Shown: piece by piece, positions 1 through 64,000 of the stretch
How the letters are laid out: every line of letters begins with the position of its first letter
Numbering within the stretch: position 1 is the first letter of the stretch
NCBI RefSeq assembly: GCF_002259485.1
Contig: NZ_NPGA01000019.1
Coordinates: forward strand, 248,001 to 312,000
Direction: 5' to 3'
DNA: 64,000 nt
From: Rhodococcus sp. 14-1411-2a
GTDB lineage: Bacteria > Actinomycetota > Actinomycetes > Mycobacteriales > Mycobacteriaceae
Notes under the pieces: generated by a model
The model's database searches: none
Told to the model about the DNA's origin: nothing
The model's input: the letters and a program-made list of their open reading frames with translations, nothing else
Translations under genes and position numbers: made by a program

Positions 1-1
1 G

Positions 2-262
2 TCGTTGGTCACCGAGTTGGCCGTCGACCCGATGCGCGTGGCCGACGACGCCCTCACCCGCTACATCTCGGGCGTACTCGCACGGCTGCAGGAGGTGTGG
101 GTCGGCCAACAGGTGGCCGAACTGAAATCGAAACTGCAGCGCATGTCACCGGTGGAGAAGCCCGACGACTACAACGCGCTGTTCGGCGACCTCATCGCCC
201 TCGAGCAGTACCGCCGCAGTCTGCTCGAGCTCGCCGTCGGAAGTGTGGCCGAGGTCGGTTAG
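2..262 (+). CDS. dnaG: DNA primase DnaG, C-terminal end (partial)
   Basis: The last 86 or so codons of a gene that enters from the left edge; the reading frame is open to base 2. DnaG makes the RNA primers for DNA replication. The visible part is the C-terminal helicase-binding region: an acidic helix-rich stretch with LQEVWVGQQVAELKSKLQR, then a DDYNALFGDLIALEQYRRSL motif that I recognise from rhodococcal and mycobacterial DnaG tails. The catalytic zinc and TOPRIM domains lie outside the window. Its stop overlaps by four bases the tail of the next gene on the other strand. The neighbourhood (small YtxH-like gene, tRNA-Asn) is the same as around dnaG in M. tuberculosis, which supports the call. 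Confidence 0.88.
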   Translation, partial: SLVTELAVDPMRVADDALTRYISGVLARLQEVWVGQQVAELKSKLQRMSPVEKPDDYNALFGDLIALEQYRRSLLELAVGSVAEVG

Positions 263-504
263 CGCCGCAGCTGATCGCGGGGAACGAAGACCTGGGTCTC
301 GTCGTCGATCGGCTGCATCGGCTCGAGCCGCGGTTGCGTGTTCAGGGAATCGGACAGCTTCTGACGGCCGACCTCGATCGCCTTCTTGGTGGCGGGGCTC
401 GACGCAACGGCGTTCGCAGTCTTGCGAATCTGCTCGTACCGGCCCCGTCCTGCCTTGGCGCCGAGCACATAAGCAGCTCCAGCCGCCAGTACCAAACGAA
501 TCAT
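259..504 (-). CDS. Small YtxH-like protein, 81 aa
   Basis: Starts at an ATG with AAGGA about seven bases upstream. The N-terminus is a short hydrophobic stretch, MIRLVLAAGAAYVLGAKAG, followed by RGRYEQI and a charged helical tail ending in PRDQLRR. This is the YtxH-type arrangement common next to dnaG in mycolate actinobacteria: a single membrane-anchoring segment with a glycine-rich end and an amphipathic tail. The function is unknown. It is convergent with dnaG, the two stops overlapping by four bases, and lies just before tRNA-Asn. A longer upstream extension exists in the frame but would run through the tRNA gene, so I rejected it. Confidence 0.75.
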   Translation of the reverse strand: MIRLVLAAGAAYVLGAKAGRGRYEQIRKTANAVASSPATKKAIEVGRQKLSDSLNTQPRLEPMQPIDDETQVFVPRDQLRR

Positions 505-642
505 CAGTAGGTCCTTCCATAGAGCGTGCGGCTGTTCTTCCATCTTGCCCGACGAACCTCGAGCAGGGCGATTTGGTACTCGGCAGGGGGTGTGCGCTAT
601 TGTTTCCAACGGCTCGCACGAGAGTGTGACGCCGCGAGGTAA

Positions 643-715
643 TCCCCCATAGCTCAATTGGCAGAGCATTCGACTGTTAATCGAAGGGTTCCTGGTTCGA
701 GTCCAGGTGGGGGAG
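643..715 (+). tRNA. tRNA-Asn (GTT)
   Basis: Full cloverleaf. The acceptor stem TCCCCCA pairs with TGGGGGA, the anticodon loop is CTGTTAA (anticodon GTT), and the T-arm carries GGTTCGAGTCC. The discriminator base is G and CCA is not encoded. The position next to dnaG matches other Mycobacteriales. Confidence 0.97.
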
Positions 716-720
716 CGCAG

Positions 721-752
721 TCCCCGTTCGGTTCGCCTGGGCGGGGATTTTT
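721..752 (+). terminator. Rho-independent terminator after tRNA-Asn
   Basis: Stem TCCCCG / CGGGGA separated by about 15 bases and followed directly by a run of five T residues. It begins six bases after the tRNA end, so it most likely ends the tRNA transcript. Confidence 0.75.
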
Positions 753-950
753 GCTGTCCGGAGTGAGCCGCACGAGCCGTCCGGCACTGCCCGTGAACGT
801 ACCGAAACAAGTGGTACCGAGAGTTCTAGTCAGTTAACAGATCGTGACGGATATTTCTGTATATCGATTGAATGAATCCCTTCGACCGATGCCAGTTTTG
901 TCGGTCTCTCGCGACATACTGAACGAGCGATCCCGGTGGCTCAACAGTGC

Positions 951-976
951 TATAAAAAGCCGGGTCGGTCGGTTTT
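951..976 (+). promoter_or_regulatory. Possible afsA promoter with receptor-operator-like sequence
   Basis: TATAAA at 951-956 could be a -10 element, and GGTCGGTTTT at 967-976 resembles the recognition sequence described for ArpA-type gamma-butyrolactone receptors, GG(T/C)CGGT(A/T)(T/C)G(T/G). It sits between the putative transcription start and the synthase start codon, where a repressor would block transcription. No good -35 box is visible. This is a motif match only. Confidence 0.3.
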
Positions 977-986
977 AAGGGGCTTC

Positions 987-1901
987 ATGAGTTTGAGTTA
1001 CGCAGCAACAGTTCCACGGCACCTCGTGCATCGGAGGTCGCCGGGCGACGTTCTGTTGACCGATTACGAGACCGTCGAGGGCACCCATCGGGCGGCCGTT
1101 CAGTTCCCCACGTCGCATCGCATGTTCGCGCCGGTGCGCCGAACCCACGACTCGTTGATGGTGGCCGAGGCTCTGCGCCAAGCGATCAGCCTCTTCTGCC
1201 ACGTCAACCACGGGGTGCCACTCGATCACGTGGTGTTCATCGAGCACTCCCGCTTCGAGATCCTGGACCCGCTCTCGGTCGACGACATCGACGATTCGCT
1301 TGTCGCAGAGTCGATCACGACCGACGTGACGTTCGAGAACGAGTCGCTCGACAACATGAAGCTGTCCGCCCGACTCCTGAACGGCACCCACCTCGTCGCG
1401 TCGGGGACGGCGTCGGTGCGGACCATCGGACCCGAGGTGTATTCGCAGTTCCGCAAGTCGACCGTTGCCGACCCCCACTTCCGTTTCCTGCCTGCCGGAA
1501 CCGAGGTGGTCTCGGCGTCCTCCGTCGGACGTCTCGATCCCTCCGACGTAGTGCTGGCACGGCACACATCCGACGGCACCATCGTCGTCGCGCCGGATCC
1601 GCGAAACCTGGCGATGTTCGACCATTGGGTCGAGTATCTGCCGGGAGTGACGATGCTCGAAGCGGCCCGTCAGGCTCTGCGTCTGGCGACCGAAACACCG
1701 ACGTTGGATTTCACCTCCTGCGAGGTGAGATTCATGGGATTCGCCGAATGGACCAACCCGTGCACGGTGATCGTCGACACGGACTCCACCGACGGCGTCT
1801 TTCGCATTCAGTTCGAGCACGACGGCGAGGTGCTGTCTGCGATGTCCGTCACGGTGACGTCCGAACCGTGGTTGGCCCCTACCGATCGCTCCAGTCGATA
1901 A
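987..1901 (+). CDS. AfsA-type gamma-butyrolactone synthase, 304 aa
   Basis: Catalyses the first step of gamma-butyrolactone autoregulator synthesis, joining a beta-ketoacyl chain to dihydroxyacetone phosphate. The protein has the two hot-dog repeats of the family. The first starts near residue 14 (VHRRSPGDVLLTD) and runs through HRMFAPVRRTHDSLMVAEALRQ. The second, near residues 190-250, has SDVVLARH then DHWVEYLPGVTMLEAARQA. I chose the ATG with AAGGGG upstream; an in-frame extension of 17 codons is possible but has no ribosome site. It is convergent with a TetR-type receptor gene and the coding tails overlap by 23 bases. Synthase plus receptor is the classic autoregulator pair, and related genes are known from Rhodococcus. 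The product structure cannot be told from sequence. Confidence 0.82.
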   Translation: MSLSYAATVPRHLVHRRSPGDVLLTDYETVEGTHRAAVQFPTSHRMFAPVRRTHDSLMVAEALRQAISLFCHVNHGVPLDHVVFIEHSRFEILDPLSVDDIDDSLVAESITTDVTFENESLDNMKLSARLLNGTHLVASGTASVRTIGPEVYSQFRKSTVADPHFRFLPAGTEVVSASSVGRLDPSDVVLARHTSDGTIVVAPDPRNLAMFDHWVEYLPGVTMLEAARQALRLATETPTLDFTSCEVRFMGFAEWTNPCTVIVDTDSTDGVFRIQFEHDGEVLSAMSVTVTSEPWLAPTDRSSR

Positions 1902-2520
1902 GGGCGTCTTCGGCGACTGCCATCACGCGCGCGAGGCGTCGGCGCGGCACCACCGCGGGCAGCAACATCTGCCACATCTCGGTCAGCCGCTGCTGTAGAT
2001 CGGCGCGTCCGGTCAACATCTCCGACACCGTCTGTACGCCGGTGAACGAGGCGACGATGTATCGACCGAGCGTGTGCGCGTCGATACCGTCGACTATGTC
2101 GCCCTCGGCCTGAGCACGTGCGGCGAGATCACCCATCTTGCCGATCCAGTCCTCGAACGCGTGCGCATTGGGGCTGTCGGCGATGGCCGACTCCAGCGTC
2201 AACCGCATACCCCCGCGGGCGATGGATTCGGTCTGCAGTTGGCGTCCCAATTCCTTGCTCACCAGGATCAAGGCATCCAAGGCCTTGGGCGTCCGCTCCA
2301 TGATGAGGGCACTCGCGCTCGCCGCCATGGACAGTTGCGCGTCGATAACTGCCTGCGCCAAATCTTCCTTGGACGAGAAATGAAAGTACATCGCGCCTTT
2401 GCTGACACCGGCATGGGCGATGATGGTGCTCAAACTTGCTGTGCCGTAACCGAACTTCTCGAAACTGGCGGCGGCCCCTTGGAGTACGGCCTGCCTGGTG
2501 GACGCTGCACGCTCCTGCAT
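1879..2520 (-). CDS. TetR-family regulator, ScbR/ArpA-type receptor candidate, 213 aa
   Basis: N-terminal TetR helix-turn-helix: TRQAVLQGAAASFEKFGYG, then LSTIIAHAGVSKGAMYFHF and KEDLAQAVI. This agrees closely with gamma-butyrolactone receptors (ArpA, ScbR), which repress until the lactone binds. The C-terminal two thirds is helical and would form the ligand pocket; it ends in RRRLARVMAVAEDALIDWSDR. The start is the ATG at 2520. No Shine-Dalgarno sequence is evident, so the mRNA may be leaderless. It lies tail to tail with the afsA-like synthase and head to head (82-base gap) with a NUDIX gene, which it could also control. The receptor role is inferred from this pairing; it could be another TetR repressor. 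Confidence 0.75.
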   Translation of the reverse strand: MQERAASTRQAVLQGAAASFEKFGYGTASLSTIIAHAGVSKGAMYFHFSSKEDLAQAVIDAQLSMAASASALIMERTPKALDALILVSKELGRQLQTESIARGGMRLTLESAIADSPNAHAFEDWIGKMGDLAARAQAEGDIVDGIDAHTLGRYIVASFTGVQTVSEMLTGRADLQQRLTEMWQMLLPAVVPRRRLARVMAVAEDALIDWSDR

Positions 2521-2602
2521 CGGTAGACAATAACTGTTACCCGGGTTCGCGGCACGACGGCGCGAAGGACTTCTCCCTGCGAATCGATGGCAGGCTGAGG
2601 CG

Positions 2603-3070
2603 ATGGTCCACACCAGTGCAGGAATTCTGTTGTATCGCGTCGGTGTCGACGGTCCGCAAGTCCTGATCGCTCACCCCGGAGGACCGTTCTGGACGCGCAA
2701 GGACGACGGGGCCTGGTCCATCGTCAAGGGGCTGATCACCGATGGTGAAGACCCCTGGACGGCGGCCCGACGGGAATTCCGAGAGGAAGTCGGTGTCGAT
2801 GTGCCGGCCGGAGAACACATCGAACTCGGCACCGTCAGGCAACGCGGCGGGAAGATCGTCATCGCGTTCGGCGTCGAGGCCGATCTGGATGTCTCGAATG
2901 CGGTGAGCAACACATTCGAGATCGAGTGGCCGCCGAAATCCGGTCTCATGAAGTCGTTTCCCGAGGTCGATCGCGTCGAATGGTTTCCGCTGGCGCAGGC
3001 GAGGACGAAGCTGCTCGCCTCCCAGCACCCCTTTCTGGACGCGGTGGAGGCGGTTGTCGCAGCACCGTAG
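2603..3070 (+). CDS. NUDIX hydrolase, 155 aa
   Basis: NUDIX enzymes hydrolyse nucleoside diphosphates linked to another group. The diagnostic box is complete: a glycine, five residues, E, seven residues, then REFREEVGV (about residues 43-65), all metal-binding glutamates present. The remainder, with GGPFWTRKDDGAWSIVKG before the box and FPEVDRVEWFPLAQAR after it, looks like the small MutT/YfcD-like actinobacterial type. The substrate cannot be assigned. It is divergent from the TetR receptor with 82 bases between the starts, so the two may share an operator. A role in autoregulator metabolism is conceivable but unsupported. Confidence 0.85.
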   Translation: MVHTSAGILLYRVGVDGPQVLIAHPGGPFWTRKDDGAWSIVKGLITDGEDPWTAARREFREEVGVDVPAGEHIELGTVRQRGGKIVIAFGVEADLDVSNAVSNTFEIEWPPKSGLMKSFPEVDRVEWFPLAQARTKLLASQHPFLDAVEAVVAAP

Positions 3071-3144
3071 TTTCGGCGCGGGTTCCCGGGGTATCCACCG
3101 GCCGGAAATGGCGAGGGTCGCGGATGCAGGGTGGGAAACAGATC

Positions 3145-3294
3145 ATGACACCTACGGGTACGGCAGGCGTGACCGCTCACGCGGAGACTGCTCTCGTGGA
3201 GACAGTATGGGGCGGCCGGATAGTGGCATCGGGGTTCGTGGTTCTGGCCACAGGACTGTCGTGGGTCTTCGTCGCGTCGGCAATGATCGGATAG
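3145..3294 (+). CDS. Possible small single-pass membrane protein, 49 aa
   Basis: Short frame with a polar N-terminus (MTPTGTAGVTAHAETALVE) and one strong hydrophobic segment, IVASGFVVLATGLSWVFVAS, ending in AMIG and a stop. It lies 55 bases before the efflux pump gene on the same strand, so it could be its leader or a small partner. The ribosome site is poor and an ATG seven codons upstream is also possible. I do not recognise it. Confidence 0.35.
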   Translation: MTPTGTAGVTAHAETALVETVWGGRIVASGFVVLATGLSWVFVASAMIG

Positions 3295-3349
3295 TGACCG
3301 AGGATCGGTCGGCCGAAACTGCTCGGCGACAACGACGAAGGACAGCACT

Positions 3350-4816
3350 GTGACCGACAGCATTGCCTCAGCAACACCACCCTCGACGGAGGTGCCCGCA
3401 CGCGCCTGGAAAGCGCTCGTGGTTCTGCTGCTGGGGATGTTCATGGCGTTGCTGGACACCACCATCGTCAACGTGGCGTTGCCGACGATCAGCACCACCT
3501 TGGAAGCGTCGGAATCGGTTCTGTCGTGGATCATCTCGGGGTACGCACTTGCCTTCGGGTTGGCTCTCATCCCGGCGGGCAAGGTGGGCGACCGCATGGG
3601 TCACAAGTGGGTCTTCTTCACCGGTCTGGCACTGTTCACTCTCGCGAGCTTCGCGTGCGGGCTGGCTCAGGACGATCTGCAACTGGTCGTCGCGCGAGTC
3701 GTTCAGGGCTTGGCGGGCGGCATGTTCGTTCCCGCTGTCACCGCGTTCATCCAGCTGTTGTTCCCAGGGCCGGTGCGAGGCAAGGCATTCGCCATCATGG
3801 GTGCCGTCATCGGCGTGTCGACCGCGCTCGGTCCCATCGCCGGCGGCCTGATCATCCAGGCTTTCGGCGACGAGAACGGCTGGCGGCTCGTCTTCTGGGT
3901 CAACCTGCCGATCGGAATCGTCGGTCTCGTCGCTGCTGCGGTGCTACTTCCGGGCAAGACCGATACCGAACCGGCTGCGCGCCCCGGAATCGACTGGCTC
4001 GGACTGGTGCTCATCTCCGCAGGTCTCATCGCGCTGCTCGTTCCGCTGATCGAGGGCCAGGAACTGGGCTGGCCCCTGTGGACCTACCTGACGATCGCAG
4101 CGGGACTCGGTCTGATCGCGTTGTTCGGCTGGTGGGAAGTGATTCGGACGGGCCGCGGACAGAATCCGTTGGTACCACCTCGATTGTTCACCCGTCCGGC
4201 GTTCACCGGAGGCGTGATCCTCGCGCTCGTCTACTTCGCTGCCTTCACGAGCATCTTCTTCACCATCTCGCTGCTGTGGCAGACCGGACTCGGCAACACG
4301 GCACTGGCATCGGGCCTGGTGTCCATACCCTTCGCGATCGGCAGCATCATCGCCGCCTCGCAGAGCAACAGGCTGACGATCAAACTCGGGCGTACCGTTC
4401 TGATACTCGGCGCGTCCCTCGTCTCGATCGGGCTCATCTGGTTGTGGATCATTCTCGCGACCAGCTCCGCCGACACGATCTCGCACTGGACGCTGACGGT
4501 GCCACTGTTCATCGCGGGTCTCGGCAACGGTGCGTTCATCGCACCCAACGCGCAGTTCATCGTCGCGACCGTCGATCGCGACGATGCGGGAGCCGCGAGC
4601 GGCGTCATTTCCACGATGCAGCGCGTCGGCTCGGCGATCGGCATCGCAGTGATCGGCAGCGTGCTGTTCGGGTCGCTCGAGATCACTGGGCCGGACACCG
4701 TCGGGTCGGGCTTTCTACACGGAGCAGCCATGGCAATGGCTGTCAGCGCGGCGTTCAGTGTGATTGCGCTGGCGTTGGTCTTCGCGCTTCCCAAGAAGGT
4801 GCAGGGCGCACACTGA
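3350..4816 (+). CDS. DHA2-family (EmrB/QacA) MFS drug efflux transporter, 488 aa
   Basis: Proton-driven multidrug exporter of the inner membrane with about 14 membrane segments. The first helix carries the family motif LLDTTIVNVALPTI, followed by motif A GKVGDRMGHK after helix 2 and a VVQGLAGGMFVPA motif near helix 4. The tail ends FALPKKVQGAH. The start is GTG with GAAGGA seven bases upstream. The length is normal for the 14-TM class. No dedicated regulator is adjacent; upstream is only the small membrane ORF. Substrate is unknown. Confidence 0.9.
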   Translation: MTDSIASATPPSTEVPARAWKALVVLLLGMFMALLDTTIVNVALPTISTTLEASESVLSWIISGYALAFGLALIPAGKVGDRMGHKWVFFTGLALFTLASFACGLAQDDLQLVVARVVQGLAGGMFVPAVTAFIQLLFPGPVRGKAFAIMGAVIGVSTALGPIAGGLIIQAFGDENGWRLVFWVNLPIGIVGLVAAAVLLPGKTDTEPAARPGIDWLGLVLISAGLIALLVPLIEGQELGWPLWTYLTIAAGLGLIALFGWWEVIRTGRGQNPLVPPRLFTRPAFTGGVILALVYFAAFTSIFFTISLLWQTGLGNTALASGLVSIPFAIGSIIAASQSNRLTIKLGRTVLILGASLVSIGLIWLWIILATSSADTISHWTLTVPLFIAGLGNGAFIAPNAQFIVATVDRDDAGAASGVISTMQRVGSAIGIAVIGSVLFGSLEITGPDTVGSGFLHGAAMAMAVSAAFSVIALALVFALPKKVQGAH

Positions 4817-4826
4817 GCGCTGCCGA

Positions 4827-5549
4827 TCAGCCCTTCAGACCTTTGCTGTGTCGCGCGACCACGGTGGACGCGAGATCGGCGATCTTGACGTTCAGATCCT
4901 GGGAAGACTTGCGCAACAACGCGAACGCCTCGTCGCCGTTCACGTCGTGCAGGGCCATGATCAATCCGATCGCCTTGCCGATCTCACGGTTGCTCTCGAG
5001 GCCGGCGCGCAGCGTCGACGCTTCTTCGCCGTTCATGACGGCGGCGACGGTGATCGAGGTGAAGGCCGTCAGGATGACTGCTTTGTCCACACTGTCCGAG
5101 CCGAAGACGCCGGGACGATCGGTGAACAGGTTGAGAGCCCCCACCTTCTGATCGTCGACCTTGAGCCGAAATCCCATCGCGCCTCGTACCGGCGTCCGGT
5201 TCAACACACCGCGAGCCATCGCCGGCCACTGGGTGGGAGTGCGGAAGTCGGCTTCGAGCTGGGCTGCCTCGCTGGTGATCGCGTCCAGGCACGGTCCTTC
5301 GCCGGTAGCGCGCTCGATATCGTCGACGACACGCGCGATGTCGTCCGAGGCTGCGACCGTGACAGCCTTCCCGTGGCGCATCAACATCAAGCTGGCGTGG
5401 TCACAATGCGGAACCAACAGCGTGGCCGCATTGCACAGTGCGGTGTAGACCTCTTCGGCGGTTGTACCTCGGTACACGATGTCGGCCAGGGCCGCGAACA
5501 CAGTAGCCGGGTCGGTGGACGGGGCGTCGAACTGTCGGTCGTCGTTCAT
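4827..5549 (-). CDS. GAF-ANTAR domain regulator, 240 aa
   Basis: The N-terminal GAF domain (about residues 25-170) has VYTALCNAATLLVPHCDHASLML and GEGPCLDAI. The C-terminal ANTAR domain (about 180-235) reads NREIGKAIGLIMALHDVNGDEAFALL followed by a second helix. ANTAR proteins bind paired hairpins in nascent RNA and stop transcription termination; the GAF part senses a small molecule or redox state. Such cytosolic proteins are numerous in rhodococci. It is divergent from a universal stress protein gene (116 bases between starts), so a common stress signal is plausible. The target RNA is not visible here. Confidence 0.85.
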   Translation of the reverse strand: MNDDRQFDAPSTDPATVFAALADIVYRGTTAEEVYTALCNAATLLVPHCDHASLMLMRHGKAVTVAASDDIARVVDDIERATGEGPCLDAITSEAAQLEADFRTPTQWPAMARGVLNRTPVRGAMGFRLKVDDQKVGALNLFTDRPGVFGSDSVDKAVILTAFTSITVAAVMNGEEASTLRAGLESNREIGKAIGLIMALHDVNGDEAFALLRKSSQDLNVKIADLASTVVARHSKGLKG

Positions 5550-5665
5550 TGCTTCTCCCGTCGCGTATGGAACCGTCTCCCCGATAACCGGGCGTAGGCG
5601 CTACTTACCGTACCGCCAGGCGGCTGGGGGTACGAACAGTCGGGTCTCGGCAGTAGCCTCAGGTC

Positions 5666-6133
5666 GTGAGCGATGCGCAGGAGTCCACCGGGTTCGAGTA
5701 CGGCCACGACGGACCGAAATCGATCGTGGTGGGCGTCGACGGGTCCGATTCGTCCTGGCGCGCCGCGGCCTATGCGGCAGGGCTCGCCCGTAGGCAGCGG
5801 TCGCTGCTGGTATTGGTGTACGTGCAACCCATTGCGACGGCCTCGTGGGGCCAGGCAGGCATCTCACTCGTCGAAACCGGTCAACAGATAGCCGACGAAC
5901 TGCTCGACTACATCAGAACGTCGGCCGCCCGGTTCGGGGATCGGGAGCACGTGCGGTGGGAGTTCCGAACCGCACAGGGTGACCCGTACAACGGGCTGAT
6001 CGCCGTGGCAGAGCAATTGCGTACCGACGCCGTCGTGGTGGGGGCGTCCGAGACTGCCGGACATCGAATCGCCGGCTCGGTGGCGGTGCGATTGGTCAAA
6101 GCGGGACGGTGGCCGGTGACCGTCGTGCCCTGA
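5666..6133 (+). CDS. Universal stress protein (UspA family), 155 aa
   Basis: Single Usp domain. The first strand reads SIVVGVDGSDSSWRAAAYAA, and the ATP-binding signature near the C-terminus is GASETAGHRIAGSVAVRLV, ending in WPVTVVP. The glycines of the ATP loop are present, so nucleotide binding is likely. The start is GTG; no ATG fits. It is the divergent partner of the GAF-ANTAR gene. These proteins support survival under hypoxia or stationary phase in related bacteria; the role here is inferred. Confidence 0.85.
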   Translation: MSDAQESTGFEYGHDGPKSIVVGVDGSDSSWRAAAYAAGLARRQRSLLVLVYVQPIATASWGQAGISLVETGQQIADELLDYIRTSAARFGDREHVRWEFRTAQGDPYNGLIAVAEQLRTDAVVVGASETAGHRIAGSVAVRLVKAGRWPVTVVP

Positions 6134-6237
6134 ACGGAGCGAAATCGAGCCGATCTGCCGTCTGCCCTGTAAAAATAGGCAGTCACCTCGTCGGATGCGA
6201 GGCGCACGTGGTGCCGTTTTCGGATCCGAGGAGTTCC

Positions 6238-8028
6238 ATGACCGGGCTGTCGCGTAGACAATTCGTGGCGAGAGTGGGGACACTCGCGGCGGTGTGGGGT
6301 ATCGCACCCCACGTGCTGGGTCAGGCTCTTGCGGCGAACGCCCAGCCCGTGAACGTGGGCGCAACCGGAACACTCGCGCAGACGATCCTGCGATCCTCGA
6401 CAGGGCCGGGGAAGTACCGCGTGCTCGATGCCGGTCCGGGGGAGCCGTACGTTGCACGCCTCGACGTTCTCGGACGAGCGCCGAACCCGTCGAGGGCGCA
6501 GTCGCGACGGTCGCTGCTCTACCTCGGGCACCTCTCGGACATGCACGTCATCGACGCCCAATCTCCCGGCCGCATCGAGCCCATGATCGTCTCCGACCAC
6601 GCCGCATGGGGTTCGGCGTTCCATCCGCAGGACCCGCTGACCGTGCACGTCACCGCGGCGATGGTGAAAGCGTTCGCGGACGCGCGGATCAGCCCGGTCA
6701 CCGGCGCACCGATGGGGGCTGCCGTGGTCACCGGGGACAGTGCCGACATGCATTCGCACCTCGAATTGCGCTGGTACATCGACGTTCTCGACGGCGTACC
6801 GGTTCGGCCGACGAGTGGGGCCGCGGACATCTTCGAGGGTGTTCAGGCCTGGCCGGAGGCGCAGTGGGCCTACCGACCCGGTGATCCTTCGGGAGGGTCG
6901 TTCGGCGATTACGGATTCCCGACGCTTCCCGACCTTCTCACCCAAGCGATGTCGGGAACCGTCGAATCGGTGGGTCTGCCCGTGCCGTGGTACTCGGTCT
7001 ACGGCAACCACGACACTTTGTTGCTCGGCACCTTCGACCTGTCCTCGCAGCTGCACGCGCTCGCCATCGGGGGCCGCAAGGCGTACACCCTCGAGGCGAC
7101 GGCCACCTCCGCCCTGGCCGGCTACGCGTCGACGGCCAGTCCGCTGCAGAGAATGGTCGATGCGCTGGGCGTCGGATCCGGTGCGCGACCGGGGTTTCGC
7201 GCAGTGTCGGCCGACCCGGCACGGTACCTGTTCGAGCAACGCGAGTTCATGCAGGAGCACTTCGAGACCACCCCGACACCGGGACCGATCGGACACGGCT
7301 TCACCCAGCACAATCTCGACTCCGGTGAGACGTGGTGGGCGGCAGACCCCACCCCGAACATCCGAACGTTCGGACTCGACACCTGCAACGCCGTCGCCGG
7401 CCCCGACGGTGCGGTGCCCGAGAACCAATTCGACTGGCTCACCGAGCAATTGGAGAAAGCGCAGGCCGAGCGCAAGCTCGTGCTGATCTACAGCCATCAC
7501 AACAGTCTCACGCTGGAGAACCGAGCGCAGCGTCCGGGAGAATCGGGGAAGCTCTACGGCGCAGACGAATTCATCGATCTGCTGTTGAAGTATCCCGTCG
7601 TGATCGGCTGGCTCAACGGCCACACCCATCAGAACCAGATTTTGGCGCATTCGAGCGGCGGACGCGGATTCTGGGAGATCACCACCGCGTCGTGCATCGA
7701 TTTCCCGCAGCAGCAGCAGGTGGTCGAGATCGTCGACAACCGCGACGGAACTCTGTCGCTGTTCACCACGGTGCTCGATCACGCGTCGCCGATCACACCC
7801 GGAAACAGCGGAAGCTACCTGGATCTGGCGTCGCGCAGCCGCGAATTGGCGGCCAACGACTGGGCCGAGAATCCGCTGATGCGTCGAGGGTCGCGCCTGG
7901 ATCGCAACACCGAATTGCTGTTGCCTGCACCGTTCGATCTGAGTGCCATCACCGACGCCGCGCTCGAGCAGCAACATCTGGACGAGCACGCGAGACTGAT
8001 CGCCTACGAGACGAGGCAGGGTCGATGA
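6238..8028 (+). CDS. Tat-exported metallophosphoesterase, 596 aa
   Basis: Calcineurin-like phosphoesterase of the large actinobacterial secreted type (TIGR03767-like). A twin-arginine signal, SRRQF at residues 5-9 followed by a hydrophobic stretch, directs export of the folded enzyme. Metal-binding motifs appear in order: HLSDMH near residue 98, GDSADMH, YGNHDT, YSHHN and NGHTHQN. The start ATG is preceded by GAGGAG. The stop overlaps the next start (ATGA), and that gene in turn overlaps a third, so enzyme, lipoprotein and membrane protein are probably made together. Substrate is unknown; phosphate scavenging or cell-envelope phosphodiesters are possibilities. Confidence 0.85.
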   Translation: MTGLSRRQFVARVGTLAAVWGIAPHVLGQALAANAQPVNVGATGTLAQTILRSSTGPGKYRVLDAGPGEPYVARLDVLGRAPNPSRAQSRRSLLYLGHLSDMHVIDAQSPGRIEPMIVSDHAAWGSAFHPQDPLTVHVTAAMVKAFADARISPVTGAPMGAAVVTGDSADMHSHLELRWYIDVLDGVPVRPTSGAADIFEGVQAWPEAQWAYRPGDPSGGSFGDYGFPTLPDLLTQAMSGTVESVGLPVPWYSVYGNHDTLLLGTFDLSSQLHALAIGGRKAYTLEATATSALAGYASTASPLQRMVDALGVGSGARPGFRAVSADPARYLFEQREFMQEHFETTPTPGPIGHGFTQHNLDSGETWWAADPTPNIRTFGLDTCNAVAGPDGAVPENQFDWLTEQLEKAQAERKLVLIYSHHNSLTLENRAQRPGESGKLYGADEFIDLLLKYPVVIGWLNGHTHQNQILAHSSGGRGFWEITTASCIDFPQQQQVVEIVDNRDGTLSLFTTVLDHASPITPGNSGSYLDLASRSRELAANDWAENPLMRRGSRLDRNTELLLPAPFDLSAITDAALEQQHLDEHARLIAYETRQGR

Positions 8029-8375
8029 ACGGAGTGTGCAGGAAGATTCTCCTGGTCGCCGCCGTGGTGGCGTGCGCGGGATGTTCGCAGACCGCTGCGC
8101 TCGCGCCGGTCGGCGGTGCCGAACTCGGGGACCTCCGCTACGCAGTGAACGACGTTCTGTTCGAGAAGGGAATCGAGATACTGGTTGCGCCGGTCTGCTC
8201 CGGTACCGGAGCAGACATCGAATGTGTCGGGGAGACAACCGACAACGAGGCGATCACCGGCTCGGCCACGTCGGACGACGCGAGCACCGTCGAGGTGAAG
8301 GTCGGCACGGAGGTTCTCTACTCGGGGTCTGTGCAGGACGTGCTCGACCGCAATTCGACGGTCGGTGCGCCGTGA
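8025..8375 (+). CDS. Small secreted lipoprotein, 116 aa
   Basis: The N-terminus has a positive start (MNGVCRKIL), a hydrophobic core and a lipobox-like VACAGC followed by SQ, so the mature protein would begin at that cysteine, anchored outside the membrane. The mature part is acidic with two further cysteines (VCSGTGADIEC), which may form a disulfide. It resembles small actinobacterial lipoproteins of unknown function. Start and stop both overlap neighbours (ATGA and GTGA), so it is translationally coupled between the exported phosphoesterase and a membrane protein. This coupling suggests a shared envelope role. Confidence 0.7.
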   Translation: MNGVCRKILLVAAVVACAGCSQTAALAPVGGAELGDLRYAVNDVLFEKGIEILVAPVCSGTGADIECVGETTDNEAITGSATSDDASTVEVKVGTEVLYSGSVQDVLDRNSTVGAP

Positions 8376-8956
8376 GGGGGAGTGCGGTGCTCGCTGCCGT
8401 TGTGCTCGTGTCTGCGCTGATTCAGGCGGTGACAGTCCTGGGCGATCCCGTTCCAGAATCCTCCGTGGGATTCGGTGGGTTGGTTGCGGCGTCTGCCGCG
8501 GCACTGGTGGTCGCCCTGTGGATCACCGCATCGACGGCACTCGATGTGGTGGACGGCAACATCCGCGGTGCGCTGGCTCGGGCATGGCGGCGGCCGCGCG
8601 TCCTGGTGTGGTGTGTGGTCTCGACTCTGGTGGCCGTCGCGCTGGCGATTCTGTTCCCGCTGCTTCCGATTGTCGTGATTCTGGTTGCGCTGCTGGTGCT
8701 TCCGGCCGTGGCCGACGGGCAACGACATCCGTTCCGCGCTGCGACGGCGACTGTCCGGCAGTCCCCGGGGCGGTGCGCAGTCGCGGCAGTCGTCACGATT
8801 GTTGCCTTCGTCCTCGCCTGGGTCGTGGCACTGGTACTGGGCTTCTTCGTCACCGGCGTGGTGGCGGCGTTTCTCACGTGGGTGTGGTTCGGCGCGAATG
8901 CTGCTGTGCTGCTGGTGTATTCGTCACGGTTGTACCGTCGGGTGGGAAGCCGATGA
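8372..8956 (+). CDS. Integral membrane protein, 194 aa
   Basis: The GTG start overlaps the previous stop. About five hydrophobic segments are visible: VLAAVVLVSALIQAVTVL; VAASAAALVVALWITAS; VLVWCVVSTLVAVALAILF with the adjoining VVILVALLVLPAV; VAAVVTIVAFVLAWVVALVLG; and a last one near VVAAFLTWVWFGANAAVLL. Short basic loops (RAWRRPR, RHPFR, SSRLYRRVGSR) lie between, as expected for cytoplasmic sides. I do not recognise the family. As third gene of the phosphoesterase-lipoprotein operon it may anchor or transport with them. Confidence 0.7.
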   Translation: MRGSAVLAAVVLVSALIQAVTVLGDPVPESSVGFGGLVAASAAALVVALWITASTALDVVDGNIRGALARAWRRPRVLVWCVVSTLVAVALAILFPLLPIVVILVALLVLPAVADGQRHPFRAATATVRQSPGRCAVAAVVTIVAFVLAWVVALVLGFFVTGVVAAFLTWVWFGANAAVLLVYSSRLYRRVGSR

Positions 8957-9065
8957 CTCGTGCGACCGGACACTCGAAGGCGGCGTGTCGGTAGCCGCAA
9001 CGTTGCGCTACTGCGTCGGCACCCACTTCGGTTCGCGCATCATCTGAGCTGCCCGATCGCCGAAC

Positions 9066-9965
9066 TCATCGCTCCCGCACGCGATGTGCCTTGTTCCGAT
9101 ACATCGCGGTATCGGCCCGATGAATCAGCGTCGCGGCCGAATCGGCGGGTCGTCGCCTTGCTGCACCTGTGCTGATCGATACACGCTCATGCCCATCGAT
9201 TCCAAGGAGGTGCGTTGCTGCCCCCGCCGCCGCGGCGATGTAGTCGGCTAGATAACGCTGTTCGTCGAACTGCCAGACGAAGCCTCCGTGAGCCCACACG
9301 GATGGGCGGGACGCGATCAGGAACTCATCACCCGCATACCGGCAGACGATTCTGTCGTCATGCGACAGGGCGTGAAGTCGGTCTGCGATCGCGGACAGGA
9401 CTGCGTCTCCGGCCGCGTGGCCGTAGCCGTCGTTGACCTGCTTGAAGTGATCGACATCGGCGAACATCACCATTACTTCGTCGCCGGCTGCAAGCCAATC
9501 GTCGATGACCGAGACCGCAACGTTGCGACGGTACAGCCCGGTCAGGTCGTCGCGTTCTGCGCGCTCACGCCACGTTCGTGCCTCACTGACAATAGGATTC
9601 GCAAGATCCAGGGCAACGACGATGAGAGGCACGCCGTCGAACACCGCGAGTCCGGTGTGCGTCCAGCACGACACCGACACGTCGTCGTCTTGGTGGAGCC
9701 GTCGCATCGCGGCGACCGGTGTCTGCGACGATTCCCCTGTTCGGGCGAAGTCGGTCAGTAGATTCTCTGATACGGCCCGGATCTCCGCATGCTCCGTTGG
9801 GTGCACGAAGGCGAAGACATCACGGGTGTCGCTGTACGTGCGGGATAAATTCGCCGACTTTCGGCACGCGGTATTGACGGCCAGGATGTGAAAACTGGTG
9901 TCGTGAACGAGCGCAGGAAGCGGGATAGCGGCGACGATCTGCTGCGCAGTAACGATCCGTGGCAC
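9066..9965 (-). CDS. PAS-GGDEF diguanylate cyclase, 299 aa
   Basis: Makes the second messenger cyclic di-GMP. The N-terminal PAS domain (about residues 5-125) begins AQQIVAAIPLPALVHDTS. The GGDEF domain follows, with RDDLTGLYRR, MFADVDHFKQVNDGYGH and the active-site loop RYAGDEF. The signature is AGDEF instead of GGDEF, a substitution usually tolerated. No EAL domain and no membrane segment, so it is probably cytosolic. The start is uncertain: I chose the GTG at 9965 with GGAAG upstream; a GTG at 10058 would add 31 residues with no domain. It stands alone, with no operon partner. Confidence 0.78.
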   Translation of the reverse strand: MPRIVTAQQIVAAIPLPALVHDTSFHILAVNTACRKSANLSRTYSDTRDVFAFVHPTEHAEIRAVSENLLTDFARTGESSQTPVAAMRRLHQDDDVSVSCWTHTGLAVFDGVPLIVVALDLANPIVSEARTWRERAERDDLTGLYRRNVAVSVIDDWLAAGDEVMVMFADVDHFKQVNDGYGHAAGDAVLSAIADRLHALSHDDRIVCRYAGDEFLIASRPSVWAHGGFVWQFDEQRYLADYIAAAAGAATHLLGIDGHERVSISTGAARRRPADSAATLIHRADTAMYRNKAHRVRER

Positions 9966-10121
9966 ACCCTCGCTTCCACGTGCGTCCACCTGGCCAAGGG
10001 TAAACCGACGGGAATTGCCGAGAGCAGAAATACTACCGGTCAGTAAGCAACGCCACACACGACAAGAACACGACTCGCGGGACGCGGGCGCGTCGGGTAC
10101 ACCGAAGTCAGGTCTACAACG

Positions 10122-10718
10122 TCACTCCGGAACAACGGAGTCCGAGGCGTGCTCGCCGTAGAAGGACGACTGCGACTGCATGATGTCCTGCATACCGTCG
10201 CCGTGCGACGCGTCGTACACCGTTCCCGGAAAGTCCAGAGTTTGCTGGATGGCCCAGATTTCGTCAAGGCTGCTTGCCGGAAACATGCTGGCCGGATCTC
10301 CCACGGCAACCCACCCGATGGGGAGGACCGACCCGGCGGCAAGCCTCGAATCGACCTGGAGCACTGCGTTGATTCGGACCTCCGACCCTGCCTCGACGAT
10401 CGACCCGGGAAACGTCGACGCACCGGTGGCGATGAACGACTCCCGACCGATGACGGTGCCATTGACGTGCGCGTGCGGGCCGATCAACACACTGTCACCG
10501 ACGATCGTGGGGTACTTCGCGCGTCCCTTGACGACGGCGTTCTCCATCACGACCACATTCTCACCGATACTTACCTGACCATCCTCGGCCGTCAGGATCG
10601 CACCGTGCAGAATCCGCGACCCGGCGCCGACGACAACGTTGCCCACCAACACTGCCGTCGGCGCAACCCACGCATGCTCGGACACGGACGGGGACGAACC
10701 TCGGTGTTGGTACCGCAT
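10122..10718 (-). CDS. Gamma-carbonic-anhydrase-like hexapeptide protein, 198 aa
   Basis: Left-handed beta-helix built from hexapeptide repeats, visible as regularly spaced V/I-G turns (VLVGNVVVGAGSRILHGAIL, VSIGENVVVMENAVV, VLIGPHAHVNG). Histidines at LHGAIL and GPHAHVNG match the zinc ligands of the gamma-carbonic anhydrase/YrdA group. The C-terminal helix (DEIWAIQQTLDF) is typical of the trimeric fold. It may hydrate carbon dioxide or be an inactive relative or acyltransferase; sequence reading does not decide. It sits alone with 398 bases of non-coding DNA upstream. Confidence 0.7.
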   Translation of the reverse strand: MRYQHRGSSPSVSEHAWVAPTAVLVGNVVVGAGSRILHGAILTAEDGQVSIGENVVVMENAVVKGRAKYPTIVGDSVLIGPHAHVNGTVIGRESFIATGASTFPGSIVEAGSEVRINAVLQVDSRLAAGSVLPIGWVAVGDPASMFPASSLDEIWAIQQTLDFPGTVYDASHGDGMQDIMQSQSSFYGEHASDSVVPE

Positions 10719-11116
10719 GGTGTCTTCTCCTCGGTAGTTGCTCGGCGAACTGGTCTGGTCGAGCGAAATTTTGAATTCGAGGGATGTTGGGAACGGGTGT
10801 CGATGGTCATCGAGGCGTATCGGCCGTCGAAAGTCTGCACCTTCGAGCCTTCATCGGTCGCATCATCAGCAGAGATCAGCACCGAAATCGCTGGCCACGG
10901 AACCGACGCAGCTGTGATTCCCATGGCGTCATCGATTCAGTGATCCGAACCACTGGGAATGGCAATGCAGTGCAAAAGCCTCGATGCCGCGGCGTGCACG
11001 CCAGAATTGCTGATGGGTCCGAGTCGCCCTGTGTCGCTGTATCTTCGGGCAGGGTCAGGCTGGGTGTGTACGCAATCGCCAGGGCTCACCGACCTGACAG
11101 GGAGGTCGATCGGGTG
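10719..11116. other. Non-coding stretch, nothing recognised
   Basis: About 400 bases between the hexapeptide gene and tRNA-Met. I see no convincing reading frame, repeat or hairpin-with-T-run; short open frames here are not preceded by ribosome sites and read out of or through the tRNA. Confidence 0.5.
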
Positions 11117-11190
11117 TGGGGCGGGCGGGGCTCGAACCCGCGACCAATGGATTATGAGTCCACGGCTCTAACCGACTGAGCTACCGCCCC
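11117..11190 (-). tRNA. tRNA-Met (CAT)
   Basis: Cloverleaf on the minus strand. Acceptor GGGGCGG pairs with CCGCCCC, the D-arm carries AGCTCAGTCGGTTAGAGC, the anticodon loop is CTCATAA (CAT), and the T-arm carries GGGTTCGAGCCC. CCA is not encoded. A CAT anticodon could also be the lysidine-modified isoleucine tRNA or initiator; the first acceptor pair G-C argues against initiator. Confidence 0.85.
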
Positions 11191-11259
11191 ATGCCCGTAC
11201 CAGGTACGAGCCTGCAGAATCGTACAGAATCGCGTCGCCTCGACGGTGCATCGGGGCAG

Positions 11260-13395
11260 CTATTTCGCTCGGACCTGCACCGGGACACCGTTGAGGATCG
11301 CGTTGGCCGAGACGGCGTCGACGCGATTGGGGTCGGTGATGTCGTTGACGCTCGGCCCCTGCACCGTCGTGGCAACGGACAACTGCACGCCGGGGCGCTG
11401 ATGTCCGAATCCGTGCGGCATGCTCACCACGCCCGGCATCATCTTCTCCGACGCCGCTACCTCGATGTCGACGGTTCCGGCGGCGGAGGTGACCGACACC
11501 ATCGAACCGTCCTCGATACCGCGATTCGCGAGATCCTCAGGATGCGCCAGAAGCTGATGTCGCGCTTTACCTTTGGTGAGCCGGGCGGTGTTGTGCATCC
11601 ACGAGTTGTTGCTGCGCAGGTGTCGCCGACCGATCATCAGCAGTTCATCGCCGGATGGAACTGCGCTGGAATGCATCAGATCCACCAACGCGGGGAGCTC
11701 GGCAACAACGATGTCCTGAATCAGTTGTACCCGCTTGTCCCGCGTCTTCAACTTCTGTGGGAAGCCGGGACGCAATGCTCCGAGATCGACACCGTGTGGG
11801 TTGGCTCGAAGTTTCTTCAGCGACAGTCCTTTTCGTTGACTCCGGAGCAGGATGTCCAGTGTGCGGGCGGGGGACAGGCGCAGCCGGGCTTCGCCGATGA
11901 TGTTCTTCGGAGTCACTCGTGACTTCAACCGACCGACCGTCGAACCGGCCATACGGCTCTTGTAGCGCAGCGACAGATCACGGAAGATCTCCCAATCGTG
12001 CTTGGCGTCGGCTTGCTTGGGCAGCACTGCAGGCATGTACTTCGCCGTGTTGTGAACGGCGAAGGAGTTGAAGATCAGGTCGTAGTGGTCGCGTTCGAGC
12101 GACATCGTCGGCGGCAGAATCACGTGTGCGTGACGCGATGTCTCGTTGATGTAGAAGTCGAACGACACCATGAAATCGAGACCCGCGAACGCGTCGTTCA
12201 GGGTGGTGCCGCCGGGCATCGACAACACCGGATTGCCGGACAGGACCGCCATCGCACGGATCTGGTCCTTGCCCTCGGTGGTGATCTCGTCGACGAGCGT
12301 CGAACAGGGGTATTCGCCTGCGAACTCGGGCAGGTCGCGAACGCGACTGCGCCACTTGTCGAAATGGCCGCGGCCGACGATGCCCTGCTTGATCAGATCG
12401 ATCGCGGGATCGGTCACCATGGCACCGCCGGGGCGGTCGAGATTGCCCGTGATGATGTTCAGTACCTGAATCGCCCACTGGCACACGGTGCCGAACTGCT
12501 GAGTCGAGACCCCCATTCGGCCGTATGCCACCGCGGACTTCGCCGAGGCGAAATCACGTGCCAGGGCCGAGATCTCTTCCGCAGCAATCCCGACGACCGG
12601 AGCGACGGATTCCGGTGCGAATTCCGCGACGAGATCCGCGAGTCGGTCGGCACCGTCGACGTAGTCGGCCACGGTCACCGTGCCGTCGGCCACGATCGTG
12701 TGAATCATCGCGAGCAGCAGCAGTGCGTCGCTGCCGGGCCGAACGAAGAAGTGGGTGTCTGCGATGTCGGCGGTCTCGGTCTTGCGCGGATCGACCACGA
12801 CGAGGCGGCCGCCCCGTTTGCGCAGTGCCCGCGCCCTCTTTGCGAAATCGGGCACGGTCATCATGCTGCCGTTCGAGGCCATCGGATTGCCGCCGAGGAC
12901 GAGGAAGAAGTCGGTTCGATCGATGTCCGGGATCGGCAGTAGCAACTGATGCCCGTAGAGAAGATGGTCGACGAGTTGGTGCGGCAACTGATCCAGGGAG
13001 GTGGCGGAGTATCGGTTGCGCGTACGCAGCAGCGAGGTGAACGGAATGCCGTGGGTCATCGCGCCCATCGAGTGGACGTTGGGATTTCCCTGATAGATCC
13101 CGACCGCGTTGCGGCCGTACTTCTCACGCGTCGAGACCAAACCGTCGATCACGAGGTCGTATGCCTCGTCCCAGCCGATCTTCTCCCATTTCTCACCCAC
13201 ACGTTTGACCGGCGTGGTGAGCCGATCGGTATCGGCGTGCAGATCGATCAGCGACAGCGCCTTGGGGCAGATGTGGCCGCGTGAGAGCGGATCCTTCTCG
13301 TCACCACGGATCGAGACCACCGCGTCGTTCTCCACCGTGAACTCGAGCCCACAGATCGCCTCGCACAGATTGCACGATCCATACACAACCGACAT
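11260..13395 (-). CDS. Molybdopterin (bis-MGD) oxidoreductase, 711 aa
   Basis: Large catalytic subunit of the DMSO-reductase/formate-dehydrogenase superfamily. The N-terminus binds a [4Fe-4S] cluster (SCNLCEAICGLEF, then RGHICPKA). The cofactor-binding core follows (GIYQGNPNVHS, FLVLGGNPMASNG, VVVDPRKTETA, FVRPGSDALLLLAM) and the C-terminal dinucleotide-binding domain has LMIGRRHLRSNNSWMHN. There is no Tat signal, so it is cytosolic. I chose the ATG at 13395, preceded by GGAGGA; an ATG six codons earlier has none. No electron-transfer subunit or maturation gene is adjacent, so the substrate stays open. Confidence 0.85.
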   Translation of the reverse strand: MSVVYGSCNLCEAICGLEFTVENDAVVSIRGDEKDPLSRGHICPKALSLIDLHADTDRLTTPVKRVGEKWEKIGWDEAYDLVIDGLVSTREKYGRNAVGIYQGNPNVHSMGAMTHGIPFTSLLRTRNRYSATSLDQLPHQLVDHLLYGHQLLLPIPDIDRTDFFLVLGGNPMASNGSMMTVPDFAKRARALRKRGGRLVVVDPRKTETADIADTHFFVRPGSDALLLLAMIHTIVADGTVTVADYVDGADRLADLVAEFAPESVAPVVGIAAEEISALARDFASAKSAVAYGRMGVSTQQFGTVCQWAIQVLNIITGNLDRPGGAMVTDPAIDLIKQGIVGRGHFDKWRSRVRDLPEFAGEYPCSTLVDEITTEGKDQIRAMAVLSGNPVLSMPGGTTLNDAFAGLDFMVSFDFYINETSRHAHVILPPTMSLERDHYDLIFNSFAVHNTAKYMPAVLPKQADAKHDWEIFRDLSLRYKSRMAGSTVGRLKSRVTPKNIIGEARLRLSPARTLDILLRSQRKGLSLKKLRANPHGVDLGALRPGFPQKLKTRDKRVQLIQDIVVAELPALVDLMHSSAVPSGDELLMIGRRHLRSNNSWMHNTARLTKGKARHQLLAHPEDLANRGIEDGSMVSVTSAAGTVDIEVAASEKMMPGVVSMPHGFGHQRPGVQLSVATTVQGPSVNDITDPNRVDAVSANAILNGVPVQVRAK

Positions 13396-13480
13396 CGCAT
13401 TCCTCCCACTCATGTGCTGCGAGCGTAGCCCGGCGGGGGACCGGGGCACCGTCGTCGACCGACAATTAGGCTCGTGAGTC

Positions 13481-14284
13481 GTGACCACCCTCGATCTCAC
13501 GGCCTCCTGGCCCGTCGACCATGTCAGTGCAGCAGTCGTCACCGACTCCGGAGTTCGTGAGGAGGTCGGGGACACCGATCGCGTCTACGAGCTGGCCTCG
13601 GTCACCAAGCTGCTCAGTGCGTACGCAGTTTTCGTCGCCGTCGAGGAAGGTGCGGTGGAGCTCGATCAGCCCGCAGGACCGGAAGGGTCGACGGTTCGAC
13701 ACCTCCTCGCACACGCGTCGGGACTGGCGTTCGGCGACCTCACAGTCCAGGCACCGGCCGGTACCAAGCGGATCTACTCGAGCGCCGGGTTCGAGGTGCT
13801 GGCCGAGCTGATCGAAACCGAGGCAGGCATTGCCTTCCCCGACTACTTGGACGAGGCCGTGTGTCGGCCGCTGCAGATGACGAACACGTCGTTGCCGGGA
13901 TCGGCGGGCCACGGGGCCAGCTCGACCCTCGCCGATCTGACGAGGTTCGCCGCCGAACTGTTGGCACCGACGCTGCTGGCGTCGCAGACACTCGCGTCGG
14001 CGACCGAAGTGCAGTTTCCCGGCCTGAACGGGATCGTGCCCGGATACGGATCGCACAAGCCCTGCGACTGGGGACTCGGGTTCGAGCTGCGCGACGGCAA
14101 GAGCCCGCACTGGACCGGAAGCAAGAACTCGTCCGCGACGTTCGGCCACTTCGGGCAGGCCGGAACGTTCCTGTGGGTCGATCCGGCCGTGCGGACCGCG
14201 TGTGTGGTGTTGACCGATCGAGCCTTCGGAGACTGGGCGAAACCGCTGTGGCCGGAGCTCTCCGACGCAGTGCTGGCCGGGTGA
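13481..14284 (+). CDS. Beta-lactamase-like serine hydrolase, 267 aa
   Basis: Class C beta-lactamase/DD-peptidase fold. The catalytic SxxK motif is in LASVTKLLSAYAVF (about residues 38-50). The second motif, normally YxN, reads YSSAG, so the asparagine position is altered. HLLAHASGLAFGD is the family helix after it, and GHFGQAGTFLWVDP resembles the region of the third motif. At 267 residues it is shorter than true AmpC enzymes, and no signal peptide is visible, so an intracellular esterase or amidase is likelier than a resistance enzyme. It starts with GTG, divergent from the oxidoreductase with an 85-base gap. Confidence 0.75.
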   Translation: MTTLDLTASWPVDHVSAAVVTDSGVREEVGDTDRVYELASVTKLLSAYAVFVAVEEGAVELDQPAGPEGSTVRHLLAHASGLAFGDLTVQAPAGTKRIYSSAGFEVLAELIETEAGIAFPDYLDEAVCRPLQMTNTSLPGSAGHGASSTLADLTRFAAELLAPTLLASQTLASATEVQFPGLNGIVPGYGSHKPCDWGLGFELRDGKSPHWTGSKNSSATFGHFGQAGTFLWVDPAVRTACVVLTDRAFGDWAKPLWPELSDAVLAG

Positions 14285-14428
14285 AACTCCATCGTTCACA
14301 GATTGCACTGGCGCAACAGGGGCAACTCGGGGCACACTAGTACACAGACGCATTGATTCACTGCAGCCAGCCGAAGCATGTCGAGGTCGTTGGGGAAGAC
14401 GTCCCTCGTCGAAGCTGGAGGTAGTGCA

Positions 14429-14941
14429 ATGCGTGGATCGAATCAATTCGCAGAAGCGACGTCGGGTGTTGTGTACATCCACTCGTCGCCCGCTGCGTTG
14501 TGCCCGCATGTCGAATGGGCGTTGACCGACGCCCTCGATTGCCGTGCGAACTTGAAGTGGTCTGCGCAGCCCGCCTCCGATGGGCAGCTGCGCGCCACCA
14601 CCGACTGGGTCGGCCCCGTCGGCACCGGAGCAAAGCTGGCCGGCATCCTGCGCTCGTGGCAGATGCTGCGGTTCGAGGTGACCGAGGACGCCAGCGAAGG
14701 CGTGGACGGCGAACGGTTCTCCCACGTGCCCGGTTTGGGGCTGTGGCGCGGAACGACGAGCGCGAACGGAGACGTGATGCTCGGCGAGATGCGGCTGCGC
14801 GCCCTGATGGAGAACAATCAGGGCAACTTTACCGCGGCCGTCGAGCAGGCTCTCGGATCGGACTGGGACGCAGCCCTGGAGCCGTACCGAACCGGCGGAG
14901 CCGGAGCCGAAGTGACATGGCTGAGTCGCAACGTCGGCTAG
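14429..14941 (+). CDS. DUF3145 family protein, 170 aa
   Basis: Recognised from the conserved actinobacterial DUF3145 family by GVVYIHSSPAALCPHVEWAL at the N-terminus, DWVGPVGTGAKLAG, and GEMRLRALMENNQGNF toward the end. The function is unknown. The start ATG has GGAGG eight bases upstream. Members are short cytosolic proteins found once per genome; proximity to fatty-acid genes is noted but gives no function. Confidence 0.82.
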   Translation: MRGSNQFAEATSGVVYIHSSPAALCPHVEWALTDALDCRANLKWSAQPASDGQLRATTDWVGPVGTGAKLAGILRSWQMLRFEVTEDASEGVDGERFSHVPGLGLWRGTTSANGDVMLGEMRLRALMENNQGNFTAAVEQALGSDWDAALEPYRTGGAGAEVTWLSRNVG

Positions 14942-15025
14942 GGGTTGCTGGGGGTTCTGGCTCGCGGTAGTTTGCGTCCGTGCCTGGGGTAGGCATGAGG
15001 GAACGACCGTGGAGTGGTGAGTTCG

Positions 15026-15472
15026 ATGTTGTCGACCGGAAAAGTGATTCGATTCGACGAGTTCAAGGGGTACGGATTCGTAGCGCCGGACGAGGGCGGC
15101 GAGGACGTGTTCATTCACGTCAACGATCTGGACTTCGACAAACGACTGTTGGCACCGGGGGTTCGCGTCGAATACGTTGCCGTCGAGGGCGATCGAGGCC
15201 TCAAGGCCACCCAGGTGCAGATCATCGACACTCCCGCGTCGACCGCGCTGGTCACCCGGCGCAAGCCCGACGTGCCGTTCCACGACGTTCCGATCAGCGA
15301 ACGCGAGCAACTCGAGGACGTCATCTGCGACGTGCTCTCCGAGGCGGACTTCACCGCCGAAGTGACCGAGGCACTCCTGAAAGCCAACGGAACTGTCACC
15401 GCAGCGCAGATCCTCGACATCCGATCGGCAATGCTGCGACTGGCTCACGACCACAAGTGGATCGAGAGCTGA
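15026..15472 (+). CDS. Cold-shock domain protein with C-terminal extension, 148 aa
   Basis: The N-terminal cold-shock domain (about residues 1-66) has TGKVIRFDEFKGYGFVAPDEG and the RNA-binding DVFIHVNDLDF, a single-stranded nucleic acid binding fold. Unlike the usual 67-residue proteins it continues for about 80 residues with a helical part (REQLEDVICDVLSEADFTAE ... RSAMLRLAHDHKWIES). This long type occurs across Mycobacteriales. It probably acts as an RNA chaperone; the extension's role is unknown. ATG 15026 was preferred; two GTG codons lie 9 and 12 bases upstream in frame. It converges with accD6. Confidence 0.85.
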   Translation: MLSTGKVIRFDEFKGYGFVAPDEGGEDVFIHVNDLDFDKRLLAPGVRVEYVAVEGDRGLKATQVQIIDTPASTALVTRRKPDVPFHDVPISEREQLEDVICDVLSEADFTAEVTEALLKANGTVTAAQILDIRSAMLRLAHDHKWIES

Positions 15473-15616
15473 CGCTGGAGTTCGCCTGTCCGTTGTGACG
15501 CCCGTTCGGTTCAGGATGAATGTGGCTTTGTTGCACTCGGAGCGCCTCGGAGCCGCATTGATCCCAACCGGGGCCGGGGGTGACACCACACGAGGCGGCG
15601 GGGCACCCCGTGACGA

Positions 15617-17050
15617 TCAGAGCGGAATGTTTTTGTGGTTGCCGCGTGCCGCAGGGGCGGCCGCGAGAGCCTTGGCGACCGTGCTGCGGGTCTTGCTCGG
15701 CTCGATGACCTCGTCGACGACTCCGATAGCGACGGCGCGCTCGACGCCACCGGCGATGCTCTCGTGCTCGACGGTGAGGCGATCATGCAATGCCTCACGC
15801 TCCTCCTCTGGAGCGGCTGCGAGTGCCTTCTTGTGCAGGATGCCGACGGCGGCCTTCGCGCCCATCACGGCGACCTCGGAGCCGGGCCAGGCGTAGACCG
15901 CGGTAGCACCGAGTGCACGGGCGTTCATCGCGATGTACGCGCCGCCGTAGATCTTGCGGGTCACCAGGGTGACGCGGGGGACCGTGGCTTCGGCGAAGGC
16001 GTGCAACAGCTTTGCTCCGCGACGGACAACGCCCTCCCATTCCATGCTGACGCCGGGGAGGTACCCGGGAACGTCGACGACCACGATCAGTGGGATGCCG
16101 AATGCGTCGCACAGTCGCACGAAACGGGCTGCCTTCTCGGCACTTTCGGAGTTGAGGCAACCGCCGAGACGAATGGGGTTGTTGGCGATGACGCCGACGG
16201 TGCGGCCGCTGATGCGTCCGAGGCCGATGACAATGCTGCGGGCCCAGCCGCCCTGGAACTCCTCGAAGGTCGATTCCCCTTCGACGTTGTCCAGCAGCTC
16301 GTGCACGATCGGGTGCACATCGTATGCGCGACGGTTGGATTCGGGCATCAGCGCTCGGAGGTCGGTGTCGCCGTGCTCGGCGGCGGCAATGTCGAATTCG
16401 CCCTGCTCGCAGAACATGGACACCAGACGGCGGGCGCGGGTGAACGCGTCCATCTCGCTGTCGGCGACGATGTGGCACACGCCGGACTTCTTGTGGTGGG
16501 TGTCGGGGCCGCCGAGCGAGGCCATGTCGACCTGCTCACCGGTGACGCTGCGGACGACGTCGGGACCGGTGACGAACACGCGTCCCTCGGGAGCCATGAT
16601 GACGACGTCGGTCAGCGCAGGACCGTAGGCGGCGCCGCCGGCTGCGAAGCCGAGGACGACGGAAACTTGGGGGACGAGGCCGGATGCTCGAACCATGGCC
16701 TCGAAGACGAGCCCGACGGCATGGAGGGCTTCGACGCCCTCGGCGAGGCGCGCGCCGCCGGAATGCCAGACGCCGACGATCGGAGCGCGCTGCTCGATGG
16801 CCGTGTCGATGGCGGCGACGATGTGCTTGCAGCCGTCGACGCCCATGGCACCGCCCATGACGGTGGCGTCGGAGCAATACGCGATGGTGTGGACGCCGTC
16901 GATCTCGCCGGACGCTGCGAGGATGCCGGATTTGTCCCGATCGTGCAGGGGCACAGTGGTTCCGGCGTCGAACAGATTCTCGAGGCGGGCGAGTGGATCG
17001 CGGGGATCGGTGGAGGTACCGGATCGTGTGACGGGGGCCAGAATGGTCAT
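15617..17050 (-). CDS. accD6: Acyl-CoA carboxylase beta subunit AccD6, 477 aa
   Basis: Carboxyltransferase subunit that, with a biotinylated alpha subunit, makes malonyl-CoA for fatty- and mycolic-acid elongation. Carboxyltransferase features include GVWHSGGARLAEGVEAL and the two oxyanion regions FAAGGAAYGPAL and RKIYGGAYIAMNARALGA, plus VPGYLPGVSMEWEGVVRRGAKLL. The length is close to mycobacterial AccD6. It is last of the fabD-acpM-kasA-accD6 block, but 127 bases and two hairpins separate it from kasA, so it may have its own promoter. Confidence 0.92.
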   Translation of the reverse strand: MTILAPVTRSGTSTDPRDPLARLENLFDAGTTVPLHDRDKSGILAASGEIDGVHTIAYCSDATVMGGAMGVDGCKHIVAAIDTAIEQRAPIVGVWHSGGARLAEGVEALHAVGLVFEAMVRASGLVPQVSVVLGFAAGGAAYGPALTDVVIMAPEGRVFVTGPDVVRSVTGEQVDMASLGGPDTHHKKSGVCHIVADSEMDAFTRARRLVSMFCEQGEFDIAAAEHGDTDLRALMPESNRRAYDVHPIVHELLDNVEGESTFEEFQGGWARSIVIGLGRISGRTVGVIANNPIRLGGCLNSESAEKAARFVRLCDAFGIPLIVVVDVPGYLPGVSMEWEGVVRRGAKLLHAFAEATVPRVTLVTRKIYGGAYIAMNARALGATAVYAWPGSEVAVMGAKAAVGILHKKALAAAPEEEREALHDRLTVEHESIAGGVERAVAIGVVDEVIEPSKTRSTVAKALAAAPAARGNHKNIPL

Positions 17051-17093
17051 CGCTTGTCCTTCTTCAGGGCCCCTGGGGGGCGAGGCCCGAACC

Positions 17094-17118
17094 GGGGCCG
17101 TTCACTGGGAACGGCCCC
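17094..17118 (-). terminator. Strong hairpin between kasA and accD6
   Basis: Perfect 10-bp inverted repeat, GGGGCCGTTC / GAACGGCCCC, with a five-base loop. No T-run follows on the minus strand. It could terminate, attenuate or stabilise the kasA message before accD6. Confidence 0.5.
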
Positions 17119-17151
17119 AGCCCGGATCATGCACTGCGAGAGCGGGATTCG

Positions 17152-17173
17152 CTGAGTCGAAAGAACGACTCAG
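17152..17173 (-). terminator. Second hairpin just after kasA
   Basis: Perfect 8-bp inverted repeat CTGAGTCG / CGACTCAG around AAAGAA, starting five bases after the kasA stop codon. With the stronger hairpin 34 bases further on it forms a tandem structure in the operon. Confidence 0.5.
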
Positions 17174-17177
17174 TGCA

Positions 17178-18428
17178 TCACGCCTTTCCGAAGGCGAGCG
17201 CTACGTTGTGCCCACCGAATCCGAACGAGTTGTTGATCGCGTAATCGATCTGTCCGACGCGGGGCTCGCCCTTGACGACGTCGAGATCGATCTGGAGATC
17301 TTGATTCTCCAAATTCAGTGTGGGAGGGATGATTCCCTCACGCACTGCCAGCACCGTCAGAACCGACTCGAGAGCGCCGACGGCACCGATCGAGTGGCCG
17401 AGAGCGGATTTCGGTGCGTACACGGCTGCGTGATTTCCGACGGCCTTGTTGATCGCGAGCGCTTCGGCGGTGTCTCCGATGGGAGTTGCCGTTGCGTGGG
17501 CGTTCACGTGGGTGATGTCGGACTTCTGCAGTCCTGCGGTCTCGATTGCACGCTTCATGGCGCGCGCGGCACCCGTGCCCTCCGGGTCGGGAGCCACGAG
17601 GTGGAACCCGTCGGAGGTGATTCCGGCACCGAGCAGGCGGGCGTGGATCGTTGCGCCGCGTGCCTTGGCGTGCTCCTCGGTCTCGATGACCATGAGCGCA
17701 CCCGCTTCACCGAAGACGAAGCCGTCACGATCCTTGTCGAACGGACGTGACGCACCCTTCGGGTTGTCGTTGTTGGTGCTCATCGCCCGCATCATGGAGA
17801 AGCTGGCGATCGGAACCGCGTCGATGTAACCCTCGACGCCGCCGGTGACGACCATGTCCGCGTCGCCCATTACGATCATCCGCCACGCGTGTGCGATGGC
17901 TTCCGATCCCGAGGAGCAGGCGGAGACGGGAGTGATGACACCGGCCTGTGCTTTGAGCTCGAGTCCGACGACCGCTGCAGGGCCGTTCGGCATGACCATC
18001 TGAACGGCGAGCGGAGACACCTTGCGGTAACCACCGGCCTTCATCTTGTCGTTGGCGTCGATCAGAGAATCGCCGCCACCGAGGCCGGTACCGATAGATA
18101 CGCCGAGGCGGAGGGGATCGACGTCGGGAGTCCCGGCGTTCTTCCAGACCTCACGACCGAGAACGGTGGCCAGCTGCTCCACATAGCTCAGGCGACGAAT
18201 CTCGACCCGCGAGAGCAGGCTCTGCGGGTTCACCGCGAGGTGGCCGCCGATCCGCACGGGCAGGTCGTACTCGGCGACGAAATCGTCTTCCAGCGTTGCG
18301 ATTCCGCTGTCGCCGTTCAGCAGACCCTTCCACGTGGCATCGACGTCACCCGCGAGTGACGTGGTCGCAGCGAGGCTGGTGACGACGACACTGGGGAAGC
18401 GTCCGTTGGCGGTGGATGGGTTGGTCAT
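17178..18428 (-). CDS. kasA: Beta-ketoacyl-ACP synthase KasA, 416 aa
   Basis: Condensing enzyme of fatty-acid synthase II that extends acyl-AcpM chains toward meromycolates. Catalytic residues fall as in M. tuberculosis KasA: Cys171 in [10 protein letters not shown], His311 in [10 protein letters not shown], Lys340 and His345 in [10 protein letters not shown]. The ATG at 18428 ([13 protein letters not shown]) gives exactly the 416 residues of the mycobacterial protein; a GTG at 18440 overlapping the acpM stop would add four codons. NAHATATP has alanine where KasA commonly has glycine. No kasB follows, unlike in M. tuberculosis. Confidence 0.95.
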
Positions 18429-18436
18429 GGGCCGTG

Positions 18437-18739
18437 TCACTCGCTCGCGGAGTCGTCGAGCTTGGCCTTGATAGCTTCTGCGGCTTCGGGGTTCTCCGCT
18501 TCGAGCTTCTGGATGTAGTTCACGGCGTCGCCGACGGTGCGCAGACCTGCGAGGTCCTCGTCGGGGATCTTCACGCCGTACTTGTCCTCGGTCTGCACTG
18601 CGATCTCGACCATGGAGAGTGAGTCGATGTCGAGGTCGTCCACGAAGGACTTCTCGATGGTCACCTCGGACGGTTCGATGCCCGTGACCTCCTCGATGAT
18701 CTCTGCAAGTCCGGCGATGAGGTCTTCCTGGCTGGCCAC
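18437..18739 (-). CDS. acpM: Meromycolate acyl carrier protein AcpM, 100 aa
   Basis: Small acidic carrier of the growing chain for KasA. The phosphopantetheine serine is Ser40 in DLDIDSLSM. The C-terminal tail beyond the ACP fold ([21 protein letters not shown]) is the extension typical of AcpM, shorter here than the 115-residue mycobacterial form. It starts with GTG (VASQEDL) with GGGAG about nine bases upstream. The stop lies next to, or overlaps, the kasA start, indicating coupled translation. Confidence 0.93.
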
Positions 18740-18869
18740 TGTTGTGGCTCCCTTCTCTTCTGTGTAGAACGCCGAAGTCATGTGCTTCGAGACGCGATTG
18801 TGCATTTCTGCCACTCGGGGAGTGGAAGTGCGAGCCGCAGTGCTGTGACTGCGAAGTGTGTGGGACGAG

Positions 18870-19778
18870 CTAACCGAGCTCGGCCATTGCGGCAATGTCC
18901 GCCGGTGTCTTCAGGCCGAGGTTGGCGACGCCGCGCAGTTCTCGTTTGGCGATACCGACAAGTGCGCCTGCCGGGGGCAGTTCGACGAGTCCGGTGACCT
19001 GCGCGGTGCGTAGGCAGGCGTTGCACAGATCCCATCGCACGGGGCGAGTGACCTGGGCAGCGAGCTTGTTCAGGGCGTCGGCACCCGAGGAGACCGGCTG
19101 ACCGTCCGAGTTGGACAGCAATGTCCGCGTCGGCTCCGACGGGGTGATGGCGGCTGCGGCTGCGGCAACGGTGTCGCCCGCGGACGCCATGTACTTGGTG
19201 TGGAATGCGCCTGCGACCGGTAGTGCGCGAACCCGAGCCTTCTCGGGTGCGCTCTCGGCCAACTCGGCAAGCTTGGTGAGCAGCCCGGCTGCGACGATCT
19301 GACCTGCAGCGTTGACGTTGGCCGGAGCGAGGTCCAGTTCTTCGAGGCGGGCCAGGACGGCAGCTTCGTCGCCTCCGAGCACAGCGGACATGCCGGTCGG
19401 CTCGAGTGCGCAGGCCTTGGCCATTGCTGCGCCGCGGACGGCAGCGAGCGATACGGCGTCGTCGGAGGAGATGACGCCGGCGATCGCAGCGGCGGCGAGC
19501 TCGCCCACCGAATGTCCGGCGACGACGGCGTCCTCGGGGAACAGGCCGCGCGATGCGATCTCCTCGAACGCGAGCAACGCCGACGCGACGACCAGAGGCT
19601 GGGTCACTGCGGTGTCGGTGATTTCCTCGGCGGTGGCTGTGGTGCCGAGGCGGACGAGGTCGAGACCGGAGGCCTTCGACCACAACGCGAGTCGGTCTGC
19701 CGCACCCGGCAATTCGAGCCAAGGCAGCAGCATGCCGGGAGTCTGGGAGCCCTGACCGGGCGCAAGCAACGCAATCAC
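18870..19778 (-). CDS. fabD: Malonyl-CoA:ACP transacylase FabD, 302 aa
   Basis: Loads malonyl groups onto AcpM. Motifs: LAPGQGSQTPGM at the N-terminus, the nucleophile Ser90 in AGHSVGELAAAA, and the catalytic histidine His193 in GAFHTKYM. The GTG at 19778 (MIALLAPGQG) is the natural start; no Shine-Dalgarno is visible, so the mRNA may be leaderless. It is first gene of the FAS-II block, 130 bases before acpM. The 128-base gap to mabR upstream should hold the operon promoter and the MabR site. Confidence 0.93.
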   Translation of the reverse strand: MIALLAPGQGSQTPGMLLPWLELPGAADRLALWSKASGLDLVRLGTTATAEEITDTAVTQPLVVASALLAFEEIASRGLFPEDAVVAGHSVGELAAAAIAGVISSDDAVSLAAVRGAAMAKACALEPTGMSAVLGGDEAAVLARLEELDLAPANVNAAGQIVAAGLLTKLAELAESAPEKARVRALPVAGAFHTKYMASAGDTVAAAAAAITPSEPTRTLLSNSDGQPVSSGADALNKLAAQVTRPVRWDLCNACLRTAQVTGLVELPPAGALVGIAKRELRGVANLGLKTPADIAAMAELG

Positions 19779-19906
19779 AGGGTTAAGAGAACACCGTCGG
19801 ATGCCGAATGAGTGATGTCGCGCTCGATGAACTCTCGACAAGCAATTTGTGGGAACCCTACAAATTGCCTCGTGGGGATCCGCTATCGCCGAAGGGTGGT
19901 CCGGCG

Positions 19907-21286
19907 TTACGTGACTACTTCTCCGAATGTGACCTGTGTGACATATGGGGCAGGATGGGGCGGTTCGTGATGCGTTCGAGCCAACCTACCTACCGTTGCC
20001 GCAACCCTGAGTACGTACGCGTCGCGCGGATGCGTCGGGTCGCGACCGGTGACCTCGGCGATGCGCTTGAGCCGATACCGGACGGTATTTGGATGAACAA
20101 ACAGCTGCCGTGCGCAGGTTTCCACCGCTCCGCCACAGTCCAGATAGGCGTCGAGGGTGTCGGCCAGTCCCGAACCTGCCGCGGCCAACGGAACGACCAC
20201 GTGATCGTTCAACGCCGATATCGCCGCACCGTCGTTGAGCAGTGCGCGTTCGGGCAGTAGCTCGCCCGCATGCACCGGACGCGGCGCACCCCGCCACCCC
20301 GCCACGGCCTGCATCCCCGCGAATGCCTCCACCGCGCTCGAGTGCGCCGCACCGAGGGTGCGAGTGGTCGGCCCGATGACGACGGGTCCGTCCGAGAAGT
20401 TCTGCAGCATGTCGTCGATGAAGGCGCGATGGGTGGCAGTGTCGTCGAGCTGACCGCTGACCACCATCACCAGCCGCGTTCCCTGCACCACTGCCAGTGC
20501 GGCGCGACCGTGCTTCTGCGCCACGGCGTGCACGGTTCCGACGACCGAGACGCCTCGATCGTCGGGAGGAGTGCCCACCAGCACCGTGGCGGGCGCCGTG
20601 GCGTCCCAGTTCAACGTGGCGGCACGCGAGAGCATGTCCGAGCCGGTGTCTCCGCGTACGACAGCGTCGACCACGAGGGCTTCGAGGCGGGTGTCCCAGG
20701 CTCCGCGCGATTCGGCTGCGCTCGCGTAGACCGACGCGGCCGCGAAACCCAGCTCGCGCCCGTATCGCAACACGGCCTCGGTCAGGGCCACCAACTGCTG
20801 ATCGTTGCGGGCCAGTGCCGGGAGCCACTGCTCGAAGAACTCCATCGCCACCCGCACCATGTCCACTGTCTGGCGCAGAGTGAGGCGTCGGGCGAGGTCC
20901 TGGGGAATGACCTGGAAGGCGTCCAGCGAGAAACGAATATCGCTGTTGGGGTTCTTCAGCCATTCGAGGAAGTTGTCGACGGCTGTCTGAATCAACAGTT
21001 GGACGCTGGCACGTTGGGCCGCGTCGAGATCACCGAAGAACGGCAGTTGGCCCTGCATCGTGGTGACGGCCTCGGTCGAGAGTCGGCCGGAGAACTGTTT
21101 GACGCGACGCAGCAGGGCATCGGGCAGGGGATCGCGTTTCTGGCGGGAGGGCGCCAGTGAGGCGACCGGAAGGTGCACTTCGTTGTCCGAGGTCAACGAT
21201 TCACGCAACGCCTCACGGTAGGCGTCGCGGCGGGACACATCGCGTGATGACGCGCTGCCCGGTGATTCGGGTTTCGCATCGGACAT
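19907..21286 (-). CDS. mabR: PucR-type transcriptional regulator MabR, 459 aa
   Basis: Controls the mycolic-acid FAS-II operon in mycobacteria, where it lies directly upstream of fabD as here. The N-terminal two thirds is the sensor part (LPVASLAPSRQKRDPLPDALL; LPALARNDQQLVALTEAVLRYGREL). The C-terminal PucR helix-turn-helix reads DTLDAYLDCGGAVETCARQ, then LFVHPNTVRYRLKRIAEVTGRD, ending with a basic/proline tail. It is the same strand as fabD with 128 bases between. Acyl-CoA effectors are known for the M. tuberculosis protein; that they act here is inference. Confidence 0.88.
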   Translation of the reverse strand: MSDAKPESPGSASSRDVSRRDAYREALRESLTSDNEVHLPVASLAPSRQKRDPLPDALLRRVKQFSGRLSTEAVTTMQGQLPFFGDLDAAQRASVQLLIQTAVDNFLEWLKNPNSDIRFSLDAFQVIPQDLARRLTLRQTVDMVRVAMEFFEQWLPALARNDQQLVALTEAVLRYGRELGFAAASVYASAAESRGAWDTRLEALVVDAVVRGDTGSDMLSRAATLNWDATAPATVLVGTPPDDRGVSVVGTVHAVAQKHGRAALAVVQGTRLVMVVSGQLDDTATHRAFIDDMLQNFSDGPVVIGPTTRTLGAAHSSAVEAFAGMQAVAGWRGAPRPVHAGELLPERALLNDGAAISALNDHVVVPLAAAGSGLADTLDAYLDCGGAVETCARQLFVHPNTVRYRLKRIAEVTGRDPTHPRDAYVLRVAATVGRLARTHHEPPHPAPYVTQVTFGEVVT

Positions 21287-21302
21287 AAGGAGAACCTACG
21301 CC

Positions 21303-21355
21303 CGACCCCCGCCCCCATCGCGACGGACATGCTTCGCGACGTGGGACGGGGGTCG
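21303..21355 (-). terminator. Hairpin after aceE
   Basis: Outer 9-bp perfect stem CGACCCCCG / CGGGGGTCG with further pairing inside (TCGCG / CGCGA). It lies 18 bases after the aceE stop and before mabR on the minus strand. There is no T-run, which is usual for actinobacterial terminators. Confidence 0.5.
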
Positions 21356-21373
21356 GCCGAACAGGCGTGGAAC

Positions 21374-24202
21374 CTACGCCGAACCGGTATCGGCGTACGA
21401 CGTCGGAGCTGCGGTGACGTCGTCGATCCTGTACTTCTCCGCTGCCTCGACGGCTTTGGACTTGTCGATCTCACCGGACGCGGCGAGAGCGGACAACGTG
21501 GCGACGACGATCGACTCGGCGTCGACGTTGAACACCCGTCGGGCGGCCGGACGGGTATCGGAGAATCCGAAGCCGTCGGTGCCGAGGGTGACGTAATCGC
21601 CCGGAACCCACTGGCGAATCTGGTCCGGAACAGCGCGCATCCAGTCCGAGGACGCGATGACCGGGCCGTTGGCGTCGGCCAGCGCCGAGGTGACGAACGG
21701 AACCCGCTTGTCGGCACCGGGGTTGCGCAGCGACTCCTTCTCGGCGTCTACGCCGTCGCGGCGCAGCTCGCCCCAGGACGTCACCGACCACACGGCCGAG
21801 CGCACGCCCCACTCCTCGAACAGCAGCTCACGGGCCCTGCGAGCCGAGACAATGCCGACACCCGACGCCAACAGCTGCGCCTCGGGTCCGTCGCCCTCCT
21901 GCGGAGCTGCGAACCGGTAGATGCCCTTGAGCAGACCCTCGACGTCGAGGTTCTCCGGCTCGGCCGGCTGTACGTACGGCTCGTTGTACAGGGTGATGTA
22001 GTAGAAGATGTTCTCGCCGCCGAAGCCTTCCACGCCCTCGGTGCCGCCGTACATCCGTCGCAGACCGTCCTTGACGATGTGTGCGATTTCGTACGAGAAC
22101 GCCGGGTCGTAGGCCACGGCCGCCGGGTTGGTCGACGCCAGGAGTAGCGAGTGACCGTCGGCGTGCTGCAGACCCTCACCGGTGAGCGTGGTGCGACCCG
22201 CTGTGGCACCGAGGACGAATCCGCGAGCCATCTGGTCTGCCGCTGCCCAGAGACCGTCGCCGGTGCGCTGGAATCCGAACATCGAGTAGAAGATGTACAG
22301 CGGGATCATGACCTCGCCGTGCGTGGCGTACGAGGTGCCGACCGCGGTGAACGAGGACGTGGAACCGGCCTCGTTGATGCCCTCGTGCAGGATCTGGCCG
22401 ACCGAGCTCTCCTTGTAGGCGAGCATCAGCTCCGAGTCCACCGAGGTGTACAGCTGGCCGTTTCGGTTGTAGATCTTCAGCGACGGGAACCACGAGTCCA
22501 TACCGAACGTGCGGGCCTCGTCGGGGATGATCGGCACGATTCGGTGGCCGATCTCCTTGTCTCGCAACAACTCTTTCATGACGCGCACGAGCGCCATGGT
22601 GGTGGCGACTTCCTGCTTGCCCGAGCCCTTGCGCAGCGTCTTGTACGTGTCGTCGCCCGGCTGCGGCAGCGGCTTGACGTCCACTCGCCGCTCGGGGACG
22701 AATCCACCGAGCTTGTTGCGACGATCGAGCATGTACTGGATCTCGGGAGCGTCCGCACCGGGGTGGTAGTACGGCGGCATGTACGGATCCTTCTCGAGCT
22801 CCTCGTCGGAGATCGGGATGTGCTGGAGATCGCGGAACGTCTTGAGATCGTCGAGCGTCAGCTTCTTCATCTGGTGCGTGGCATTACGGCCCTCGAAGTG
22901 CTTGCCGAGGGTGTAGCCCTTGATGGTGTGCGCCAGGATGACCGTCGGCTGGCCCTTGTGCGACATCGCGGCCGCGTAGGCAGCGTGCACCTTGCGGTAG
23001 TCGTGGCCGCCGCGCTTGAGGTTCCAGATCTCGTCGTCCGACAGATCCTTGACGAGCTCCTTGGTGCGCGGATCGCGGCCGAAGAAGTGATCGCGGACGT
23101 AGCCGCCGTCGTTGGCCTTGTAGGTCTGGAAGTCGCCGTCGGGCGTGGTGTTCATGAGGTTCACCAGTGCGCCGTCGCGGTCCTTGTGCAGCAGCGAGTC
23201 CCACTCGCGGCCCCACACGACCTTGATGACGTTCCAGCCGGCACCGCGGAAGAACGACTCCAGTTCCTGGATGATCTTGCCGTTGCCGCGGACCGGGCCG
23301 TCGAGGCGCTGCAGGTTGCAGTTGACGACGAACGTGAGGTTGTCGAGGCCCTCGGTAGCGGCCACGTGCGCGAGTCCACGCGATTCCGGCTCGTCCATCT
23401 CGCCGTCGCCGAGGTACGCCCACACGTGCTGATCGGTGGTGTCCTTGATGCCGCGGTCGTTGAGATAGTGGTTGAAGCGGGCCTGGTAGATGGCGTTCAT
23501 CGGGCCGAGACCCATCGATACCGTCGGGAACTCCCAGAAGTCCTGCATCAGGCGCGGGTGGGGGTAGGACGGCAGTCCGCCGCCCTCCTGCTCGTGGCTC
23601 GCTTCCTGGCGGAAGCCGTCCATGCGCTCTGCCGGGATACGTCCTTCGAGGAACGCGCGGGCGTAGATGCCGGGGGAGGCGTGACCCTGGATGAAGATGT
23701 GGTCGCCGCCGCCCGGGTGGTCCTTGCCGCGGAAGAAGTGGTTGAAGCCGACCTCGTAGAGCGCAGCCGACGAGGCATACGTGGAGATGTGGCCACCGAC
23801 ACCGACGCCGGGACGCTGCGCGCGGTGCACCATGATCGCGGCGTTCCAGCGGATCCAGGCGCGGTAACGGCGTTCCATGGACTCGTCGCCGGGGAACCAC
23901 GGCTCGTTCTCGGTGGGAATGGTGTTGACGTAATCCGTCGACGTCAGCGACGGCAACGCGACGCGGCGCTCGCCGGCGCGCTCGAGCAACCTGAGCATCA
24001 GGTAGCGAGCGCGGTTGGGGCCGGACCTCTCCAACAAGCCGTCGAACGATTCGATCCATTCGTTGGTCTCGTCGTTGTCGATATCGGGCAGGTACGACGC
24101 GACACCCTCACGGATGACGCGGACCCGGCCGTCCGAGCCCTTCTTGCCTGCAGACGATGTGTTCTGCCGTTCGCCGCTGTTCACTTCGGACAACGTGTGC
24201 AC
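21374..24202 (-). CDS. aceE: Pyruvate dehydrogenase E1 component AceE, 942 aa
   Basis: Homodimeric E1 that decarboxylates pyruvate with thiamine diphosphate and passes the acetyl group to E2, giving acetyl-CoA. The ThDP motif runs from [12 protein letters not shown] to [14 protein letters not shown]. Strong landmarks are [16 protein letters not shown] near residue 28, [28 protein letters not shown] and [16 protein letters not shown]. Length and sequence are very close to mycobacterial AceE. The start may be GTG 24202 or a TTG three codons later, better spaced from GAGGA. It supplies the acetyl-CoA consumed by the adjacent FAS-II and carboxylase genes, though transcribed separately. Confidence 0.95.
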
Positions 24203-24451
24203 TCCTCAATGTGGCGGACGCTCGGTGTGGCGCCCGGTCCCGGTAGTCCCGCCCCTGTGACGGCGGTCTACTTTCCTCGTTCTCGTGATTCCTCCCCAAT
24301 CCTGCCGCATCTCGTCGGTTCTGGTAGTACAGAGGTCCGATACCCACCAGTAGAAATTTATGTACGCAATTTCGGCGCGGTCAGCTTGCGCGAACGGCTT
24401 CGACACTGTTCGCTTTGACTACTGCACCCACAATTCAAGGAGGTCACCACC

Positions 24452-24874
24452 GTGGTCGCCGCGGCGGACGCTCAGAACTACGCTCAGAAACTTGGCATCA
24501 CTCGCGACATGGTCGTACAGGAGCTGGGCTGGGACGAGGACACCGACGATGATCTGCGCGCCGACGTAGAAGATGCGATCGGTGGCGAGACCCTCGACGA
24601 GGATTCCGACGAGGTGATCGACGTTGTACTGCTGTGGTGGCGCGACGGAGACGGTGACCTGGTCGATGCACTCATGGATGCGATCGGTCCGCTCTCGGAC
24701 GATGGCATCGTGTGGGTCCTCAGCCCCAAGACCGGCATGTCCGGACATGTCGAACCCAGTGAGATCGCCGAGTCCGCCCCGACCGCAGGATTGACGCAGA
24801 CCTCTGCGGCAAACCTCGGTGACTGGATCGGAAGTCGATTGGTTCAGCCCAAGACCCCTGCCACCAAGCGGTAG
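24452..24874 (+). CDS. DUF3052 protein, 140 aa
   Basis: Acidic conserved actinobacterial protein beginning with GTG and preceded by a near-perfect ribosome site (AAGGAGGT). Diagnostic parts are ITRDMVVQELGWDEDTDDDL and DVVLLWWRDGDGDLVDALMDA, then a conserved LSPKTGMSGHVEP. It corresponds to the gene between aceE and ahpE in M. tuberculosis. The function is unknown. It lies 32 bases before ahpE on the same strand, so probably co-transcribed. Confidence 0.85.
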   Translation: MVAAADAQNYAQKLGITRDMVVQELGWDEDTDDDLRADVEDAIGGETLDEDSDEVIDVVLLWWRDGDGDLVDALMDAIGPLSDDGIVWVLSPKTGMSGHVEPSEIAESAPTAGLTQTSAANLGDWIGSRLVQPKTPATKR

Positions 24875-24906
24875 GGGAGATGCTCGATACAGGAAGACGG
24901 TTCTAG

Positions 24907-25368
24907 ATGCCGATCGAGGTTGGCGCGGTTGCGCCCGACTTCACCCTCAAAGACCAGAACAATCAACTGGTCACGTTGTCGTCGTACAGGAACGTGAAAA
25001 ACGTTCTGCTCGTGTTCTATCCACTGGCCTTCACCGGCACGTGCCAGGGCGAGCTGTGCAGAGTGCGCGACGAGCTACCGACCTTCGAGAACGACGAGAC
25101 TGCGATCCTGGCAATCTCGGTGGGTCCGCCTCCGACCCACAAGATCTGGGCTGCAGAACAGGGTTACACCTTTCCGCTGCTGTCGGACTTCTGGCCGCAC
25201 GGCGAGGTTGCTCAGGCGTACGGCGTGTTCAACGACAGCGCCGGATTCGCCAATCGTGGAACGTTCGTGGTCGACAAATCCGGAATCATCAGGTTCGCCG
25301 AAATGAACGGACCCGGCGAGGCTCGCGACAGTTCTTCGTGGGCCGAGGCTCTCGCACAAGTGAGCTGA
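24907..25368 (+). CDS. ahpE: One-cysteine peroxiredoxin AhpE, 153 aa
   Basis: Reduces hydrogen peroxide, fatty-acid hydroperoxides and peroxynitrite. The peroxidatic motif is PLAFTGTCQGEL with Cys46. The cytosolic thioredoxin fold is seen from VGAVAPDFTLKDQ to the end. A second conserved cysteine follows in ELCRVRDEL, at a position also seen in other AhpE proteins. The order aceE / DUF3052 / ahpE matches M. tuberculosis. A tRNA-Val gene, used as an integration site, lies 87 bases downstream. Confidence 0.93.
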   Translation: MPIEVGAVAPDFTLKDQNNQLVTLSSYRNVKNVLLVFYPLAFTGTCQGELCRVRDELPTFENDETAILAISVGPPPTHKIWAAEQGYTFPLLSDFWPHGEVAQAYGVFNDSAGFANRGTFVVDKSGIIRFAEMNGPGEARDSSSWAEALAQVS

Positions 25369-25418
25369 CCTGCGGAATTGTAGTTAGAGATCAGACACGA
25401 TAAATTTCTCCAAGCGTT

Positions 25419-25450
25419 CCGGTGGCCCGGGGTTGTCCCCAGGCCACCGG
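25419..25450 (+). terminator. Hairpin between ahpE and tRNA-Val
   Basis: Nine-bp stem CCGGTGGCC / GGCCACCGG with an inner GGGG / CCCC stem and TTGT loop. It lies 50 bases after ahpE and ends six bases before the tRNA. Probably the ahpE terminator; no T-run. Confidence 0.55.
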
Positions 25451-25455
25451 CACTC

Positions 25456-25530
25456 GGGCGTATAGCTCAGCGGTAGAGCTCTGGTTTTACACACCAGCGG
25501 TCGGGGGTTCGAACCCCTCTGCGCCCACCA
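25456..25530 (+). tRNA. tRNA-Val (TAC), integration site of a mobile element
   Basis: Acceptor GGGCGTA pairs with TGCGCCC, the anticodon loop is TTTACAC (TAC), and the T-arm has GGGGGTTCGAACCCC. Discriminator A, and CCA is encoded. The 3' half from 25486 on is repeated exactly at 33088-33131, so this tRNA is a hybrid: 5' part from the chromosome, 3' part supplied by the element. Confidence 0.96.
25486..25529 (+). repeat. attL core repeat (44 bp)
   Basis: Identical in all 44 positions to 33088-33131 and forms the 3' half of the intact tRNA-Val. The strand exchange took place somewhere inside it, probably in the anticodon-stem/loop or T-arm region as for other tyrosine integrases. Confidence 0.95.
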
Positions 25531-25570
25531 CGATTTACCCAGGTCAAGCGACCTAAGCGAGTAGCGCCCC

Positions 25571-25608
25571 AGTCCGCAATATCGCGCCAGTCCGCAACTG
25601 GTCCGCAG
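25571..25608 (+). repeat. Left integrase arm-type sites
   Basis: Three copies of a 9-bp unit: AGTCCGCAA at 25571 and 25589, GGTCCGCAG at 25600. The 23 bases 25586-25608 recur exactly at 32935-32957 near the other end in the same orientation. Short repeated sites just inside both att cores are the usual binding sites of the integrase N-terminal domain. Confidence 0.65.
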
Positions 25609-25637
25609 TAGCAGAACTACCCGCTGTCTACCGTGAG

Positions 25638-26900
25638 TTACTCGGCAGGTTCGAACGCCGCGTCGAGCAAGAGCTGCGCGCGGTCCGTCTCGTCTGCGAA
25701 CAGGTGGCCGTAGAGGTCGGCCGTCAGCTTCAGCGAGTGGTGCCCCATCCATTCCTGTACCTGTTTCGGCGGAACGCCGTTCGACAGGCAAATACTCGCG
25801 AAGCTGTGCCGCAAGCTGTGCAGTGTTACCGCGTCATCGATGCCGGCAAGCTCGGCAGCGGGACCTAGAACGCGCTTGGCGAAGTTGTTCCTTCTGAGCG
25901 CACCGCCGGCCGACGTCGTGAACACATATTCGTTTCCGCCTCGGCCGTCGCAGACCTGACCCAAGTGCGCAATAAGTCGAGCGGGGATGGGAACAGTGCG
26001 TTCCTTGTGATTCTTCGGATCGCCGACGACGAGCCGGCCGGCAACTTCGCTCACGGCGGTATCGATCCGTAGCGTCCGCTTGGCGAAGTCGACCCGAGAG
26101 ACGCGCAACCCCGCCAGCTCGCCGAACCGGACGCCGCAACCGCCGAGTATCCGCAGTGCAAGCCCGCTCTCGCTCAGTTCGGCCGGCGGGACAATGCCGT
26201 TGTGCTCGGTCGCTCGACCCGCTTTCACGCGCTCGGCTGTCGTACTCGCTCGGTAGTCGGCAGCATGTGCGAGACGTTCGATCTCGGCGACGCTCAGATA
26301 GACCTTGTCGCTTGCGCGCATCTTCGGCAGCGGGACGTCCTTCGCCGGATTGGAGCGGAGCCGCTTCGATCGCACGGCTAGCTGGAGAATTTGGTGCAGC
26401 ACTGCGTGGCAGTGCCGCACGCTCGACGCCGAGAGTCCGTCCGTTGTTTCGGCTGTGCCGTCTGTGAGTCCGCCGATCCATGCCACGATCTCGTCGTGGT
26501 CGACGTCGCGAAGGGGGACCGAGCCCCAACGTGGCTCGACATGCGTCCGCCACACACTGCCGTAGCCCTCGGCGGTCGCTGCCGTCTTGGACGCGTTGCC
26601 GGCGGTCCAGGACTTCGCGACTTCGCCGACCGTCGCCGCACTTTTGGTCGGATCGACCCAATCGCCGCGCGTCACGGCTGCGCTCTGCTCACGTAACCAT
26701 GCGTTTGCGAGCTTCTGTGTCTTGAACGCTTTACTGTGCTCTCGGCCGTCGCTACCGACGTACCGCGCGAGCCACTGGAGGCCGGCACCCGCTCGCGCCG
26801 AGGGTGAGCCGTCTTTGCGTTTCCACCTGTTCTCGACGCGCGCACCGGTCACCCGTTTGGTGGGTAGGGACTCGACGCGGGGGAGAGGTTCGCTAGGCAT
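25638..26900 (-). CDS. int: Tyrosine-recombinase integrase, 420 aa
   Basis: Catalyses insertion and excision at tRNA-Val. Catalytic residues are all present: Arg258 in GGCGVRFGEL, Lys299 (PKNHKER), His361 and Arg364 in LHSLRHSF, His387 in MGHHS and Tyr397 in TADLYGH. The N-terminal 60 residues resemble the AP2-like arm-binding domain (WLARYVGSDGREHSKAF), followed by the SAM-like core-binding domain around residues 90-185. It ends 108 bases from attL and reads toward it. Its promoter would lie in the 277-base gap before the Xis-like gene. Confidence 0.95.
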   Translation of the reverse strand: MPSEPLPRVESLPTKRVTGARVENRWKRKDGSPSARAGAGLQWLARYVGSDGREHSKAFKTQKLANAWLREQSAAVTRGDWVDPTKSAATVGEVAKSWTAGNASKTAATAEGYGSVWRTHVEPRWGSVPLRDVDHDEIVAWIGGLTDGTAETTDGLSASSVRHCHAVLHQILQLAVRSKRLRSNPAKDVPLPKMRASDKVYLSVAEIERLAHAADYRASTTAERVKAGRATEHNGIVPPAELSESGLALRILGGCGVRFGELAGLRVSRVDFAKRTLRIDTAVSEVAGRLVVGDPKNHKERTVPIPARLIAHLGQVCDGRGGNEYVFTTSAGGALRRNNFAKRVLGPAAELAGIDDAVTLHSLRHSFASICLSNGVPPKQVQEWMGHHSLKLTADLYGHLFADETDRAQLLLDAAFEPAE

Positions 26901-27177
26901 GAGAGCACAGTAACAGTCCGTAAAACATTAAGCGGTCGGGGGTGCACTCCTGCGACACGAGATGTCGGATTGGTGCGTGTCGGTGAAAAACACGACGCGA
27001 CTCTGACCAGCGAGTGGACGCTGGACCTAACAGCTTTGACGCGCGAGTCTGTCACGAAAATCATTGCCTGACAACATGTTTCGCTTGCCGGATGGATGGG
27101 TTCGTGTCATTCTTTCGTCCAGAGAGTTACCGGCGTCGACAGAACGTCGCCGGCCGATACAAACCCCTGGAGATGAC
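26901..27177. other. Divergent control region between integrase and Xis-like gene
   Basis: No gene. It holds an arm-like CAGTCCGTA at 26914-26922 and a 13-base exact match to the att core, AGCGGTCGGGGGT, at 26931-26943. Promoters for the integrase and for the rightward genes should lie here. I could not point to confident -35/-10 pairs. Confidence 0.5.
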
Positions 27178-27381
27178 ATGCGCACGAACCCATCGACCGA
27201 ACGGCTCAATGTCGCCGAGGCCGCAGCGTTTCTCGGCGTGAGCCGGCAGACCCTCTACAACCTGCGTTCGGCCGGCGCTGGTCCCGCGTCGTACAAGATC
27301 GGCGCGAAACTGTTCTTCGATCAGCGGGACCTCGACGTCTACGTGGCGCAGTGCAAAGCCGCAACGCTCGTCGGAGCGTGA
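27178..27381 (+). CDS. AlpA/Xis-like helix-turn-helix protein, 67 aa
   Basis: MerR/AlpA-type HTH_17 domain: RLNVAEAAAFLGVSRQTLYN, then GPASYKIGAKLFFDQRDLDVYV. Such small proteins act as excisionases (bending DNA at the att arms) or as regulators of the integrase promoter. The start is the ATG at 27178 with GGAG six bases upstream; the frame extends 38 codons further but without a ribosome site. First gene of the rightward group, divergent from int. Xis role is inferred from size, fold and position. Confidence 0.8.
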   Translation: MRTNPSTERLNVAEAAAFLGVSRQTLYNLRSAGAGPASYKIGAKLFFDQRDLDVYVAQCKAATLVGA

Positions 27382-27458
27382 CCGGGGACCTCTACTCGTC
27401 ATCCATCCCAAGGCCGGCTCAGCCCACAACTGCCGACGTTGAAAGATGGTCCCCTGCA

Positions 27459-27668
27459 ATGATTATCGACCCCAGAACACAGAAATGCCCCCGACCGCAG
27501 TCGAGGGCATTCCGCGAAATAGACCTACCGCCAGATAGTCCGATCTCGTCTCCCGAGGCGATTCTAGCGCGAGCGGCCGACATTCTCGAGTCCCCCGTTT
27601 CATGGGGTTGCGTTGCGTTGCTCTGCAACGTCGTCGCGCTCGGTTCGTTCCTGGCGGGTGCGCGATGA
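27459..27668 (+). CDS. Hypothetical protein with hydrophobic C-terminus, 69 aa
   Basis: Not recognised. The first 45 residues are polar and proline-rich (MIIDPRTQKCPRPQSRAF; DLPPDSPISSPEAILARAAD); the last 20, SWGCVALLCNVVALGSFLAG, are hydrophobic enough for one membrane pass. Its stop overlaps the next start (ATGA), which supports that it is translated. The start codon has no clear ribosome site. A membrane or peripheral role is only a guess. Confidence 0.5.
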   Translation: MIIDPRTQKCPRPQSRAFREIDLPPDSPISSPEAILARAADILESPVSWGCVALLCNVVALGSFLAGAR

Positions 27669-28201
27669 TTCGATTTGTCGAGTGCGAGCCGCACGAGTAC
27701 GACGAAAGCTGCCGTGTCTGCCGTGATGCTCACGGCTCACGCTTCGACGGTTCACGCTATGCCGCCGACGAACGCCGGCTCGTGCTCCGAGCGATGGGCA
27801 TTAGGTCGATTCGGTTGCAGAACCGCCTACTCGCCGAGGGTGGGGACGACTTGATCGACCTTGCAGTTCGGTGCTTGCAGTCCTTGCCGTCGTCGTCGCT
27901 CGAAACGCAGCTCGACACCACCATTCCGGCGCGTAGGACTGCTGGCGCGCCGGTCACCGATCGCACTCACCGTATGCGTGCCGTAGACAAACGGGACCCA
28001 CGGAAAGCGCTCCCGAAAAGCACCGTGGACGTCTTGCGTGAGTTCTACCGCGCCGAGGGTCGACTCCCGGTCATCGTGCCGCTGGCCATCGGGGCCGAGG
28101 TCGCGGCCGAGGTCGGATTGCCGACGCGGTTCCTCATGCCCCAGAACTTGCGCGCCGAGCTTACGGCTCGATTCAGGAACGAACTTACGGAGATATTCTG
28201 A
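27665..28201 (+). CDS. Hypothetical protein, possible zinc finger, coupled to helicase, 178 aa
   Basis: Not recognised. The N-terminus has a compact cysteine/histidine set, CEPHEYDESCRVCRDAHGS (about residues 6-24), able to bind zinc. The middle is helical (LVLRAMGIRSIRLQNRLL) and the C-terminal part (STVDVLREFYRAEGRLPVIV ... LTARFRNELTEIF) is basic and helical. It overlaps the preceding gene by four bases and the helicase by one base, so all three are coupled. The position directly before a helicase that lacks a primase domain suggests a replication-initiation accessory or DNA-binding protein. Confidence 0.6.
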   Translation: MIRFVECEPHEYDESCRVCRDAHGSRFDGSRYAADERRLVLRAMGIRSIRLQNRLLAEGGDDLIDLAVRCLQSLPSSSLETQLDTTIPARRTAGAPVTDRTHRMRAVDKRDPRKALPKSTVDVLREFYRAEGRLPVIVPLAIGAEVAAEVGLPTRFLMPQNLRAELTARFRNELTEIF

Positions 28202-29577
28202 TGCCCGACACAACGCCCGAGGCCGAGCTGAGGCTCTCGCGCCAGCACACTGGACAAGCTCGGTGGGCCTACGTCCTGGCCGAGAACCACGCTCACGACC
28301 TGATGTTCGTCCACGGGCTCGGATGGTTCGCCTATGACGGGACCCGCTGGAGCGAGGACCCGGACGGTGCTTCGGCGACGCAGAAACTTCTCGCCCTCCT
28401 TCGGGTGGCCCGATCGAACGAACTCGTGGACAAAGACACGCTCTCCGAAATTGCGTCCTGCGAGCGTGCGAGCGGGCTTGCCGGGGTGCTCAGCATTGCG
28501 GCGAAGCTGCCAGCTCTGCATTGTTCTGTCGACCAGCTCGACGCCGACCCGAACGTTCTCAATGTGGCGAACGGGACCGTCGACCTCCTCGACGGCGCTC
28601 TGCGAAATCACGATCCGGCCGACCGGATCACGAAAGTGACACGCGCGGCGTATCGACCCGAGTCCCGTTCCGTGGCGTGGGAGAGATTTCTGAAGTCTTC
28701 GCTACCCGACGCCGAGGTTCGCGCGTTCCTACAGCGATACGCCGGTTACGCGCTCGGTGGCCGAGTGACCGAACACATTCTGACGATCCTGCACGGAGAG
28801 GGTCGCAACGGTAAGGGAGTTTTCTACGGCGCTCTGAATCACGCTCTCGGATCGTATGCCGGCATCGGCGAGTCCGAGTTGTTCCTCGATCGCAGAGGCG
28901 CTCACACCACCGGCGAGATGGACTTACGCGGACTGCGACTGGTCACCGTCTCCGAGACCGGACAGGGTGCCCAGCTCGCCGCTGCGACGGTGAAACGACT
29001 GGTCGGTGGAGACAGGATCAAGGCTCGTCGGATGCACCGAGATTTCGTGGAGTTCGAGCCGAGTCACTCGCCGTTTCTCGTGACGAACCATCTACCGAAG
29101 GTGCGCGGCGACGATCCGGCGCTATGGGCACGTCTGCGCGTCGTCCCGTTCGGCGTGGTGATCCCCGAGGCCGACCGAGTGAAGGACCTGCCGGCAAGCC
29201 TGGAACTCGACGCGGACGCCGTGCTCGCGTGGACGATGGCCGGCAGACGCGACTACCTGGACCGTGGAGACCTCGCAGCTCCCGAGGCCGTGAAGGGTGC
29301 CACGGCAGGTTATCGGCGCGCGCAGGACGCAGTGAGCCAGTTCCTGGACCAGGTGATGGAAATCGACGCCGACGAGAAGGCCCTCCTGTCGACGGTCTAC
29401 AGCCGGTGGACCATGTGGGCCACCAAGAACGAGCAGCCGCCTCTGGCGAAGAAAGCTTTCCGTGAGGCACTGGAAGCCCGGAACGTGCCCGTACGGATTT
29501 CGACCGGCAAGCAGAACTACGTGTTCGGCTACCGACTGCCGGAGCGAAAGCTGGTCCTCTCCTCCTCCCAGGATTGA
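28201..29577 (+). CDS. D5/P4-type SF3 replicative helicase, 458 aa
   Basis: Replication protein of phage/plasmid primase-helicase type. The D5 N-terminal region is at about residues 15-170 (FVHGLGWFAYDGTRWSEDP; LNVANGTVDLLDG). Walker A is GEGRNGKG at 199-206, with glycine in place of the usual serine/threonine after the lysine; Walker B region is LRLVTVSET near 245-253. The motif TNHLPKVRGDDPALWARLR near 295-313 is the family signature. No primase (TOPRIM or prim-pol) domain precedes it. It probably lets the excised element replicate itself. Confidence 0.9.
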   Translation: MPDTTPEAELRLSRQHTGQARWAYVLAENHAHDLMFVHGLGWFAYDGTRWSEDPDGASATQKLLALLRVARSNELVDKDTLSEIASCERASGLAGVLSIAAKLPALHCSVDQLDADPNVLNVANGTVDLLDGALRNHDPADRITKVTRAAYRPESRSVAWERFLKSSLPDAEVRAFLQRYAGYALGGRVTEHILTILHGEGRNGKGVFYGALNHALGSYAGIGESELFLDRRGAHTTGEMDLRGLRLVTVSETGQGAQLAAATVKRLVGGDRIKARRMHRDFVEFEPSHSPFLVTNHLPKVRGDDPALWARLRVVPFGVVIPEADRVKDLPASLELDADAVLAWTMAGRRDYLDRGDLAAPEAVKGATAGYRRAQDAVSQFLDQVMEIDADEKALLSTVYSRWTMWATKNEQPPLAKKAFREALEARNVPVRISTGKQNYVFGYRLPERKLVLSSSQD

Positions 29578-29591
29578 ACCGGAAATGCCCG

Positions 29592-29674
29592 GAGGGGAAA
29601 AAGGGGAATTGAAAACCTAATCCCCCATGTGTACGCGTGGGGCAATTACACATTGAAATCCCCTTTTTCCCCTC
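29592..29674. repeat. Long inverted repeat after the helicase gene
   Basis: Two perfect 16-bp arms, GAGGGGAAAAAGGGGA at 29592-29607 and its complement at 29659-29674, enclose 51 bases with further symmetric pieces (CCCCATG / CGTGGGG; CAAT-TACAC-ATTG). The tract is markedly richer in A and T than its surroundings. Candidate replication origin, operator, or transcript terminator. Confidence 0.6.
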
Positions 29675-29730
29675 ACCCACCATGACCAGAACTAATAAGC
29701 ACACCCTAAGTGGAAGAAAGAGAGCATCAC

Positions 29731-30786
29731 ATGACCATCACACGGTTCGATCCATCGACGCCGCCGACGAACCCGGACGACATCGCCCAGGAAATCGGTG
29801 AGGACGAGAGTCCCGACGTCCTCAGTTCCGATGCCGTGAAGGCAGGAAACCGAGCGGCGATGACCGACGCCGCCGAGCGCGAAGCCCGGTTGATCGTCGG
29901 GACGACTCAGGCAGGAGCCCGAGAGCGCGACTTCCGACTCTCGGAAGACCGAGCAACAGCCGAACGTGCACGCGCCCAGATCGACGCACAGCGCGGTGGA
30001 CCGACGATCTCGACCGCACTGCGCGGAGAGGCCGGCGAGGCCGTGAGCGAGCTTCTACGGCTCGATGACATCGCACGGCAGGCATCGGCCATCGAACACC
30101 GCGTAAACGCCGAGGTCGGCGAACTGGAGGCGGCGAAGGCCAAAGCGGCCGAGGATGCCCTACTGGACGGCTTTCTGTCGGAAGGGTGGGATGCCAGCGC
30201 GTCGAAGAGGGCCGTACCGCCGATCCTCACGCCCTTCATGGCGCACAACGAGCACCAGCGGCCCGTGGGTCGGCCGGAAGGCTTCGCCGTGGACGTGCGC
30301 ACTCGACTCCGCCGGCAGCACGCCGAACGCAACGCCGAGCGGGTTCGCAACAACCTCGAGAGCATCGAAAAGCTGCTCAGTTCTCGCACACTGTCGATTC
30401 TCGATAGCGCCGGTACGGCAGCGGACGCCCTTGAGGCAGCGGGCCTATCGGTCGACGCCAGCGCAGAAGACATCATCGAGCAAGACGACCCGGCGGTCTC
30501 GGCAGCCTGGCGAGCATGGCGGGAAGCCGTGGTCCGGTGGACCGAGGTCCAGTCGACGCGCCGTTGGCTCGCAGTGGCGCTGTCGAACGGGTTCGATCCG
30601 AAACGGCCTCTGGAGTTGCTGAACGGCACAGACGCCGAACGGATTTCGTGGGAGCGGCAATTCGTGGGAGCCGAGGTAGGGGTCCGTGTAGAGGGGTCCC
30701 ATATGGCCCTTGTCTGGTGGCTCGCACATGGCAGGCCACCGGCCGCAGGGGTAGCGGCACTGGACGAAGTGGAGGCAGCACAGTGA
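29731..30786 (+). CDS. Hypothetical coiled-coil-rich protein, 351 aa
   Basis: Not recognised. Acidic N-terminus (ITRFDPSTPPTNPDDIAQEI), then long charged helices with heptad-like spacing (AAEREARLIVGTTQAGARER; ARQASAIEHRVNAEVGELEA; NAERVRNNLESIEKLLSS), and a C-terminal globular region with several tryptophans (AWRAWREAVVRWTEVQSTRRW; SHMALVWWLAHGRPPA). ATG 29731 is preceded by GAAAGAGAG; a GTG seven codons upstream is less likely. It overlaps the next gene (GTGA). The long helices recall scaffold or structural accessory proteins, but nothing proves this. Confidence 0.6.
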   Translation: MTITRFDPSTPPTNPDDIAQEIGEDESPDVLSSDAVKAGNRAAMTDAAEREARLIVGTTQAGARERDFRLSEDRATAERARAQIDAQRGGPTISTALRGEAGEAVSELLRLDDIARQASAIEHRVNAEVGELEAAKAKAAEDALLDGFLSEGWDASASKRAVPPILTPFMAHNEHQRPVGRPEGFAVDVRTRLRRQHAERNAERVRNNLESIEKLLSSRTLSILDSAGTAADALEAAGLSVDASAEDIIEQDDPAVSAAWRAWREAVVRWTEVQSTRRWLAVALSNGFDPKRPLELLNGTDAERISWERQFVGAEVGVRVEGSHMALVWWLAHGRPPAAGVAALDEVEAAQ

Positions 30787-31079
30787 CCGCCAAGAACCGA
30801 GGGGTTGGTCGTTACCTGTCCGACGACCATCACGTTGCGTCCGTGTTGAGAGCCAAGAAAGCTCAGCTGGAACGGGATGAACGACGACGCGCGCACGAGA
30901 ACGAGATGTCCGCCAAGCGATCGAAGCGGCAGTCAGAGCGAGACGCCGAGGCGGACAAGGTGAAGTCGCAACTGGTCGCCGGCACCGAGAGTAATACCTC
31001 TGATGGAGGGTCGCCGCTCAAGTCGGCTCAGCGTCGCGAGAACGCCGGTCGAGGGTTCGGGAAGTACCTCGACCAGTAG
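30783..31079 (+). CDS. Hypothetical charged protein with duplicated end motif, 98 aa
   Basis: Starts with GTG overlapping the preceding stop. Very charged helical middle (KKAQLERDERRRAHENEMSA, then KRSKRQSERDAEADKVKSQL). A short motif appears at both ends: RGVGRYLSDD near residue 7 and RGFGKYLDQ as the last nine residues. Not recognised. Such paired terminal motifs around a helix could be two binding sites for one partner. Confidence 0.55.
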   Translation: MTAKNRGVGRYLSDDHHVASVLRAKKAQLERDERRRAHENEMSAKRSKRQSERDAEADKVKSQLVAGTESNTSDGGSPLKSAQRRENAGRGFGKYLDQ

Positions 31080-31452
31080 GCGCACAGCGTGGCGTACAGC
31101 CCCGGCATTCCATCGCGGAGTGTCGGGGCATCGTCGTCTCGACCCCTAGGGGGTCCACCTCCCCCCACCCCCTCAAACGGAAGGCAGCCCCGTACTGCGC
31201 TCTGGCAGGGCTGCGGTGCTAACTGTATCGGCCCCGGTAGCCTGAGCTGGCGTTTTACCCCCTCTGGTACCCCTCCAAGCCGACCGTAGAGCGACGTTAC
31301 AGCCACTAGCGGGGCGAAACATGCTCTCGCTTAACATCTTTCGCTCGAACGAGCGGCGGGAAACACAAGCGGGGCGAACTTTTGACAGCGCGGATACCGT
31401 AGTTCCGAGCGTCTAATCGGGTGCTCGAAGACGTCGAAAAGGATTGCGCGCC
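31080..31452. other. Structured non-coding region of the element
   Basis: 373 bases without a gene. It contains GACCCC-TAG-GGGGTC (31141-31155), GCAGCCC / GGGCTGC (31184-31214), the perfect palindrome CGCTCG-AA-CGAGCG (31342-31355), and the direct repeat AGCGGGGCGAA at 31308-31318 and 31368-31378, exactly 60 bases apart. The next genes (54-aa, TerS-like) start just after it. It could be a terminator plus promoter region, a packaging site or a replication origin. Confidence 0.5.
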
Positions 31453-31617
31453 ATGCCTATCACTCCACCAAGCGCCAGCACCAAGACCGAGCATCTCGCC
31501 GCCGCCGAGGCCGCTCTAGCGAAGGCGTACCGTCTCGCCGACAAGTCTTACGAGATTTCCCCCGACTTCCATGCCCTGCTCGCGTCGCTTCACCTCGGCA
31601 TCGCGGGGCTGAAGTGA
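31453..31617 (+). CDS. Hypothetical small protein, 54 aa
   Basis: Begins MPITPPSASTKTEHLAAAEA and continues as one helix (ALAKAYRLADKSYEISPDFH). ATG has AAGGA ten bases upstream, and the stop overlaps the next start as GTGA, so translation is likely. Not recognised; the helical repeat of alanines suggests a small helical bundle or adaptor. First of four closely packed genes at the right end of the element. Confidence 0.55.
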   Translation: MPITPPSASTKTEHLAAAEAALAKAYRLADKSYEISPDFHALLASLHLGIAGLK

Positions 31618-32006
31618 GCGCCGAGCGGGTAGACCTCGCAGAAATCTTCACCGCCAAAGCCGCCGAGTTGGGGATGCAGCTCGACGCCGACGACCTGGAG
31701 GTAGTGCGCCGAGCGCAACAGGCAGCCGATGCGGCCGACCGCTGCGCGCGTGACCTCGCAACGCCGGGACTCTCCACCACAGGTGCCCGTTCGTTGATGG
31801 CCGAGCAACGCGCGCAGAGCCTCGCACAAACCAAGTTGATGGCCGACGTTGACCGTCGTCTCGGAGTCGCAGCCGCGCAAGGTGGCGCGAGAGGCATCCG
31901 AGGCACGTACACCGGCGACGGCAGTCAGAACCAGACCCGCGACTCTGAGCGGGCCAACCGTCGCGGGGAGACTCGGCAGAGCCGCACGGCCGCTCGGAGG
32001 GCATGA
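31614..32006 (+). CDS. Possible phage terminase small subunit-like protein, 130 aa
   Basis: GTG start overlapping the previous stop. The pattern of a helix LDADDLEVVRRAQQAADAAD, a loop with TPGLSTTGARS, then a second helix LMAEQRAQSLAQTKLMADVD and RRLG resembles P27-type terminase small subunits of actinophages, which have an acidic helix, a linker and an R-x-Q-x-x-L helix. The C-terminal 45 residues are basic and disordered (GSQNQTRDSERANRRGETRQ). Small subunits choose the DNA to be packaged; satellites use their own to steal helper capsids. The match is by pattern only, without a confirmed alignment. Confidence 0.35.
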   Translation: MSAERVDLAEIFTAKAAELGMQLDADDLEVVRRAQQAADAADRCARDLATPGLSTTGARSLMAEQRAQSLAQTKLMADVDRRLGVAAAQGGARGIRGTYTGDGSQNQTRDSERANRRGETRQSRTAARRA

Positions 32007-32007
32007 G

Positions 32008-32301
32008 ATGGCCCGCCCGATCGCCGTACCGGTGAAGCCGGACACCAGCAGGGCCGGCGACGAGCTACCGGCCGACCTTCGGCCCGACGCCTGGCGCGAG
32101 TGGCTGTCCGAGGTCCACGACGAGCCGACGACGGAGTTCGAGAAGGACATCGCCTACCCGGACGGCTGGACCGCGAACCCGTTCGGCTCGACGGCCGAGA
32201 AGCGGGCCTACGCCCTCCCGACGCCGGTCGATTGGTGGCGCGAAGAAGTGGCCGCACAGCTGCAATGGCGTGCCCGCGACGACTGGAGGGCCGCGCAGTG
32301 A
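32008..32301 (+). CDS. Hypothetical acidic protein, 97 aa
   Basis: ATG preceded by GGAGG seven bases upstream; stop overlaps the next start (GTGA). Tryptophan-rich acidic sequence: RPDAWREWLSEVHDEPTTEF, DIAYPDGWTANPFGSTAEKR, VDWWREEVAAQLQWRARDDW. Not recognised. The lack of cysteines and the high content of W and E suggest a small protein-binding domain. It sits between the TerS-like gene and a cysteine-rich gene in a tight group. Confidence 0.55.
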   Translation: MARPIAVPVKPDTSRAGDELPADLRPDAWREWLSEVHDEPTTEFEKDIAYPDGWTANPFGSTAEKRAYALPTPVDWWREEVAAQLQWRARDDWRAAQ

Positions 32302-32858
32302 CCACCGCCGACGTCTCTCTGATCGTACCTGCGACGTGTCCGCGCGGACACGTCCTGGAGCCCCGCACCGTCACCCTGGACGTTCGGGTCGTCCAACACA
32401 CGAAGACCAGCCGACGTCTCGACGCGACAGCCTGGCGGTGCGTTCCCTGCGTCCGAGCAGATTGCTACACCGCGCACACGGGTGAACCCGCACCCGCCGA
32501 AATACTTCGCGCCGAGTGCTTCGCGCGACAGCACGGATGGAACAGCACCAGCGGGTGGCACCGTCGCGTGCGCTTCGGCAGCGGTAGGCAGTTCTCCGAC
32601 CGCGACGCAACCCCGGACAAGACCGACAAGAAACGGAACAGAAGCATGACCTATCGGGACCCGACCGCCGTCGCCGCACTGAGTGCCACCGTTGGCGTCA
32701 CGCAGAACCGACTCGAAACCACCTGGCGCGACTATCTCGACCCTGACGAATTGCCGACCGAGGCCGACCGGCAGGAAGTCGAGCAGCTCGGGCTCGACGC
32801 CTGGCGCGAAGCGCGCGCGTACCGGCGCTACCGCGCCACGCGCGGACGTGCGGCCTAG
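32298..32858 (+). CDS. Hypothetical protein with zinc-binding cysteine cluster, 186 aa
   Basis: GTG start overlapping the previous stop. The first half has TCPRGHVLEP (residues 13-22) and, 30 residues later, WRCVPCVRADCYTAH, giving four or five cysteines and two histidines placed as in a zinc ribbon or treble clef. The second half is helical and acidic (RLETTWRDYLDPDELPTEAD ... REARAYRRYRATRGRAA). It might be a nuclease-like or nucleic-acid binding protein; I see no clear HNH catalytic motif. A second start (MTYRDPTAV) at 32646 would split off the helical half. Last gene before the right att region. Confidence 0.55.
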   Translation: MTTADVSLIVPATCPRGHVLEPRTVTLDVRVVQHTKTSRRLDATAWRCVPCVRADCYTAHTGEPAPAEILRAECFARQHGWNSTSGWHRRVRFGSGRQFSDRDATPDKTDKKRNRSMTYRDPTAVAALSATVGVTQNRLETTWRDYLDPDELPTEADRQEVEQLGLDAWREARAYRRYRATRGRAA

Positions 32859-33087
32859 TGGCTGCGCAGCGTGGCGGGTATCTCCAGCGCCGGCGGCAGC
32901 GCCCGCCGATTGTCCGGCACGTTCTCAGTCCGCAGCCAGTCCGCAACTGGTCCGCAGAACTCGATTCTGACAGCGGTAGCGCGGGGGAGATACCGGTAGG
33001 AATAATGCACGTAGTGCCTGTTAAAGACGGTAGTGGTCGGTAAAGCAAGATCACGACACGTTGCCGTCGAAGTCGCAGAACCGGTAA
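32859..33087. other. Right end of element, non-coding
   Basis: From the last gene to attR. It contains the right arm-type sites (32927-32957) and nothing else recognised. A 61-codon frame starting at a GTG overlapping the previous stop covers the arm sites; I do not accept it as a gene. Confidence 0.5.
32927..32957 (+). repeat. Right integrase arm-type sites
   Basis: AGTCCGCAG at 32927, AGTCCGCAA at 32938 and GGTCCGCAG at 32949, spaced 11 bases apart, i.e. about one helical turn. 32935-32957 is identical to 25586-25608 near the left end, in the same orientation. Confidence 0.65.
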
Positions 33088-33131
33088 TTTACACACCAGC
33101 GGTCGGGGGTTCGAACCCCTCTGCGCCCACC
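33088..33131 (+). repeat. attR core repeat (44 bp), displaced tRNA-Val 3' half
   Basis: Exact copy of 25486-25529. It is the original chromosomal 3' half of tRNA-Val, cut off by the insertion. The base after CC is G here, whereas the element copy continues with A to give CCA. Confidence 0.95.
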
Positions 33132-33281
33132 GTCTTCCAATACGCGGCTCGCCGGGACCCCGCACAACGCGCCCGATGCTCCTCTGGCAGCCGTTCATCC
33201 GCGCCGAAGAGTGTGTGGCTGGGTTCAGCCGTGGTGTTACGTTCGACCCGCACCCGACGACACCGACACGAGGCGGACGAT

Positions 33282-33956
33282 GTGACCCGGTACGACGCAC
33301 TGACAGAACTTCTCGACGAGAGGTATTCGTGCCGGCAGTTCCTGCCGAAGCAGGTCTCGCGTGAGGTACTCGAACAGTTACTGTCTGCCGCCCGGCGCAC
33401 ACCTTCTTGGTCCAACACCCAGTCGTGGCAGATCATCGTGACCGAAGGCAATGCCACCCGGAAGTTCTCCGACGCTTTGGTGGAGCACGTGGCGTCCGGT
33501 GTGCCGCAACCGGACTTCCCGTTCCCGGCGAACTACAACGCTCTGCACCGTGCACGGCGACGTGAATGCGGTGGCGCGCTGTACGAAAGCATCGGCGTGG
33601 TCAAGTCCGACACCGAGGCGACGACGCGTCAATTCATTCGCAATTACGAGCTGTTCGACGCCCCGCACGCGGCCATCATCACCACCGACGCCGATCTGGG
33701 TGTGTACGGCGCGGTCGATTGCGGTTTGTATCTGCAGACTTTTCTGCTGGCCGCGCAGAGTCTCGGTGTCGGAGCGATCGCACAAGCAGCCCTGGCCGCG
33801 TACTCACCGTTTCTGCACGAGTGGTTCGACATCCCGGACACTCGAAAAGTGGTGGCCGGCATCTCCTTCGGCTACCCGGACGAGACACACTCGATCAATG
33901 GATTCCGTACCAGCCGAGCTCCTTTGGACGAGACGGTCACGTTCGTCGGGAGCTGA
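33282..33956 (+). CDS. Nitroreductase family protein, 224 aa
   Basis: FMN-dependent reductase. N-terminal flavin-binding motif ERYSCRQFLPKQVSREVLEQ, then LSAARRTPSWSNTQSWQIIV, and near the C-terminus GVGAIAQAALAAYSPFLHEW with the final GISFGYPDETHSINGFRTSR. It matches the NfnB/nitrobenzoate-reductase type with a single domain. The start is GTG 33282 with a purine-rich stretch upstream. It is the first chromosomal gene to the right of the element; its tail overlaps the convergent transporter gene by 20 bases. Substrate unknown (nitroaromatics or quinones are typical). Confidence 0.85.
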   Translation: MTRYDALTELLDERYSCRQFLPKQVSREVLEQLLSAARRTPSWSNTQSWQIIVTEGNATRKFSDALVEHVASGVPQPDFPFPANYNALHRARRRECGGALYESIGVVKSDTEATTRQFIRNYELFDAPHAAIITTDADLGVYGAVDCGLYLQTFLLAAQSLGVGAIAQAALAAYSPFLHEWFDIPDTRKVVAGISFGYPDETHSINGFRTSRAPLDETVTFVGS

Positions 33957-35352
33957 CATCGTCGAGCGCTCCCGACTGCGACGGCAGTCCGTCGGCGACT
34001 CGGCTGCCGGTCCGCAATCCGCCGTAGGTCTTCTGCCGGATGGTCGCGAGGGTGATCATGCCGATCACGGCCGAGCCTATGACGAAGTAGGCGGGTGAAA
34101 CCGAGCTTCCGGTGCGGTCGATCAGCCACGTCGCAATGTAGGCAGCGGTCCCACCGGTCGCGATCGTCGCAATGTTGAAGCCGAGAGCGACGCCGGTCAA
34201 TCGAACTCGCGAGTCGAACAACGACGGGAACAGGGGAGCGGTTGCCGTCTGGATCAAGGGTGTGCCTACCGCGAAGAACATGAAAGCAATTGCAGCAACG
34301 AACAACCCGTGACCACTCATCATCGACATTGCCGGGTACGCGAGCAGTGCCGAGGCGAGCAATCCGCTGGCCAGCACACGCACGCTGCCGAACCGATCTA
34401 CCAGCAACCCGGCGAGCGGCATGGACGCCGCGACGAGCACGATCACACCGGCCGCAGTCCAGGTGACCGAACTCTGACTGAATCCACCTTCGCGCACCAA
34501 ATGGATGCCGATGTAGGTGAGCACCATGTATCCGGTCGCGTTCTGAGCCACACCCAGTCCGAAGACCTGCAAAACCTGCTTGGGGTGAGTGCGAAGCAGT
34601 TCGGTCAACGGTGCCTTCGCGACTTCGTTTTCCGCGACTGCGTTGACGAACTGCGGGGTGTCTTCGATTCGAGTTCGGGTCCAGAGGCAGAACAGCACCA
34701 GTGGGATGCCGAGCAGGAACGGAATTCGCCAGCCCCAGCTGGTCATTTGTGCATCGGTGGTGAGAGTGGAGGTGACGGCCACAGCGATGGCCGCGAGTGC
34801 GAAACCGCTGTTGCTACCCAATGCGACGAAAGATGCGCCGAGCCCCTTGCGTTTTTCGCCGACCGTCTCGTAGACGTATGTGAGCGCGCCTCCGAGTTCG
34901 CCACCGGCCGAGAAGCCCTGGACCAGACGGGCGATGACCAACAGGATCGGCGCGAGAACCCCCGCGTTCTCGTAGGTGGGGAGGAAGGCCATCAGTGCAC
35001 TGCCGACGCCCATAAGCAGAACAGAGAACAACAAGGCGCGCTTGCGGCCGTGTCTGTCACCGAGGCGGCCGAAGAAGATTCCGCCGATCGGACGCATCAG
35101 GTAGGCAGATGCGAAGACGGCCAGACTCGCGAGCAACGACGCAGTCGGGTCGTCGCCGGGGAAGAACAATGGGCTGACGACGACCGCGAGGTAGGCGTAG
35201 ACGGTGAGGTCGTAGTACTCGACGATGGTGCCGACCGTGGCAGCGAGTACGCCACGGCGTCTGGTCTGCTCAGGGGTGCGAATGGTGGCCACGGACTGCT
35301 CCGATTCTGTGTGCGACGGCGACGAGGGGGCGAGATCTGCACGTGTCGTCAC
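33937..35352 (-). CDS. MHS-family MFS transporter, 471 aa
   Basis: Metabolite:H+ symporter with 12 membrane segments. Family signs: TIVEYYDLTVYAYLAVVVSP in the first helix, RPIGGIFFGRLGDRHGRK (motif A), ARLVQGFSAGGELGGAL, and SWGWRIPFLLGIPLVL after helix 6. Relatives carry proline, betaine, citrate, shikimate or aromatic acids; the substrate cannot be chosen. The C-terminus is cytosolic and polar. Start is a GTG at 35352 directly next to the palindrome TTAACCGGTTAA. It stands alone on its strand, with no regulator next to it. Confidence 0.87.
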   Translation of the reverse strand: MTTRADLAPSSPSHTESEQSVATIRTPEQTRRRGVLAATVGTIVEYYDLTVYAYLAVVVSPLFFPGDDPTASLLASLAVFASAYLMRPIGGIFFGRLGDRHGRKRALLFSVLLMGVGSALMAFLPTYENAGVLAPILLVIARLVQGFSAGGELGGALTYVYETVGEKRKGLGASFVALGSNSGFALAAIAVAVTSTLTTDAQMTSWGWRIPFLLGIPLVLFCLWTRTRIEDTPQFVNAVAENEVAKAPLTELLRTHPKQVLQVFGLGVAQNATGYMVLTYIGIHLVREGGFSQSSVTWTAAGVIVLVAASMPLAGLLVDRFGSVRVLASGLLASALLAYPAMSMMSGHGLFVAAIAFMFFAVGTPLIQTATAPLFPSLFDSRVRLTGVALGFNIATIATGGTAAYIATWLIDRTGSSVSPAYFVIGSAVIGMITLATIRQKTYGGLRTGSRVADGLPSQSGALDDVSSRRT

Positions 35353-35355
35353 ACC

Positions 35356-35367
35356 TTAACCGGTTAA
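35356..35367. promoter_or_regulatory. Palindrome at the transporter start
   Basis: Perfect 12-bp palindrome TTAACCGGTTAA ending three bases before the transporter start codon on the minus strand. The position suits a repressor operator; the regulator is unknown. Confidence 0.4.
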
Positions 35368-35575
35368 ATGTGTACATACTTCGAAATAGTGAACAAGAAT
35401 TAAAGTAACTATCGCGCGGACGACGTGGCTGCCGGCGATCCGGTTGAGAGATGTTCGCGCGCACTGTTTTCGGTGGCATCAGCGGGCATGAACACGGCAA
35501 CGGTCCACGCCGATTGCGCTACCGCCACGAGGGAACCCGAGCGCACAAGGGAGTGGAGCAGTCGCGCCGCGAGGT

Positions 35576-36517
35576 TCAGTGCCGGAGCGCGTCGATCAGC
35601 GCACGCGCCACATCCGTCCCCGAACGCCAGGCGCTCTCCACCCTGGGCACTCCGGCTTCGCACCATTGATCGCCCGCCAAACCGACGAAGCGTCCGTCCT
35701 GTTGCTGCAACGCGAAGTTCGAATCGTGCTGCGTCGCAGGCTTGGCGAATGTCCATCGATGAGCGTGACTCCACGCGGGTGCCGCCGAGACGACGGACAA
35801 TTCGCGCAGGGCGTCGAGAACCGGGGCGATCGCACCATCGGGATCGTCGAGATGCTGCTGAGCTCGTTCCGACGTGGTGTGCGCAACCAGAACCGGCGCG
35901 CCGTCGCCGCGGCGTGCACCGTCGTCGACGACAAAATCGATATCAGGATGATCGTTGACGAACGCCGCATCGCGGAAGGGGATGTCGAGCCCGTCGAACC
36001 CACACGCCACCGCGATGACAGGAACGTAATCGACGGCATCGGGGACGGCGATCAGTCGCGCCGCCTGCGGATCCGGCATCGCGACTACGACATGGCCGTC
36101 GGGCAATTCGGTCAGCTCGGTGGAATGCTCGATGTCGAAGCCCTCGAGCATGTTTCGTACCAGCGAACGCAGCCCGTTCGGGGTAGCCCAGCGAACGGGT
36201 CCGGTCGTTGTGCACGGGGCTGTTGCGGGCTTGAGGATGCCGAACGTGTTGGCCCACTGGCGCGCCAACCCAGCCGACTCCCAATCGGCAACCACGGTCG
36301 AGAATTCCTGATCACGAACGGTGAAGTAACCGGCGCCCAGGTCGACGCGACGGCCGTGCAACTCCGGCGATGACATCCGCCCACCCGGAGCTCGGCCTCG
36401 GTCGACGATGCGGAACGGCACGTCTGCGTCGCGAAGAACCCGCGCGCAGGCCGCACCGGCTATGCCGGCACCGACGATGGTGACCGGATCGGTGATGCTG
36501 TCCGCTTGGGAGTTCAT
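35576..36517 (-). CDS. FAD-dependent amine-oxidase/renalase-like protein, 313 aa
   Basis: N-terminal dinucleotide fold DPVTIVGAGIAGAACARVL, followed by the acidic end of strand two (FRIVDRGRAPGGRMSS) and the RVDLGAGYFTVRD motif of renalase-like oxidases. The C-terminal part has RWTFAKPATQHDSNFALQQQ and GRFVGLAGDQWCEAGVPRVE, which closes the FAD site (GDQWCEAGVPRVESAW). Relatives oxidise dihydronicotinamides or act on unknown substrates. ATG 36517 was chosen as nearest to the FAD motif; 22 codons upstream are also open. Divergent from the amino-acid permease by 104 bases. Confidence 0.8.
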   Translation of the reverse strand: MNSQADSITDPVTIVGAGIAGAACARVLRDADVPFRIVDRGRAPGGRMSSPELHGRRVDLGAGYFTVRDQEFSTVVADWESAGLARQWANTFGILKPATAPCTTTGPVRWATPNGLRSLVRNMLEGFDIEHSTELTELPDGHVVVAMPDPQAARLIAVPDAVDYVPVIAVACGFDGLDIPFRDAAFVNDHPDIDFVVDDGARRGDGAPVLVAHTTSERAQQHLDDPDGAIAPVLDALRELSVVSAAPAWSHAHRWTFAKPATQHDSNFALQQQDGRFVGLAGDQWCEAGVPRVESAWRSGTDVARALIDALRH

Positions 36518-36621
36518 GCGTCCAGTATGCCCGGATTCGCGCGAATATCTCTGTACCACCGCCTGTCTGGACATAACGGTCACCCGCTGCGTCGGCGTTC
36601 ACATTGTGTTCGACTACAGGG

Positions 36622-38022
36622 ATGGCCATTACGGAGAAGCCGGACACCGGCGAGAACGGACTCGGTACCAGCCTGAAACCACGGCACGTGACGATGATTT
36701 CGATAGCCGGAGTCATCGGCGCGGGATTGTTCGTGGGTTCGGCCAACGCGATCGCGACGGCAGGCCCGGCGGTGCTGCTGGCGTACCTGTTCGCGGGAAC
36801 ACTCGTGATTCTGGTGATGCGCATGCTGGGGGAGATGGCGACGGCCAATCCCGACACCGGCTCGTTCTCCACGTATGCCACACGCGCACTCGGACATTGG
36901 GCCGGGTTCTCGGTCGGATGGCTCTACTGGTGGTTCTGGGTGTTGGTGATACCGGTGGAAGCCACCGCGGCAGCGTCGATTCTCACCAACTGGCTCGGCG
37001 GAGCCCAGTGGATGTGGGCACTGCTCATCGTCATTGCCCTCACCGCGACCAACCTGATCAGCGTCGGTAACTACGGCGAATTCGAGTTCTGGTTCGCGCT
37101 GGTGAAGGTTGTGGCAATCATCGCGTTCATCGGCCTCGGGATCGCGGCCATCCTGGGATGGCTACCCGATTCGGAAGTCAGTGGTGTGGACCAACTCTGG
37201 GCCTCGGGAGGATTCATGCCTCTCGGGTTCGGCGCGGTGATCGCGGCCATGCTGACGACGATGTTCTCGTTCATGGGCTCGGAAATCGTCACCATCGCTG
37301 CTGCCGAATCCAAGGACCCGGCAAAGGGAATCACCCGCGCCACCAACTCGGTGATCTGGCGAATCTCGATCTTCTACTTCGGTTCCATCTTCGTCATCGT
37401 CGCTTTGGTGCCCTGGAACGAGCTGGACCCCAATACGGGCTCGTACCAATTCGTGCTGTCCAAGATGGGAATTCCGCACGCCGAGACCATCATGGACATC
37501 GTCATCCTGACTGCCGTCGCGTCCTGCCTGAACTCTGCGCTCTACACCGCGTCGCGCATGCTGTATTCGCTCGGCGACCGAGGCGACGCACCCCGGGCGG
37601 TCAAGAAGATCACCACGAACGGGGTGCCGTGGATCGCGGTGATCGCCTCGATGGTTCTCGGCTTCCTCGCCGTGATCGGAAACTACATCCTGCCCGAGAA
37701 GCTCTTCACCTACCTGCTGGCGACCACCGGTGCCGTCGCCCTGTTCGTCTACCTTGCCATCGCCAGCAGCCAGCTGGTGCTGCGACGTCAACTCGACCGC
37801 GACGACGAACGCCCTGCCGTTCGGATGTGGCTCTACCCGTGGTTGACCTACCTGGCCATCGGATTCATCGTCTTCGTCCTGGTGATGATGGTGGTCCGGC
37901 CGGAGCAGCGGTCGTCGATCCTGCTCTCGGCCGTCCTCGCCGCAGTGACCGTGATCGGCGGAATAGTGGTGCAACGCCGAAATACGCGGCGCGACACTGT
38001 TGCCGCCCGCGCATCGGAGTGA
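36622..38022 (+). CDS. Amino acid permease (APC/GabP-like), 466 aa
   Basis: Twelve-TM amino-acid/H+ symporter. First helix: MISIAGVIGAGLFVGSANAI; then MRMLGEMATANPDTGSFSTY, typical of the AAT/GabP group; later FSFMGSEIVTIAAAESKDPA and NSALYTASRMLYSLGDRGDA. Length is standard. GABA or aromatic/branched amino acids are the usual cargo, so the exact substrate is open. It ends six bases from the convergent alcohol dehydrogenase. The start ATG has only a weak ribosome site. Confidence 0.88.
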   Translation: MAITEKPDTGENGLGTSLKPRHVTMISIAGVIGAGLFVGSANAIATAGPAVLLAYLFAGTLVILVMRMLGEMATANPDTGSFSTYATRALGHWAGFSVGWLYWWFWVLVIPVEATAAASILTNWLGGAQWMWALLIVIALTATNLISVGNYGEFEFWFALVKVVAIIAFIGLGIAAILGWLPDSEVSGVDQLWASGGFMPLGFGAVIAAMLTTMFSFMGSEIVTIAAAESKDPAKGITRATNSVIWRISIFYFGSIFVIVALVPWNELDPNTGSYQFVLSKMGIPHAETIMDIVILTAVASCLNSALYTASRMLYSLGDRGDAPRAVKKITTNGVPWIAVIASMVLGFLAVIGNYILPEKLFTYLLATTGAVALFVYLAIASSQLVLRRQLDRDDERPAVRMWLYPWLTYLAIGFIVFVLVMMVVRPEQRSSILLSAVLAAVTVIGGIVVQRRNTRRDTVAARASE

Positions 38023-38028
38023 GTGCGA

Positions 38029-39195
38029 CTAGATTCCCGCGTACACCTGCCGGTACAGATCGACGATCTGTTCGGCGGTCGGCACGACCGGATTGTTGCC
38101 CGGGCTGCCGGACGCGAGTGCCTGCTCGGCCATGAGCGGCAACAGGTCGTCCCATTTCGCCTTGTCGATACCGAAGGTCTCCGGCGTCGGCACCTCCACC
38201 TCACGGCACAGTGTGACGATCGCATCCTGCAACTTGCCACCGGCAAGCTGATCGGAATCGCTTTCCGACGCCGCGCCCAGAGCGCGTGCGCAGTCGGCGT
38301 AGCGCGCCTGTGCCCCGTCGATCGAGAATGCGGTGACGGCAGGCAACAGCATCGCGTTGGAAAGCCCATGTGCAACATGGAAATGCGCCCCGATGGGACG
38401 ACTCATCCCGTGCACCAGGCAGACGCTCGCATTGGAGAAGGCCATTCCGGCCTGCGTCGAGGCATGCATCATGGCCTCGCGCGCCTGCCGGTCGTCGCCG
38501 TCCCGATACGCCCGCAGCAATGACGTCCCGATCGTGCGAATCGCACTGAGCGCCAAACCGTCGGAAATGGGGTTGGCCTTCTTGCTGACGTACGCCTCGA
38601 TGGCGTGGGTGAGAGCATCGACACCGGTGTCGGCCGTCAGGCGCGCCGGCATCGACATCGTCAACTCGAAGTCGATGATCGAGGCGATCGGCAGAAACGA
38701 CAGCCCGGGGCACAACATCTTTTCGTCCGAGGCGACGTCGGTGATGATGGTGAACTGAGTTGCCTCCGAACCACTTCCGGCCGTGGTGGGGATTGCGATG
38801 ATCGGAAGTGCCGGGCCGGTCGACAGCACGGGAGCTTTGAAGTCCCGCATCGTGCCGCCCTGCACCGCGAGGATGGCCAACGCCTTGGCCGTGTCCATCG
38901 GACTGCCACCGCCGAACCCGATGATCGAATCGGCCGAATGCTGCTGCACCGCGTCGAGACCGGCCACCAACGAATCGGTCGTCGGATCCGGAACGGTGCC
39001 CGAGAACAAGGCAGGCGTCTTACCGGCCTCGGTCATGATCTTCATCAAACGATCCGCCGAGCCGTTGCCGGCCATGAACGCATCGGTGACGAGCAACGGC
39101 CGTGACACGTCGAGGTCGGTCAGAACCGTCCCCAGCTCCTCGACGGCACCGCCGCCCAGCTTGAGAAACCGAGGAAACGAAATATTGGCAACCAT
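38029..39195 (-). CDS. Iron-containing alcohol dehydrogenase, 388 aa
   Basis: Type III ADH. The N-terminal nucleotide part has VLTDLDVSRPLLVTDAFMAG and SIIGFGGGSPMDTAKALAIL. The metal-site half has PTTAGSGSEATQF, ALTHAIEAYVS and VAHGLSNAMLLPAV, with the conserved histidines (HAIEAY, HGMSRPIGAHFHVAHG). ATG is preceded by AAGGAG. It lies 92 bases after the mmsA-type dehydrogenase on the same strand, so alcohol to aldehyde to acid (or acyl-CoA) oxidation may run in sequence. Cofactor NAD(P) is presumed. Confidence 0.88.
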   Translation of the reverse strand: MVANISFPRFLKLGGGAVEELGTVLTDLDVSRPLLVTDAFMAGNGSADRLMKIMTEAGKTPALFSGTVPDPTTDSLVAGLDAVQQHSADSIIGFGGGSPMDTAKALAILAVQGGTMRDFKAPVLSTGPALPIIAIPTTAGSGSEATQFTIITDVASDEKMLCPGLSFLPIASIIDFELTMSMPARLTADTGVDALTHAIEAYVSKKANPISDGLALSAIRTIGTSLLRAYRDGDDRQAREAMMHASTQAGMAFSNASVCLVHGMSRPIGAHFHVAHGLSNAMLLPAVTAFSIDGAQARYADCARALGAASESDSDQLAGGKLQDAIVTLCREVEVPTPETFGIDKAKWDDLLPLMAEQALASGSPGNNPVVPTAEQIVDLYRQVYAGI

Positions 39196-39287
39196 GGGTG
39201 TGCTCCTTAGCGCTGTGGACCCATGTGAGCGGAAATTCGTAACCTGCTACGAAGTTCCGTGCACATGCGTCAGCTCTGTTTCTGGGC

Positions 39288-40781
39288 TCAGCTGTTTTCG
39301 GGGAAGCCGAGGTTGATGCCGCCGTGGCTGGGGTCGAGCCAGCGACTGGTGACAGCTTTGCCGCGGGTGAAGAAGTGGACACCCTCGGTGCCGTGGGCGT
39401 GGCTGTCGCCGAAGAGGGAGTTCTTCCAGCCACCGAAGCTGTAGTACGCCATGGGAACCGGGATGGGCACGTTGATGCCGACCATGCCGACCTCCACCTC
39501 GTTCTGGAAGCGACGGGCAGCCCCACCGTCGTTGGTGAAGATGGCGGTGCCGTTGCCGTACGGGTTCTCGTTGATCAGTCGAAGCGCGTCGTCGTAGGTC
39601 TCGACGCGGACGACCGAGAGGACCGGTCCGAAGATCTCGTCGGTGTAGACGCTCATGTCGGGAGTCACGTTGTCGATGAGGGTGGGGCCGAGCCAGAAAC
39701 CGTCGGTGCCACCGTCGGGCTGGACGGTGCGTCCGTCGACGACGAGGGTGGCTCCGGCTGCTTCGCCTGCATCGACGTACGAGGCGACCTTGTCACGGTG
39801 GGCCTTGGTGACGAGTGGACCCATGTCTGCCCCTCGGGTGCCGTCGCCGGTGACCAGCGGGGTGGTGCGTTCGGCGATCTTCGCGACCAGTTCGTCGGCG
39901 ACGTTCCCGACGGCCACGAGTGCGGAGATGGCCATACAGCGTTCGCCTGCGGAGCCGAAGCCTGCGTTGACCATGGCGTCGGCGGCGAGGTCGAGATCTG
40001 CATCGGGGAGTACGACGGCGTGGTTCTTGGCACCGCCGAGGGCTTGGACGCGCTTTCCGTGTGCGGTGCCGGTGGAGTAGACGTACTGGGCGATGGGGGT
40101 GGAGCCGACGAAGGAGATCGACTTGATCTTCTTGTTCTCGAGGAGTTCGTCGACGGCAACCTTGTCGCCTTGGAGGACGTTGAACACCCCGTCGGGCAGA
40201 CCGGCCTCGGCCCAGAGCCGGGCGAGCCAGATACTCGCGCTCGGGTCTTTCTCCGAGGGCTTGAGTACCACGGTGTTGCCGGCCGCGATGGCGATGGGGA
40301 AGAACCACATCGGGACCATGGCCGGAAAGTTGAAGGGGGAAATGATGCCGACCGGTCCGAGCGGCTGGCGGATGGAGTAGACATCCACGCCGGTCGAGGC
40401 ATTCTCGGTGTATCCGCCCTTGAGCAGATGCGCCATGCCGCAGGCGAATTCGACGACTTCCTGGCCACGAGAGATCTCACCGAGGGCGTCGGAGAGCACC
40501 TTTCCGTGCTCGGAGGTGATGATCTCGGCGAGCTCGTTCTTCCTCGCGTTCAACAATTCTCGAAACGAGAACAGGATCGATGTGCGTTTGGCGAGGGAGG
40601 TGTCACGCCACGCCGGGAATGCGGCTGCAGCGGCGTCGATGACCGCCCGGGCGTCGCCCTGATCGGCCAGGGTGAGCGCGCCGGTGACCTCACCGGTCGC
40701 GGGGTTCGTGACGGGCGCGGTTCGGTCGGAGGTGCCGTAATAGGTCTTTCCATCGAGCCAGTGCGCAATGACGTCGGTCAA
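39288..40781 (-). CDS. mmsA: CoA-acylating methylmalonate-semialdehyde dehydrogenase, 497 aa
   Basis: Oxidises (methyl)malonate semialdehyde to propionyl- or acetyl-CoA, in valine, inositol or beta-alanine breakdown. ALDH fold: GPVGIISPFNFPAMVPMWFF, PSEKDPSASIWLARLW, FVGSTPIAQYVYSTGTAHG, and the nucleophile Cys in FGSAGERCMAISALV. PFNFPAMVPMWFFP is typical of MmsA. It starts with TTG (LTDVIAHWLDGK) with AAGGA eight bases upstream. It is divergent from a LysR gene (112 bases) whose operator palindrome lies between. A paralogous family member with another substrate is possible. Confidence 0.88.
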   Translation of the reverse strand: MTDVIAHWLDGKTYYGTSDRTAPVTNPATGEVTGALTLADQGDARAVIDAAAAAFPAWRDTSLAKRTSILFSFRELLNARKNELAEIITSEHGKVLSDALGEISRGQEVVEFACGMAHLLKGGYTENASTGVDVYSIRQPLGPVGIISPFNFPAMVPMWFFPIAIAAGNTVVLKPSEKDPSASIWLARLWAEAGLPDGVFNVLQGDKVAVDELLENKKIKSISFVGSTPIAQYVYSTGTAHGKRVQALGGAKNHAVVLPDADLDLAADAMVNAGFGSAGERCMAISALVAVGNVADELVAKIAERTTPLVTGDGTRGADMGPLVTKAHRDKVASYVDAGEAAGATLVVDGRTVQPDGGTDGFWLGPTLIDNVTPDMSVYTDEIFGPVLSVVRVETYDDALRLINENPYGNGTAIFTNDGGAARRFQNEVEVGMVGINVPIPVPMAYYSFGGWKNSLFGDSHAHGTEGVHFFTRGKAVTSRWLDPSHGGINLGFPENS

Positions 40782-40858
40782 CGTTCGATCCTTCCATCGG
40801 TGTGTTCCGAGTCTCACTTGTAAGGATGCACATGTCAAAGGCCAAAACCGCAGATCGC

Positions 40859-40874
40859 TGTGCAGAAATGCACA
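40859..40874. promoter_or_regulatory. LysR-type operator between mmsA and lysR
   Basis: Palindrome TGTGCA-GAAA-TGCACA with a third half-site TGCACA at 40827-40832, in the shared 112-base divergent region. LysR regulators bind such sites 20-60 bases upstream of the target. Confidence 0.5.
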
Positions 40875-40893
40875 CCGGCGATAGTCTCGGTGG

Positions 40894-41790
40894 GTGTTCA
40901 ACGCAGACCACCTCCGCTACTTCCTCGAAGTGTCGAGGACCGGGCGTTTGACCGACGCCGCGCACACTCTCGGTGTGGACCACACCACCGTCGGTCGGCG
41001 CATCACCGCGCTCGAGAAATCGGCCGGTCAACGCCTGTTCGACAGAACGCCGACGGGTTGGCGGCTCACCGAGGCGGGTCGACGCCTCGTCGGATATGCC
41101 GAGACCGTCGAATCGACACTCATCGCCGCCTTCGAGGATCAGACCTCCGACACCGGCACACTGCGAGGGACCGTTCGCATCGCAGCCCCGGACGGGTTTG
41201 GAGCGTTCGTTCTGACACCGAAACTGGGGCTGCTCAGAGACAAGCACCCCGACCTCGACATCGAATTGGTCACCGCCACCGAGCACAACTCGTTGGCCAC
41301 CAGGGAATTCGACATCGCAATCACGTTGGAGCGGCCGTCGCCGCGATTCGTGGTGACTCGCAGGTTGGCCACGTACTCCCTCGGGCTCTACGCTGCCGCC
41401 GAGTATCTCGCCGCGACGTCGCCCATCGACACCGTCGACGATCTACGAGAACACACGCTGATCTCGTACGTCGACGCGTTGCTCGATGTGGCACCGCTGC
41501 GAATCCTGGATGCGATTCTGCCGGAGGGCCGCGCGCAGATTCAGACCAACAACATCACCGGGCAGTGGATCGCGGCGAGATCCGGGGTGGGAATTGCGCC
41601 CTTGCCCAGCTACATCGGTGAGCCCGACGAGGCCCTCGCGTCGGTGTTGCCCGGCGTCGTCTCGGTCGAGCGGACGTATTGGACGGTGGTGCCGCGAGAG
41701 CTGACCGGTCTGGCGCGGGTGAAGGCCGTCGACGAATTCCTGCGGTCGGTCGTGACCGACGAACAACATCTCTTTCCTGTGTCGCAGTAA
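40894..41790 (+). CDS. LysR-family transcriptional regulator, 298 aa
   Basis: N-terminal winged helix: FNADHLRYFLEVSRTGRLTD, AAHTLGVDHTTVGRRITALE, TGWRLTEAGRRLVGYAE. The C-terminal effector domain (about 90-290) has LRGTVRIAAPDGFGAFVLTP. Starts with GTG. Divergent from mmsA with a TGTGCA/TGCACA palindrome between; LysR proteins generally activate the divergent gene when the pathway metabolite binds. The likely inducer is a semialdehyde-pathway intermediate (inference). Confidence 0.88.
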   Translation: MFNADHLRYFLEVSRTGRLTDAAHTLGVDHTTVGRRITALEKSAGQRLFDRTPTGWRLTEAGRRLVGYAETVESTLIAAFEDQTSDTGTLRGTVRIAAPDGFGAFVLTPKLGLLRDKHPDLDIELVTATEHNSLATREFDIAITLERPSPRFVVTRRLATYSLGLYAAAEYLAATSPIDTVDDLREHTLISYVDALLDVAPLRILDAILPEGRAQIQTNNITGQWIAARSGVGIAPLPSYIGEPDEALASVLPGVVSVERTYWTVVPRELTGLARVKAVDEFLRSVVTDEQHLFPVSQ

Positions 41791-41982
41791 CGACGCGAGA
41801 AGTGCACAGTCCGAGAGTGCCGGTGGCCGTTGATATTTGGACGTTTCGATGAGACGCGCGTCTCGTGATGACGGACACACGTGACGCCGACCTCAAAGAA
41901 GTGGGAAACAGTGAAGATAGGGGTAACAATCTGTTACAGACACATCCGCGGACGCGGATCCACTCGAGATTCTGGGGGAATC

Positions 41983-42102
41983 ATGACACTGTTCGTAATG
42001 GCAACGGTCGGCTTCGTCGGTATGGCAATCGCACTGCTCAACGACGGAAGCGACATGAATTTCCGTGGCCGCCAGTTGGCGGGCGCGTACCGCCAGCGCT
42101 GA
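41983..42102 (+). CDS. Possible small membrane protein, 39 aa
   Basis: MTLFVMATVGFVGMAIALLN is a single hydrophobic segment, followed by a polar tail (DGSDMNFRGRQLAGAYRQR). ATG has GGGGGA just upstream. The preceding 190 bases hold no gene. It ends 52 bases before cobD on the same strand. Not recognised; very short, so support is limited. Confidence 0.4.
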   Translation: MTLFVMATVGFVGMAIALLNDGSDMNFRGRQLAGAYRQR

Positions 42103-42154
42103 GTCCGGCATACCGAATTCCTGCGCCGGGTGCACAGTTGGCAAGATTCGTGGG

Positions 42155-43123
42155 ATGTGGACACACCCCCGAGCGATCGGCTTACTGGTCGGCTACGGCC
42201 TCGATCGAGTGTTCGCAGACCCACGACGCTGGCACCCGGTGGCAGGATTCGGCACCACGGCGCTGCGCGTCGAACACGTCCTCTATCGCGATAGTCGGGC
42301 CCTCGGCGTCGTCCACGCAGTCGCGCTGATCGGCTCGGTGACCGCACTCGGCGTCGGGTCGAACCGCGTGGCCGTTCGTGTGGGTGCACCCGCCGAGGTC
42401 GCTCTGGTCGCGGCCGCTACCTGGGCCGCCCTCGGTGGCACGTCCCTGTCGAAGGTGGGTCGGCAGATGGCGGACCACCTCGACAACAACGACCTCGCGA
42501 GCGCACGCGCACTGCTGCCGTCACTGTGCGGTCGGGATCCGGAACCACTCGACTCCGACGGCCTCGCGCGCGCCGCACTGGAGTCCATCGCGGAGAACAC
42601 CTCCGACGCGACCGTCGGAGTGCTGGTGTGGGGAGCACTGGCCGGGGTCCCGGGAATTCTGGCCTACCGAGCGAGCAACACGCTCGACGCGATGGTCGGC
42701 TACCGGTCTCCGAAGTATCTGCGTTTCGGTTGGGCCGCAGCGCGAATCGACGACGTTCTGAACCTGCTACCGGCTCGCGTCACCGGTGTGGCGACGGTTG
42801 TCGCAGCGCCCTCGGTGCAGGGATCGCCCGCCCGAGCCCTGAAGATGTGGCGACGCGACGCCGCGCAGCACCCCAGCCCCAACGCCGGTGTTGCGGAGGC
42901 GTCGGCTGCCGGGGCACTGGGGCTGCAGCTCGGCGGCAGAACGCAGTACCGTCACGGCATCGAGATCAGGCCGACACTCGGTGACGGCCACTCGCCGACC
43001 GCACGCGATCTTCGTCGATCGGTGGCACTGTCGAGCCGAGTGCAGGAACTGTCCGCGGTCGCGTCAGCGATTCTTGCCGTAGCGATCGGCCAAGCGAGGA
43101 TCCGACGGCGTCGTCGGGCGTGA
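42155..43123 (+). CDS. cobD: Adenosylcobinamide-phosphate synthase CobD/CbiB, 322 aa
   Basis: Membrane enzyme that joins an aminopropanol arm to adenosylcobyric acid in cobalamin synthesis. Family features: LLVGYGLDRVFADPRRWHPV at the N-terminus, the conserved LARAALESIAENTSDATVGV, and SNTLDAMVGYRSPKYLRFGW. About five membrane segments. Its stop lies 60 bases inside the convergent SURF1 gene, a long overlap. The place in M. tuberculosis (next to SURF1 and ptpA) is the same. cobC and the phosphatase fusion in this window belong to the same pathway. Confidence 0.9.
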   Translation: MWTHPRAIGLLVGYGLDRVFADPRRWHPVAGFGTTALRVEHVLYRDSRALGVVHAVALIGSVTALGVGSNRVAVRVGAPAEVALVAAATWAALGGTSLSKVGRQMADHLDNNDLASARALLPSLCGRDPEPLDSDGLARAALESIAENTSDATVGVLVWGALAGVPGILAYRASNTLDAMVGYRSPKYLRFGWAAARIDDVLNLLPARVTGVATVVAAPSVQGSPARALKMWRRDAAQHPSPNAGVAEASAAGALGLQLGGRTQYRHGIEIRPTLGDGHSPTARDLRRSVALSSRVQELSAVASAILAVAIGQARIRRRRRA

Positions 43124-43987
43124 CGCCGCGCGCGCCTTTGCCCGCTTCTCGCGGCGGGTGGGCAGCGTGAATTCTTCTTCCTCGTCCGGTCCGGCCTTGT
43201 CCTCCGGCTCGGGCTCGGTCTCCGGCTCGCCGGACATCGCATTCGCGAGCTCGGCACGCGAATTGCGGCGTTCGCGTATCTCCGCCCGAGCGAAATACGC
43301 CAGACCCAGCGGTGCCATGATGCCGAACGCCAGCCATTGCAGACCGTAGGACAGATAGGGGCCCGCGTCGGTCTGCGGTAGCTCGATCAAGCCGAGACCG
43401 CCCGGCTGAGCGTCGTCGAGCTGTAGGTATCCGTCGATGGCGTCGACTCCGACCGCCGCGCCGATCTGTTCCGGATTGATGTTGTAGACCTGCAGCCGGC
43501 CGTCGTCCTCGACGGGCTCGCGCGAGGTGCCCTCGGCTTGGCGTACCCGTGCGTTCAGCGTCACTTCACCGGCGGGTGCCGCCTCGAACTCGGGCGCTCT
43601 GGTTCCCTCCACCGGCAACACGTACCCGCGATTGACGAGCACAGTGGGCCCGCCGTCGATCACGAACGGGGTGATGACCTCGTATGCGGGCTGATCGCGG
43701 ATGCTGCGCAGTCGCACCAGCACGTCGGAATCGGTGACATAGGCCCCGGAGGCGATGACCCGACGCCACTCGTCCTCGGCCGGAAACCCGTTTGCGGTGA
43801 GAACGTCGGAGATCGGCACCGGATCCGCGTCGACGGATCGGGTGATCAGATCGTTGCGCGCGGACGTCGAGGTGTTCTTCCCCAACTGCCACGGAGCGAG
43901 CACGCTGAAGCACAGGAACGCGAAGGCCAGCACCACCGCAGCCAGCACCAACCATTTGGGTCGCAGCAAGAACGCTAACTTTCGCAC
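43064..43987 (-). CDS. SURF1-family cytochrome oxidase assembly protein, 307 aa
   Basis: Membrane protein aiding cytochrome c oxidase assembly. The N-terminal helix (WLVLAAVVLAFAFLCFSVLA) is followed by the SURF1 motif PWQLGKN, and a second helix near residue 220 is LSYGLQWLAFGIMAPLGLAY. Between them is the periplasmic domain (FVIDGGPTVLVNRGYVLP, YNINPEQIGAA). The C-terminal 75 residues are charged and low in complexity, extending past the second helix and overlapping cobD by 60 bases on the other strand. Eighteen bases downstream of ptpA, so in its operon. Confidence 0.87.
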   Translation of the reverse strand: MRKLAFLLRPKWLVLAAVVLAFAFLCFSVLAPWQLGKNTSTSARNDLITRSVDADPVPISDVLTANGFPAEDEWRRVIASGAYVTDSDVLVRLRSIRDQPAYEVITPFVIDGGPTVLVNRGYVLPVEGTRAPEFEAAPAGEVTLNARVRQAEGTSREPVEDDGRLQVYNINPEQIGAAVGVDAIDGYLQLDDAQPGGLGLIELPQTDAGPYLSYGLQWLAFGIMAPLGLAYFARAEIRERRNSRAELANAMSGEPETEPEPEDKAGPDEEEEFTLPTRREKRAKARAASRPTTPSDPRLADRYGKNR

Positions 43988-44005
43988 TCCACCACGGTAG
44001 CCGGG

Positions 44006-44479
44006 TCAGCGAGAGAGTCGAGACCGTGCCCAGTCCAGCATGCCGGGAACGGCACTTTCGATTTGCTCGCGCACCTCGGTGAACGCCGAATCGGAGGAGT
44101 AGTACGGATCGGCCACCGAGGAGTCGTCGGCATCGGGATCGAACGACCGCAGCAAGGCGACGCGATCTGCCGGAGCGCCGAGCTGCAGCAGGGCGCGGGC
44201 GTGGCCGGAGTCGAGGGCGACGATCAGATCTGCCGCCAGGTGATCCGGTCCTACCTGCGCTGCCTCGTGCTCGCTGTCGTATCCGTGGGCATCGAGCTCG
44301 GCGACGGTGCGTGGATCTGCGCCGTCGCCCACGTGCCAACCGCCGGTCCCGGCACTCGAGACGCGCACCGCGTCGCCCAGACCGGCGTCGCGCAGATGCC
44401 CTGCGAAGACCTTCTCGGCCATCGGTGATCGGCAGATGTTGCCGGTGCACACGAAGGTCACATGCAGTGGCTCGTTCAC
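44006..44479 (-). CDS. ptpA: Low-molecular-weight protein tyrosine phosphatase PtpA, 157 aa
   Basis: Dephosphorylates phosphotyrosine. The active-site loop VCTGNICRSPM gives Cys11, Arg17 and Ser18; the general acid aspartate lies in SVADPYYSSD. GTG start overlaps the stop of the upstream HAD gene. In M. tuberculosis PtpA is secreted and paired with the kinase-like PtkA, the corresponding HAD gene. The exported role cannot be assumed here. SURF1 follows 18 bases later. Confidence 0.92.
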   Translation of the reverse strand: MNEPLHVTFVCTGNICRSPMAEKVFAGHLRDAGLGDAVRVSSAGTGGWHVGDGADPRTVAELDAHGYDSEHEAAQVGPDHLAADLIVALDSGHARALLQLGAPADRVALLRSFDPDADDSSVADPYYSSDSAFTEVREQIESAVPGMLDWARSRLSR

Positions 44480-45168
44480 TGCACGGCCGCCGTGTTCTGC
44501 TCCAGCACGGTGGCCAGTTCGTCCATGCTCGACGCGGTGAACGCGGCGTCGTCGCCCTCGCCGTCGACGCCGTAGCCCCACTCCACGTACACCGTGGGAA
44601 TGCCGAATCGAGCGGCACCGTGCACGTCGTGATCACGATCACCGATCATGATCACCCCGGCTGTGCCGCCGTCCGCGGACTCCACCGGATCGATGCCGAG
44701 GTTGGTCAGCGAATGTGCGATCACATCGGACTTCGCCCGTCGGGTGCCGTCGTTGCTGGCCCCGCCGATGAACTCGAAGTACCGCGACAGACCGAAGTGG
44801 TCCAGAATCCGGACGGCGAATCGCTCCGACTTCGACGTCGCAACGCCGAGGCGCACGCCGCGTTCCTGCAATCGCGTCAACACCGTCTCGATGCCGTCGA
44901 ACGCGGTGTTCTCGGCCCAGCCGCGCTCGTCGTAGCGTTGGAAGTACGCCGCCAGTGCGCGCTGCGCTGCATCCTCGTCCAGGCCGAGCCCGCGCAACGT
45001 GTCGATCAGAGGTGGTCCGACGACCATCGACAGCTGTTCCTCGGTCGGTTCGGGAGCCTCGACCGACGCCAACGCATGACGAAAACCGGCATGAATTCCC
45101 GGTGCGGAATCGGTCAACGTCCCATCGAGATCGAACAGGACAACGGACGCGGGAGCATCGACAGACAT
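44476..45168 (-). CDS. HAD-superfamily hydrolase, ptkA-position homologue, 230 aa
   Basis: HAD phosphatase fold. Motif I is VVLFDLDGTLTDSAPGI, motif II near VATSKSERFAV, and motif III/IV region GVIMIGDRDHDVHGA. This set fits phosphoglycolate-phosphatase-like enzymes with a helical cap (FRHALASVEAPEPTEEQLSM). Its stop overlaps ptpA, as PtkA (a HAD-fold protein that phosphorylates PtpA) does with ptpA in M. tuberculosis. Whether it is a phosphatase or a PtkA-type kinase needs testing. Divergent from cobC by 55 bases. Confidence 0.82.
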   Translation of the reverse strand: MSVDAPASVVLFDLDGTLTDSAPGIHAGFRHALASVEAPEPTEEQLSMVVGPPLIDTLRGLGLDEDAAQRALAAYFQRYDERGWAENTAFDGIETVLTRLQERGVRLGVATSKSERFAVRILDHFGLSRYFEFIGGASNDGTRRAKSDVIAHSLTNLGIDPVESADGGTAGVIMIGDRDHDVHGAARFGIPTVYVEWGYGVDGEGDDAAFTASSMDELATVLEQNTAAVQ

Positions 45169-45223
45169 GATCCGAGCCTATCGGTGCGGGCCGTTCGGTG
45201 ACGGCGCGGCTACGCTCGTCGCG

Positions 45224-46261
45224 ATGTCCGACACAGCTGCCGATCCCGATGCGCTACTCCGTCACCACGGCGACGTCGAGGTCGATTCCGGCTTCGTCGA
45301 CTTCGCCGTCAACGTGCGCGGTGACGGACCGCCGGCATGGCTTCGCGATCGGCTGGCCGCGGCATTGAGTTCGTTGGGTTCGTACCCGAGCACGGCCGCC
45401 GACAAGGCCGCACGAGAACAGGTGGCCGAACACCACGGCCGCTCACCGGACGAGGTGCTGCTGCTCAGCGGCGGGGCCGAGGGGTTCTCGATGCTGCCGC
45501 GGCTCGAGCCCCAGCTGGTGGCGACGATCCACCCGTCGTTCACCGAGCCCGACTGGGTGCTCGAGCAGGCGGGCATTCCAGTGCACCGAGTGATCCTGCC
45601 GCCGCCCTTCGAGCTCGATCCGACGCTCGTGCCCGATGCCGCCGACATGGTGATCCTCGGCAACCCGACCAACCCCACGTCGGTCTTGCATCCCCGTGAG
45701 GCGGTACTGAGTCTGCGCGGATCCGGACGCACGCTGGTGATCGACGAGGCCTTCGCCGACGCAGTTCTCGGGTCGGGGGAATCGGTCGCCTCACAGAGCC
45801 TTCCCGACGTGCTGGTCCTGCGGAGCCTGACGAAGACGTGGGCGCTGGCGGGATTGCGATGCGGATATGCGCTGGGCCACCCCGACGTCCTCGCACGGCT
45901 GCAGTACGGCCGCGCGCACTGGCCTCTGGGGAGTCTGCAGCTCGAAGCGATCCGCGCCTGCACCGAACCGTTCGCCGTCGATCGGGCACGCGCCGAGTCC
46001 GAGCGAATCCACCGCGAACGAACTGCGATGATCCCGCGACTCGAGGCTCTGGGCCTCGACGTCACCGGACCCGCCCGCGCCCCGTTCCTGCTGCTGCGCG
46101 TCGACGGAGCCGATTCGGTCCGAGAACGCCTGCGCACGATGGGTATCGCGGTGCGGCGCGCAGACACGTTCCCGGGGCTCGACCGTCACTACCTGCGCGT
46201 CGCGATACGGGACTCGCAGCAGGTCGACATACTGGTGGACGCGTTGAACACCGTTCTGTGA
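45224..46261 (+). CDS. cobC: CobC-like PLP aminotransferase/decarboxylase, 345 aa
   Basis: Fold type I PLP enzyme. The cofactor lysine is in [20 protein letters not shown]; the upstream substrate loop is [15 protein letters not shown], and [10 protein letters not shown] holds the pyridoxal-binding aspartate. It corresponds to Rv2231c, annotated CobC, proposed to make the aminopropanol phosphate (threonine-phosphate decarboxylase) for cobalamin; a histidinol-phosphate-type aminotransferase role is also possible. ATG 45224 was chosen; the extension starts too near the divergent gene. Fourteen bases before the Nif3 gene. Confidence 0.82.
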
Positions 46262-46275
46262 GGAGAGCATCGACC

Positions 46276-47397
46276 ATGGCAGTGACACTGGCGGACGTCA
46301 TCGAGGTACTCGACGACGCGTACCCACCCCGTCTGGCGGAGAGCTGGGACTCGGTGGGCCTGGTGTGCGGAGATCCCGAAGCTGTTGTGCAGCAGGTCGT
46401 GTACACCGTCGACGTCACCGACGCCGTGGTCGACGACGCCATCGCTCGGGGTGCCGATCTCATCGTCGCCCACCATCCCTTACTGCTCAAAGGCGTCGAC
46501 ACCGTCGCGGCCGACACCGCGAAGGGCTCGGTGATCCATCGCCTGATCAAGGCCGACTGCGCGTTGTTCACCGCCCACACCAACGCCGACTCCGCCGATC
46601 CCGGTGTCTCCGACGCGCTCGCGTCCGCCCTCGGCGTGATCGACACCAGACCTCTCGATCCCATTCCTGCTCCCGCACATGACAAGTGGGTGGTCTTCGT
46701 GCCGACCTCCGACTCCGCTGCGGTGCGACAGGCAATGTTCGATGCCGGAGCCGGACAGATCGGCGATTACAGCGAAGCCAGCTGGCAGAGCGCGGGTCTC
46801 GGCCAGTTCCGTCCGGGTCCGAACGCACACCCGACCCTCGGTGTTGCCGGAGAGGTGCACACCGAGGCGGAGGATCGAATCGAAGTCGTTGCTCCGAAAG
46901 GACTACGTGCTGAGGTGCTTTCGGCAATGAGTCGGGCACACCCGTACGAGGAGCCCGCGTTCGACGTCTTCGAGTCCGCGGCTCTACCGTCGTGCACCGG
47001 TTTGGGGCGCATCGGAAAGCTACCGAATCCGATGACCCTCGCCGAGTTCACCGAGGTCGTCCGCGAGGCGTTGCCTGCCACGACGTGGGGAGTACGTGCG
47101 GCAGGAAATCCTGAGGCCACGGTCTCGGTGGTTGCGATGTGTGGGGGAGCGGGTGACTCGTTCCTGTCCGCGGTGGCGCGCACCGACGCCGATGTGTACG
47201 TCACCTCGGATCTGCGGCACCACCCCGTCGACGAGCATCTGCGCGCCGGCGGCCCCGCCGTGATCGACACCGCGCACTGGGCCTCGGAGTTTCCGTGGTG
47301 CGAACAGGCGAGAGGCGTCGTCGACGCTGCGTTCGGCGACACCGACCGTTGGAGCAGCCGCGTCACCGACGTGCGGACCGACCCGTGGACGCTGTGA
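46276..47397 (+). CDS. Nif3-family (GCH1 type 2-like/DUF34) protein, 373 aa
   Basis: Dinuclear metal protein. N-terminal [20 protein letters not shown], then [20 protein letters not shown] and [19 protein letters not shown] provide the histidines and aspartates. The central insert of about 100 residues ([18 protein letters not shown] ... [14 protein letters not shown]) is the PII-like domain seen in long members, and the C-terminal half returns to the Nif3 fold with [23 protein letters not shown] has AGGAG nine bases upstream. Function unclear; GTP cyclohydrolase has been suggested. Confidence 0.87.
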
Positions 47398-47503
47398 CCA
47401 TCGAGCCCAGCGACCGGCGGTGAGGTGGATCCGGCTGTCTGGGTTTCGGGTAGCCGGTAGGGTGATCTCTTATCAACTTCCATAGTCGCAGGAGTCATCA
47501 AGC

Positions 47504-48241
47504 GTGAACGTCGATCCCAAAGTCCAGGCCTCGCTGCTCGAATTGGCCGGTGTGGATACCGAACTCTCGCAGATCGCCCACCGCCGCAAGAGCCTCCCCG
47601 AGCAGCAGGAGGTGGACAAGCTCGAGACCGAGCGAACCACCCGCAAGGATGCCGCGGTGACGGTGCAGATCTCGATGGACGACCTCGATCGGGACATCCG
47701 CAAACTCGAAGGCGAGGTCGACGCAGTCCGGCAACGCGAGGCTCGCGACAAGAAGATGCTCGAGAGCGGCACGATCGCCCCGAAGCAGATGACCGAACTG
47801 CAGCACGAACTCGGCAGCCTCGAACGTCGCCAGGGCATCCTCGAGGAGGAGCTGCTCGAGGTCATGGAGCAGCGCGAGGCCAGTGAGCGGGACTACGAGC
47901 ACGCCGGTGCGCAGCTGACGCAGATCGAAGACGAACTCGTCGATGCCGGCCGTCGTCGCGACGACGCCGTCGCAGACCTCGACGTCGCTGAGAAGCGCAG
48001 CGCCGAGCGCCGCGAATCGTTGGCCTCGGGATTGCCCGCGGATCTGCTTGCGCTCTACGAGAAGCAGCGAGCGCTCACCGGCCGCGGTGCGGCACTGCTG
48101 CAGGCTCGCCGTTGCGGAGCGTGTCGCATCGAACTCGATCGCAACGAGATCGCAAGCATCGCCAACAAGCCCGCGGATGCTCTCATTCGTTGCTCGGAGT
48201 GCAATGCAATCCTGGTGCGCACCAAGGAATCCGGGATTTGA
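47504..48241 (+). CDS. Coiled-coil zinc-ribbon protein (Rv2229c-like), 245 aa
   Basis: Long coiled coil (about residues 20-175; e.g. ERTTRKDAAVTVQISMDDLD, RREARDKK pattern) ending in a C4 zinc ribbon: RRCGACRIELD ... IRCSECNAILV. Conserved in actinobacteria between the Nif3 and RNase H genes. It resembles nucleic-acid-associated or flagellar-like C4 proteins; function is unknown. Its TGA overlaps the TTG of the next gene. Confidence 0.85.
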   Translation: MNVDPKVQASLLELAGVDTELSQIAHRRKSLPEQQEVDKLETERTTRKDAAVTVQISMDDLDRDIRKLEGEVDAVRQREARDKKMLESGTIAPKQMTELQHELGSLERRQGILEEELLEVMEQREASERDYEHAGAQLTQIEDELVDAGRRRDDAVADLDVAEKRSAERRESLASGLPADLLALYEKQRALTGRGAALLQARRCGACRIELDRNEIASIANKPADALIRCSECNAILVRTKESGI

Positions 48242-49356
48242 GTCAGGTGTCGAGGGTCGTCGCCGAGGCCGACGGTGGATCGCGTGGCAACCCCGGCCCG
48301 GCCGGGTACGGCGCAGTGGTGTTCAGTGCCGATCGCTCGCAGGTTCTGGCCGAGCGTCGGGCATCGCTCGGCGTGGCCACGAACAACGTCGCCGAGTACA
48401 ACGGACTGATTGCAGCACTGAGCGCGGCTCGTGATGTCGGGGCCCGTGAGGTCGCGGTCCGCATGGACTCCAAACTCGTCGTCGAACAGATGTCCGGGCG
48501 CTGGAAAGTGAAGCACCCGGACATGATTCCGCTTCAGCGCACAGCGGCCGACCTGGCCCGCCACTTCGATTCCGTGACCTACGAGTGGATTCCGCGTTCG
48601 CAGAACTCGCACGCCGACGCACTGGCGAACGAGGCTATGGACGCCGCGGCCGAGGGTGCGGACCTATCGGAATTGCCCGATGCCGAGCCGGTGGCGAAGA
48701 AGGCCGAGTCGCCCGGCTGGACCGGTGCCATGGGGGAGCCGACTCGCCTGCTGTTGCTGCGTCACGGCCAGACCCCCATGTCGGTGGACCGGCGCTACTC
48801 CGGTCGCGGCAACCCCGATCTGACCGAATTGGGTCGACGTCAAGCCGATTCTGCCGCAACGGTTCTGGGGTCGCGCACCGATATCGACGCCATCGTTGCC
48901 TCGCCACTGGGGCGCGCGCAACAGACCGCCTCGGCGACAGCCGACCGCTTGGGATTGCCCGTCACCACCGTCGACGGTCTCATCGAGACCGACTTCGGCG
49001 ACTGGGAAGGCCTCACGTTCACCGAGGCCATGGAACGTCACCCCGACGCGCACAAGGCGTGGCGCGGCGACACCTCCGTCGCACCACCGAACGGGGAGAG
49101 CTTCGACGCGGTGCGCATGCGCATCGAAGCAACCCGCGACCAGTTGCTCACCGAGTACGCCGGGAAGACCCTTCTGGTGGTCACACACGTGACACCGATC
49201 AAGATGCTGCTGCAACTCGCCCTCGACGTCGGCCCGTCGCTGCTGTATCGACTGCACCTCGACCTCGCGTCGCTGAGCATCGCCGAGTTCTACCCCGACG
49301 GCGGGGCCTCGGTGCGATTGGTGAACGACACCTCGCATTTGGCGCGACTGACCTGA
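48238..49356 (+). CDS. RNase H / histidine phosphatase fusion, 372 aa
   Basis: N-terminal RNase H type I domain (about 1-140): EADGGSRGNPGPAGYGAVVF, NVAEYNGLIAAL, MDSKLVVEQMSGRW, NSHADALANEAMD give the DEDD residues. The C-terminal phosphoglycerate-mutase-like domain has LLLLRHGQTPMSVDRRYSG, SPLGRAQQTA and TDFGDWEGLTF. The same fusion (Rv2228c) in M. tuberculosis acts as RNase HI and alpha-ribazole phosphatase-like CobC, tying it to cobD/cobC here. I chose TTG 48238 (overlapping stop); GTG 48247 is an alternative. Confidence 0.9.
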   Translation: MSQVSRVVAEADGGSRGNPGPAGYGAVVFSADRSQVLAERRASLGVATNNVAEYNGLIAALSAARDVGAREVAVRMDSKLVVEQMSGRWKVKHPDMIPLQRTAADLARHFDSVTYEWIPRSQNSHADALANEAMDAAAEGADLSELPDAEPVAKKAESPGWTGAMGEPTRLLLLRHGQTPMSVDRRYSGRGNPDLTELGRRQADSAATVLGSRTDIDAIVASPLGRAQQTASATADRLGLPVTTVDGLIETDFGDWEGLTFTEAMERHPDAHKAWRGDTSVAPPNGESFDAVRMRIEATRDQLLTEYAGKTLLVVTHVTPIKMLLQLALDVGPSLLYRLHLDLASLSIAEFYPDGGASVRLVNDTSHLARLT

Positions 49357-49450
49357 CGGCCGGATGGCGCGGGTAACTGCACGTTGACGACTGGGCAGGT
49401 AGCGCCGTCATAGTCGGTGGTGCCGCAGTGACCGCGGACAAACTGCACGA

Positions 49451-49987
49451 GTGACCGTCGCCAGAGCGCATCCCGAACTGCTGTCTGTCGAGCAGTGGCG
49501 CGCGCTGGGTGAAGACGATTTTCACGCCGAGATCCAGGAGGGTGTGCTGATCGCGTCACCGCGACCGTCGAAAGCCCACGCCCGAATTCTGTTTCGACTG
49601 TGCGCACAGCTCGACGACCAGTTGCAGGGCGGTCTGGAGGCGTTACCGGAGGTCGAGGTTGTCGTCGATTCGGTAACGCCAGCGACGGTGCGGGTACCCG
49701 ACGTGGTTGTGTGCGCACTCGACTCACCCGAGGCGCTGCACGACGAAGACGTCGTATTGGTTGTCGAGGCGATCTCGCCTGGGTCTCGTGGTACTGATGT
49801 GGTGACAAAACGCAGCGAGTACGCCGACGCGAGGATTCCCCATTACTGGATTGTCGATCCGGATGCAGCCACGCTCACAACGCTGGATCTGAGTCCGCAC
49901 GGATATGTCGAGCAGGTTCGTCGAGGTCGATGCGTCATCGAATCTCCAGTGCCACTGACGATCGATCTCGACGCTGCGTTGAGCTGA
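49451..49987 (+). CDS. Uma2-family (PD-(D/E)XK-like) nuclease domain protein, 178 aa
   Basis: GTG start. Core fold: EEDF-like HAEIQEGVLIASPRPSKAHA, RVPDVVVC with the catalytic aspartate, VVLVVEAISPGSRGTDVVTK for the E-x-x/S-x-x-x-K part, and RSEYADARIPHYWIVDPDAA. Uma2 proteins are predicted endonucleases common in actinobacteria and cyanobacteria; biological role unknown. Freestanding, between the RNase H fusion and the SDR pair, in a gene-poor stretch. Confidence 0.85.
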   Translation: MTVARAHPELLSVEQWRALGEDDFHAEIQEGVLIASPRPSKAHARILFRLCAQLDDQLQGGLEALPEVEVVVDSVTPATVRVPDVVVCALDSPEALHDEDVVLVVEAISPGSRGTDVVTKRSEYADARIPHYWIVDPDAATLTTLDLSPHGYVEQVRRGRCVIESPVPLTIDLDAALS

Positions 49988-50204
49988 CACGACTGTCCAT
50001 AGTCAAGTGGTACCTAATTTGCGTTCCGCTCCCAGTCGGCAGCCCGCGTTCATCGAAATCACTGCACCACAGTCGATCTCATTCGTATTTCGGCAACATG
50101 GATGGGCTCGTGGAGCGCTAGAAGATCCGCCGCGTGTTCTGGGCGTCGAATCGGAAATCGAGCGCCGTGCAACTCATCTCACACAGGGCCGATGTCGGAA
50201 GTAG

Positions 50205-50942
50205 TCAGCGGTGGCCCAGTCCACCGTCGACCGAGTATTGGCTGGCAGTGACGTAGCTCGACTCCTCGGAAAGCAGAAACAGCGCAACCGCAGCAGCTTC
50301 CGTAGCCGTCCCGATTCGGCCGAGCGGCACTCGGCCGAGGACGCCTGCCTCGAAGTCCTGGCGGGTCTCGGTATCCATGAAGCTTCGGAAACCTGTTTCG
50401 ATTGCACCTGGAACCAGAGTGTTGACCCGAATTTTCCGAGGGGCAAGTTCTGTGGCCCAGGTGCGCGCAGCGGCAATGAGTGCCGCTTTTGTTGCCGCGT
50501 ACACGGCGGTCAGCGGAGCCCCTTCGTAGGTCGACGTCGATGAGGTGACGACTACGGAGGCGGCGTCGCTCAGTTGATCACTCAGCGCGGCAAGCTGAAG
50601 CAGGGGGCCACGCACATTGGTTGCCATCATCGTGTCGAAGAAGGGAGTGCTGACGTCGGTAATCGGGGCGATGCCAGCGTAACCGGCATTGAACCACAGT
50701 CCGTCGATGACGAGCTCGTCCAATTGCTCGGCGAGTGTGTGTCCCGTGTCCGGGAGCGATGCATCATTGAACAAGACGGTGGCCGAACTGACTTCGTCAG
50801 CCAGAGCTGCCAGGCGTTCATTGTTCGTCCCAGTCAGAATCAACTGTGCTCCTTCGCGCGCCAGAAGTCGCGCGCCGGCCAGTCCTATTCCGTTGGTCGC
50901 TCCGGTGATCAGTATTCGTTTTCCTTCGAATCGTGAGGTCAT
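50205..50942 (-). CDS. Short-chain dehydrogenase/reductase, 245 aa
   Basis: NAD(P)-binding Rossmann fold: RILITGATNGIGLAGARLLA, then NAGYAG with the catalytic Ser and Tyr region VVVTSSTSTYEGAPLTAVYAATKAAL (split between the strands), and the C-terminal NTLVPGAIETGF. Start ATG 50942 directly follows the promoter, suggesting a leaderless mRNA. Divergent from MerR, whose operator (50960-50975) lies in its promoter. Likely induced by an electrophile or redox signal sensed by the regulator. Confidence 0.87.
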   Translation of the reverse strand: MTSRFEGKRILITGATNGIGLAGARLLAREGAQLILTGTNNERLAALADEVSSATVLFNDASLPDTGHTLAEQLDELVIDGLWFNAGYAGIAPITDVSTPFFDTMMATNVRGPLLQLAALSDQLSDAASVVVTSSTSTYEGAPLTAVYAATKAALIAAARTWATELAPRKIRVNTLVPGAIETGFRSFMDTETRQDFEAGVLGRVPLGRIGTATEAAAVALFLLSEESSYVTASQYSVDGGLGHR

Positions 50943-50949
50943 GAACAGC

Positions 50950-50980
50950 ACGCTATGTTCTAGAGTTCGCTCTAGGTCAA
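50950..50980 (-). promoter_or_regulatory. MerR-type promoter of the SDR gene
   Basis: On the minus strand TTGACC (50980-50975) and TAGCGT (50955-50950) are separated by 19 bases, the over-long spacer typical of MerR-controlled promoters. The perfect palindrome CTAGAG-TTCG-CTCTAG at 50960-50975 fills the spacer. The expected start site falls at or next to the SDR ATG. Confidence 0.7.
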
Positions 50981-50997
50981 GCTGCGGGAGGTGGCAG

Positions 50998-51417
50998 ATG
51001 TCCGAGTACACCATCGGAGAGGTCGCGAAAGCGGTCGGGCTCAGTGAGCATGCGCTGCGGTTCTACGAGCGCAAAGGTTTGCTCCTCGGGTCGGTAGAAC
51101 GTACTGCCAGTGGACGCAGGCGATACAGCCAGATCGACATCGACTGGCTTCGGGTGTGTACCCGGTTGAGGGAGTCCCGTATGCCGTTGGCGGATCTCGA
51201 GCGGTTTGCCGTGCTTGTGCGAGATGGGGCAGGTAACGAGGCCGACCGTCTCGCGCTGCTCAGCACGCATCGTGCCCGAATCGACGCTCAAATCGCTGAG
51301 CTGGAACAGGCCCGCGACACAATCGCGTGGAAGACCGATGTCTACGAACAGAGGTTGCGTACCGGCAATATCGGGGGATTGTGGGACCCGACTGTAAGTC
51401 GGAACCAGCACCCGTAG
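50998..51417 (+). CDS. MerR-family regulator, 139 aa
   Basis: MerR DNA-binding domain: YTIGEVAKAVGLSEHALRFY, ERKGLLLGSVERTASGRRRY, then a linking coiled helix (RIDAQIAELEQARDTIAWKT). No metal-binding cysteines near the C-terminus, so it is not of the mercury/copper type; the effector is unknown. ATG has GGGAGG six bases upstream. Divergent from the SDR gene with a 19-bp-spacer operator. Presumably activates SDR in response to its inducer. Confidence 0.9.
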   Translation: MSEYTIGEVAKAVGLSEHALRFYERKGLLLGSVERTASGRRRYSQIDIDWLRVCTRLRESRMPLADLERFAVLVRDGAGNEADRLALLSTHRARIDAQIAELEQARDTIAWKTDVYEQRLRTGNIGGLWDPTVSRNQHP

Positions 51418-51449
51418 GCGTGCTCGCCGTCGCTACAGCGACACGCCGG

Positions 51450-52700
51450 TCAGATCTGCAGCGCAAGCCACAGGCCCGCGACGGCCCCGACGATGGTCAG
51501 CGGCGTCGTGATTGCGCCCAGAGGAGTGAAGGTGCGCAGATCTGCCGGTTCGTCGTTGGCCGATGCGACGCGTCGCCACAGCATGATCGCCAGCGACCCG
51601 ACGTAGGTCAGGTTGGGTCCGAGGTTCACGCCGATCACCATGGCCAACAGCAACGCCGGGGGAGCGTCGGCTCCGAAGGCGGCCAGTAGCAGCAGCGTCG
51701 CAGGCAGGTTGTTGACGATGTTCGACGCCACCGCCGCGATGGCTGCGGCTGCCAGGAGCGACGCGAACGTGGTGTCGGACGGCAGGATTCGCGCCAGCCA
51801 GTCGCCGATCGGCCCTGTCGTGACGCCGAGAACGACGATGCCGAGCAGAAAGACGAAGCCGCAGAACGGTAGATCGGCACCGCGCAGAATGGCGCGAGCA
51901 CTGGTGTGCCGGCCCCGGAGTGCGGGGACGGCCAATGCCACCGATCCCATCGCGGCCACCCAGAACGGTTCGACGTCGAACAGGCCTGCCACCGCGAAGC
52001 CGATGAGTGTTGTGCCGAGGATGGCCAGCGTGGTTCGCGGTGCGGGGACGTCCTCGGCGCTCTGCTGAGTCGACTTCTCCGGCGGTGCGGCGGTGCGGCT
52101 CAGATCCTTGCGGAAGAAGATCAGGAACACCGCCAACTCGATGGCCACCGCGAAAATCCACGGCAGTGCCATCAGAGCGGTGAAATGCAGGAAGGTGAGT
52201 CCGGTCGCGGCGAAGGCAAGAAGGTTGGTCAGGTTCGACACCGGCAGCAGCGTCGACGCCGAATTGGACAGGTGTGCAGTGGCGTAACTGTGCGGACGCG
52301 GCGACATCCCCAGAATCCGCGCAGCGCCGATGATGGCCGGCGTCAGCAGAACCACGGTGGCGTCGAGGCTCAGTACCGCGGTGGTCGATGCCGCTGCAGC
52401 GAACACAAGGGTGAGCAACCGGCGGGGACTGCCCTTGGATCCTCGGCGGAGCTTCGCGGCTATCCACGTGAACACTCCGAGGGCGTCCGAGAGGTGCGCC
52501 AGGATCAGGATGAACGCCAGAAAGACCACGGTCGGAGCGAGTTCGAGTACTTGCTCGCGTGCGGCGTCGAGGCTGACGAGGCCGACGAGCAGAACGACCG
52601 CCGCGGCTGGAAGTGCGGCAACGATCTCCGGGAGACCGCGCGGGCGCACGATGGCGAAGACGAGAACGGCGGCCACCAGTGCCGCGGCGAGAACGGTCAC
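51450..52700 (-). CDS. ArsB/SLC13-type permease, 416 aa
   Basis: Ion-transporter-superfamily membrane protein with about 11 segments. Recognised by LSLDATVVLLTPAIIGAA, the conserved SNSASTLLPVSNLTNLLA, and ASNIVNNLPATLLLLAAF with GVNLGPNLTYVGSLA, the double hairpins of ArsB/NhaD. No other ars genes are beside it. Substrate could be arsenite or anions. GTG start overlaps the DUF1697 stop (GTGA), so they form an operon. Confidence 0.82.
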   Translation of the reverse strand: MTVLAAALVAAVLVFAIVRPRGLPEIVAALPAAAVVLLVGLVSLDAAREQVLELAPTVVFLAFILILAHLSDALGVFTWIAAKLRRGSKGSPRRLLTLVFAAAASTTAVLSLDATVVLLTPAIIGAARILGMSPRPHSYATAHLSNSASTLLPVSNLTNLLAFAATGLTFLHFTALMALPWIFAVAIELAVFLIFFRKDLSRTAAPPEKSTQQSAEDVPAPRTTLAILGTTLIGFAVAGLFDVEPFWVAAMGSVALAVPALRGRHTSARAILRGADLPFCGFVFLLGIVVLGVTTGPIGDWLARILPSDTTFASLLAAAAIAAVASNIVNNLPATLLLLAAFGADAPPALLLAMVIGVNLGPNLTYVGSLAIMLWRRVASANDEPADLRTFTPLGAITTPLTIVGAVAGLWLALQI

Positions 52701-53221
52701 GCGAGAATCTTCACCAGTGTGCGCACGTTTCGGGTGGTGGTCGTGGCCTTGTACTTCGCTTTGGCGGTGGCTTTGCCAAACGTGCTGTCGGTGGTGTTGC
52801 CCTTGCGCACCTCCCAATAGAGCACGCTGTTCCCCTCGGCAATCCTTTCGAGTTCAGGGTCGAGTTCTTCTGCAAGAGCGGACAATTCGGTCAAATGGCT
52901 GTCATCGCTACCGAACACCACATAAGAATGCCAGCCTTCCCGTTCGGCGTCGAACGGGTAGGACTCCACTATCGCTCGAAGCGTCGGCACGTCCAGGACG
53001 ACAACCCAGGCCTGGTAGCCGAACGCCTGGGCGAGCGTGCTCTCCGCCTGTGCCTTGACGGCGTCGACGCGCAGCGAGGAGCCCAGCAGAACATTGCCAG
53101 TCGCCAGAACGGTGCGGACATCGGTGAAGCCGGCCGATGTCAGGGCCTCACGGAGATCGGCCATCTTGATGTTGATGCCACCGACGTTGATGCCGCGGAG
53201 CAACACGACCCACTCACTCAT
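52697..53221 (-). CDS. DUF1697 protein, 174 aa
   Basis: Start MSEWVVLLRGINVGGINIKM, the strong family signature (LLRGINVGG), followed by LREALTSAGFTDVRTVLATG and NVLLGSS. Conserved in many actinobacteria; function unknown. Its stop overlaps the ArsB-like permease start. It is divergent from the RNase P RNA gene, 58 bases away, so its promoter must lie in that short gap. Confidence 0.87.
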   Translation of the reverse strand: MSEWVVLLRGINVGGINIKMADLREALTSAGFTDVRTVLATGNVLLGSSLRVDAVKAQAESTLAQAFGYQAWVVVLDVPTLRAIVESYPFDAEREGWHSYVVFGSDDSHLTELSALAEELDPELERIAEGNSVLYWEVRKGNTTDSTFGKATAKAKYKATTTTRNVRTLVKILA

Positions 53222-53279
53222 GGGAGGAACTGTAGTTCGGTTCCCGGCTGGCGCGGCTCGCCGAGTAGAGTGTGCAACC

Positions 53280-53727
<448 letters not shown>

Positions 53728-53786
53728 ACTCACCATTTCTCCCGCAGTTCGCCTGCGGCGTCGCTCCATGGGGCACACTGGAAGTC

Positions 53787-53969
53787 ATGACCGACGACGA
53801 CACCTCCTGGTACTACGACATCACCACCAAGCAGGTCGTACAGGGCAAGCAGACCAACGCCCTCGACCGCATGGGCCCCTATCCGGACAAGGCCACCGCG
53901 GAGCAGGCGCTGAAGATAGCCGCGGCGCGCAACAAGGCCGCCGATTCCGACGACGACTGGAACAACTGA
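53787..53969 (+). CDS. SPOR-domain-like small protein, 60 aa
   Basis: MTDDDTSWYYDITTKQVVQG then KQTNALDRMGPYPDKATAEQ ALKIA pattern (a strand followed by a helix) resembles the small actinobacterial SPOR-like proteins. It is soluble and acidic at both ends (ADSDDDWNN). It starts 59 bases after rnpB and two bases before the RNB ribonuclease, with which it is probably co-transcribed. Function unknown. Confidence 0.8.
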   Translation: MTDDDTSWYYDITTKQVVQGKQTNALDRMGPYPDKATAEQALKIAAARNKAADSDDDWNN

Positions 53970-53971
53970 CG

Positions 53972-55402
53972 GTGCTGCTCACCCGGCTGAGGGCTCCGGG
54001 CTTCGACTTCGAGGCCATCAGATCCGAGTTCGCGCTCACCGAAACTTTCGACGCAGACGTGATGCGCGAGGCGATCGAAGCACGAGACCTGCACGCCGAC
54101 AGCAGAATCGACCGCACCGACATTCCGTTCGTCACCATCGACCCACCCGGCTCGAAGGACCTCGACCAAGCCGTACACATCGAGAAGACGTCCAACGGGC
54201 TGGTGGTGCACTACGCGATCGCCGATGTGGGCGCACTGGTGACGCCCGGGGGAGCGCTCGATGCCGAAACCCGTCGACGCGGCCAGACGTTCTACCTCCC
54301 CGACGGATCCGTGCCGTTGCATCCACGAGAGCTGTCGGAAGGTTCGGGCAGCCTGCTGGAGGGGCAGACTCGCTGCGCCGCGCTGTGGACCATCGAACTC
54401 GACGACGTCGGCGAGGCGGCCGCGTGGACCGTCACCCGCGCCCTGGTGCGCTCTGTTGCACGGCTCGACTACGCCGCGGTGCAGGCTGACGTCGAAACAG
54501 GCACACCGCACCCCTCCATCGCGGCATTGGCGGAGTTCGGGGCACAGCGCGCGGCCGCAGCCAGGCGGCGCGGGGCAATCGACATCACACTGCCCGAGCA
54601 GGAAGTGACGCCGCACGGAAAAGGGTGGCGCATCGATCTGCAGCCCCGCACGGCAGTGGACGGGTGGAACGCCGAGGTGTCGCTCTTGACGGGGATGTGC
54701 GCCGCCAGAATCATGCTCGACGCCGGAATCGGCCTCGTCCGCACACTCCCACCCGCGCCCGCCGAGGCCGTGGAGACGTTGAAGAAGACAGCAACCGCGC
54801 TCGGAATCGACTGGCCGGCAGGGGCATCGGCCGGCGCAGTGCTGGCCGGTTTGCCAACCGGTGAGCCGTCGACACTGGCGATGATGACCCAGGCGACCGG
54901 TTTGCTGCGTGGTGCGGACTACCGCGCGTTCGATCGCACCACCACCCCTGCCGACAGCGACGAATCGGTGGAACATTCTGGAATCGGTGCCCCGTACGCC
55001 CACGTGACGGCACCACTGCGGCGGCTGTCCGATCGATTCGCCACCGAGGTGTGCCTGGCGGTCGTCGCCGGAACTCCGATACCGGACTGGGCCGCGCAGG
55101 CATTGCCGGAGCTGCCTGCAATCATGCGCGGATCGGATTCCGCGGCATCGAAAGTGGACCGCGCCTGCATCGACCTCACCGAAGCGCACGTACTCAAAGA
55201 CCGAGTGGGCGAGCAATTCTCAGCGGTCGTACTGCGCGGTGCCGAGGGCAAGCGGGATGCCGAGGTGTTGGTGTCCGAACCGATCGTCCTCGGCAAGTGC
55301 GACGGGGAACCGCCCGCGGGGGAGTCGGTGAAGGTCCGGTTGATCCGGGCCGACACCGACTCGCGCGCAGTACGATTCGACTACTCGGCGGTCACGGCCT
55401 GA
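53972..55402 (+). CDS. RNB-domain ribonuclease, 476 aa
   Basis: RNase II-like 3'-5' exoribonuclease core. The catalytic loop is PFVTIDPPGSKDLDQAVHIE, where the usual final DD reads DQ; metal aspartates before it are kept. Downstream motifs: LPDGSVPLHPRELSEGSGSL, then EVSLLTGMCAARIMLDAG and PYAHVTAPLRRLSDRFATE, the family's RNA-binding motif. No S1 or cold-shock domain, so it is the short actinobacterial form. GTG start two bases after the SPOR-like gene. Its tail overlaps the convergent peptidase gene by 11 bases. Confidence 0.87.
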   Translation: MLLTRLRAPGFDFEAIRSEFALTETFDADVMREAIEARDLHADSRIDRTDIPFVTIDPPGSKDLDQAVHIEKTSNGLVVHYAIADVGALVTPGGALDAETRRRGQTFYLPDGSVPLHPRELSEGSGSLLEGQTRCAALWTIELDDVGEAAAWTVTRALVRSVARLDYAAVQADVETGTPHPSIAALAEFGAQRAAAARRRGAIDITLPEQEVTPHGKGWRIDLQPRTAVDGWNAEVSLLTGMCAARIMLDAGIGLVRTLPPAPAEAVETLKKTATALGIDWPAGASAGAVLAGLPTGEPSTLAMMTQATGLLRGADYRAFDRTTTPADSDESVEHSGIGAPYAHVTAPLRRLSDRFATEVCLAVVAGTPIPDWAAQALPELPAIMRGSDSAASKVDRACIDLTEAHVLKDRVGEQFSAVVLRGAEGKRDAEVLVSEPIVLGKCDGEPPAGESVKVRLIRADTDSRAVRFDYSAVTA

Positions 55403-56348
55403 AACGATCCGTCGCCTCGACGAGGTGATGCACGATGCCGGGCTCGGCCGCAGAATGACCGGCATCGTCGACGATCACCAGATCTGCTGAGGGCCAGGCC
55501 TTGTGCAGTGCCCACGCGCTCGTTGCCGGGCACACGACGTCGTAGCGGCCCTGCACGATGACACCGGGAATGCCGTCGAGCAGGTGGGCGTCGCGCAGCA
55601 GTTGATTCTCTTCGAGAAAGCAGTTGTTCCGGAAGTAGTGGTTCTCGATACCAGCGAACGCCAGTGCGAACCGTGCATCCGAATTGGACTGCACTGCATC
55701 CGGTTTGGGCAGCAGGTAACTCGTCGCTGCCTCCCAGGTGGACCATGCCACCGCAGCTCGCGTCGCGGCTTCGTGGTCCTCGGACATCAGCTGCCGGTGA
55801 TACGCCTCGACGAGATTGCCGTCGCGCTCGTCTTCCGGAATGGGTTCGAGAAACTTCTCCCACAGATCGGGGAAGATGTGGCCTGCCCCGCCGCCGTAGT
55901 ACCAGGCGATCTCCGACGGACGCACGAGAAAGATTCCCCGTAGTACGAGCCCACGCACACGATCACGGTGCGACTGCGCGTACGCCAGGGACAGCGTCGA
56001 GCCCCACGAACCGCCGAACACAAACCACGTGTCGATACCCAGGTGCTCGCGGAGCTTCTCCATGTCCGAGATCAACCGGTCGGTGGTGTTGACCGACAGA
56101 TCTGCACCGTCGGCAATGTGCGGGGTCGACTGCCCGCAGCCGCGCTGATCGAACAACACGATTCGATAGGCCTGCGGGTCGAAATACCTGCGCTGCAACG
56201 GATTGGTGGCACCGCCCGGACCGCCGTGCACGAACACCACCGGCGCACCGTCGGGATTGCCGGAGACCTCCCAGTAGATCTGTTGGCCGTCGCCGACATC
56301 GAGGTGGCCGGTCTCCGCCGGATCGATTTCGGGGTAGAGGGTCCGCAT
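55392..56348 (-). CDS. pip: Proline iminopeptidase, 318 aa
   Basis: Alpha/beta hydrolase removing N-terminal proline from peptides. Motifs: VFVHGGPGGATNPLQRRYF (oxyanion HGGPGG), VLFDQRGCGQSTPH, the nucleophile Ser in FGGSWGSTLSLAYAQ, Asp in VQGRYDVVCP and His in DDAGHSAAEPG. The sequence EIDPAETGHLDVGDGQQIYW at the start is that of cytosolic PIPs. ATG 56348 lies one base after the stop of the upstream lipoprotein gene, so they form an operon. Confidence 0.92.
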   Translation of the reverse strand: MRTLYPEIDPAETGHLDVGDGQQIYWEVSGNPDGAPVVFVHGGPGGATNPLQRRYFDPQAYRIVLFDQRGCGQSTPHIADGADLSVNTTDRLISDMEKLREHLGIDTWFVFGGSWGSTLSLAYAQSHRDRVRGLVLRGIFLVRPSEIAWYYGGGAGHIFPDLWEKFLEPIPEDERDGNLVEAYHRQLMSEDHEAATRAAVAWSTWEAATSYLLPKPDAVQSNSDARFALAFAGIENHYFRNNCFLEENQLLRDAHLLDGIPGVIVQGRYDVVCPATSAWALHKAWPSADLVIVDDAGHSAAEPGIVHHLVEATDRFRP

Positions 56349-56349
56349 C

Positions 56350-56796
56350 TCAGAAGCCCACCAGACCGGACGCGAGGTCCGGAATGTCGAGCGATCGGAT
56401 GGCCTCGTCTCGTACGTCCGAACAGGTTTCCGTCGTGATGTCGTCGATGATCGCTCGGTCCTGCACCACCTGAAGATTGATGACGCCGCTCTGCGCCGCC
56501 CAGGTCTGCACGAGAATGTTGAGCCCGCCGCGACCAAGGGTGGGCCCTTGGACGCGCCAATTGGACAGCTGCGCTTCGAGATCGGTGCACAGCTGCTGCT
56601 TCTGCGCGTCGGTGATCGCTGCGCCCGCAGGCGGTGCGGTGACCGTCGGGGTCGGTGCGACCGTCGTGGTGGACGACGAACCGGTGTTGGTGGTGTCGGT
56701 GCTGCATGCAGTCGCTACGACGAGAAGCGCAGCCGCGCCTGCCAATGCGACTGCGCTTCTTCCTGCAATGGACGTCGTACCCCGTCTGATTGTCAT
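56350..56796 (-). CDS. Secreted lipoprotein, 148 aa
   Basis: Signal peptide with arginines at the start (MTIRRGTTSIAGR), a hydrophobic core, and lipobox LVVATAC|S. A threonine/proline-rich linker follows (STTTVAPTPTVTAPPAGAA), then a helical domain with two cysteines (QQLCTDLEAQ, TETCSDVRDEA) probably bridged. Resembles conserved actinobacterial lipoproteins of unknown function. Stop lies one base from pip's ATG. Downstream of panB by 42 bases, same strand. Confidence 0.78.
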   Translation of the reverse strand: MTIRRGTTSIAGRSAVALAGAAALLVVATACSTDTTNTGSSSTTTVAPTPTVTAPPAGAAITDAQKQQLCTDLEAQLSNWRVQGPTLGRGGLNILVQTWAAQSGVINLQVVQDRAIIDDITTETCSDVRDEAIRSLDIPDLASGLVGF

Positions 56797-56838
56797 GGCC
56801 CCGAGTGTGCCACCCGAACTCCGGCGAGGCGAGAACGA

Positions 56839-57690
56839 TCAGTAGCTGTGTTCGGGACCGGGGAAGACTCCCGATCGCACCTCGGACATGTACGTCGTTG
56901 CCGCGGTCCGCAGTGAATCGCCGACGTCGGCGAACTTCTTCACGAACTTCGCGGTCTTGCCATTGGTGTATCCGGCCATGTCCTGCCACACCAGTACCTG
57001 CGCGTCGCATTCGTTGCCCGCGCCGATACCGACCGTCGGAATGGTCAGCTTGCGGGTCACCTGGCCGGCGATGTCGGCGGGAACCATCTCCATGACGACG
57101 GCGAATGCTCCCGCCTCTTGGACTGCGATGGCGTCGGCCACGAGCTGCTCGGACGCATCTCCGCGACCCTGGACGCGGAAACCGCCGAGGGTGTTGACGC
57201 TCTGCGGGGTGAAGCCGACGTGGGCCATCACCGGGATGCCCGCGGCGGTGATCGCAGCGATCTGGGCGGCCACGCGCTCGCCGCCTTCGAGCTTGACTGC
57301 GCCTGCGAGCCCTTCCTTCATGAACCGAACTGCGGTCTCGAGGGCCTGCTGCGGCGAGGCCTCGTACGTGCCGAAGGGCAGATCTGCCACGACGAGGGCG
57401 TGCGGTGCGCCGCGGACCACTCCGCGAACCAACGGAAGAAGCTCGTCCACGGTGATCGGCACGGTGGTGTCGTAGCCGTAGACGACGTTTGCCGCCGAAT
57501 CGCCGACGAGGAGAACAGGTACGCCGGCTTCCTCGAAGATGCGGGCGCTGGAGTAGTCGTATGCGGTGAGCATTCCCCAGCGCTCACCGTCGGCTTTCAT
57601 CTGCAGAAGGTGGTGGGTGCGGGTCTTGCGGGTCAACGCGGTGGAGGGTGCTTCCTGGGCAGATCCGCCGTACACAGCAGTTTCGGACAT
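56839..57690 (-). CDS. panB: Ketopantoate hydroxymethyltransferase PanB, 283 aa
   Basis: First committed step of pantothenate (vitamin B5) synthesis: methylene-THF plus ketoisovalerate gives ketopantoate. TIM-barrel motifs: [38 protein letters not shown], metal-binding [14 protein letters not shown], and [37 protein letters not shown] 57690 has AGGGAC upstream. Length as in M. tuberculosis, where panB also lies next to the TAP-like hydrolase (nadE is inserted here). Confidence 0.95.
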
Positions 57691-57808
57691 CTTTGTCCCT
57701 TTCTGGTCCTCGAGGCCCGCTCGGCGGGTCCCCGGGATGGGGTGTGATGACGTGCTCGAGTCTGCCACTGCGCGCGAACTGCCGGGAAGCTACCGGCAGT
57801 GCAATTCG

Positions 57809-59539
57809 TCACACCTCGTCGAGCGTCGCGTGGTCCCGCCAGCCGTTGGTGATCGGCATGCGGCGATCGCGACCGAACGCACGAGAGGTGACCTTGGTAC
57901 CGATCGGGTACTGGCGCCGCTTGTATTCCGACGCATCGACCTTGCGCAGAATGTCCGCGACCACCGCCGCGTCGAACCCGGCCGCCACGATGTCCGCAAA
58001 CCCTTGGTCGTGATCGACGTAGCGAAACACGATGGCGTCCAGTTCGTCGTAGTCGGGCAACGAGTCGGTATCGAGCTGGCCCGGCCGGAGCTCGGCGGAC
58101 GGCGGCTTGTCGATGCTCGACTCCGGTATCGGAGGGATGTCACCACGGTCGGCAGCGGACTTGTTTCGCCACCGCGCCAGATCCCACACGAGCGACTTCG
58201 GCACGTCCTTGATCGGAGCGAAGCCGCCGACGGCATCCCCGTAGATCGTCGAATAGCCCACGGCCAGCTCGGATTTGTTACCGGTGGCGAGCACCAGATG
58301 GCCGAAGCTGTTCGACAGTGCCATCAACACCATGCCCCGGCAGCGGGCCTGAATGTTCTCCTCGGCCAAGCCGGTCAGATGCAGCTGGTCGACGTAGCAG
58401 GCCACCATGTTCGCAATGGGCTCGACGCGGAAATGGATACCGGTGCGCGACGCGAAATCCTCTGCGTCGGTGCGGGAGTGACCCGACGAGTACGTCGAGG
58501 GCATCGACACTCCGTGTACCGCGTCGTGGCCGAGGGCGTCGACTGCGATGGCGGCGACCACCGCAGAATCTATCCCGCCGGACAATCCGAGAGCCACCGA
58601 ACGAAAACCGTTCTTGTGCACATAGTCTCGTAGTCCGGTCACCAGTGCGCCCCACACTTGTTCCTCGGTGCTCGCTATCTCTGCGAGGTACGGCTCGGCT
58701 CGCTGCCAGCCGGTGATCGCGACGTCGGGCAGCGGTATCCGGTCGATGCTCCAGCCGGGTACCGCCGCGGCGTCCGGACCCGGATCGGCGGGCGCATCGA
58801 CGTCGACGATCAACAGATGCTCGACGAACTGCGGGGAGCGGCCCCAGGTGGAACCGTCCGGCCCGACGACGAAGCTCGCCCCGTCGAACACCAGCTCGTC
58901 CTGTCCACCGACCACGTTGACGTAGGCGATCGGGGCACCGATCTCGGTGGCTCGGCGCGCGGCGATGGAGCGGCGCACCTCGTCCTTTCCTTGCTCGAAA
59001 GGGCTGGCGTTGAGGCAGAGCAACATGTCGACTCCGGCTGCCCCGTAGGCCGGCACCGGCCCGCCCGGCTGCCAGATGTCCTCGCAGACAACGACACCGA
59101 GCCGCAGGCCGTTCACCGTCGTGATGCTCAGGCCGGATCCCGGAGCGAAGTAGCGGGCCTCGTCGAACACCCGGTAGGTGGGGAGCGAGTGCTTGTCGTA
59201 TCGAGTGGCAACCCGTCCATCGGTGATCACTGCCGCGCTGTTCCGCGAGCCCTCGGCGTCGCGATCGAGGTAACCGACCACCACGATGCGGTCGCCGCAC
59301 CCGGCACTGTCCAAGGCGGCAGCCAGCTCGGTGAGGGCGCGAGCCGATGCGGCGGCGAACGACGGTCGCAGAGCCAGATCCTCGACGGGGTATCCGGTCA
59401 GCGCCATCTCCGGGAACACCACCACGTTGGCACCGTCGTGGGCCGCGCGGACCGTCCACTCGACGATGGCTGCGGAGTTCGCCGCAAGATCGCCGACGAC
59501 GGAGTTGATCTGGGCGAGGGCGAGTCGAAGTGCCTGCAC
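57809..59539 (-). CDS. nadE: Glutamine-dependent NAD+ synthetase NadE, 576 aa
   Basis: Makes NAD+ from deamido-NAD+, ATP and glutamine. N-terminal nitrilase domain triad: Glu44 in VFPEMALTGYP, Lys116 in YDKHSLPTY, Cys152 in VVVCEDIWQ. C-terminal synthetase with P-loop GLSGGIDSAVVAAIA and SSGHSRTDAEDF, TGNKSELAVGYSTIYGD. At 576 residues it is shorter than the 679-residue M. tuberculosis protein, a different subtype. GTG start (MQALRLALAQ). Divergent from the exported hydrolase by 81 bases. Confidence 0.93.
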   Translation of the reverse strand: MQALRLALAQINSVVGDLAANSAAIVEWTVRAAHDGANVVVFPEMALTGYPVEDLALRPSFAAASARALTELAAALDSAGCGDRIVVVGYLDRDAEGSRNSAAVITDGRVATRYDKHSLPTYRVFDEARYFAPGSGLSITTVNGLRLGVVVCEDIWQPGGPVPAYGAAGVDMLLCLNASPFEQGKDEVRRSIAARRATEIGAPIAYVNVVGGQDELVFDGASFVVGPDGSTWGRSPQFVEHLLIVDVDAPADPGPDAAAVPGWSIDRIPLPDVAITGWQRAEPYLAEIASTEEQVWGALVTGLRDYVHKNGFRSVALGLSGGIDSAVVAAIAVDALGHDAVHGVSMPSTYSSGHSRTDAEDFASRTGIHFRVEPIANMVACYVDQLHLTGLAEENIQARCRGMVLMALSNSFGHLVLATGNKSELAVGYSTIYGDAVGGFAPIKDVPKSLVWDLARWRNKSAADRGDIPPIPESSIDKPPSAELRPGQLDTDSLPDYDELDAIVFRYVDHDQGFADIVAAGFDAAVVADILRKVDASEYKRRQYPIGTKVTSRAFGRDRRMPITNGWRDHATLDEV

Positions 59540-59620
59540 TGCGCCCACGCTAGTGCTCGCACGACGTCCCCGCCGGGCAGCGAGAGCGGCGCGCTCGAAA
59601 GACCTGGCACGATCGTGTCC

Positions 59621-61189
59621 ATGAGAACGCGCACCAGGAAGTCGGCCGTGGCGATGTCGGCCGTGGCCGTGGTGCTCGCAGGCTGCTCCGGCCCCGAGCC
59701 CACCGCCACACCGGAGAACTCCGCGGTGCCCGACGCCTCGTCGCCGGCATCGGTCGCCGGCCCGATTCCCTCGGGGCTCGAGGCGTTCTACACGCAGACG
59801 CTGGAGTGGGAGTCCTGCGACAGCTACAACACCGACGGCAGTGAACTGGGAAGAGCCGTCGAGTGCGCGATGGTGACTGTGCCGTTGGATTATGCAGACC
59901 CCGAGGGCAAGACGATCGAGGTCGCCATCTCGCGAACGGAGGCGACGGGCGAGAAGATCGGGTCGGTACTGATGAACCCGGGCGGGCCCGGGTCGTCGGG
60001 GCTCTACCTCGCCGGGCAGGCGGAAGGCACCGCCGTCGCCGATCGCTTCGATCGGATCGGCTTCGACCCGCGCGGGATCGGAGCATCCGATCCGGAGGTG
60101 CGATGCCTGACATCCGAGGAGGTCGACGAGGAACGTCGCGAACCCGATGTGGACGTCAGCCCCGAGGGCATCGCGGCGACCGAGGCCGAACATCGGGACT
60201 ACGCCGCGCAGTGCGTCGAGCGCACCGGGGCGGACGTGCTCGAACACGTCGGCACCCGGGAAGTGGTGCGCGACATGGACGTCATCCGTGCGGTTCTCGG
60301 CGACGAGAAACTGACCTACATCGGTTACTCCTACGGCACCCGAATCGGGACCGCGTACGCCGAGGAGTTCCCGTCCAACGTGCGCGCAATGGTGCTCGAC
60401 GGTGCGCTCGATCCGGACCAGTCACCCGTCGACGAAGCCGTCGCCCAGGGCGCGGCATTCCAGACCGCGTTCGATCAGTTCGCCGCCGACTGTGCACAGA
60501 CCGACACCTGCCCGCTCGGAACCGATCCGGCCCAGGCCGTCGAGCAGTTCCGATCGCTGGTCGACCCGCTGATAGACCAGCCGGCCGAGACGACCGACCC
60601 TCGCGGTCTCAGCTACGACGACGCGATCACCGGTGCCCAGCAGGCGCTGTACTCGCAGCAGCTGTGGCGTCTGCTGCGGGCCGGATTGAACGAACTGCGC
60701 GACGGCAGGGGCGACACCCTGCTCCGGCTCGCCGACACCTACTCCGGACGGCTCGAAGACGGCAGCTACACCAACATCGACGACGCGTTCAACGCTGTTC
60801 GCTGCGTCGACGGCCCGCCGACCACCGATCGCGCCGAGGCCGACGCGGCGGACGTCAGGTTCCGCGCCGCCGCGCCGTATCTGGACGACGGCCGGGCGAC
60901 GGGCAACGCGCCGCTCGACCTGTGCGCCTTCTGGCCGGTGCCGAACACGAGCGAACCGCACATCGTCGACGTCGAGGGACTGCCGACCCTGGTGGTGGTC
61001 TCGACGACCGACGATCCGGCCACGCCGTACCAGGCAGGTGTGGAGTTGGCTGCTCAGCTGCGCGGCGATCTGGTGACCTACGAGGGCACCCAGCACACGG
61101 TCGCCTTCTCGGGCGTCGAGTGCATCGACGATCCGTTGGTGAACTATCTTGTCGATCTGGTTCCGCCGGGGGACGGATTGCGGTGCTGA
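59621..61189 (+). CDS. Exported TAP-like alpha/beta hydrolase (CaeA/Hip1 family), 522 aa
   Basis: Lipoprotein signal (RTRTRKSAVAMSAVAVVLAGC|SG), so anchored in the cell envelope. Hydrolase core: GSVLMNPGGPGSSGLYLAG, the nucleophile Ser in YIGYSYGTRIGTAYAEEFP, and C-terminal TAP-like domain with TLVVVSTTDDPATPYQAGVE (Asp) and GTQHTVAF (His). Homologue of Rv2223c/Rv2224c next to glnA2 and panB; Rv2224c is the protease Hip1/CaeA. Only one copy is present here. Substrates are peptides or esters. Confidence 0.88.
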   Translation: MRTRTRKSAVAMSAVAVVLAGCSGPEPTATPENSAVPDASSPASVAGPIPSGLEAFYTQTLEWESCDSYNTDGSELGRAVECAMVTVPLDYADPEGKTIEVAISRTEATGEKIGSVLMNPGGPGSSGLYLAGQAEGTAVADRFDRIGFDPRGIGASDPEVRCLTSEEVDEERREPDVDVSPEGIAATEAEHRDYAAQCVERTGADVLEHVGTREVVRDMDVIRAVLGDEKLTYIGYSYGTRIGTAYAEEFPSNVRAMVLDGALDPDQSPVDEAVAQGAAFQTAFDQFAADCAQTDTCPLGTDPAQAVEQFRSLVDPLIDQPAETTDPRGLSYDDAITGAQQALYSQQLWRLLRAGLNELRDGRGDTLLRLADTYSGRLEDGSYTNIDDAFNAVRCVDGPPTTDRAEADAADVRFRAAAPYLDDGRATGNAPLDLCAFWPVPNTSEPHIVDVEGLPTLVVVSTTDDPATPYQAGVELAAQLRGDLVTYEGTQHTVAFSGVECIDDPLVNYLVDLVPPGDGLRC

Positions 61190-61252
61190 CGTGCTACCTC
61201 ACCACCTGGAAAGTCTGCTGAGAGTTTCACGAAGTGAGACCGAATTCACGAT

Positions 61253-61268
61253 GTAACACAGATTTAAC
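61253..61268 (+). promoter_or_regulatory. GlnR-box-like sequence before glnA2
   Basis: GTAAC-N6-TTAAC at 61253-61268, similar to the first part of a GlnR site (gTnAC-N6-GaAAC), 23 bases before the glnA2 start. Only the first half-site fits well. Confidence 0.25.
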
Positions 61269-61291
61269 TCCGTTTGCTTACTCTCGCGTTC

Positions 61292-62632
61292 ATGGATCGT
61301 CAAAAGGAATTCGTGCTCCGGACCCTCGAAGAGCGCGACATTCGTTTCGTCCGCCTCTGGTTCACCGACGTCCTCGGGTACCTCAAGTCGGTGGCCATCG
61401 CCCCCGCCGAGCTCGAAGGGGCTTTCGACGAGGGAATCGGTTTCGACGGTAGCGCCATCGAAGGATTCGCTCGCGTGTCCGAGGCCGACACCGTGGCCAA
61501 GCCCGATCCGTCGACGTTCCAGATTCTGCCGTGGTCCACCAGCAAGGGCCACCAGCACTCGGCGCGGATGTTCTGCGACATCGCCATGCCCGACGGCTCG
61601 CCGTCCTGGGCCGACTCGCGCCACGTGCTGCGTCGCCAGTTGAGCAAGGCCGCGGACCTCGGGTTCAGCTGCTACGTGCACCCCGAGATCGAATTCTTCC
61701 TGCTCAAGGACGCCCCGCAGGACGGCTCACCGCCGACCCCGGCCGACAACGGCGGTTACTTCGACCAGGCCGTCCACGACTCGGCTCCGAACTTCCGCAG
61801 GCACGCCATCGACGCGCTCGAATCGATGGGAATCTCGGTCGAGTTCAGCCACCACGAGGCCGCACCCGGCCAGCAGGAGATCGACCTCCGCTACGCCGAC
61901 GCACTGTCGATGGCCGACAACATCATGACCTTCCGCTACGTGGTCAAGGAGGTTGCCATCGAAGAGGGTGTGCGCGCGACGTTCATGCCCAAGCCGTTCA
62001 GCGACCAGGCCGGCTCGGCGATGCACACGCACATGAGCCTGTTCGAGGGCGATGCCAACGCGTTCCACAACCCGGACGATCCGATGCAGCTCTCGGAGAC
62101 CGGCAAGTCGTTCATCGCCGGCATCCTCGAACACGCCAACGAGATCAGCGCCGTGACCAACCAGTGGGTCAACTCCTACAAGCGACTCGTGCGCGGCGGC
62201 GAAGCACCGACCGCTGCATCCTGGGGACCGGCGAACCGCTCGGCACTGATCCGCGTGCCGATGTACACCCCGAACAAGGCATCCTCGCGGCGCGTCGAGA
62301 TCCGTAGCCCGGACTCGGCCTGCAACCCGTACCTGGCATTCGCGGTGCTGCTCGCGGCCGGTCTTCGCGGAATCGAGAAGGGCTACACCCTGCCGCCCGA
62401 GGCCGAGGAAGACGTGTGGGCGTTGACCTCCGCCGAGCGTCGCGCCATGGGGTACAAGGAGCTACCGGGCAACCTCGATCAGGCCTTGAACGCGATGGAA
62501 GGCTCCGAACTGGTCGCCGAAGCACTGGGCGAGCACGTCTTCGACTTCTTCCTCCGCAACAAGCGTCGCGAGTGGGAGGAATACCGCAGTCACGTCACGC
62601 CGTACGAGCTGAAGGCCTACCTGGGTCTTTAA
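61292..62632 (+). CDS. glnA2: Glutamine synthetase GlnA2, 446 aa
   Basis: Ligates ammonium to glutamate. Type-I fold without the long alpha-type insertions: FVRLWFTDVLGYLKSVAIAP, IGFDGSAIEGFARV, metal site EIEFFLL, then HHEAAPGQQEIDLRYADAL, MPKPFSDQAGSAMHTHMSLF and RVEIRSPDSACNPYLAFAVL. Length 446 as in M. tuberculosis GlnA2. No Shine-Dalgarno sequence, probably leaderless. Upstream is the TAP-like hydrolase, downstream glnE, 130 bases away, which controls GS adenylylation. Confidence 0.93.
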   Translation: MDRQKEFVLRTLEERDIRFVRLWFTDVLGYLKSVAIAPAELEGAFDEGIGFDGSAIEGFARVSEADTVAKPDPSTFQILPWSTSKGHQHSARMFCDIAMPDGSPSWADSRHVLRRQLSKAADLGFSCYVHPEIEFFLLKDAPQDGSPPTPADNGGYFDQAVHDSAPNFRRHAIDALESMGISVEFSHHEAAPGQQEIDLRYADALSMADNIMTFRYVVKEVAIEEGVRATFMPKPFSDQAGSAMHTHMSLFEGDANAFHNPDDPMQLSETGKSFIAGILEHANEISAVTNQWVNSYKRLVRGGEAPTAASWGPANRSALIRVPMYTPNKASSRRVEIRSPDSACNPYLAFAVLLAAGLRGIEKGYTLPPEAEEDVWALTSAERRAMGYKELPGNLDQALNAMEGSELVAEALGEHVFDFFLRNKRREWEEYRSHVTPYELKAYLGL

Positions 62633-62762
62633 CAGCACGGCGTCGTCATGGGCTACGTTCTACTCGATCCTTCAATGGTAGTTCCGATGCCGACGCGAGC
62701 ACCCTCGCGCCGCTGTGTACTGACGACGAGGTAATTCTGTGGCATCCCGAGGTGGATTGTAG

Positions 62763-64000
62763 ATGGTGCGTCCTCCGACCTCCAGATCCGTCGTTCCCGG
62801 ACCGGGCCGTCTCGGCCTCGTCGAAGAAACTGCGCCGTCCGACCTGCGCACCCTCGGTTGGACGGGGGAGGAAAGCCTCGAGCTGCTGTGGTCGCTCTCC
62901 CGTGCGCCCAACGCGGACCTCGCACTGCGGACCCTGGTGCGGATGTACGAAGTGCTCGGTGCCGGGTGGGCCGAGTTCGACTCTGCACTGCGCACCGACA
63001 AGGGCTTCCGCGGACGCATCCTCGGTCTCGTCGGGGCTTCGAGTGCGCTCGCCGATCATCTGGTTGCCGACGACAGCACCTGGCGTCTGCTGCTGACCAA
63101 GGAAGGTCAGAGCAGCGGAGTCTCGGCGAAGATCGAGTTACCCACCAAAGCCACCCTGGTCGCGGAACTGCTCGAGGCCGTCGGGGCCGAACCCGAGACC
63201 GGCCCCAATGCCGCACCGGACCTGTACCGCGCGACCGTCACAGGACCGCCCGCGGTGATCGCGCTGCGCAAGAAGTACCGCGACCAGATCATGGTGCTGG
63301 CGGCATACGACCTCGCCGCGACCGTCGAGAACGAACCCGTCCTGCCGTACACGGTGGTCGGGTCGCAACTGTCCGACATGGCCGACGCTGCGCTCACCGC
63401 TGCACTGGCGGTGGCGGTGGCCACCGTGTGCCCGGACGCTCCGTGTCCGACGCGTCTGGCCGTCGTCGCGATGGGCAAATGCGGTGCGCGCGAACTCAAT
63501 TACGTCTCCGACGTCGATGTCGTGTTCGTCGCCGAGCCCGCCGACTCGCAGGCGAGCCGCATCGCCGGTGAGATGATGCGCATCGGATCCTCGGCGTTCT
63601 TCGAGGTGGACGCGGCGCTGCGGCCGGAGGGCAAACGCGGCGAGCTGGTCCGCACCTTGGATTCGCATGTTGCCTACTACAAGCGCTGGGCCAAGACCTG
63701 GGAGTTCCAGGCTCTGCTCAAAGCCCGCCCGATGACCGGCGACATCGCGCTCGGCAACGATTACGTCGACGCGGTCAACCCGATGGTGTGGTTGGCCAGC
63801 CAGCGCGAGGACTTCGTGCCCGAGGTGCGCGCGATGCGGCGTCGCGTCGAGGAAATGGTGCCGCCGGAGCTCCGCGAGCGCGAGATCAAACTCGGACGCG
63901 GCAGCCTGCGGGACGTCGAATTCGCCGTCCAGCTCCTGCAATTGGTGCACGGTCGAACCGACGAGTCGCTGCGCGTTCTCGGCACGACCGATGCACTGAC
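62763..64000 (+). CDS. glnE: Glutamine-synthetase adenylyltransferase GlnE, N-terminal part (partial)
   Basis: Bifunctional enzyme that adds and removes AMP from glutamine synthetase. The first about 412 codons are visible; the frame is still open at the window end. The nucleotidyltransferase motif [20 protein letters not shown] and the following [12 protein letters not shown] are at about residues 236-265, then [20 protein letters not shown] and [20 protein letters not shown]. Start is the ATG at 62763 ([10 protein letters not shown]). Its order after glnA2 matches M. tuberculosis. The second catalytic half lies outside. Confidence 0.95.

Follow-up and report, generated by a model that had tools for sequence, protein, structure and literature searches.

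A 7.6-kb element at a tRNA-Val gene of Rhodococcus, probably a cos-type satellite of Zierdtviridae phages

The DNA analyzed in this study (the window) is a stretch of 64,000 nucleotides from Rhodococcus sp. 14-1411-2a (genome G000). It contains an element of 7.6 kb (25486-33131) at a tRNA-Val gene. Repeat comparison revealed exact 44-bp direct repeats at its two ends, attL (25486-25529, plus strand) and attR (33088-33131, plus strand), with 100% identity and a spacing of 7602. The attachment target identified by ARAGORN, tRNA-Val(tac) (25456-25530, plus strand), is intact at attL and contains the left repeat copy. Repeats of 44-45 bp also bound related elements, at other tRNA genes. The flanking sequences are 210 bp apart in G008 (L040), against 138 expected, and therefore no kilobase insert is present there. 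From these two observations, the ends of the element are not a product of chance, and the clean att boundaries, intact on both sides, that had been proposed in a preliminary description were confirmed. Inside the boundaries, the CAGTCCGCAA repeats (25562-25608) are probable arm-type integrase sites and the CAGTCCGCA repeats (32924-32957) are putative integrase sites of the other arm. L063 has repeats identical to the CAGTCCGCAA type close to each of its ends, and similar repeats lie close to each end of L158.

ORF lists were used as the gene set because the gene caller missed or shortened several ORFs of the window. The tyrosine integrase (25638-26900, 420 aa; PF00589, 1.7e-23) lies on the minus strand, and all of the other ORFs lie on the plus strand. 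They begin with an AlpA/excisionase-like HTH protein (27178-27381, 67 aa), which matched PF12728 (HTH_17) at 6.3e-13 and phrog_66 at 5.2e-8, and TIGR01764 at 1.1e-4, under its cut-off. It is followed by o3 (27459-27668, 69 aa), also present in L156 and L157, by o4 (27665-28201, 178 aa), taken from the ORF list and having no Pfam match at E ≤ 1e-3, and by an SF3 helicase with a P4-family primase C-terminus (28201-29577, 458 aa). The helicase was recognized by PHROGs, by Pfam (D5_N, 1e-25; DUF5906, 1.5e-8) and by TIGR01613, whose cut-off it exceeds. An imperfect inverted repeat (29592-29674), a candidate replication origin or terminator, separates it from o6 (29731-30786, 351 aa), and L014 has a similar palindrome at the matching position. 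We used o6, found at 64% in L014 and at 31% in L063, as the family marker. The basic protein o7 (30783-31079, 98 aa) has a scaffold-type tag near both of its ends (GVGRYL and GFGKYL). A terminator-like hairpin, CCCCGGCA...TGTCGGGG (31100-31128, plus strand), then precedes a cos-like site (31147-31202, plus strand). The last four ORFs are o8 (31453-31617, 54 aa), at about whose place L063 has a scaffold homologue, o9 (31614-32006, 130 aa), homologous to the P27-type small-terminase-like proteins of relatives, o10 (32008-32301, 97 aa) and o11 (32298-32858, 186 aa), which has a Cys/His-containing N-terminus.

The Pfam scan took in ten ORFs, all but the 54-aa o8, and the only other matches at E ≤ 1e-3 were to another integrase domain and to additional HTH families. 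Neither Pfam nor PHROGs gave a match at E ≤ 1e-3 to capsid, tail, large-terminase, lysis or FtsK/TraB families. The weak PHROG matches were those of the HTH protein to terminase small subunit (0.024), of o7 to head scaffolding (0.45), of o10 to minor tail (0.25) and of o6 to tail fibre assembly (0.4). Thus, the integration and replication genes, and the absence of virion, lysis and transfer genes apart from these weak matches, were as the preliminary description had reported. Its "about nine small coupled genes" held for the coupling, as most adjacent ORFs overlap by 1-4 bp or abut, and failed for the number, which is eight besides the integrase, HTH protein and helicase.

A single-sequence search with o6 found the window alone among 397 genomes of the order, and a three-sequence profile found nine positives among 401 genomes of the family. 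Of the nine elements that have o6 in common, eight have repeats at tRNA genes and measure 7.28-7.92 kb (mean 7665 bp, SD 213, n = 8). They are spread over six kinds of tRNA gene and three kinds of replication module. The region from Xis to o6 was examined in six relatives through its larger ORFs (ten scanned). These encode Prim-Pol or AAA_25 replication proteins, and none of the ten is a TraB/FtsK gene. Comparison of o6-o11 with L014 gave dN/dS values of 0.10-0.30, which means that these genes are under purifying selection relative to L014. Relatives of o6 were found in none of the viral contigs, phages or plasmids searched. In the same genus, L009 combines an integrase and a related helicase with a capsid gene.

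The replication genes allow another origin to be considered, namely a conjugative AICE or an integrative plasmid that has lost its transfer gene or is mobilized by another conjugative element. The SF3 helicase also resembles small Streptomyces plasmids (about 40%), and the Prim-Pol and AAA_25 genes of the relatives would fit plasmids too. However, the post-replication module is common to all nine elements, the lengths are uniform, purifying selection is evident and a phage-end-like site is present in each element. AICEs are recognized by an FtsK/TraB transfer gene, which was found neither among the ten scanned ORFs of the window nor among the larger ORFs in the replication regions of the six relatives; such a relative would have marked the element as a deleted AICE. 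We consider this origin very unlikely.

The phage-end-like site is noncoding and syntenic in all nine elements and resembles the genome-end junction of Zierdtviridae phages, a known group with members on Rhodococcus and Gordonia, where cos was deduced from the ends of the phage records. An HMM built from eight phage end junctions alone had its top match in the 64-kb window at 31147-31202 (12.2 bits, E = 0.0097, a moderate value), and the runner-up reached 2.3 bits (E = 12). The counterpart of the phage-end junction is 31195/31196 (GTAC|TGCG). With the same HMM, the syntenic site scored highest in nine of nine elements (8.4-23.5 bits, in stretches of 8.5-14.3 kb), the matches in L156, L157, L159 and L161 being individually non-significant (E = 0.064-0.26). 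Among 120 control loci (869,600 bases), one match reached at least 8.4 bits and none reached at least 12.2 bits. The junction varies in L157 (GTCC) and L159 (GTACTA). BLAST comparisons with phage records pointed in the same direction. When 101 bp of L063 were compared with 50,697 phage records, nine matched, and the best six (E = 2e-3) were Rhodococcus phages, each matched exactly over its final 57 bases. When 131 bp of L160 were used, 19 phage records matched and the match stopped at the last base in ten of them, six being Gordonia phages; the matches to GRU1 (3e-3, the lowest E-value) and GTE8 (0.1) lay inside the records. No clear similarity to phages was seen downstream of the site. By sequence, the element carries a putative packaging signal of a helper phage.

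Two other searches say less about the site. Model R1, whose initial pass scored only 132 candidates per genome, gave five strong matches across 37 genomes (44.7-55.8 bits), with the next at 17.0 bits and no other comparable, but these prove nothing about the site itself because R1 was trained on the elements. The pattern GGCAGCNNNGTACTGCG had nine matches in 37 genomes of the genus, three in these elements and six elsewhere, mostly within called genes; its reversed control had five.

Some of the genes near the site also have phage-like features. A GFGRYL-like tag is present near both ends of o7 in nine of nine elements, and the scaffolding proteins of Zierdtviridae phages end in such a tag. 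Shuffling each o7 sequence 20,000 times never produced the dual tag, and it was absent from all 330 open stretches of the window that are 55-130 aa long; the regular expression used for this had been composed after the sequences were inspected. One of six phage scaffolds fails this expression (Braxoaddie, GMGQF), and both Rhodococcus phages have GMGQ in place of GFGR. The scaffold homologue of L063 matched phrog_12880 at 8.6e-18 and 59 phage records. In four relatives o9 is small-terminase-like, with Pfam and NCBIfam matches under the curated cut-offs. No terminase match of its own was obtained for o9 of the window, L014 or L156, no o9 was found in L159 and L160, and hhalign showed no similarity between o9 and the phages' own small terminase.

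Such phage-derived features might be chance remnants of a decayed prophage, its cos and pieces of head genes. Eight elements have exact att repeats, and together with open ORFs, lengths of 7.3-7.9 kb and dN/dS of 0.10-0.30 against L014, this is hard to reconcile with decay. The scanned or aligned ORFs of the nine elements also include no large terminase, portal or capsid. We regard a decayed prophage as highly improbable. By contrast, the cos-like site, the dual-tag o7, the small-terminase matches of four relatives and the uniform length support the phage-satellite reading of the preliminary description, and the element is very probably a cos-type satellite of Zierdtviridae phages. Like satellites in general, it is integrated, has its own integrase and lacks a full virion gene set. 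It also has the specific attachment site of PICIs (the 44-bp repeat at tRNA-Val) and their gene order, with a divergent int, alpA and then the replication module. Of the PICI packaging traits (terS and/or a helper cos), a cos-like site appears in all nine elements and a terS-like gene in four relatives, which bears on the window indirectly. No stl-type repressor was recognized in the element.

A temperate helper had been expected. None of the products of GuyFagieri, which belongs to the candidate helper family, is named as an integrase or repressor, and this phage therefore looks virulent. The genome of the window has neither a PF05065 capsid nor a match to the large terminase of GuyFagieri, and thus no resident helper of that kind. 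After infection of a carrier cell by a Zierdtviridae phage, the AlpA-like protein and Int would excise the element as a circle, which the helicase would replicate from the element's own origin. The helper terminase would then cut the concatemers and package at the satellite cos, with o9 possibly steering which DNA is chosen, and o7 might bind the helper capsid protein where the scaffold normally binds, giving a smaller capsid or hindering the helper. Particles would be released through helper lysis. Such a phage could thus package and spread the element.

The size of the packaged DNA allows two versions of this process. In one, concatemers of about nine units would fill full-size heads, and o7 would be accessory or would only interfere with capsid assembly. 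The 67,084 of GuyFagieri divided by element length gives 8.5-9.2 for eight elements, and in PICMI satellites the packaged DNA is a concatemer of helper size (PMC10803314). On the other hand, the dual scaffold tag in nine of nine elements suggests an effect on capsid assembly. We consider this version quite possible, short of probable. Tentatively, and with more doubt than belief, we propose that the elements form a new family of satellites that exploit virulent Zierdtviridae phages, with hosts in Rhodococcus and related genera. In this version, o7 would be a tiny bivalent adaptor, bearing at each end the tag with which the helper scaffold binds the capsid, and would redirect capsid assembly to heads sized for 7.6 kb of DNA, one ninth or so of the helper genome. 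Satellite heads usually hold about one third of the helper genome, and one ninth is far below this.

No description of this satellite family was found in the open-licence literature searched. The closest systems are the cos-type PICIs (SaPIbov5 and EcCICFT073), which share the integrase, the AlpA-type gene (in Gram-negative PICIs), the replication gene and a helper cos within the element. EcCICFT073 has the helper cosN and a different cosB region (PMC6092414), much as here. The present element differs in its post-replication genes, helper family, host phylum and size, and it joins a small-terminase-like gene to cos. In SaPI1, a type 1 SaPI, CpmB shares the motif at the C-terminus of the helper scaffold and binds the same capsid site (PMC6893505). 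By its tag alone o7 may be likened to CpmB, from which it differs in having the tag near both ends. The PICMIs of Vibrionaceae, very small satellites of virulent phages, also have integrase, AlpA and primase genes; they are described (PMC10803314) as lacking terS, sid and a helper packaging sequence, adjoining fis and having random ends suggestive of headful packaging, whereas our element has a cos-like site and lies at tRNA-Val. The phiRv1/phiRv2-type mycobacterial elements, proposed as PICIs (PMC10654092), are, with cf-PICIs, likewise small and integrated in actinobacteria. They are defined by their own major capsid gene, unlike the present element (no PF05065 in G000). Mulch and Flayer of Streptomyces are actinobacterial satellite-helper systems (PMC10690885). 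These satellites have machinery for encapsidation and are missing key genes for replication, which is the opposite of the arrangement here.

A compact actinobacterial satellite family now has a named candidate helper family, and a usually vague claim can therefore be tested directly with existing phage isolates from Rhodococcus and Gordonia. The doubling of the scaffold tag points to a new and very simple takeover of capsid assembly, and the satellites may also serve as phage defence, provided that the helpers are virulent. Current satellite finders may overlook elements this small that are recognized by a packaging site and not by familiar genes.

Some short patterns were set aside. TAGGGGGNCCACCTCCCCC (one viral contig) was taken as chance, and AGGCAGCNNNGTACTGCG (41 viral contigs) was judged so by our own estimate. 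The exact pattern GTGGCGTACAGCCCCGGC occurred in two viral contigs. Its 22-base form with one mismatch was found in four of the 397 genomes of the order, namely that of the window and three from another genus, against one for the reversed control. When the noncoding region was compared with phages, 54 mycobacteriophage records matched over 33 bp (87.9%, E = 0.1 among the 20 matches listed). In three of four records inspected, this segment fell within the terminal part of a hypothetical gene, and in Spartacus it lay where no gene is annotated.

The candidate satellite (25486-33131) had been described preliminarily as cleanly bounded by 44-bp att repeats and intact at both ends. This was confirmed: the two copies are identical, lie 7602 bp apart, and the left one is inside an intact tRNA-Val(tac) gene. 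The left part of the element carries the integrase and an excisionase-type gene, followed by a P4-family SF3 helicase amid eight ORFs of unknown function. Integrase, Xis-type gene and helicase had all been named correctly; the count of "about nine" small genes of unknown function had to be corrected to eight. The tRNA-Val gene and its left flank were present in 36 of the 37 genus genomes, the match in G018 covering 43 bp only. In G008 both flanks lie near each other without a kilobase insert, and G034 has a 6-kb insertion with the same right flank as the window element. This site seems to be a hotspot for insertions within the genus. Further repeat copies or elements adjoin the locus (window 25456-25530; fetched loci L063, L065 and L067) in G027, G034, G017 and G033, and a fragment is present in G018.

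A profile (A11) of three o6 proteins (o6, the family marker at 29731..30786; from the window and the relatives L014 and L063) matched in nine of 401 family genomes, belonging to five of 31 genera. All six further o6-bearing relatives were fetched, which gave a set of nine elements. The constancy of o6 follows from the search itself, in which neither o7 nor the cos-like site was used. The elements are 7280-7916 bp long (mean 7665, SD 213, n = 8), and eight of the nine have tRNA repeats of 44-45 bp, at Val-tac (two), Val-gac (two), Met, Pro, Thr and Ala. A tRNA repeat was looked for in L160 and not found. Immediately to the right of the L160 genes, 8612-11320 encodes a full-length restriction-modification protein of the MmeI type (902 aa, with five MmeI domains in Pfam); it is possible cargo, and no right end was found for L160.

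The check suggested at the outset was to look for elements of the same gene order at tRNA-Val in other Rhodococcus genomes. L063 (G027) occupies the same tRNA-Val as the window element and its integrase is 79% identical, but its replication gene differs, an AAA_25 (RepA-like) gene standing where the window has the SF3 helicase; its o6, o9 and o11 can still be recognised, with 31-36% identity. L014 (L008/L014, G021, a MAG; 7558 bp) lies at tRNA-Met. From helicase to o11 its genes stand in the same order as in the window and are 53-80% identical, but the integrases share only 42% identity. Replication modules are of three kinds: the SF3 helicase (window, L014), an AAA_25 protein (L063, L156, L157) and Prim-Pol plus AAA_25 (L158, L159, L160, L161). 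The constant part of the elements is therefore what comes after replication. By tblastn, o9 was found in seven of the nine elements and o11 in five. Directly after the RepA-like gene of L063, iteron-like GGTCAGGT repeats (4590-4780) form a probable replication origin.

The longest noncoding gap of the element (31080-31452) holds a site, 31147..31202, conserved in all nine elements. Its core in the window, L014 and L063 is GGCAGC-NNN-GTACTGCG. The same sequence arises where the two ends of the GuyFagieri record are joined; this Rhodococcus phage (Zierdtviridae) has a linear record of 67,084 bp that finishes with GGCAGCCGCGTAC and starts with TGCG. A G-run/C-run stretch upstream of the core is also common to the elements and GuyFagieri, with 24 bp identical in L063. 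When 101 bp of L063 were compared by BLAST with 50,697 phage records, nine records matched with E-values of 10 or less. Six of them, all Rhodococcus phages, shared the best E-value (2e-3), and each was matched over exactly its last 57 bases. Of these six, three were looked up: the classification is Zierdtviridae for GuyFagieri and Braxoaddie, and only Viruses for CoffeeBean. A 131-bp query from L160 matched 19 phage records, 17 of them Gordonia phages. Ten of these records, which belong to six phages (Marietta, Sukkupi, NadineRae, BiPauneto and Yndexa, E 0.03; KidneyBean, E 5), are matched up to their very last base; in GRU1 (3e-3, the lowest E-value) and GTE8 (0.1) the match is internal to the record.

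A further test used an HMM trained solely on the end junctions of eight phages (GuyFagieri, CoffeeBean, Braxoaddie, Emianna, Patio, Flapper, Foxboro and Skysand; seven classed as Zierdtviridae). On the 64 kb, the window site ranked first (E 0.0097), the next match having E 12, and the syntenic site was top in all nine elements. Scores were 23.5 bits for L158, 19.3 for L014, 18.1 for L160, 16.2 for L063 and 12.2 for the window; L156 (10.3), L159 (9.4), L157 (9.0) and L161 (8.4) had E-values of 0.064-0.26, each non-significant alone. Among 120 control loci (869,600 bases), drawn non-randomly from loci already retrieved, many of them through cos-like patterns, one match reached at least 8.4 bits (8.8, a mycobacteriophage) and none at least 12.2. 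No clear match to the phages was found in the elements 3′ of the junction; likewise, EcCICFT073 is described as having the cosN of its helper and a different cosB (PMC6092414). At the left edge of the same gap, 33 bp (31078-31110) match 54 mycobacteriophage records (87.9%, E 0.1 among the matches listed), downstream of a replication initiation gene in those inspected, and a one-mismatch form occurs in three genomes of another genus.

The gene nearest the record start, at 110-112, is annotated as small terminase in GuyFagieri, CoffeeBean and Braxoaddie. The first gene of Emianna is 58% identical to that of GuyFagieri, though labelled minor tail protein; in Patio a terminase note is attached to a gene at 777, and the label minor tail protein is also given to the first gene in Flapper, Foxboro and Skysand. 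In the element, o9 (31614..32006) lies downstream of the cos-like site in the same direction, as the terminase gene does after the phage junction. PF05119 (P27-type small terminase) matched o9 of L063 (3.6e-4), L157 (1.5e-4), L158 (0.029) and L161 (0.0015), all below the curated cut-off, and phrog_1496 matched the same four (0.0043, 2.8e-6, 3.2e-7 and 3.8e-5). TIGR01558, scanned on three of them, matched L157 (2.5e-4) and L063 (0.009) below cut-off and did not match L161. The window o9 had no small-terminase match of its own; it is homologous to o9 of L063 (36%, 1.9e-15) and L157 (35%, 2.4e-13). No similarity was found between o9 and the phages' own small terminase.

A 123-aa protein of L063 shows homology to Zierdtviridae scaffolds in their C-terminal part (phrog_12880, 8.6e-18); with E-values of 1 or less it matched 59 phage records, 56 of them from Gordonia phages, two from Nocardia phages and one from a Rhodococcus phage. 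Four of six phage scaffolds end in GFGRYL plus 2-4 residues; those of both Rhodococcus phages have GMGQW or GMGQF and then a few residues. In all nine elements, o7 (30783..31079 in the window; 61-121 aa) bears such a tag near both its N-terminus and its C-terminus. With a regular expression composed after the sequences had been seen, the dual tag occurred in none of 20,000 shuffles of each o7. The six frames of the window contain 330 open stretches of 55-130 aa, and none of these had it either. Among the six o7 proteins scanned, phrog_12880 matched weakly in the window (0.45), L156 (0.45) and L159 (8e-4), and did not match in L157, L158 and L160. Because SaPI CpmB is reported to have a C-terminal motif as in the helper scaffold and to bind the scaffold's capsid site (PMC6893505), we propose by analogy that o7 may act on the helper capsid through its scaffold-type tag.

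By a simple count of the Nei-Gojobori type, dN/dS of o6-o11 was 0.10-0.30 against L014, where dS was high (0.9-2.2), and 0.19-0.67 against L157. Against L156 it was 0.17-0.40, apart from o10 at 1.24, a ratio based on very few changes. Here pS was 0.10 for o9 and 0.015 for o10, and 0.60 for o8 and 0.48 for o11. As the synonymous difference is small in o9-o10 while the neighbouring genes have diverged, this is a sign that the block (31614-32301; L156 8436-9126) may have been exchanged recently between elements of different genomes.

In the host genome (G000), no HK97 capsid was found with PF05065 and the GuyFagieri large terminase had no match; distant matches to that terminase (at most 34%) occurred in seven of the 37 genus genomes. 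None of the 93 features of GuyFagieri has a product named integrase or repressor. Thus, a helper would have to enter the cell from elsewhere and would probably be a virulent phage; virulent helpers are also described for PLE and PICMI (PMC10803314). The element might be packaged into small heads or, alternatively, as concatemers with roughly nine copies; a genome of GuyFagieri length (67,084 bp) corresponds to 8.5-9.2 units of 7280-7916 bp.

Judging from sequence comparison, we assign the element to the phage satellites, in a family of its own that would work like a cos-type PICI, and as a candidate for strict PICI membership. No description of satellites of Zierdtviridae or Rhodococcus was found in the titles and visible abstracts of the papers listed by searches of one open-licence literature library. 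For small elements of actinobacteria, a satellite nature has been suggested as possible (PMC10023795). A conserved region of the satellites in PMC10690885 is reported as similar to a Rhodococcus qingshengii genome.

Two other elements were seen. Rhodococcus sp. EPR-157 (L009/L016) has a 9.2-kb element at tRNA-Ser (L009 497-9706) with an integrase, an Xre-looking regulator, an Xis-like gene, an SF3 helicase (53% identical) and an HK97-type capsid (PF05065 over cut-off). We take its layout to resemble that of phiRv1/phiRv2. In Arsenicicoccus bolidensis (L018, 5929-13875), a large ORF that by eye is recombinase-like accompanies a related helicase (42%). The stretch examined ends there with a protein that shares 37% identity with the capsid of L009.
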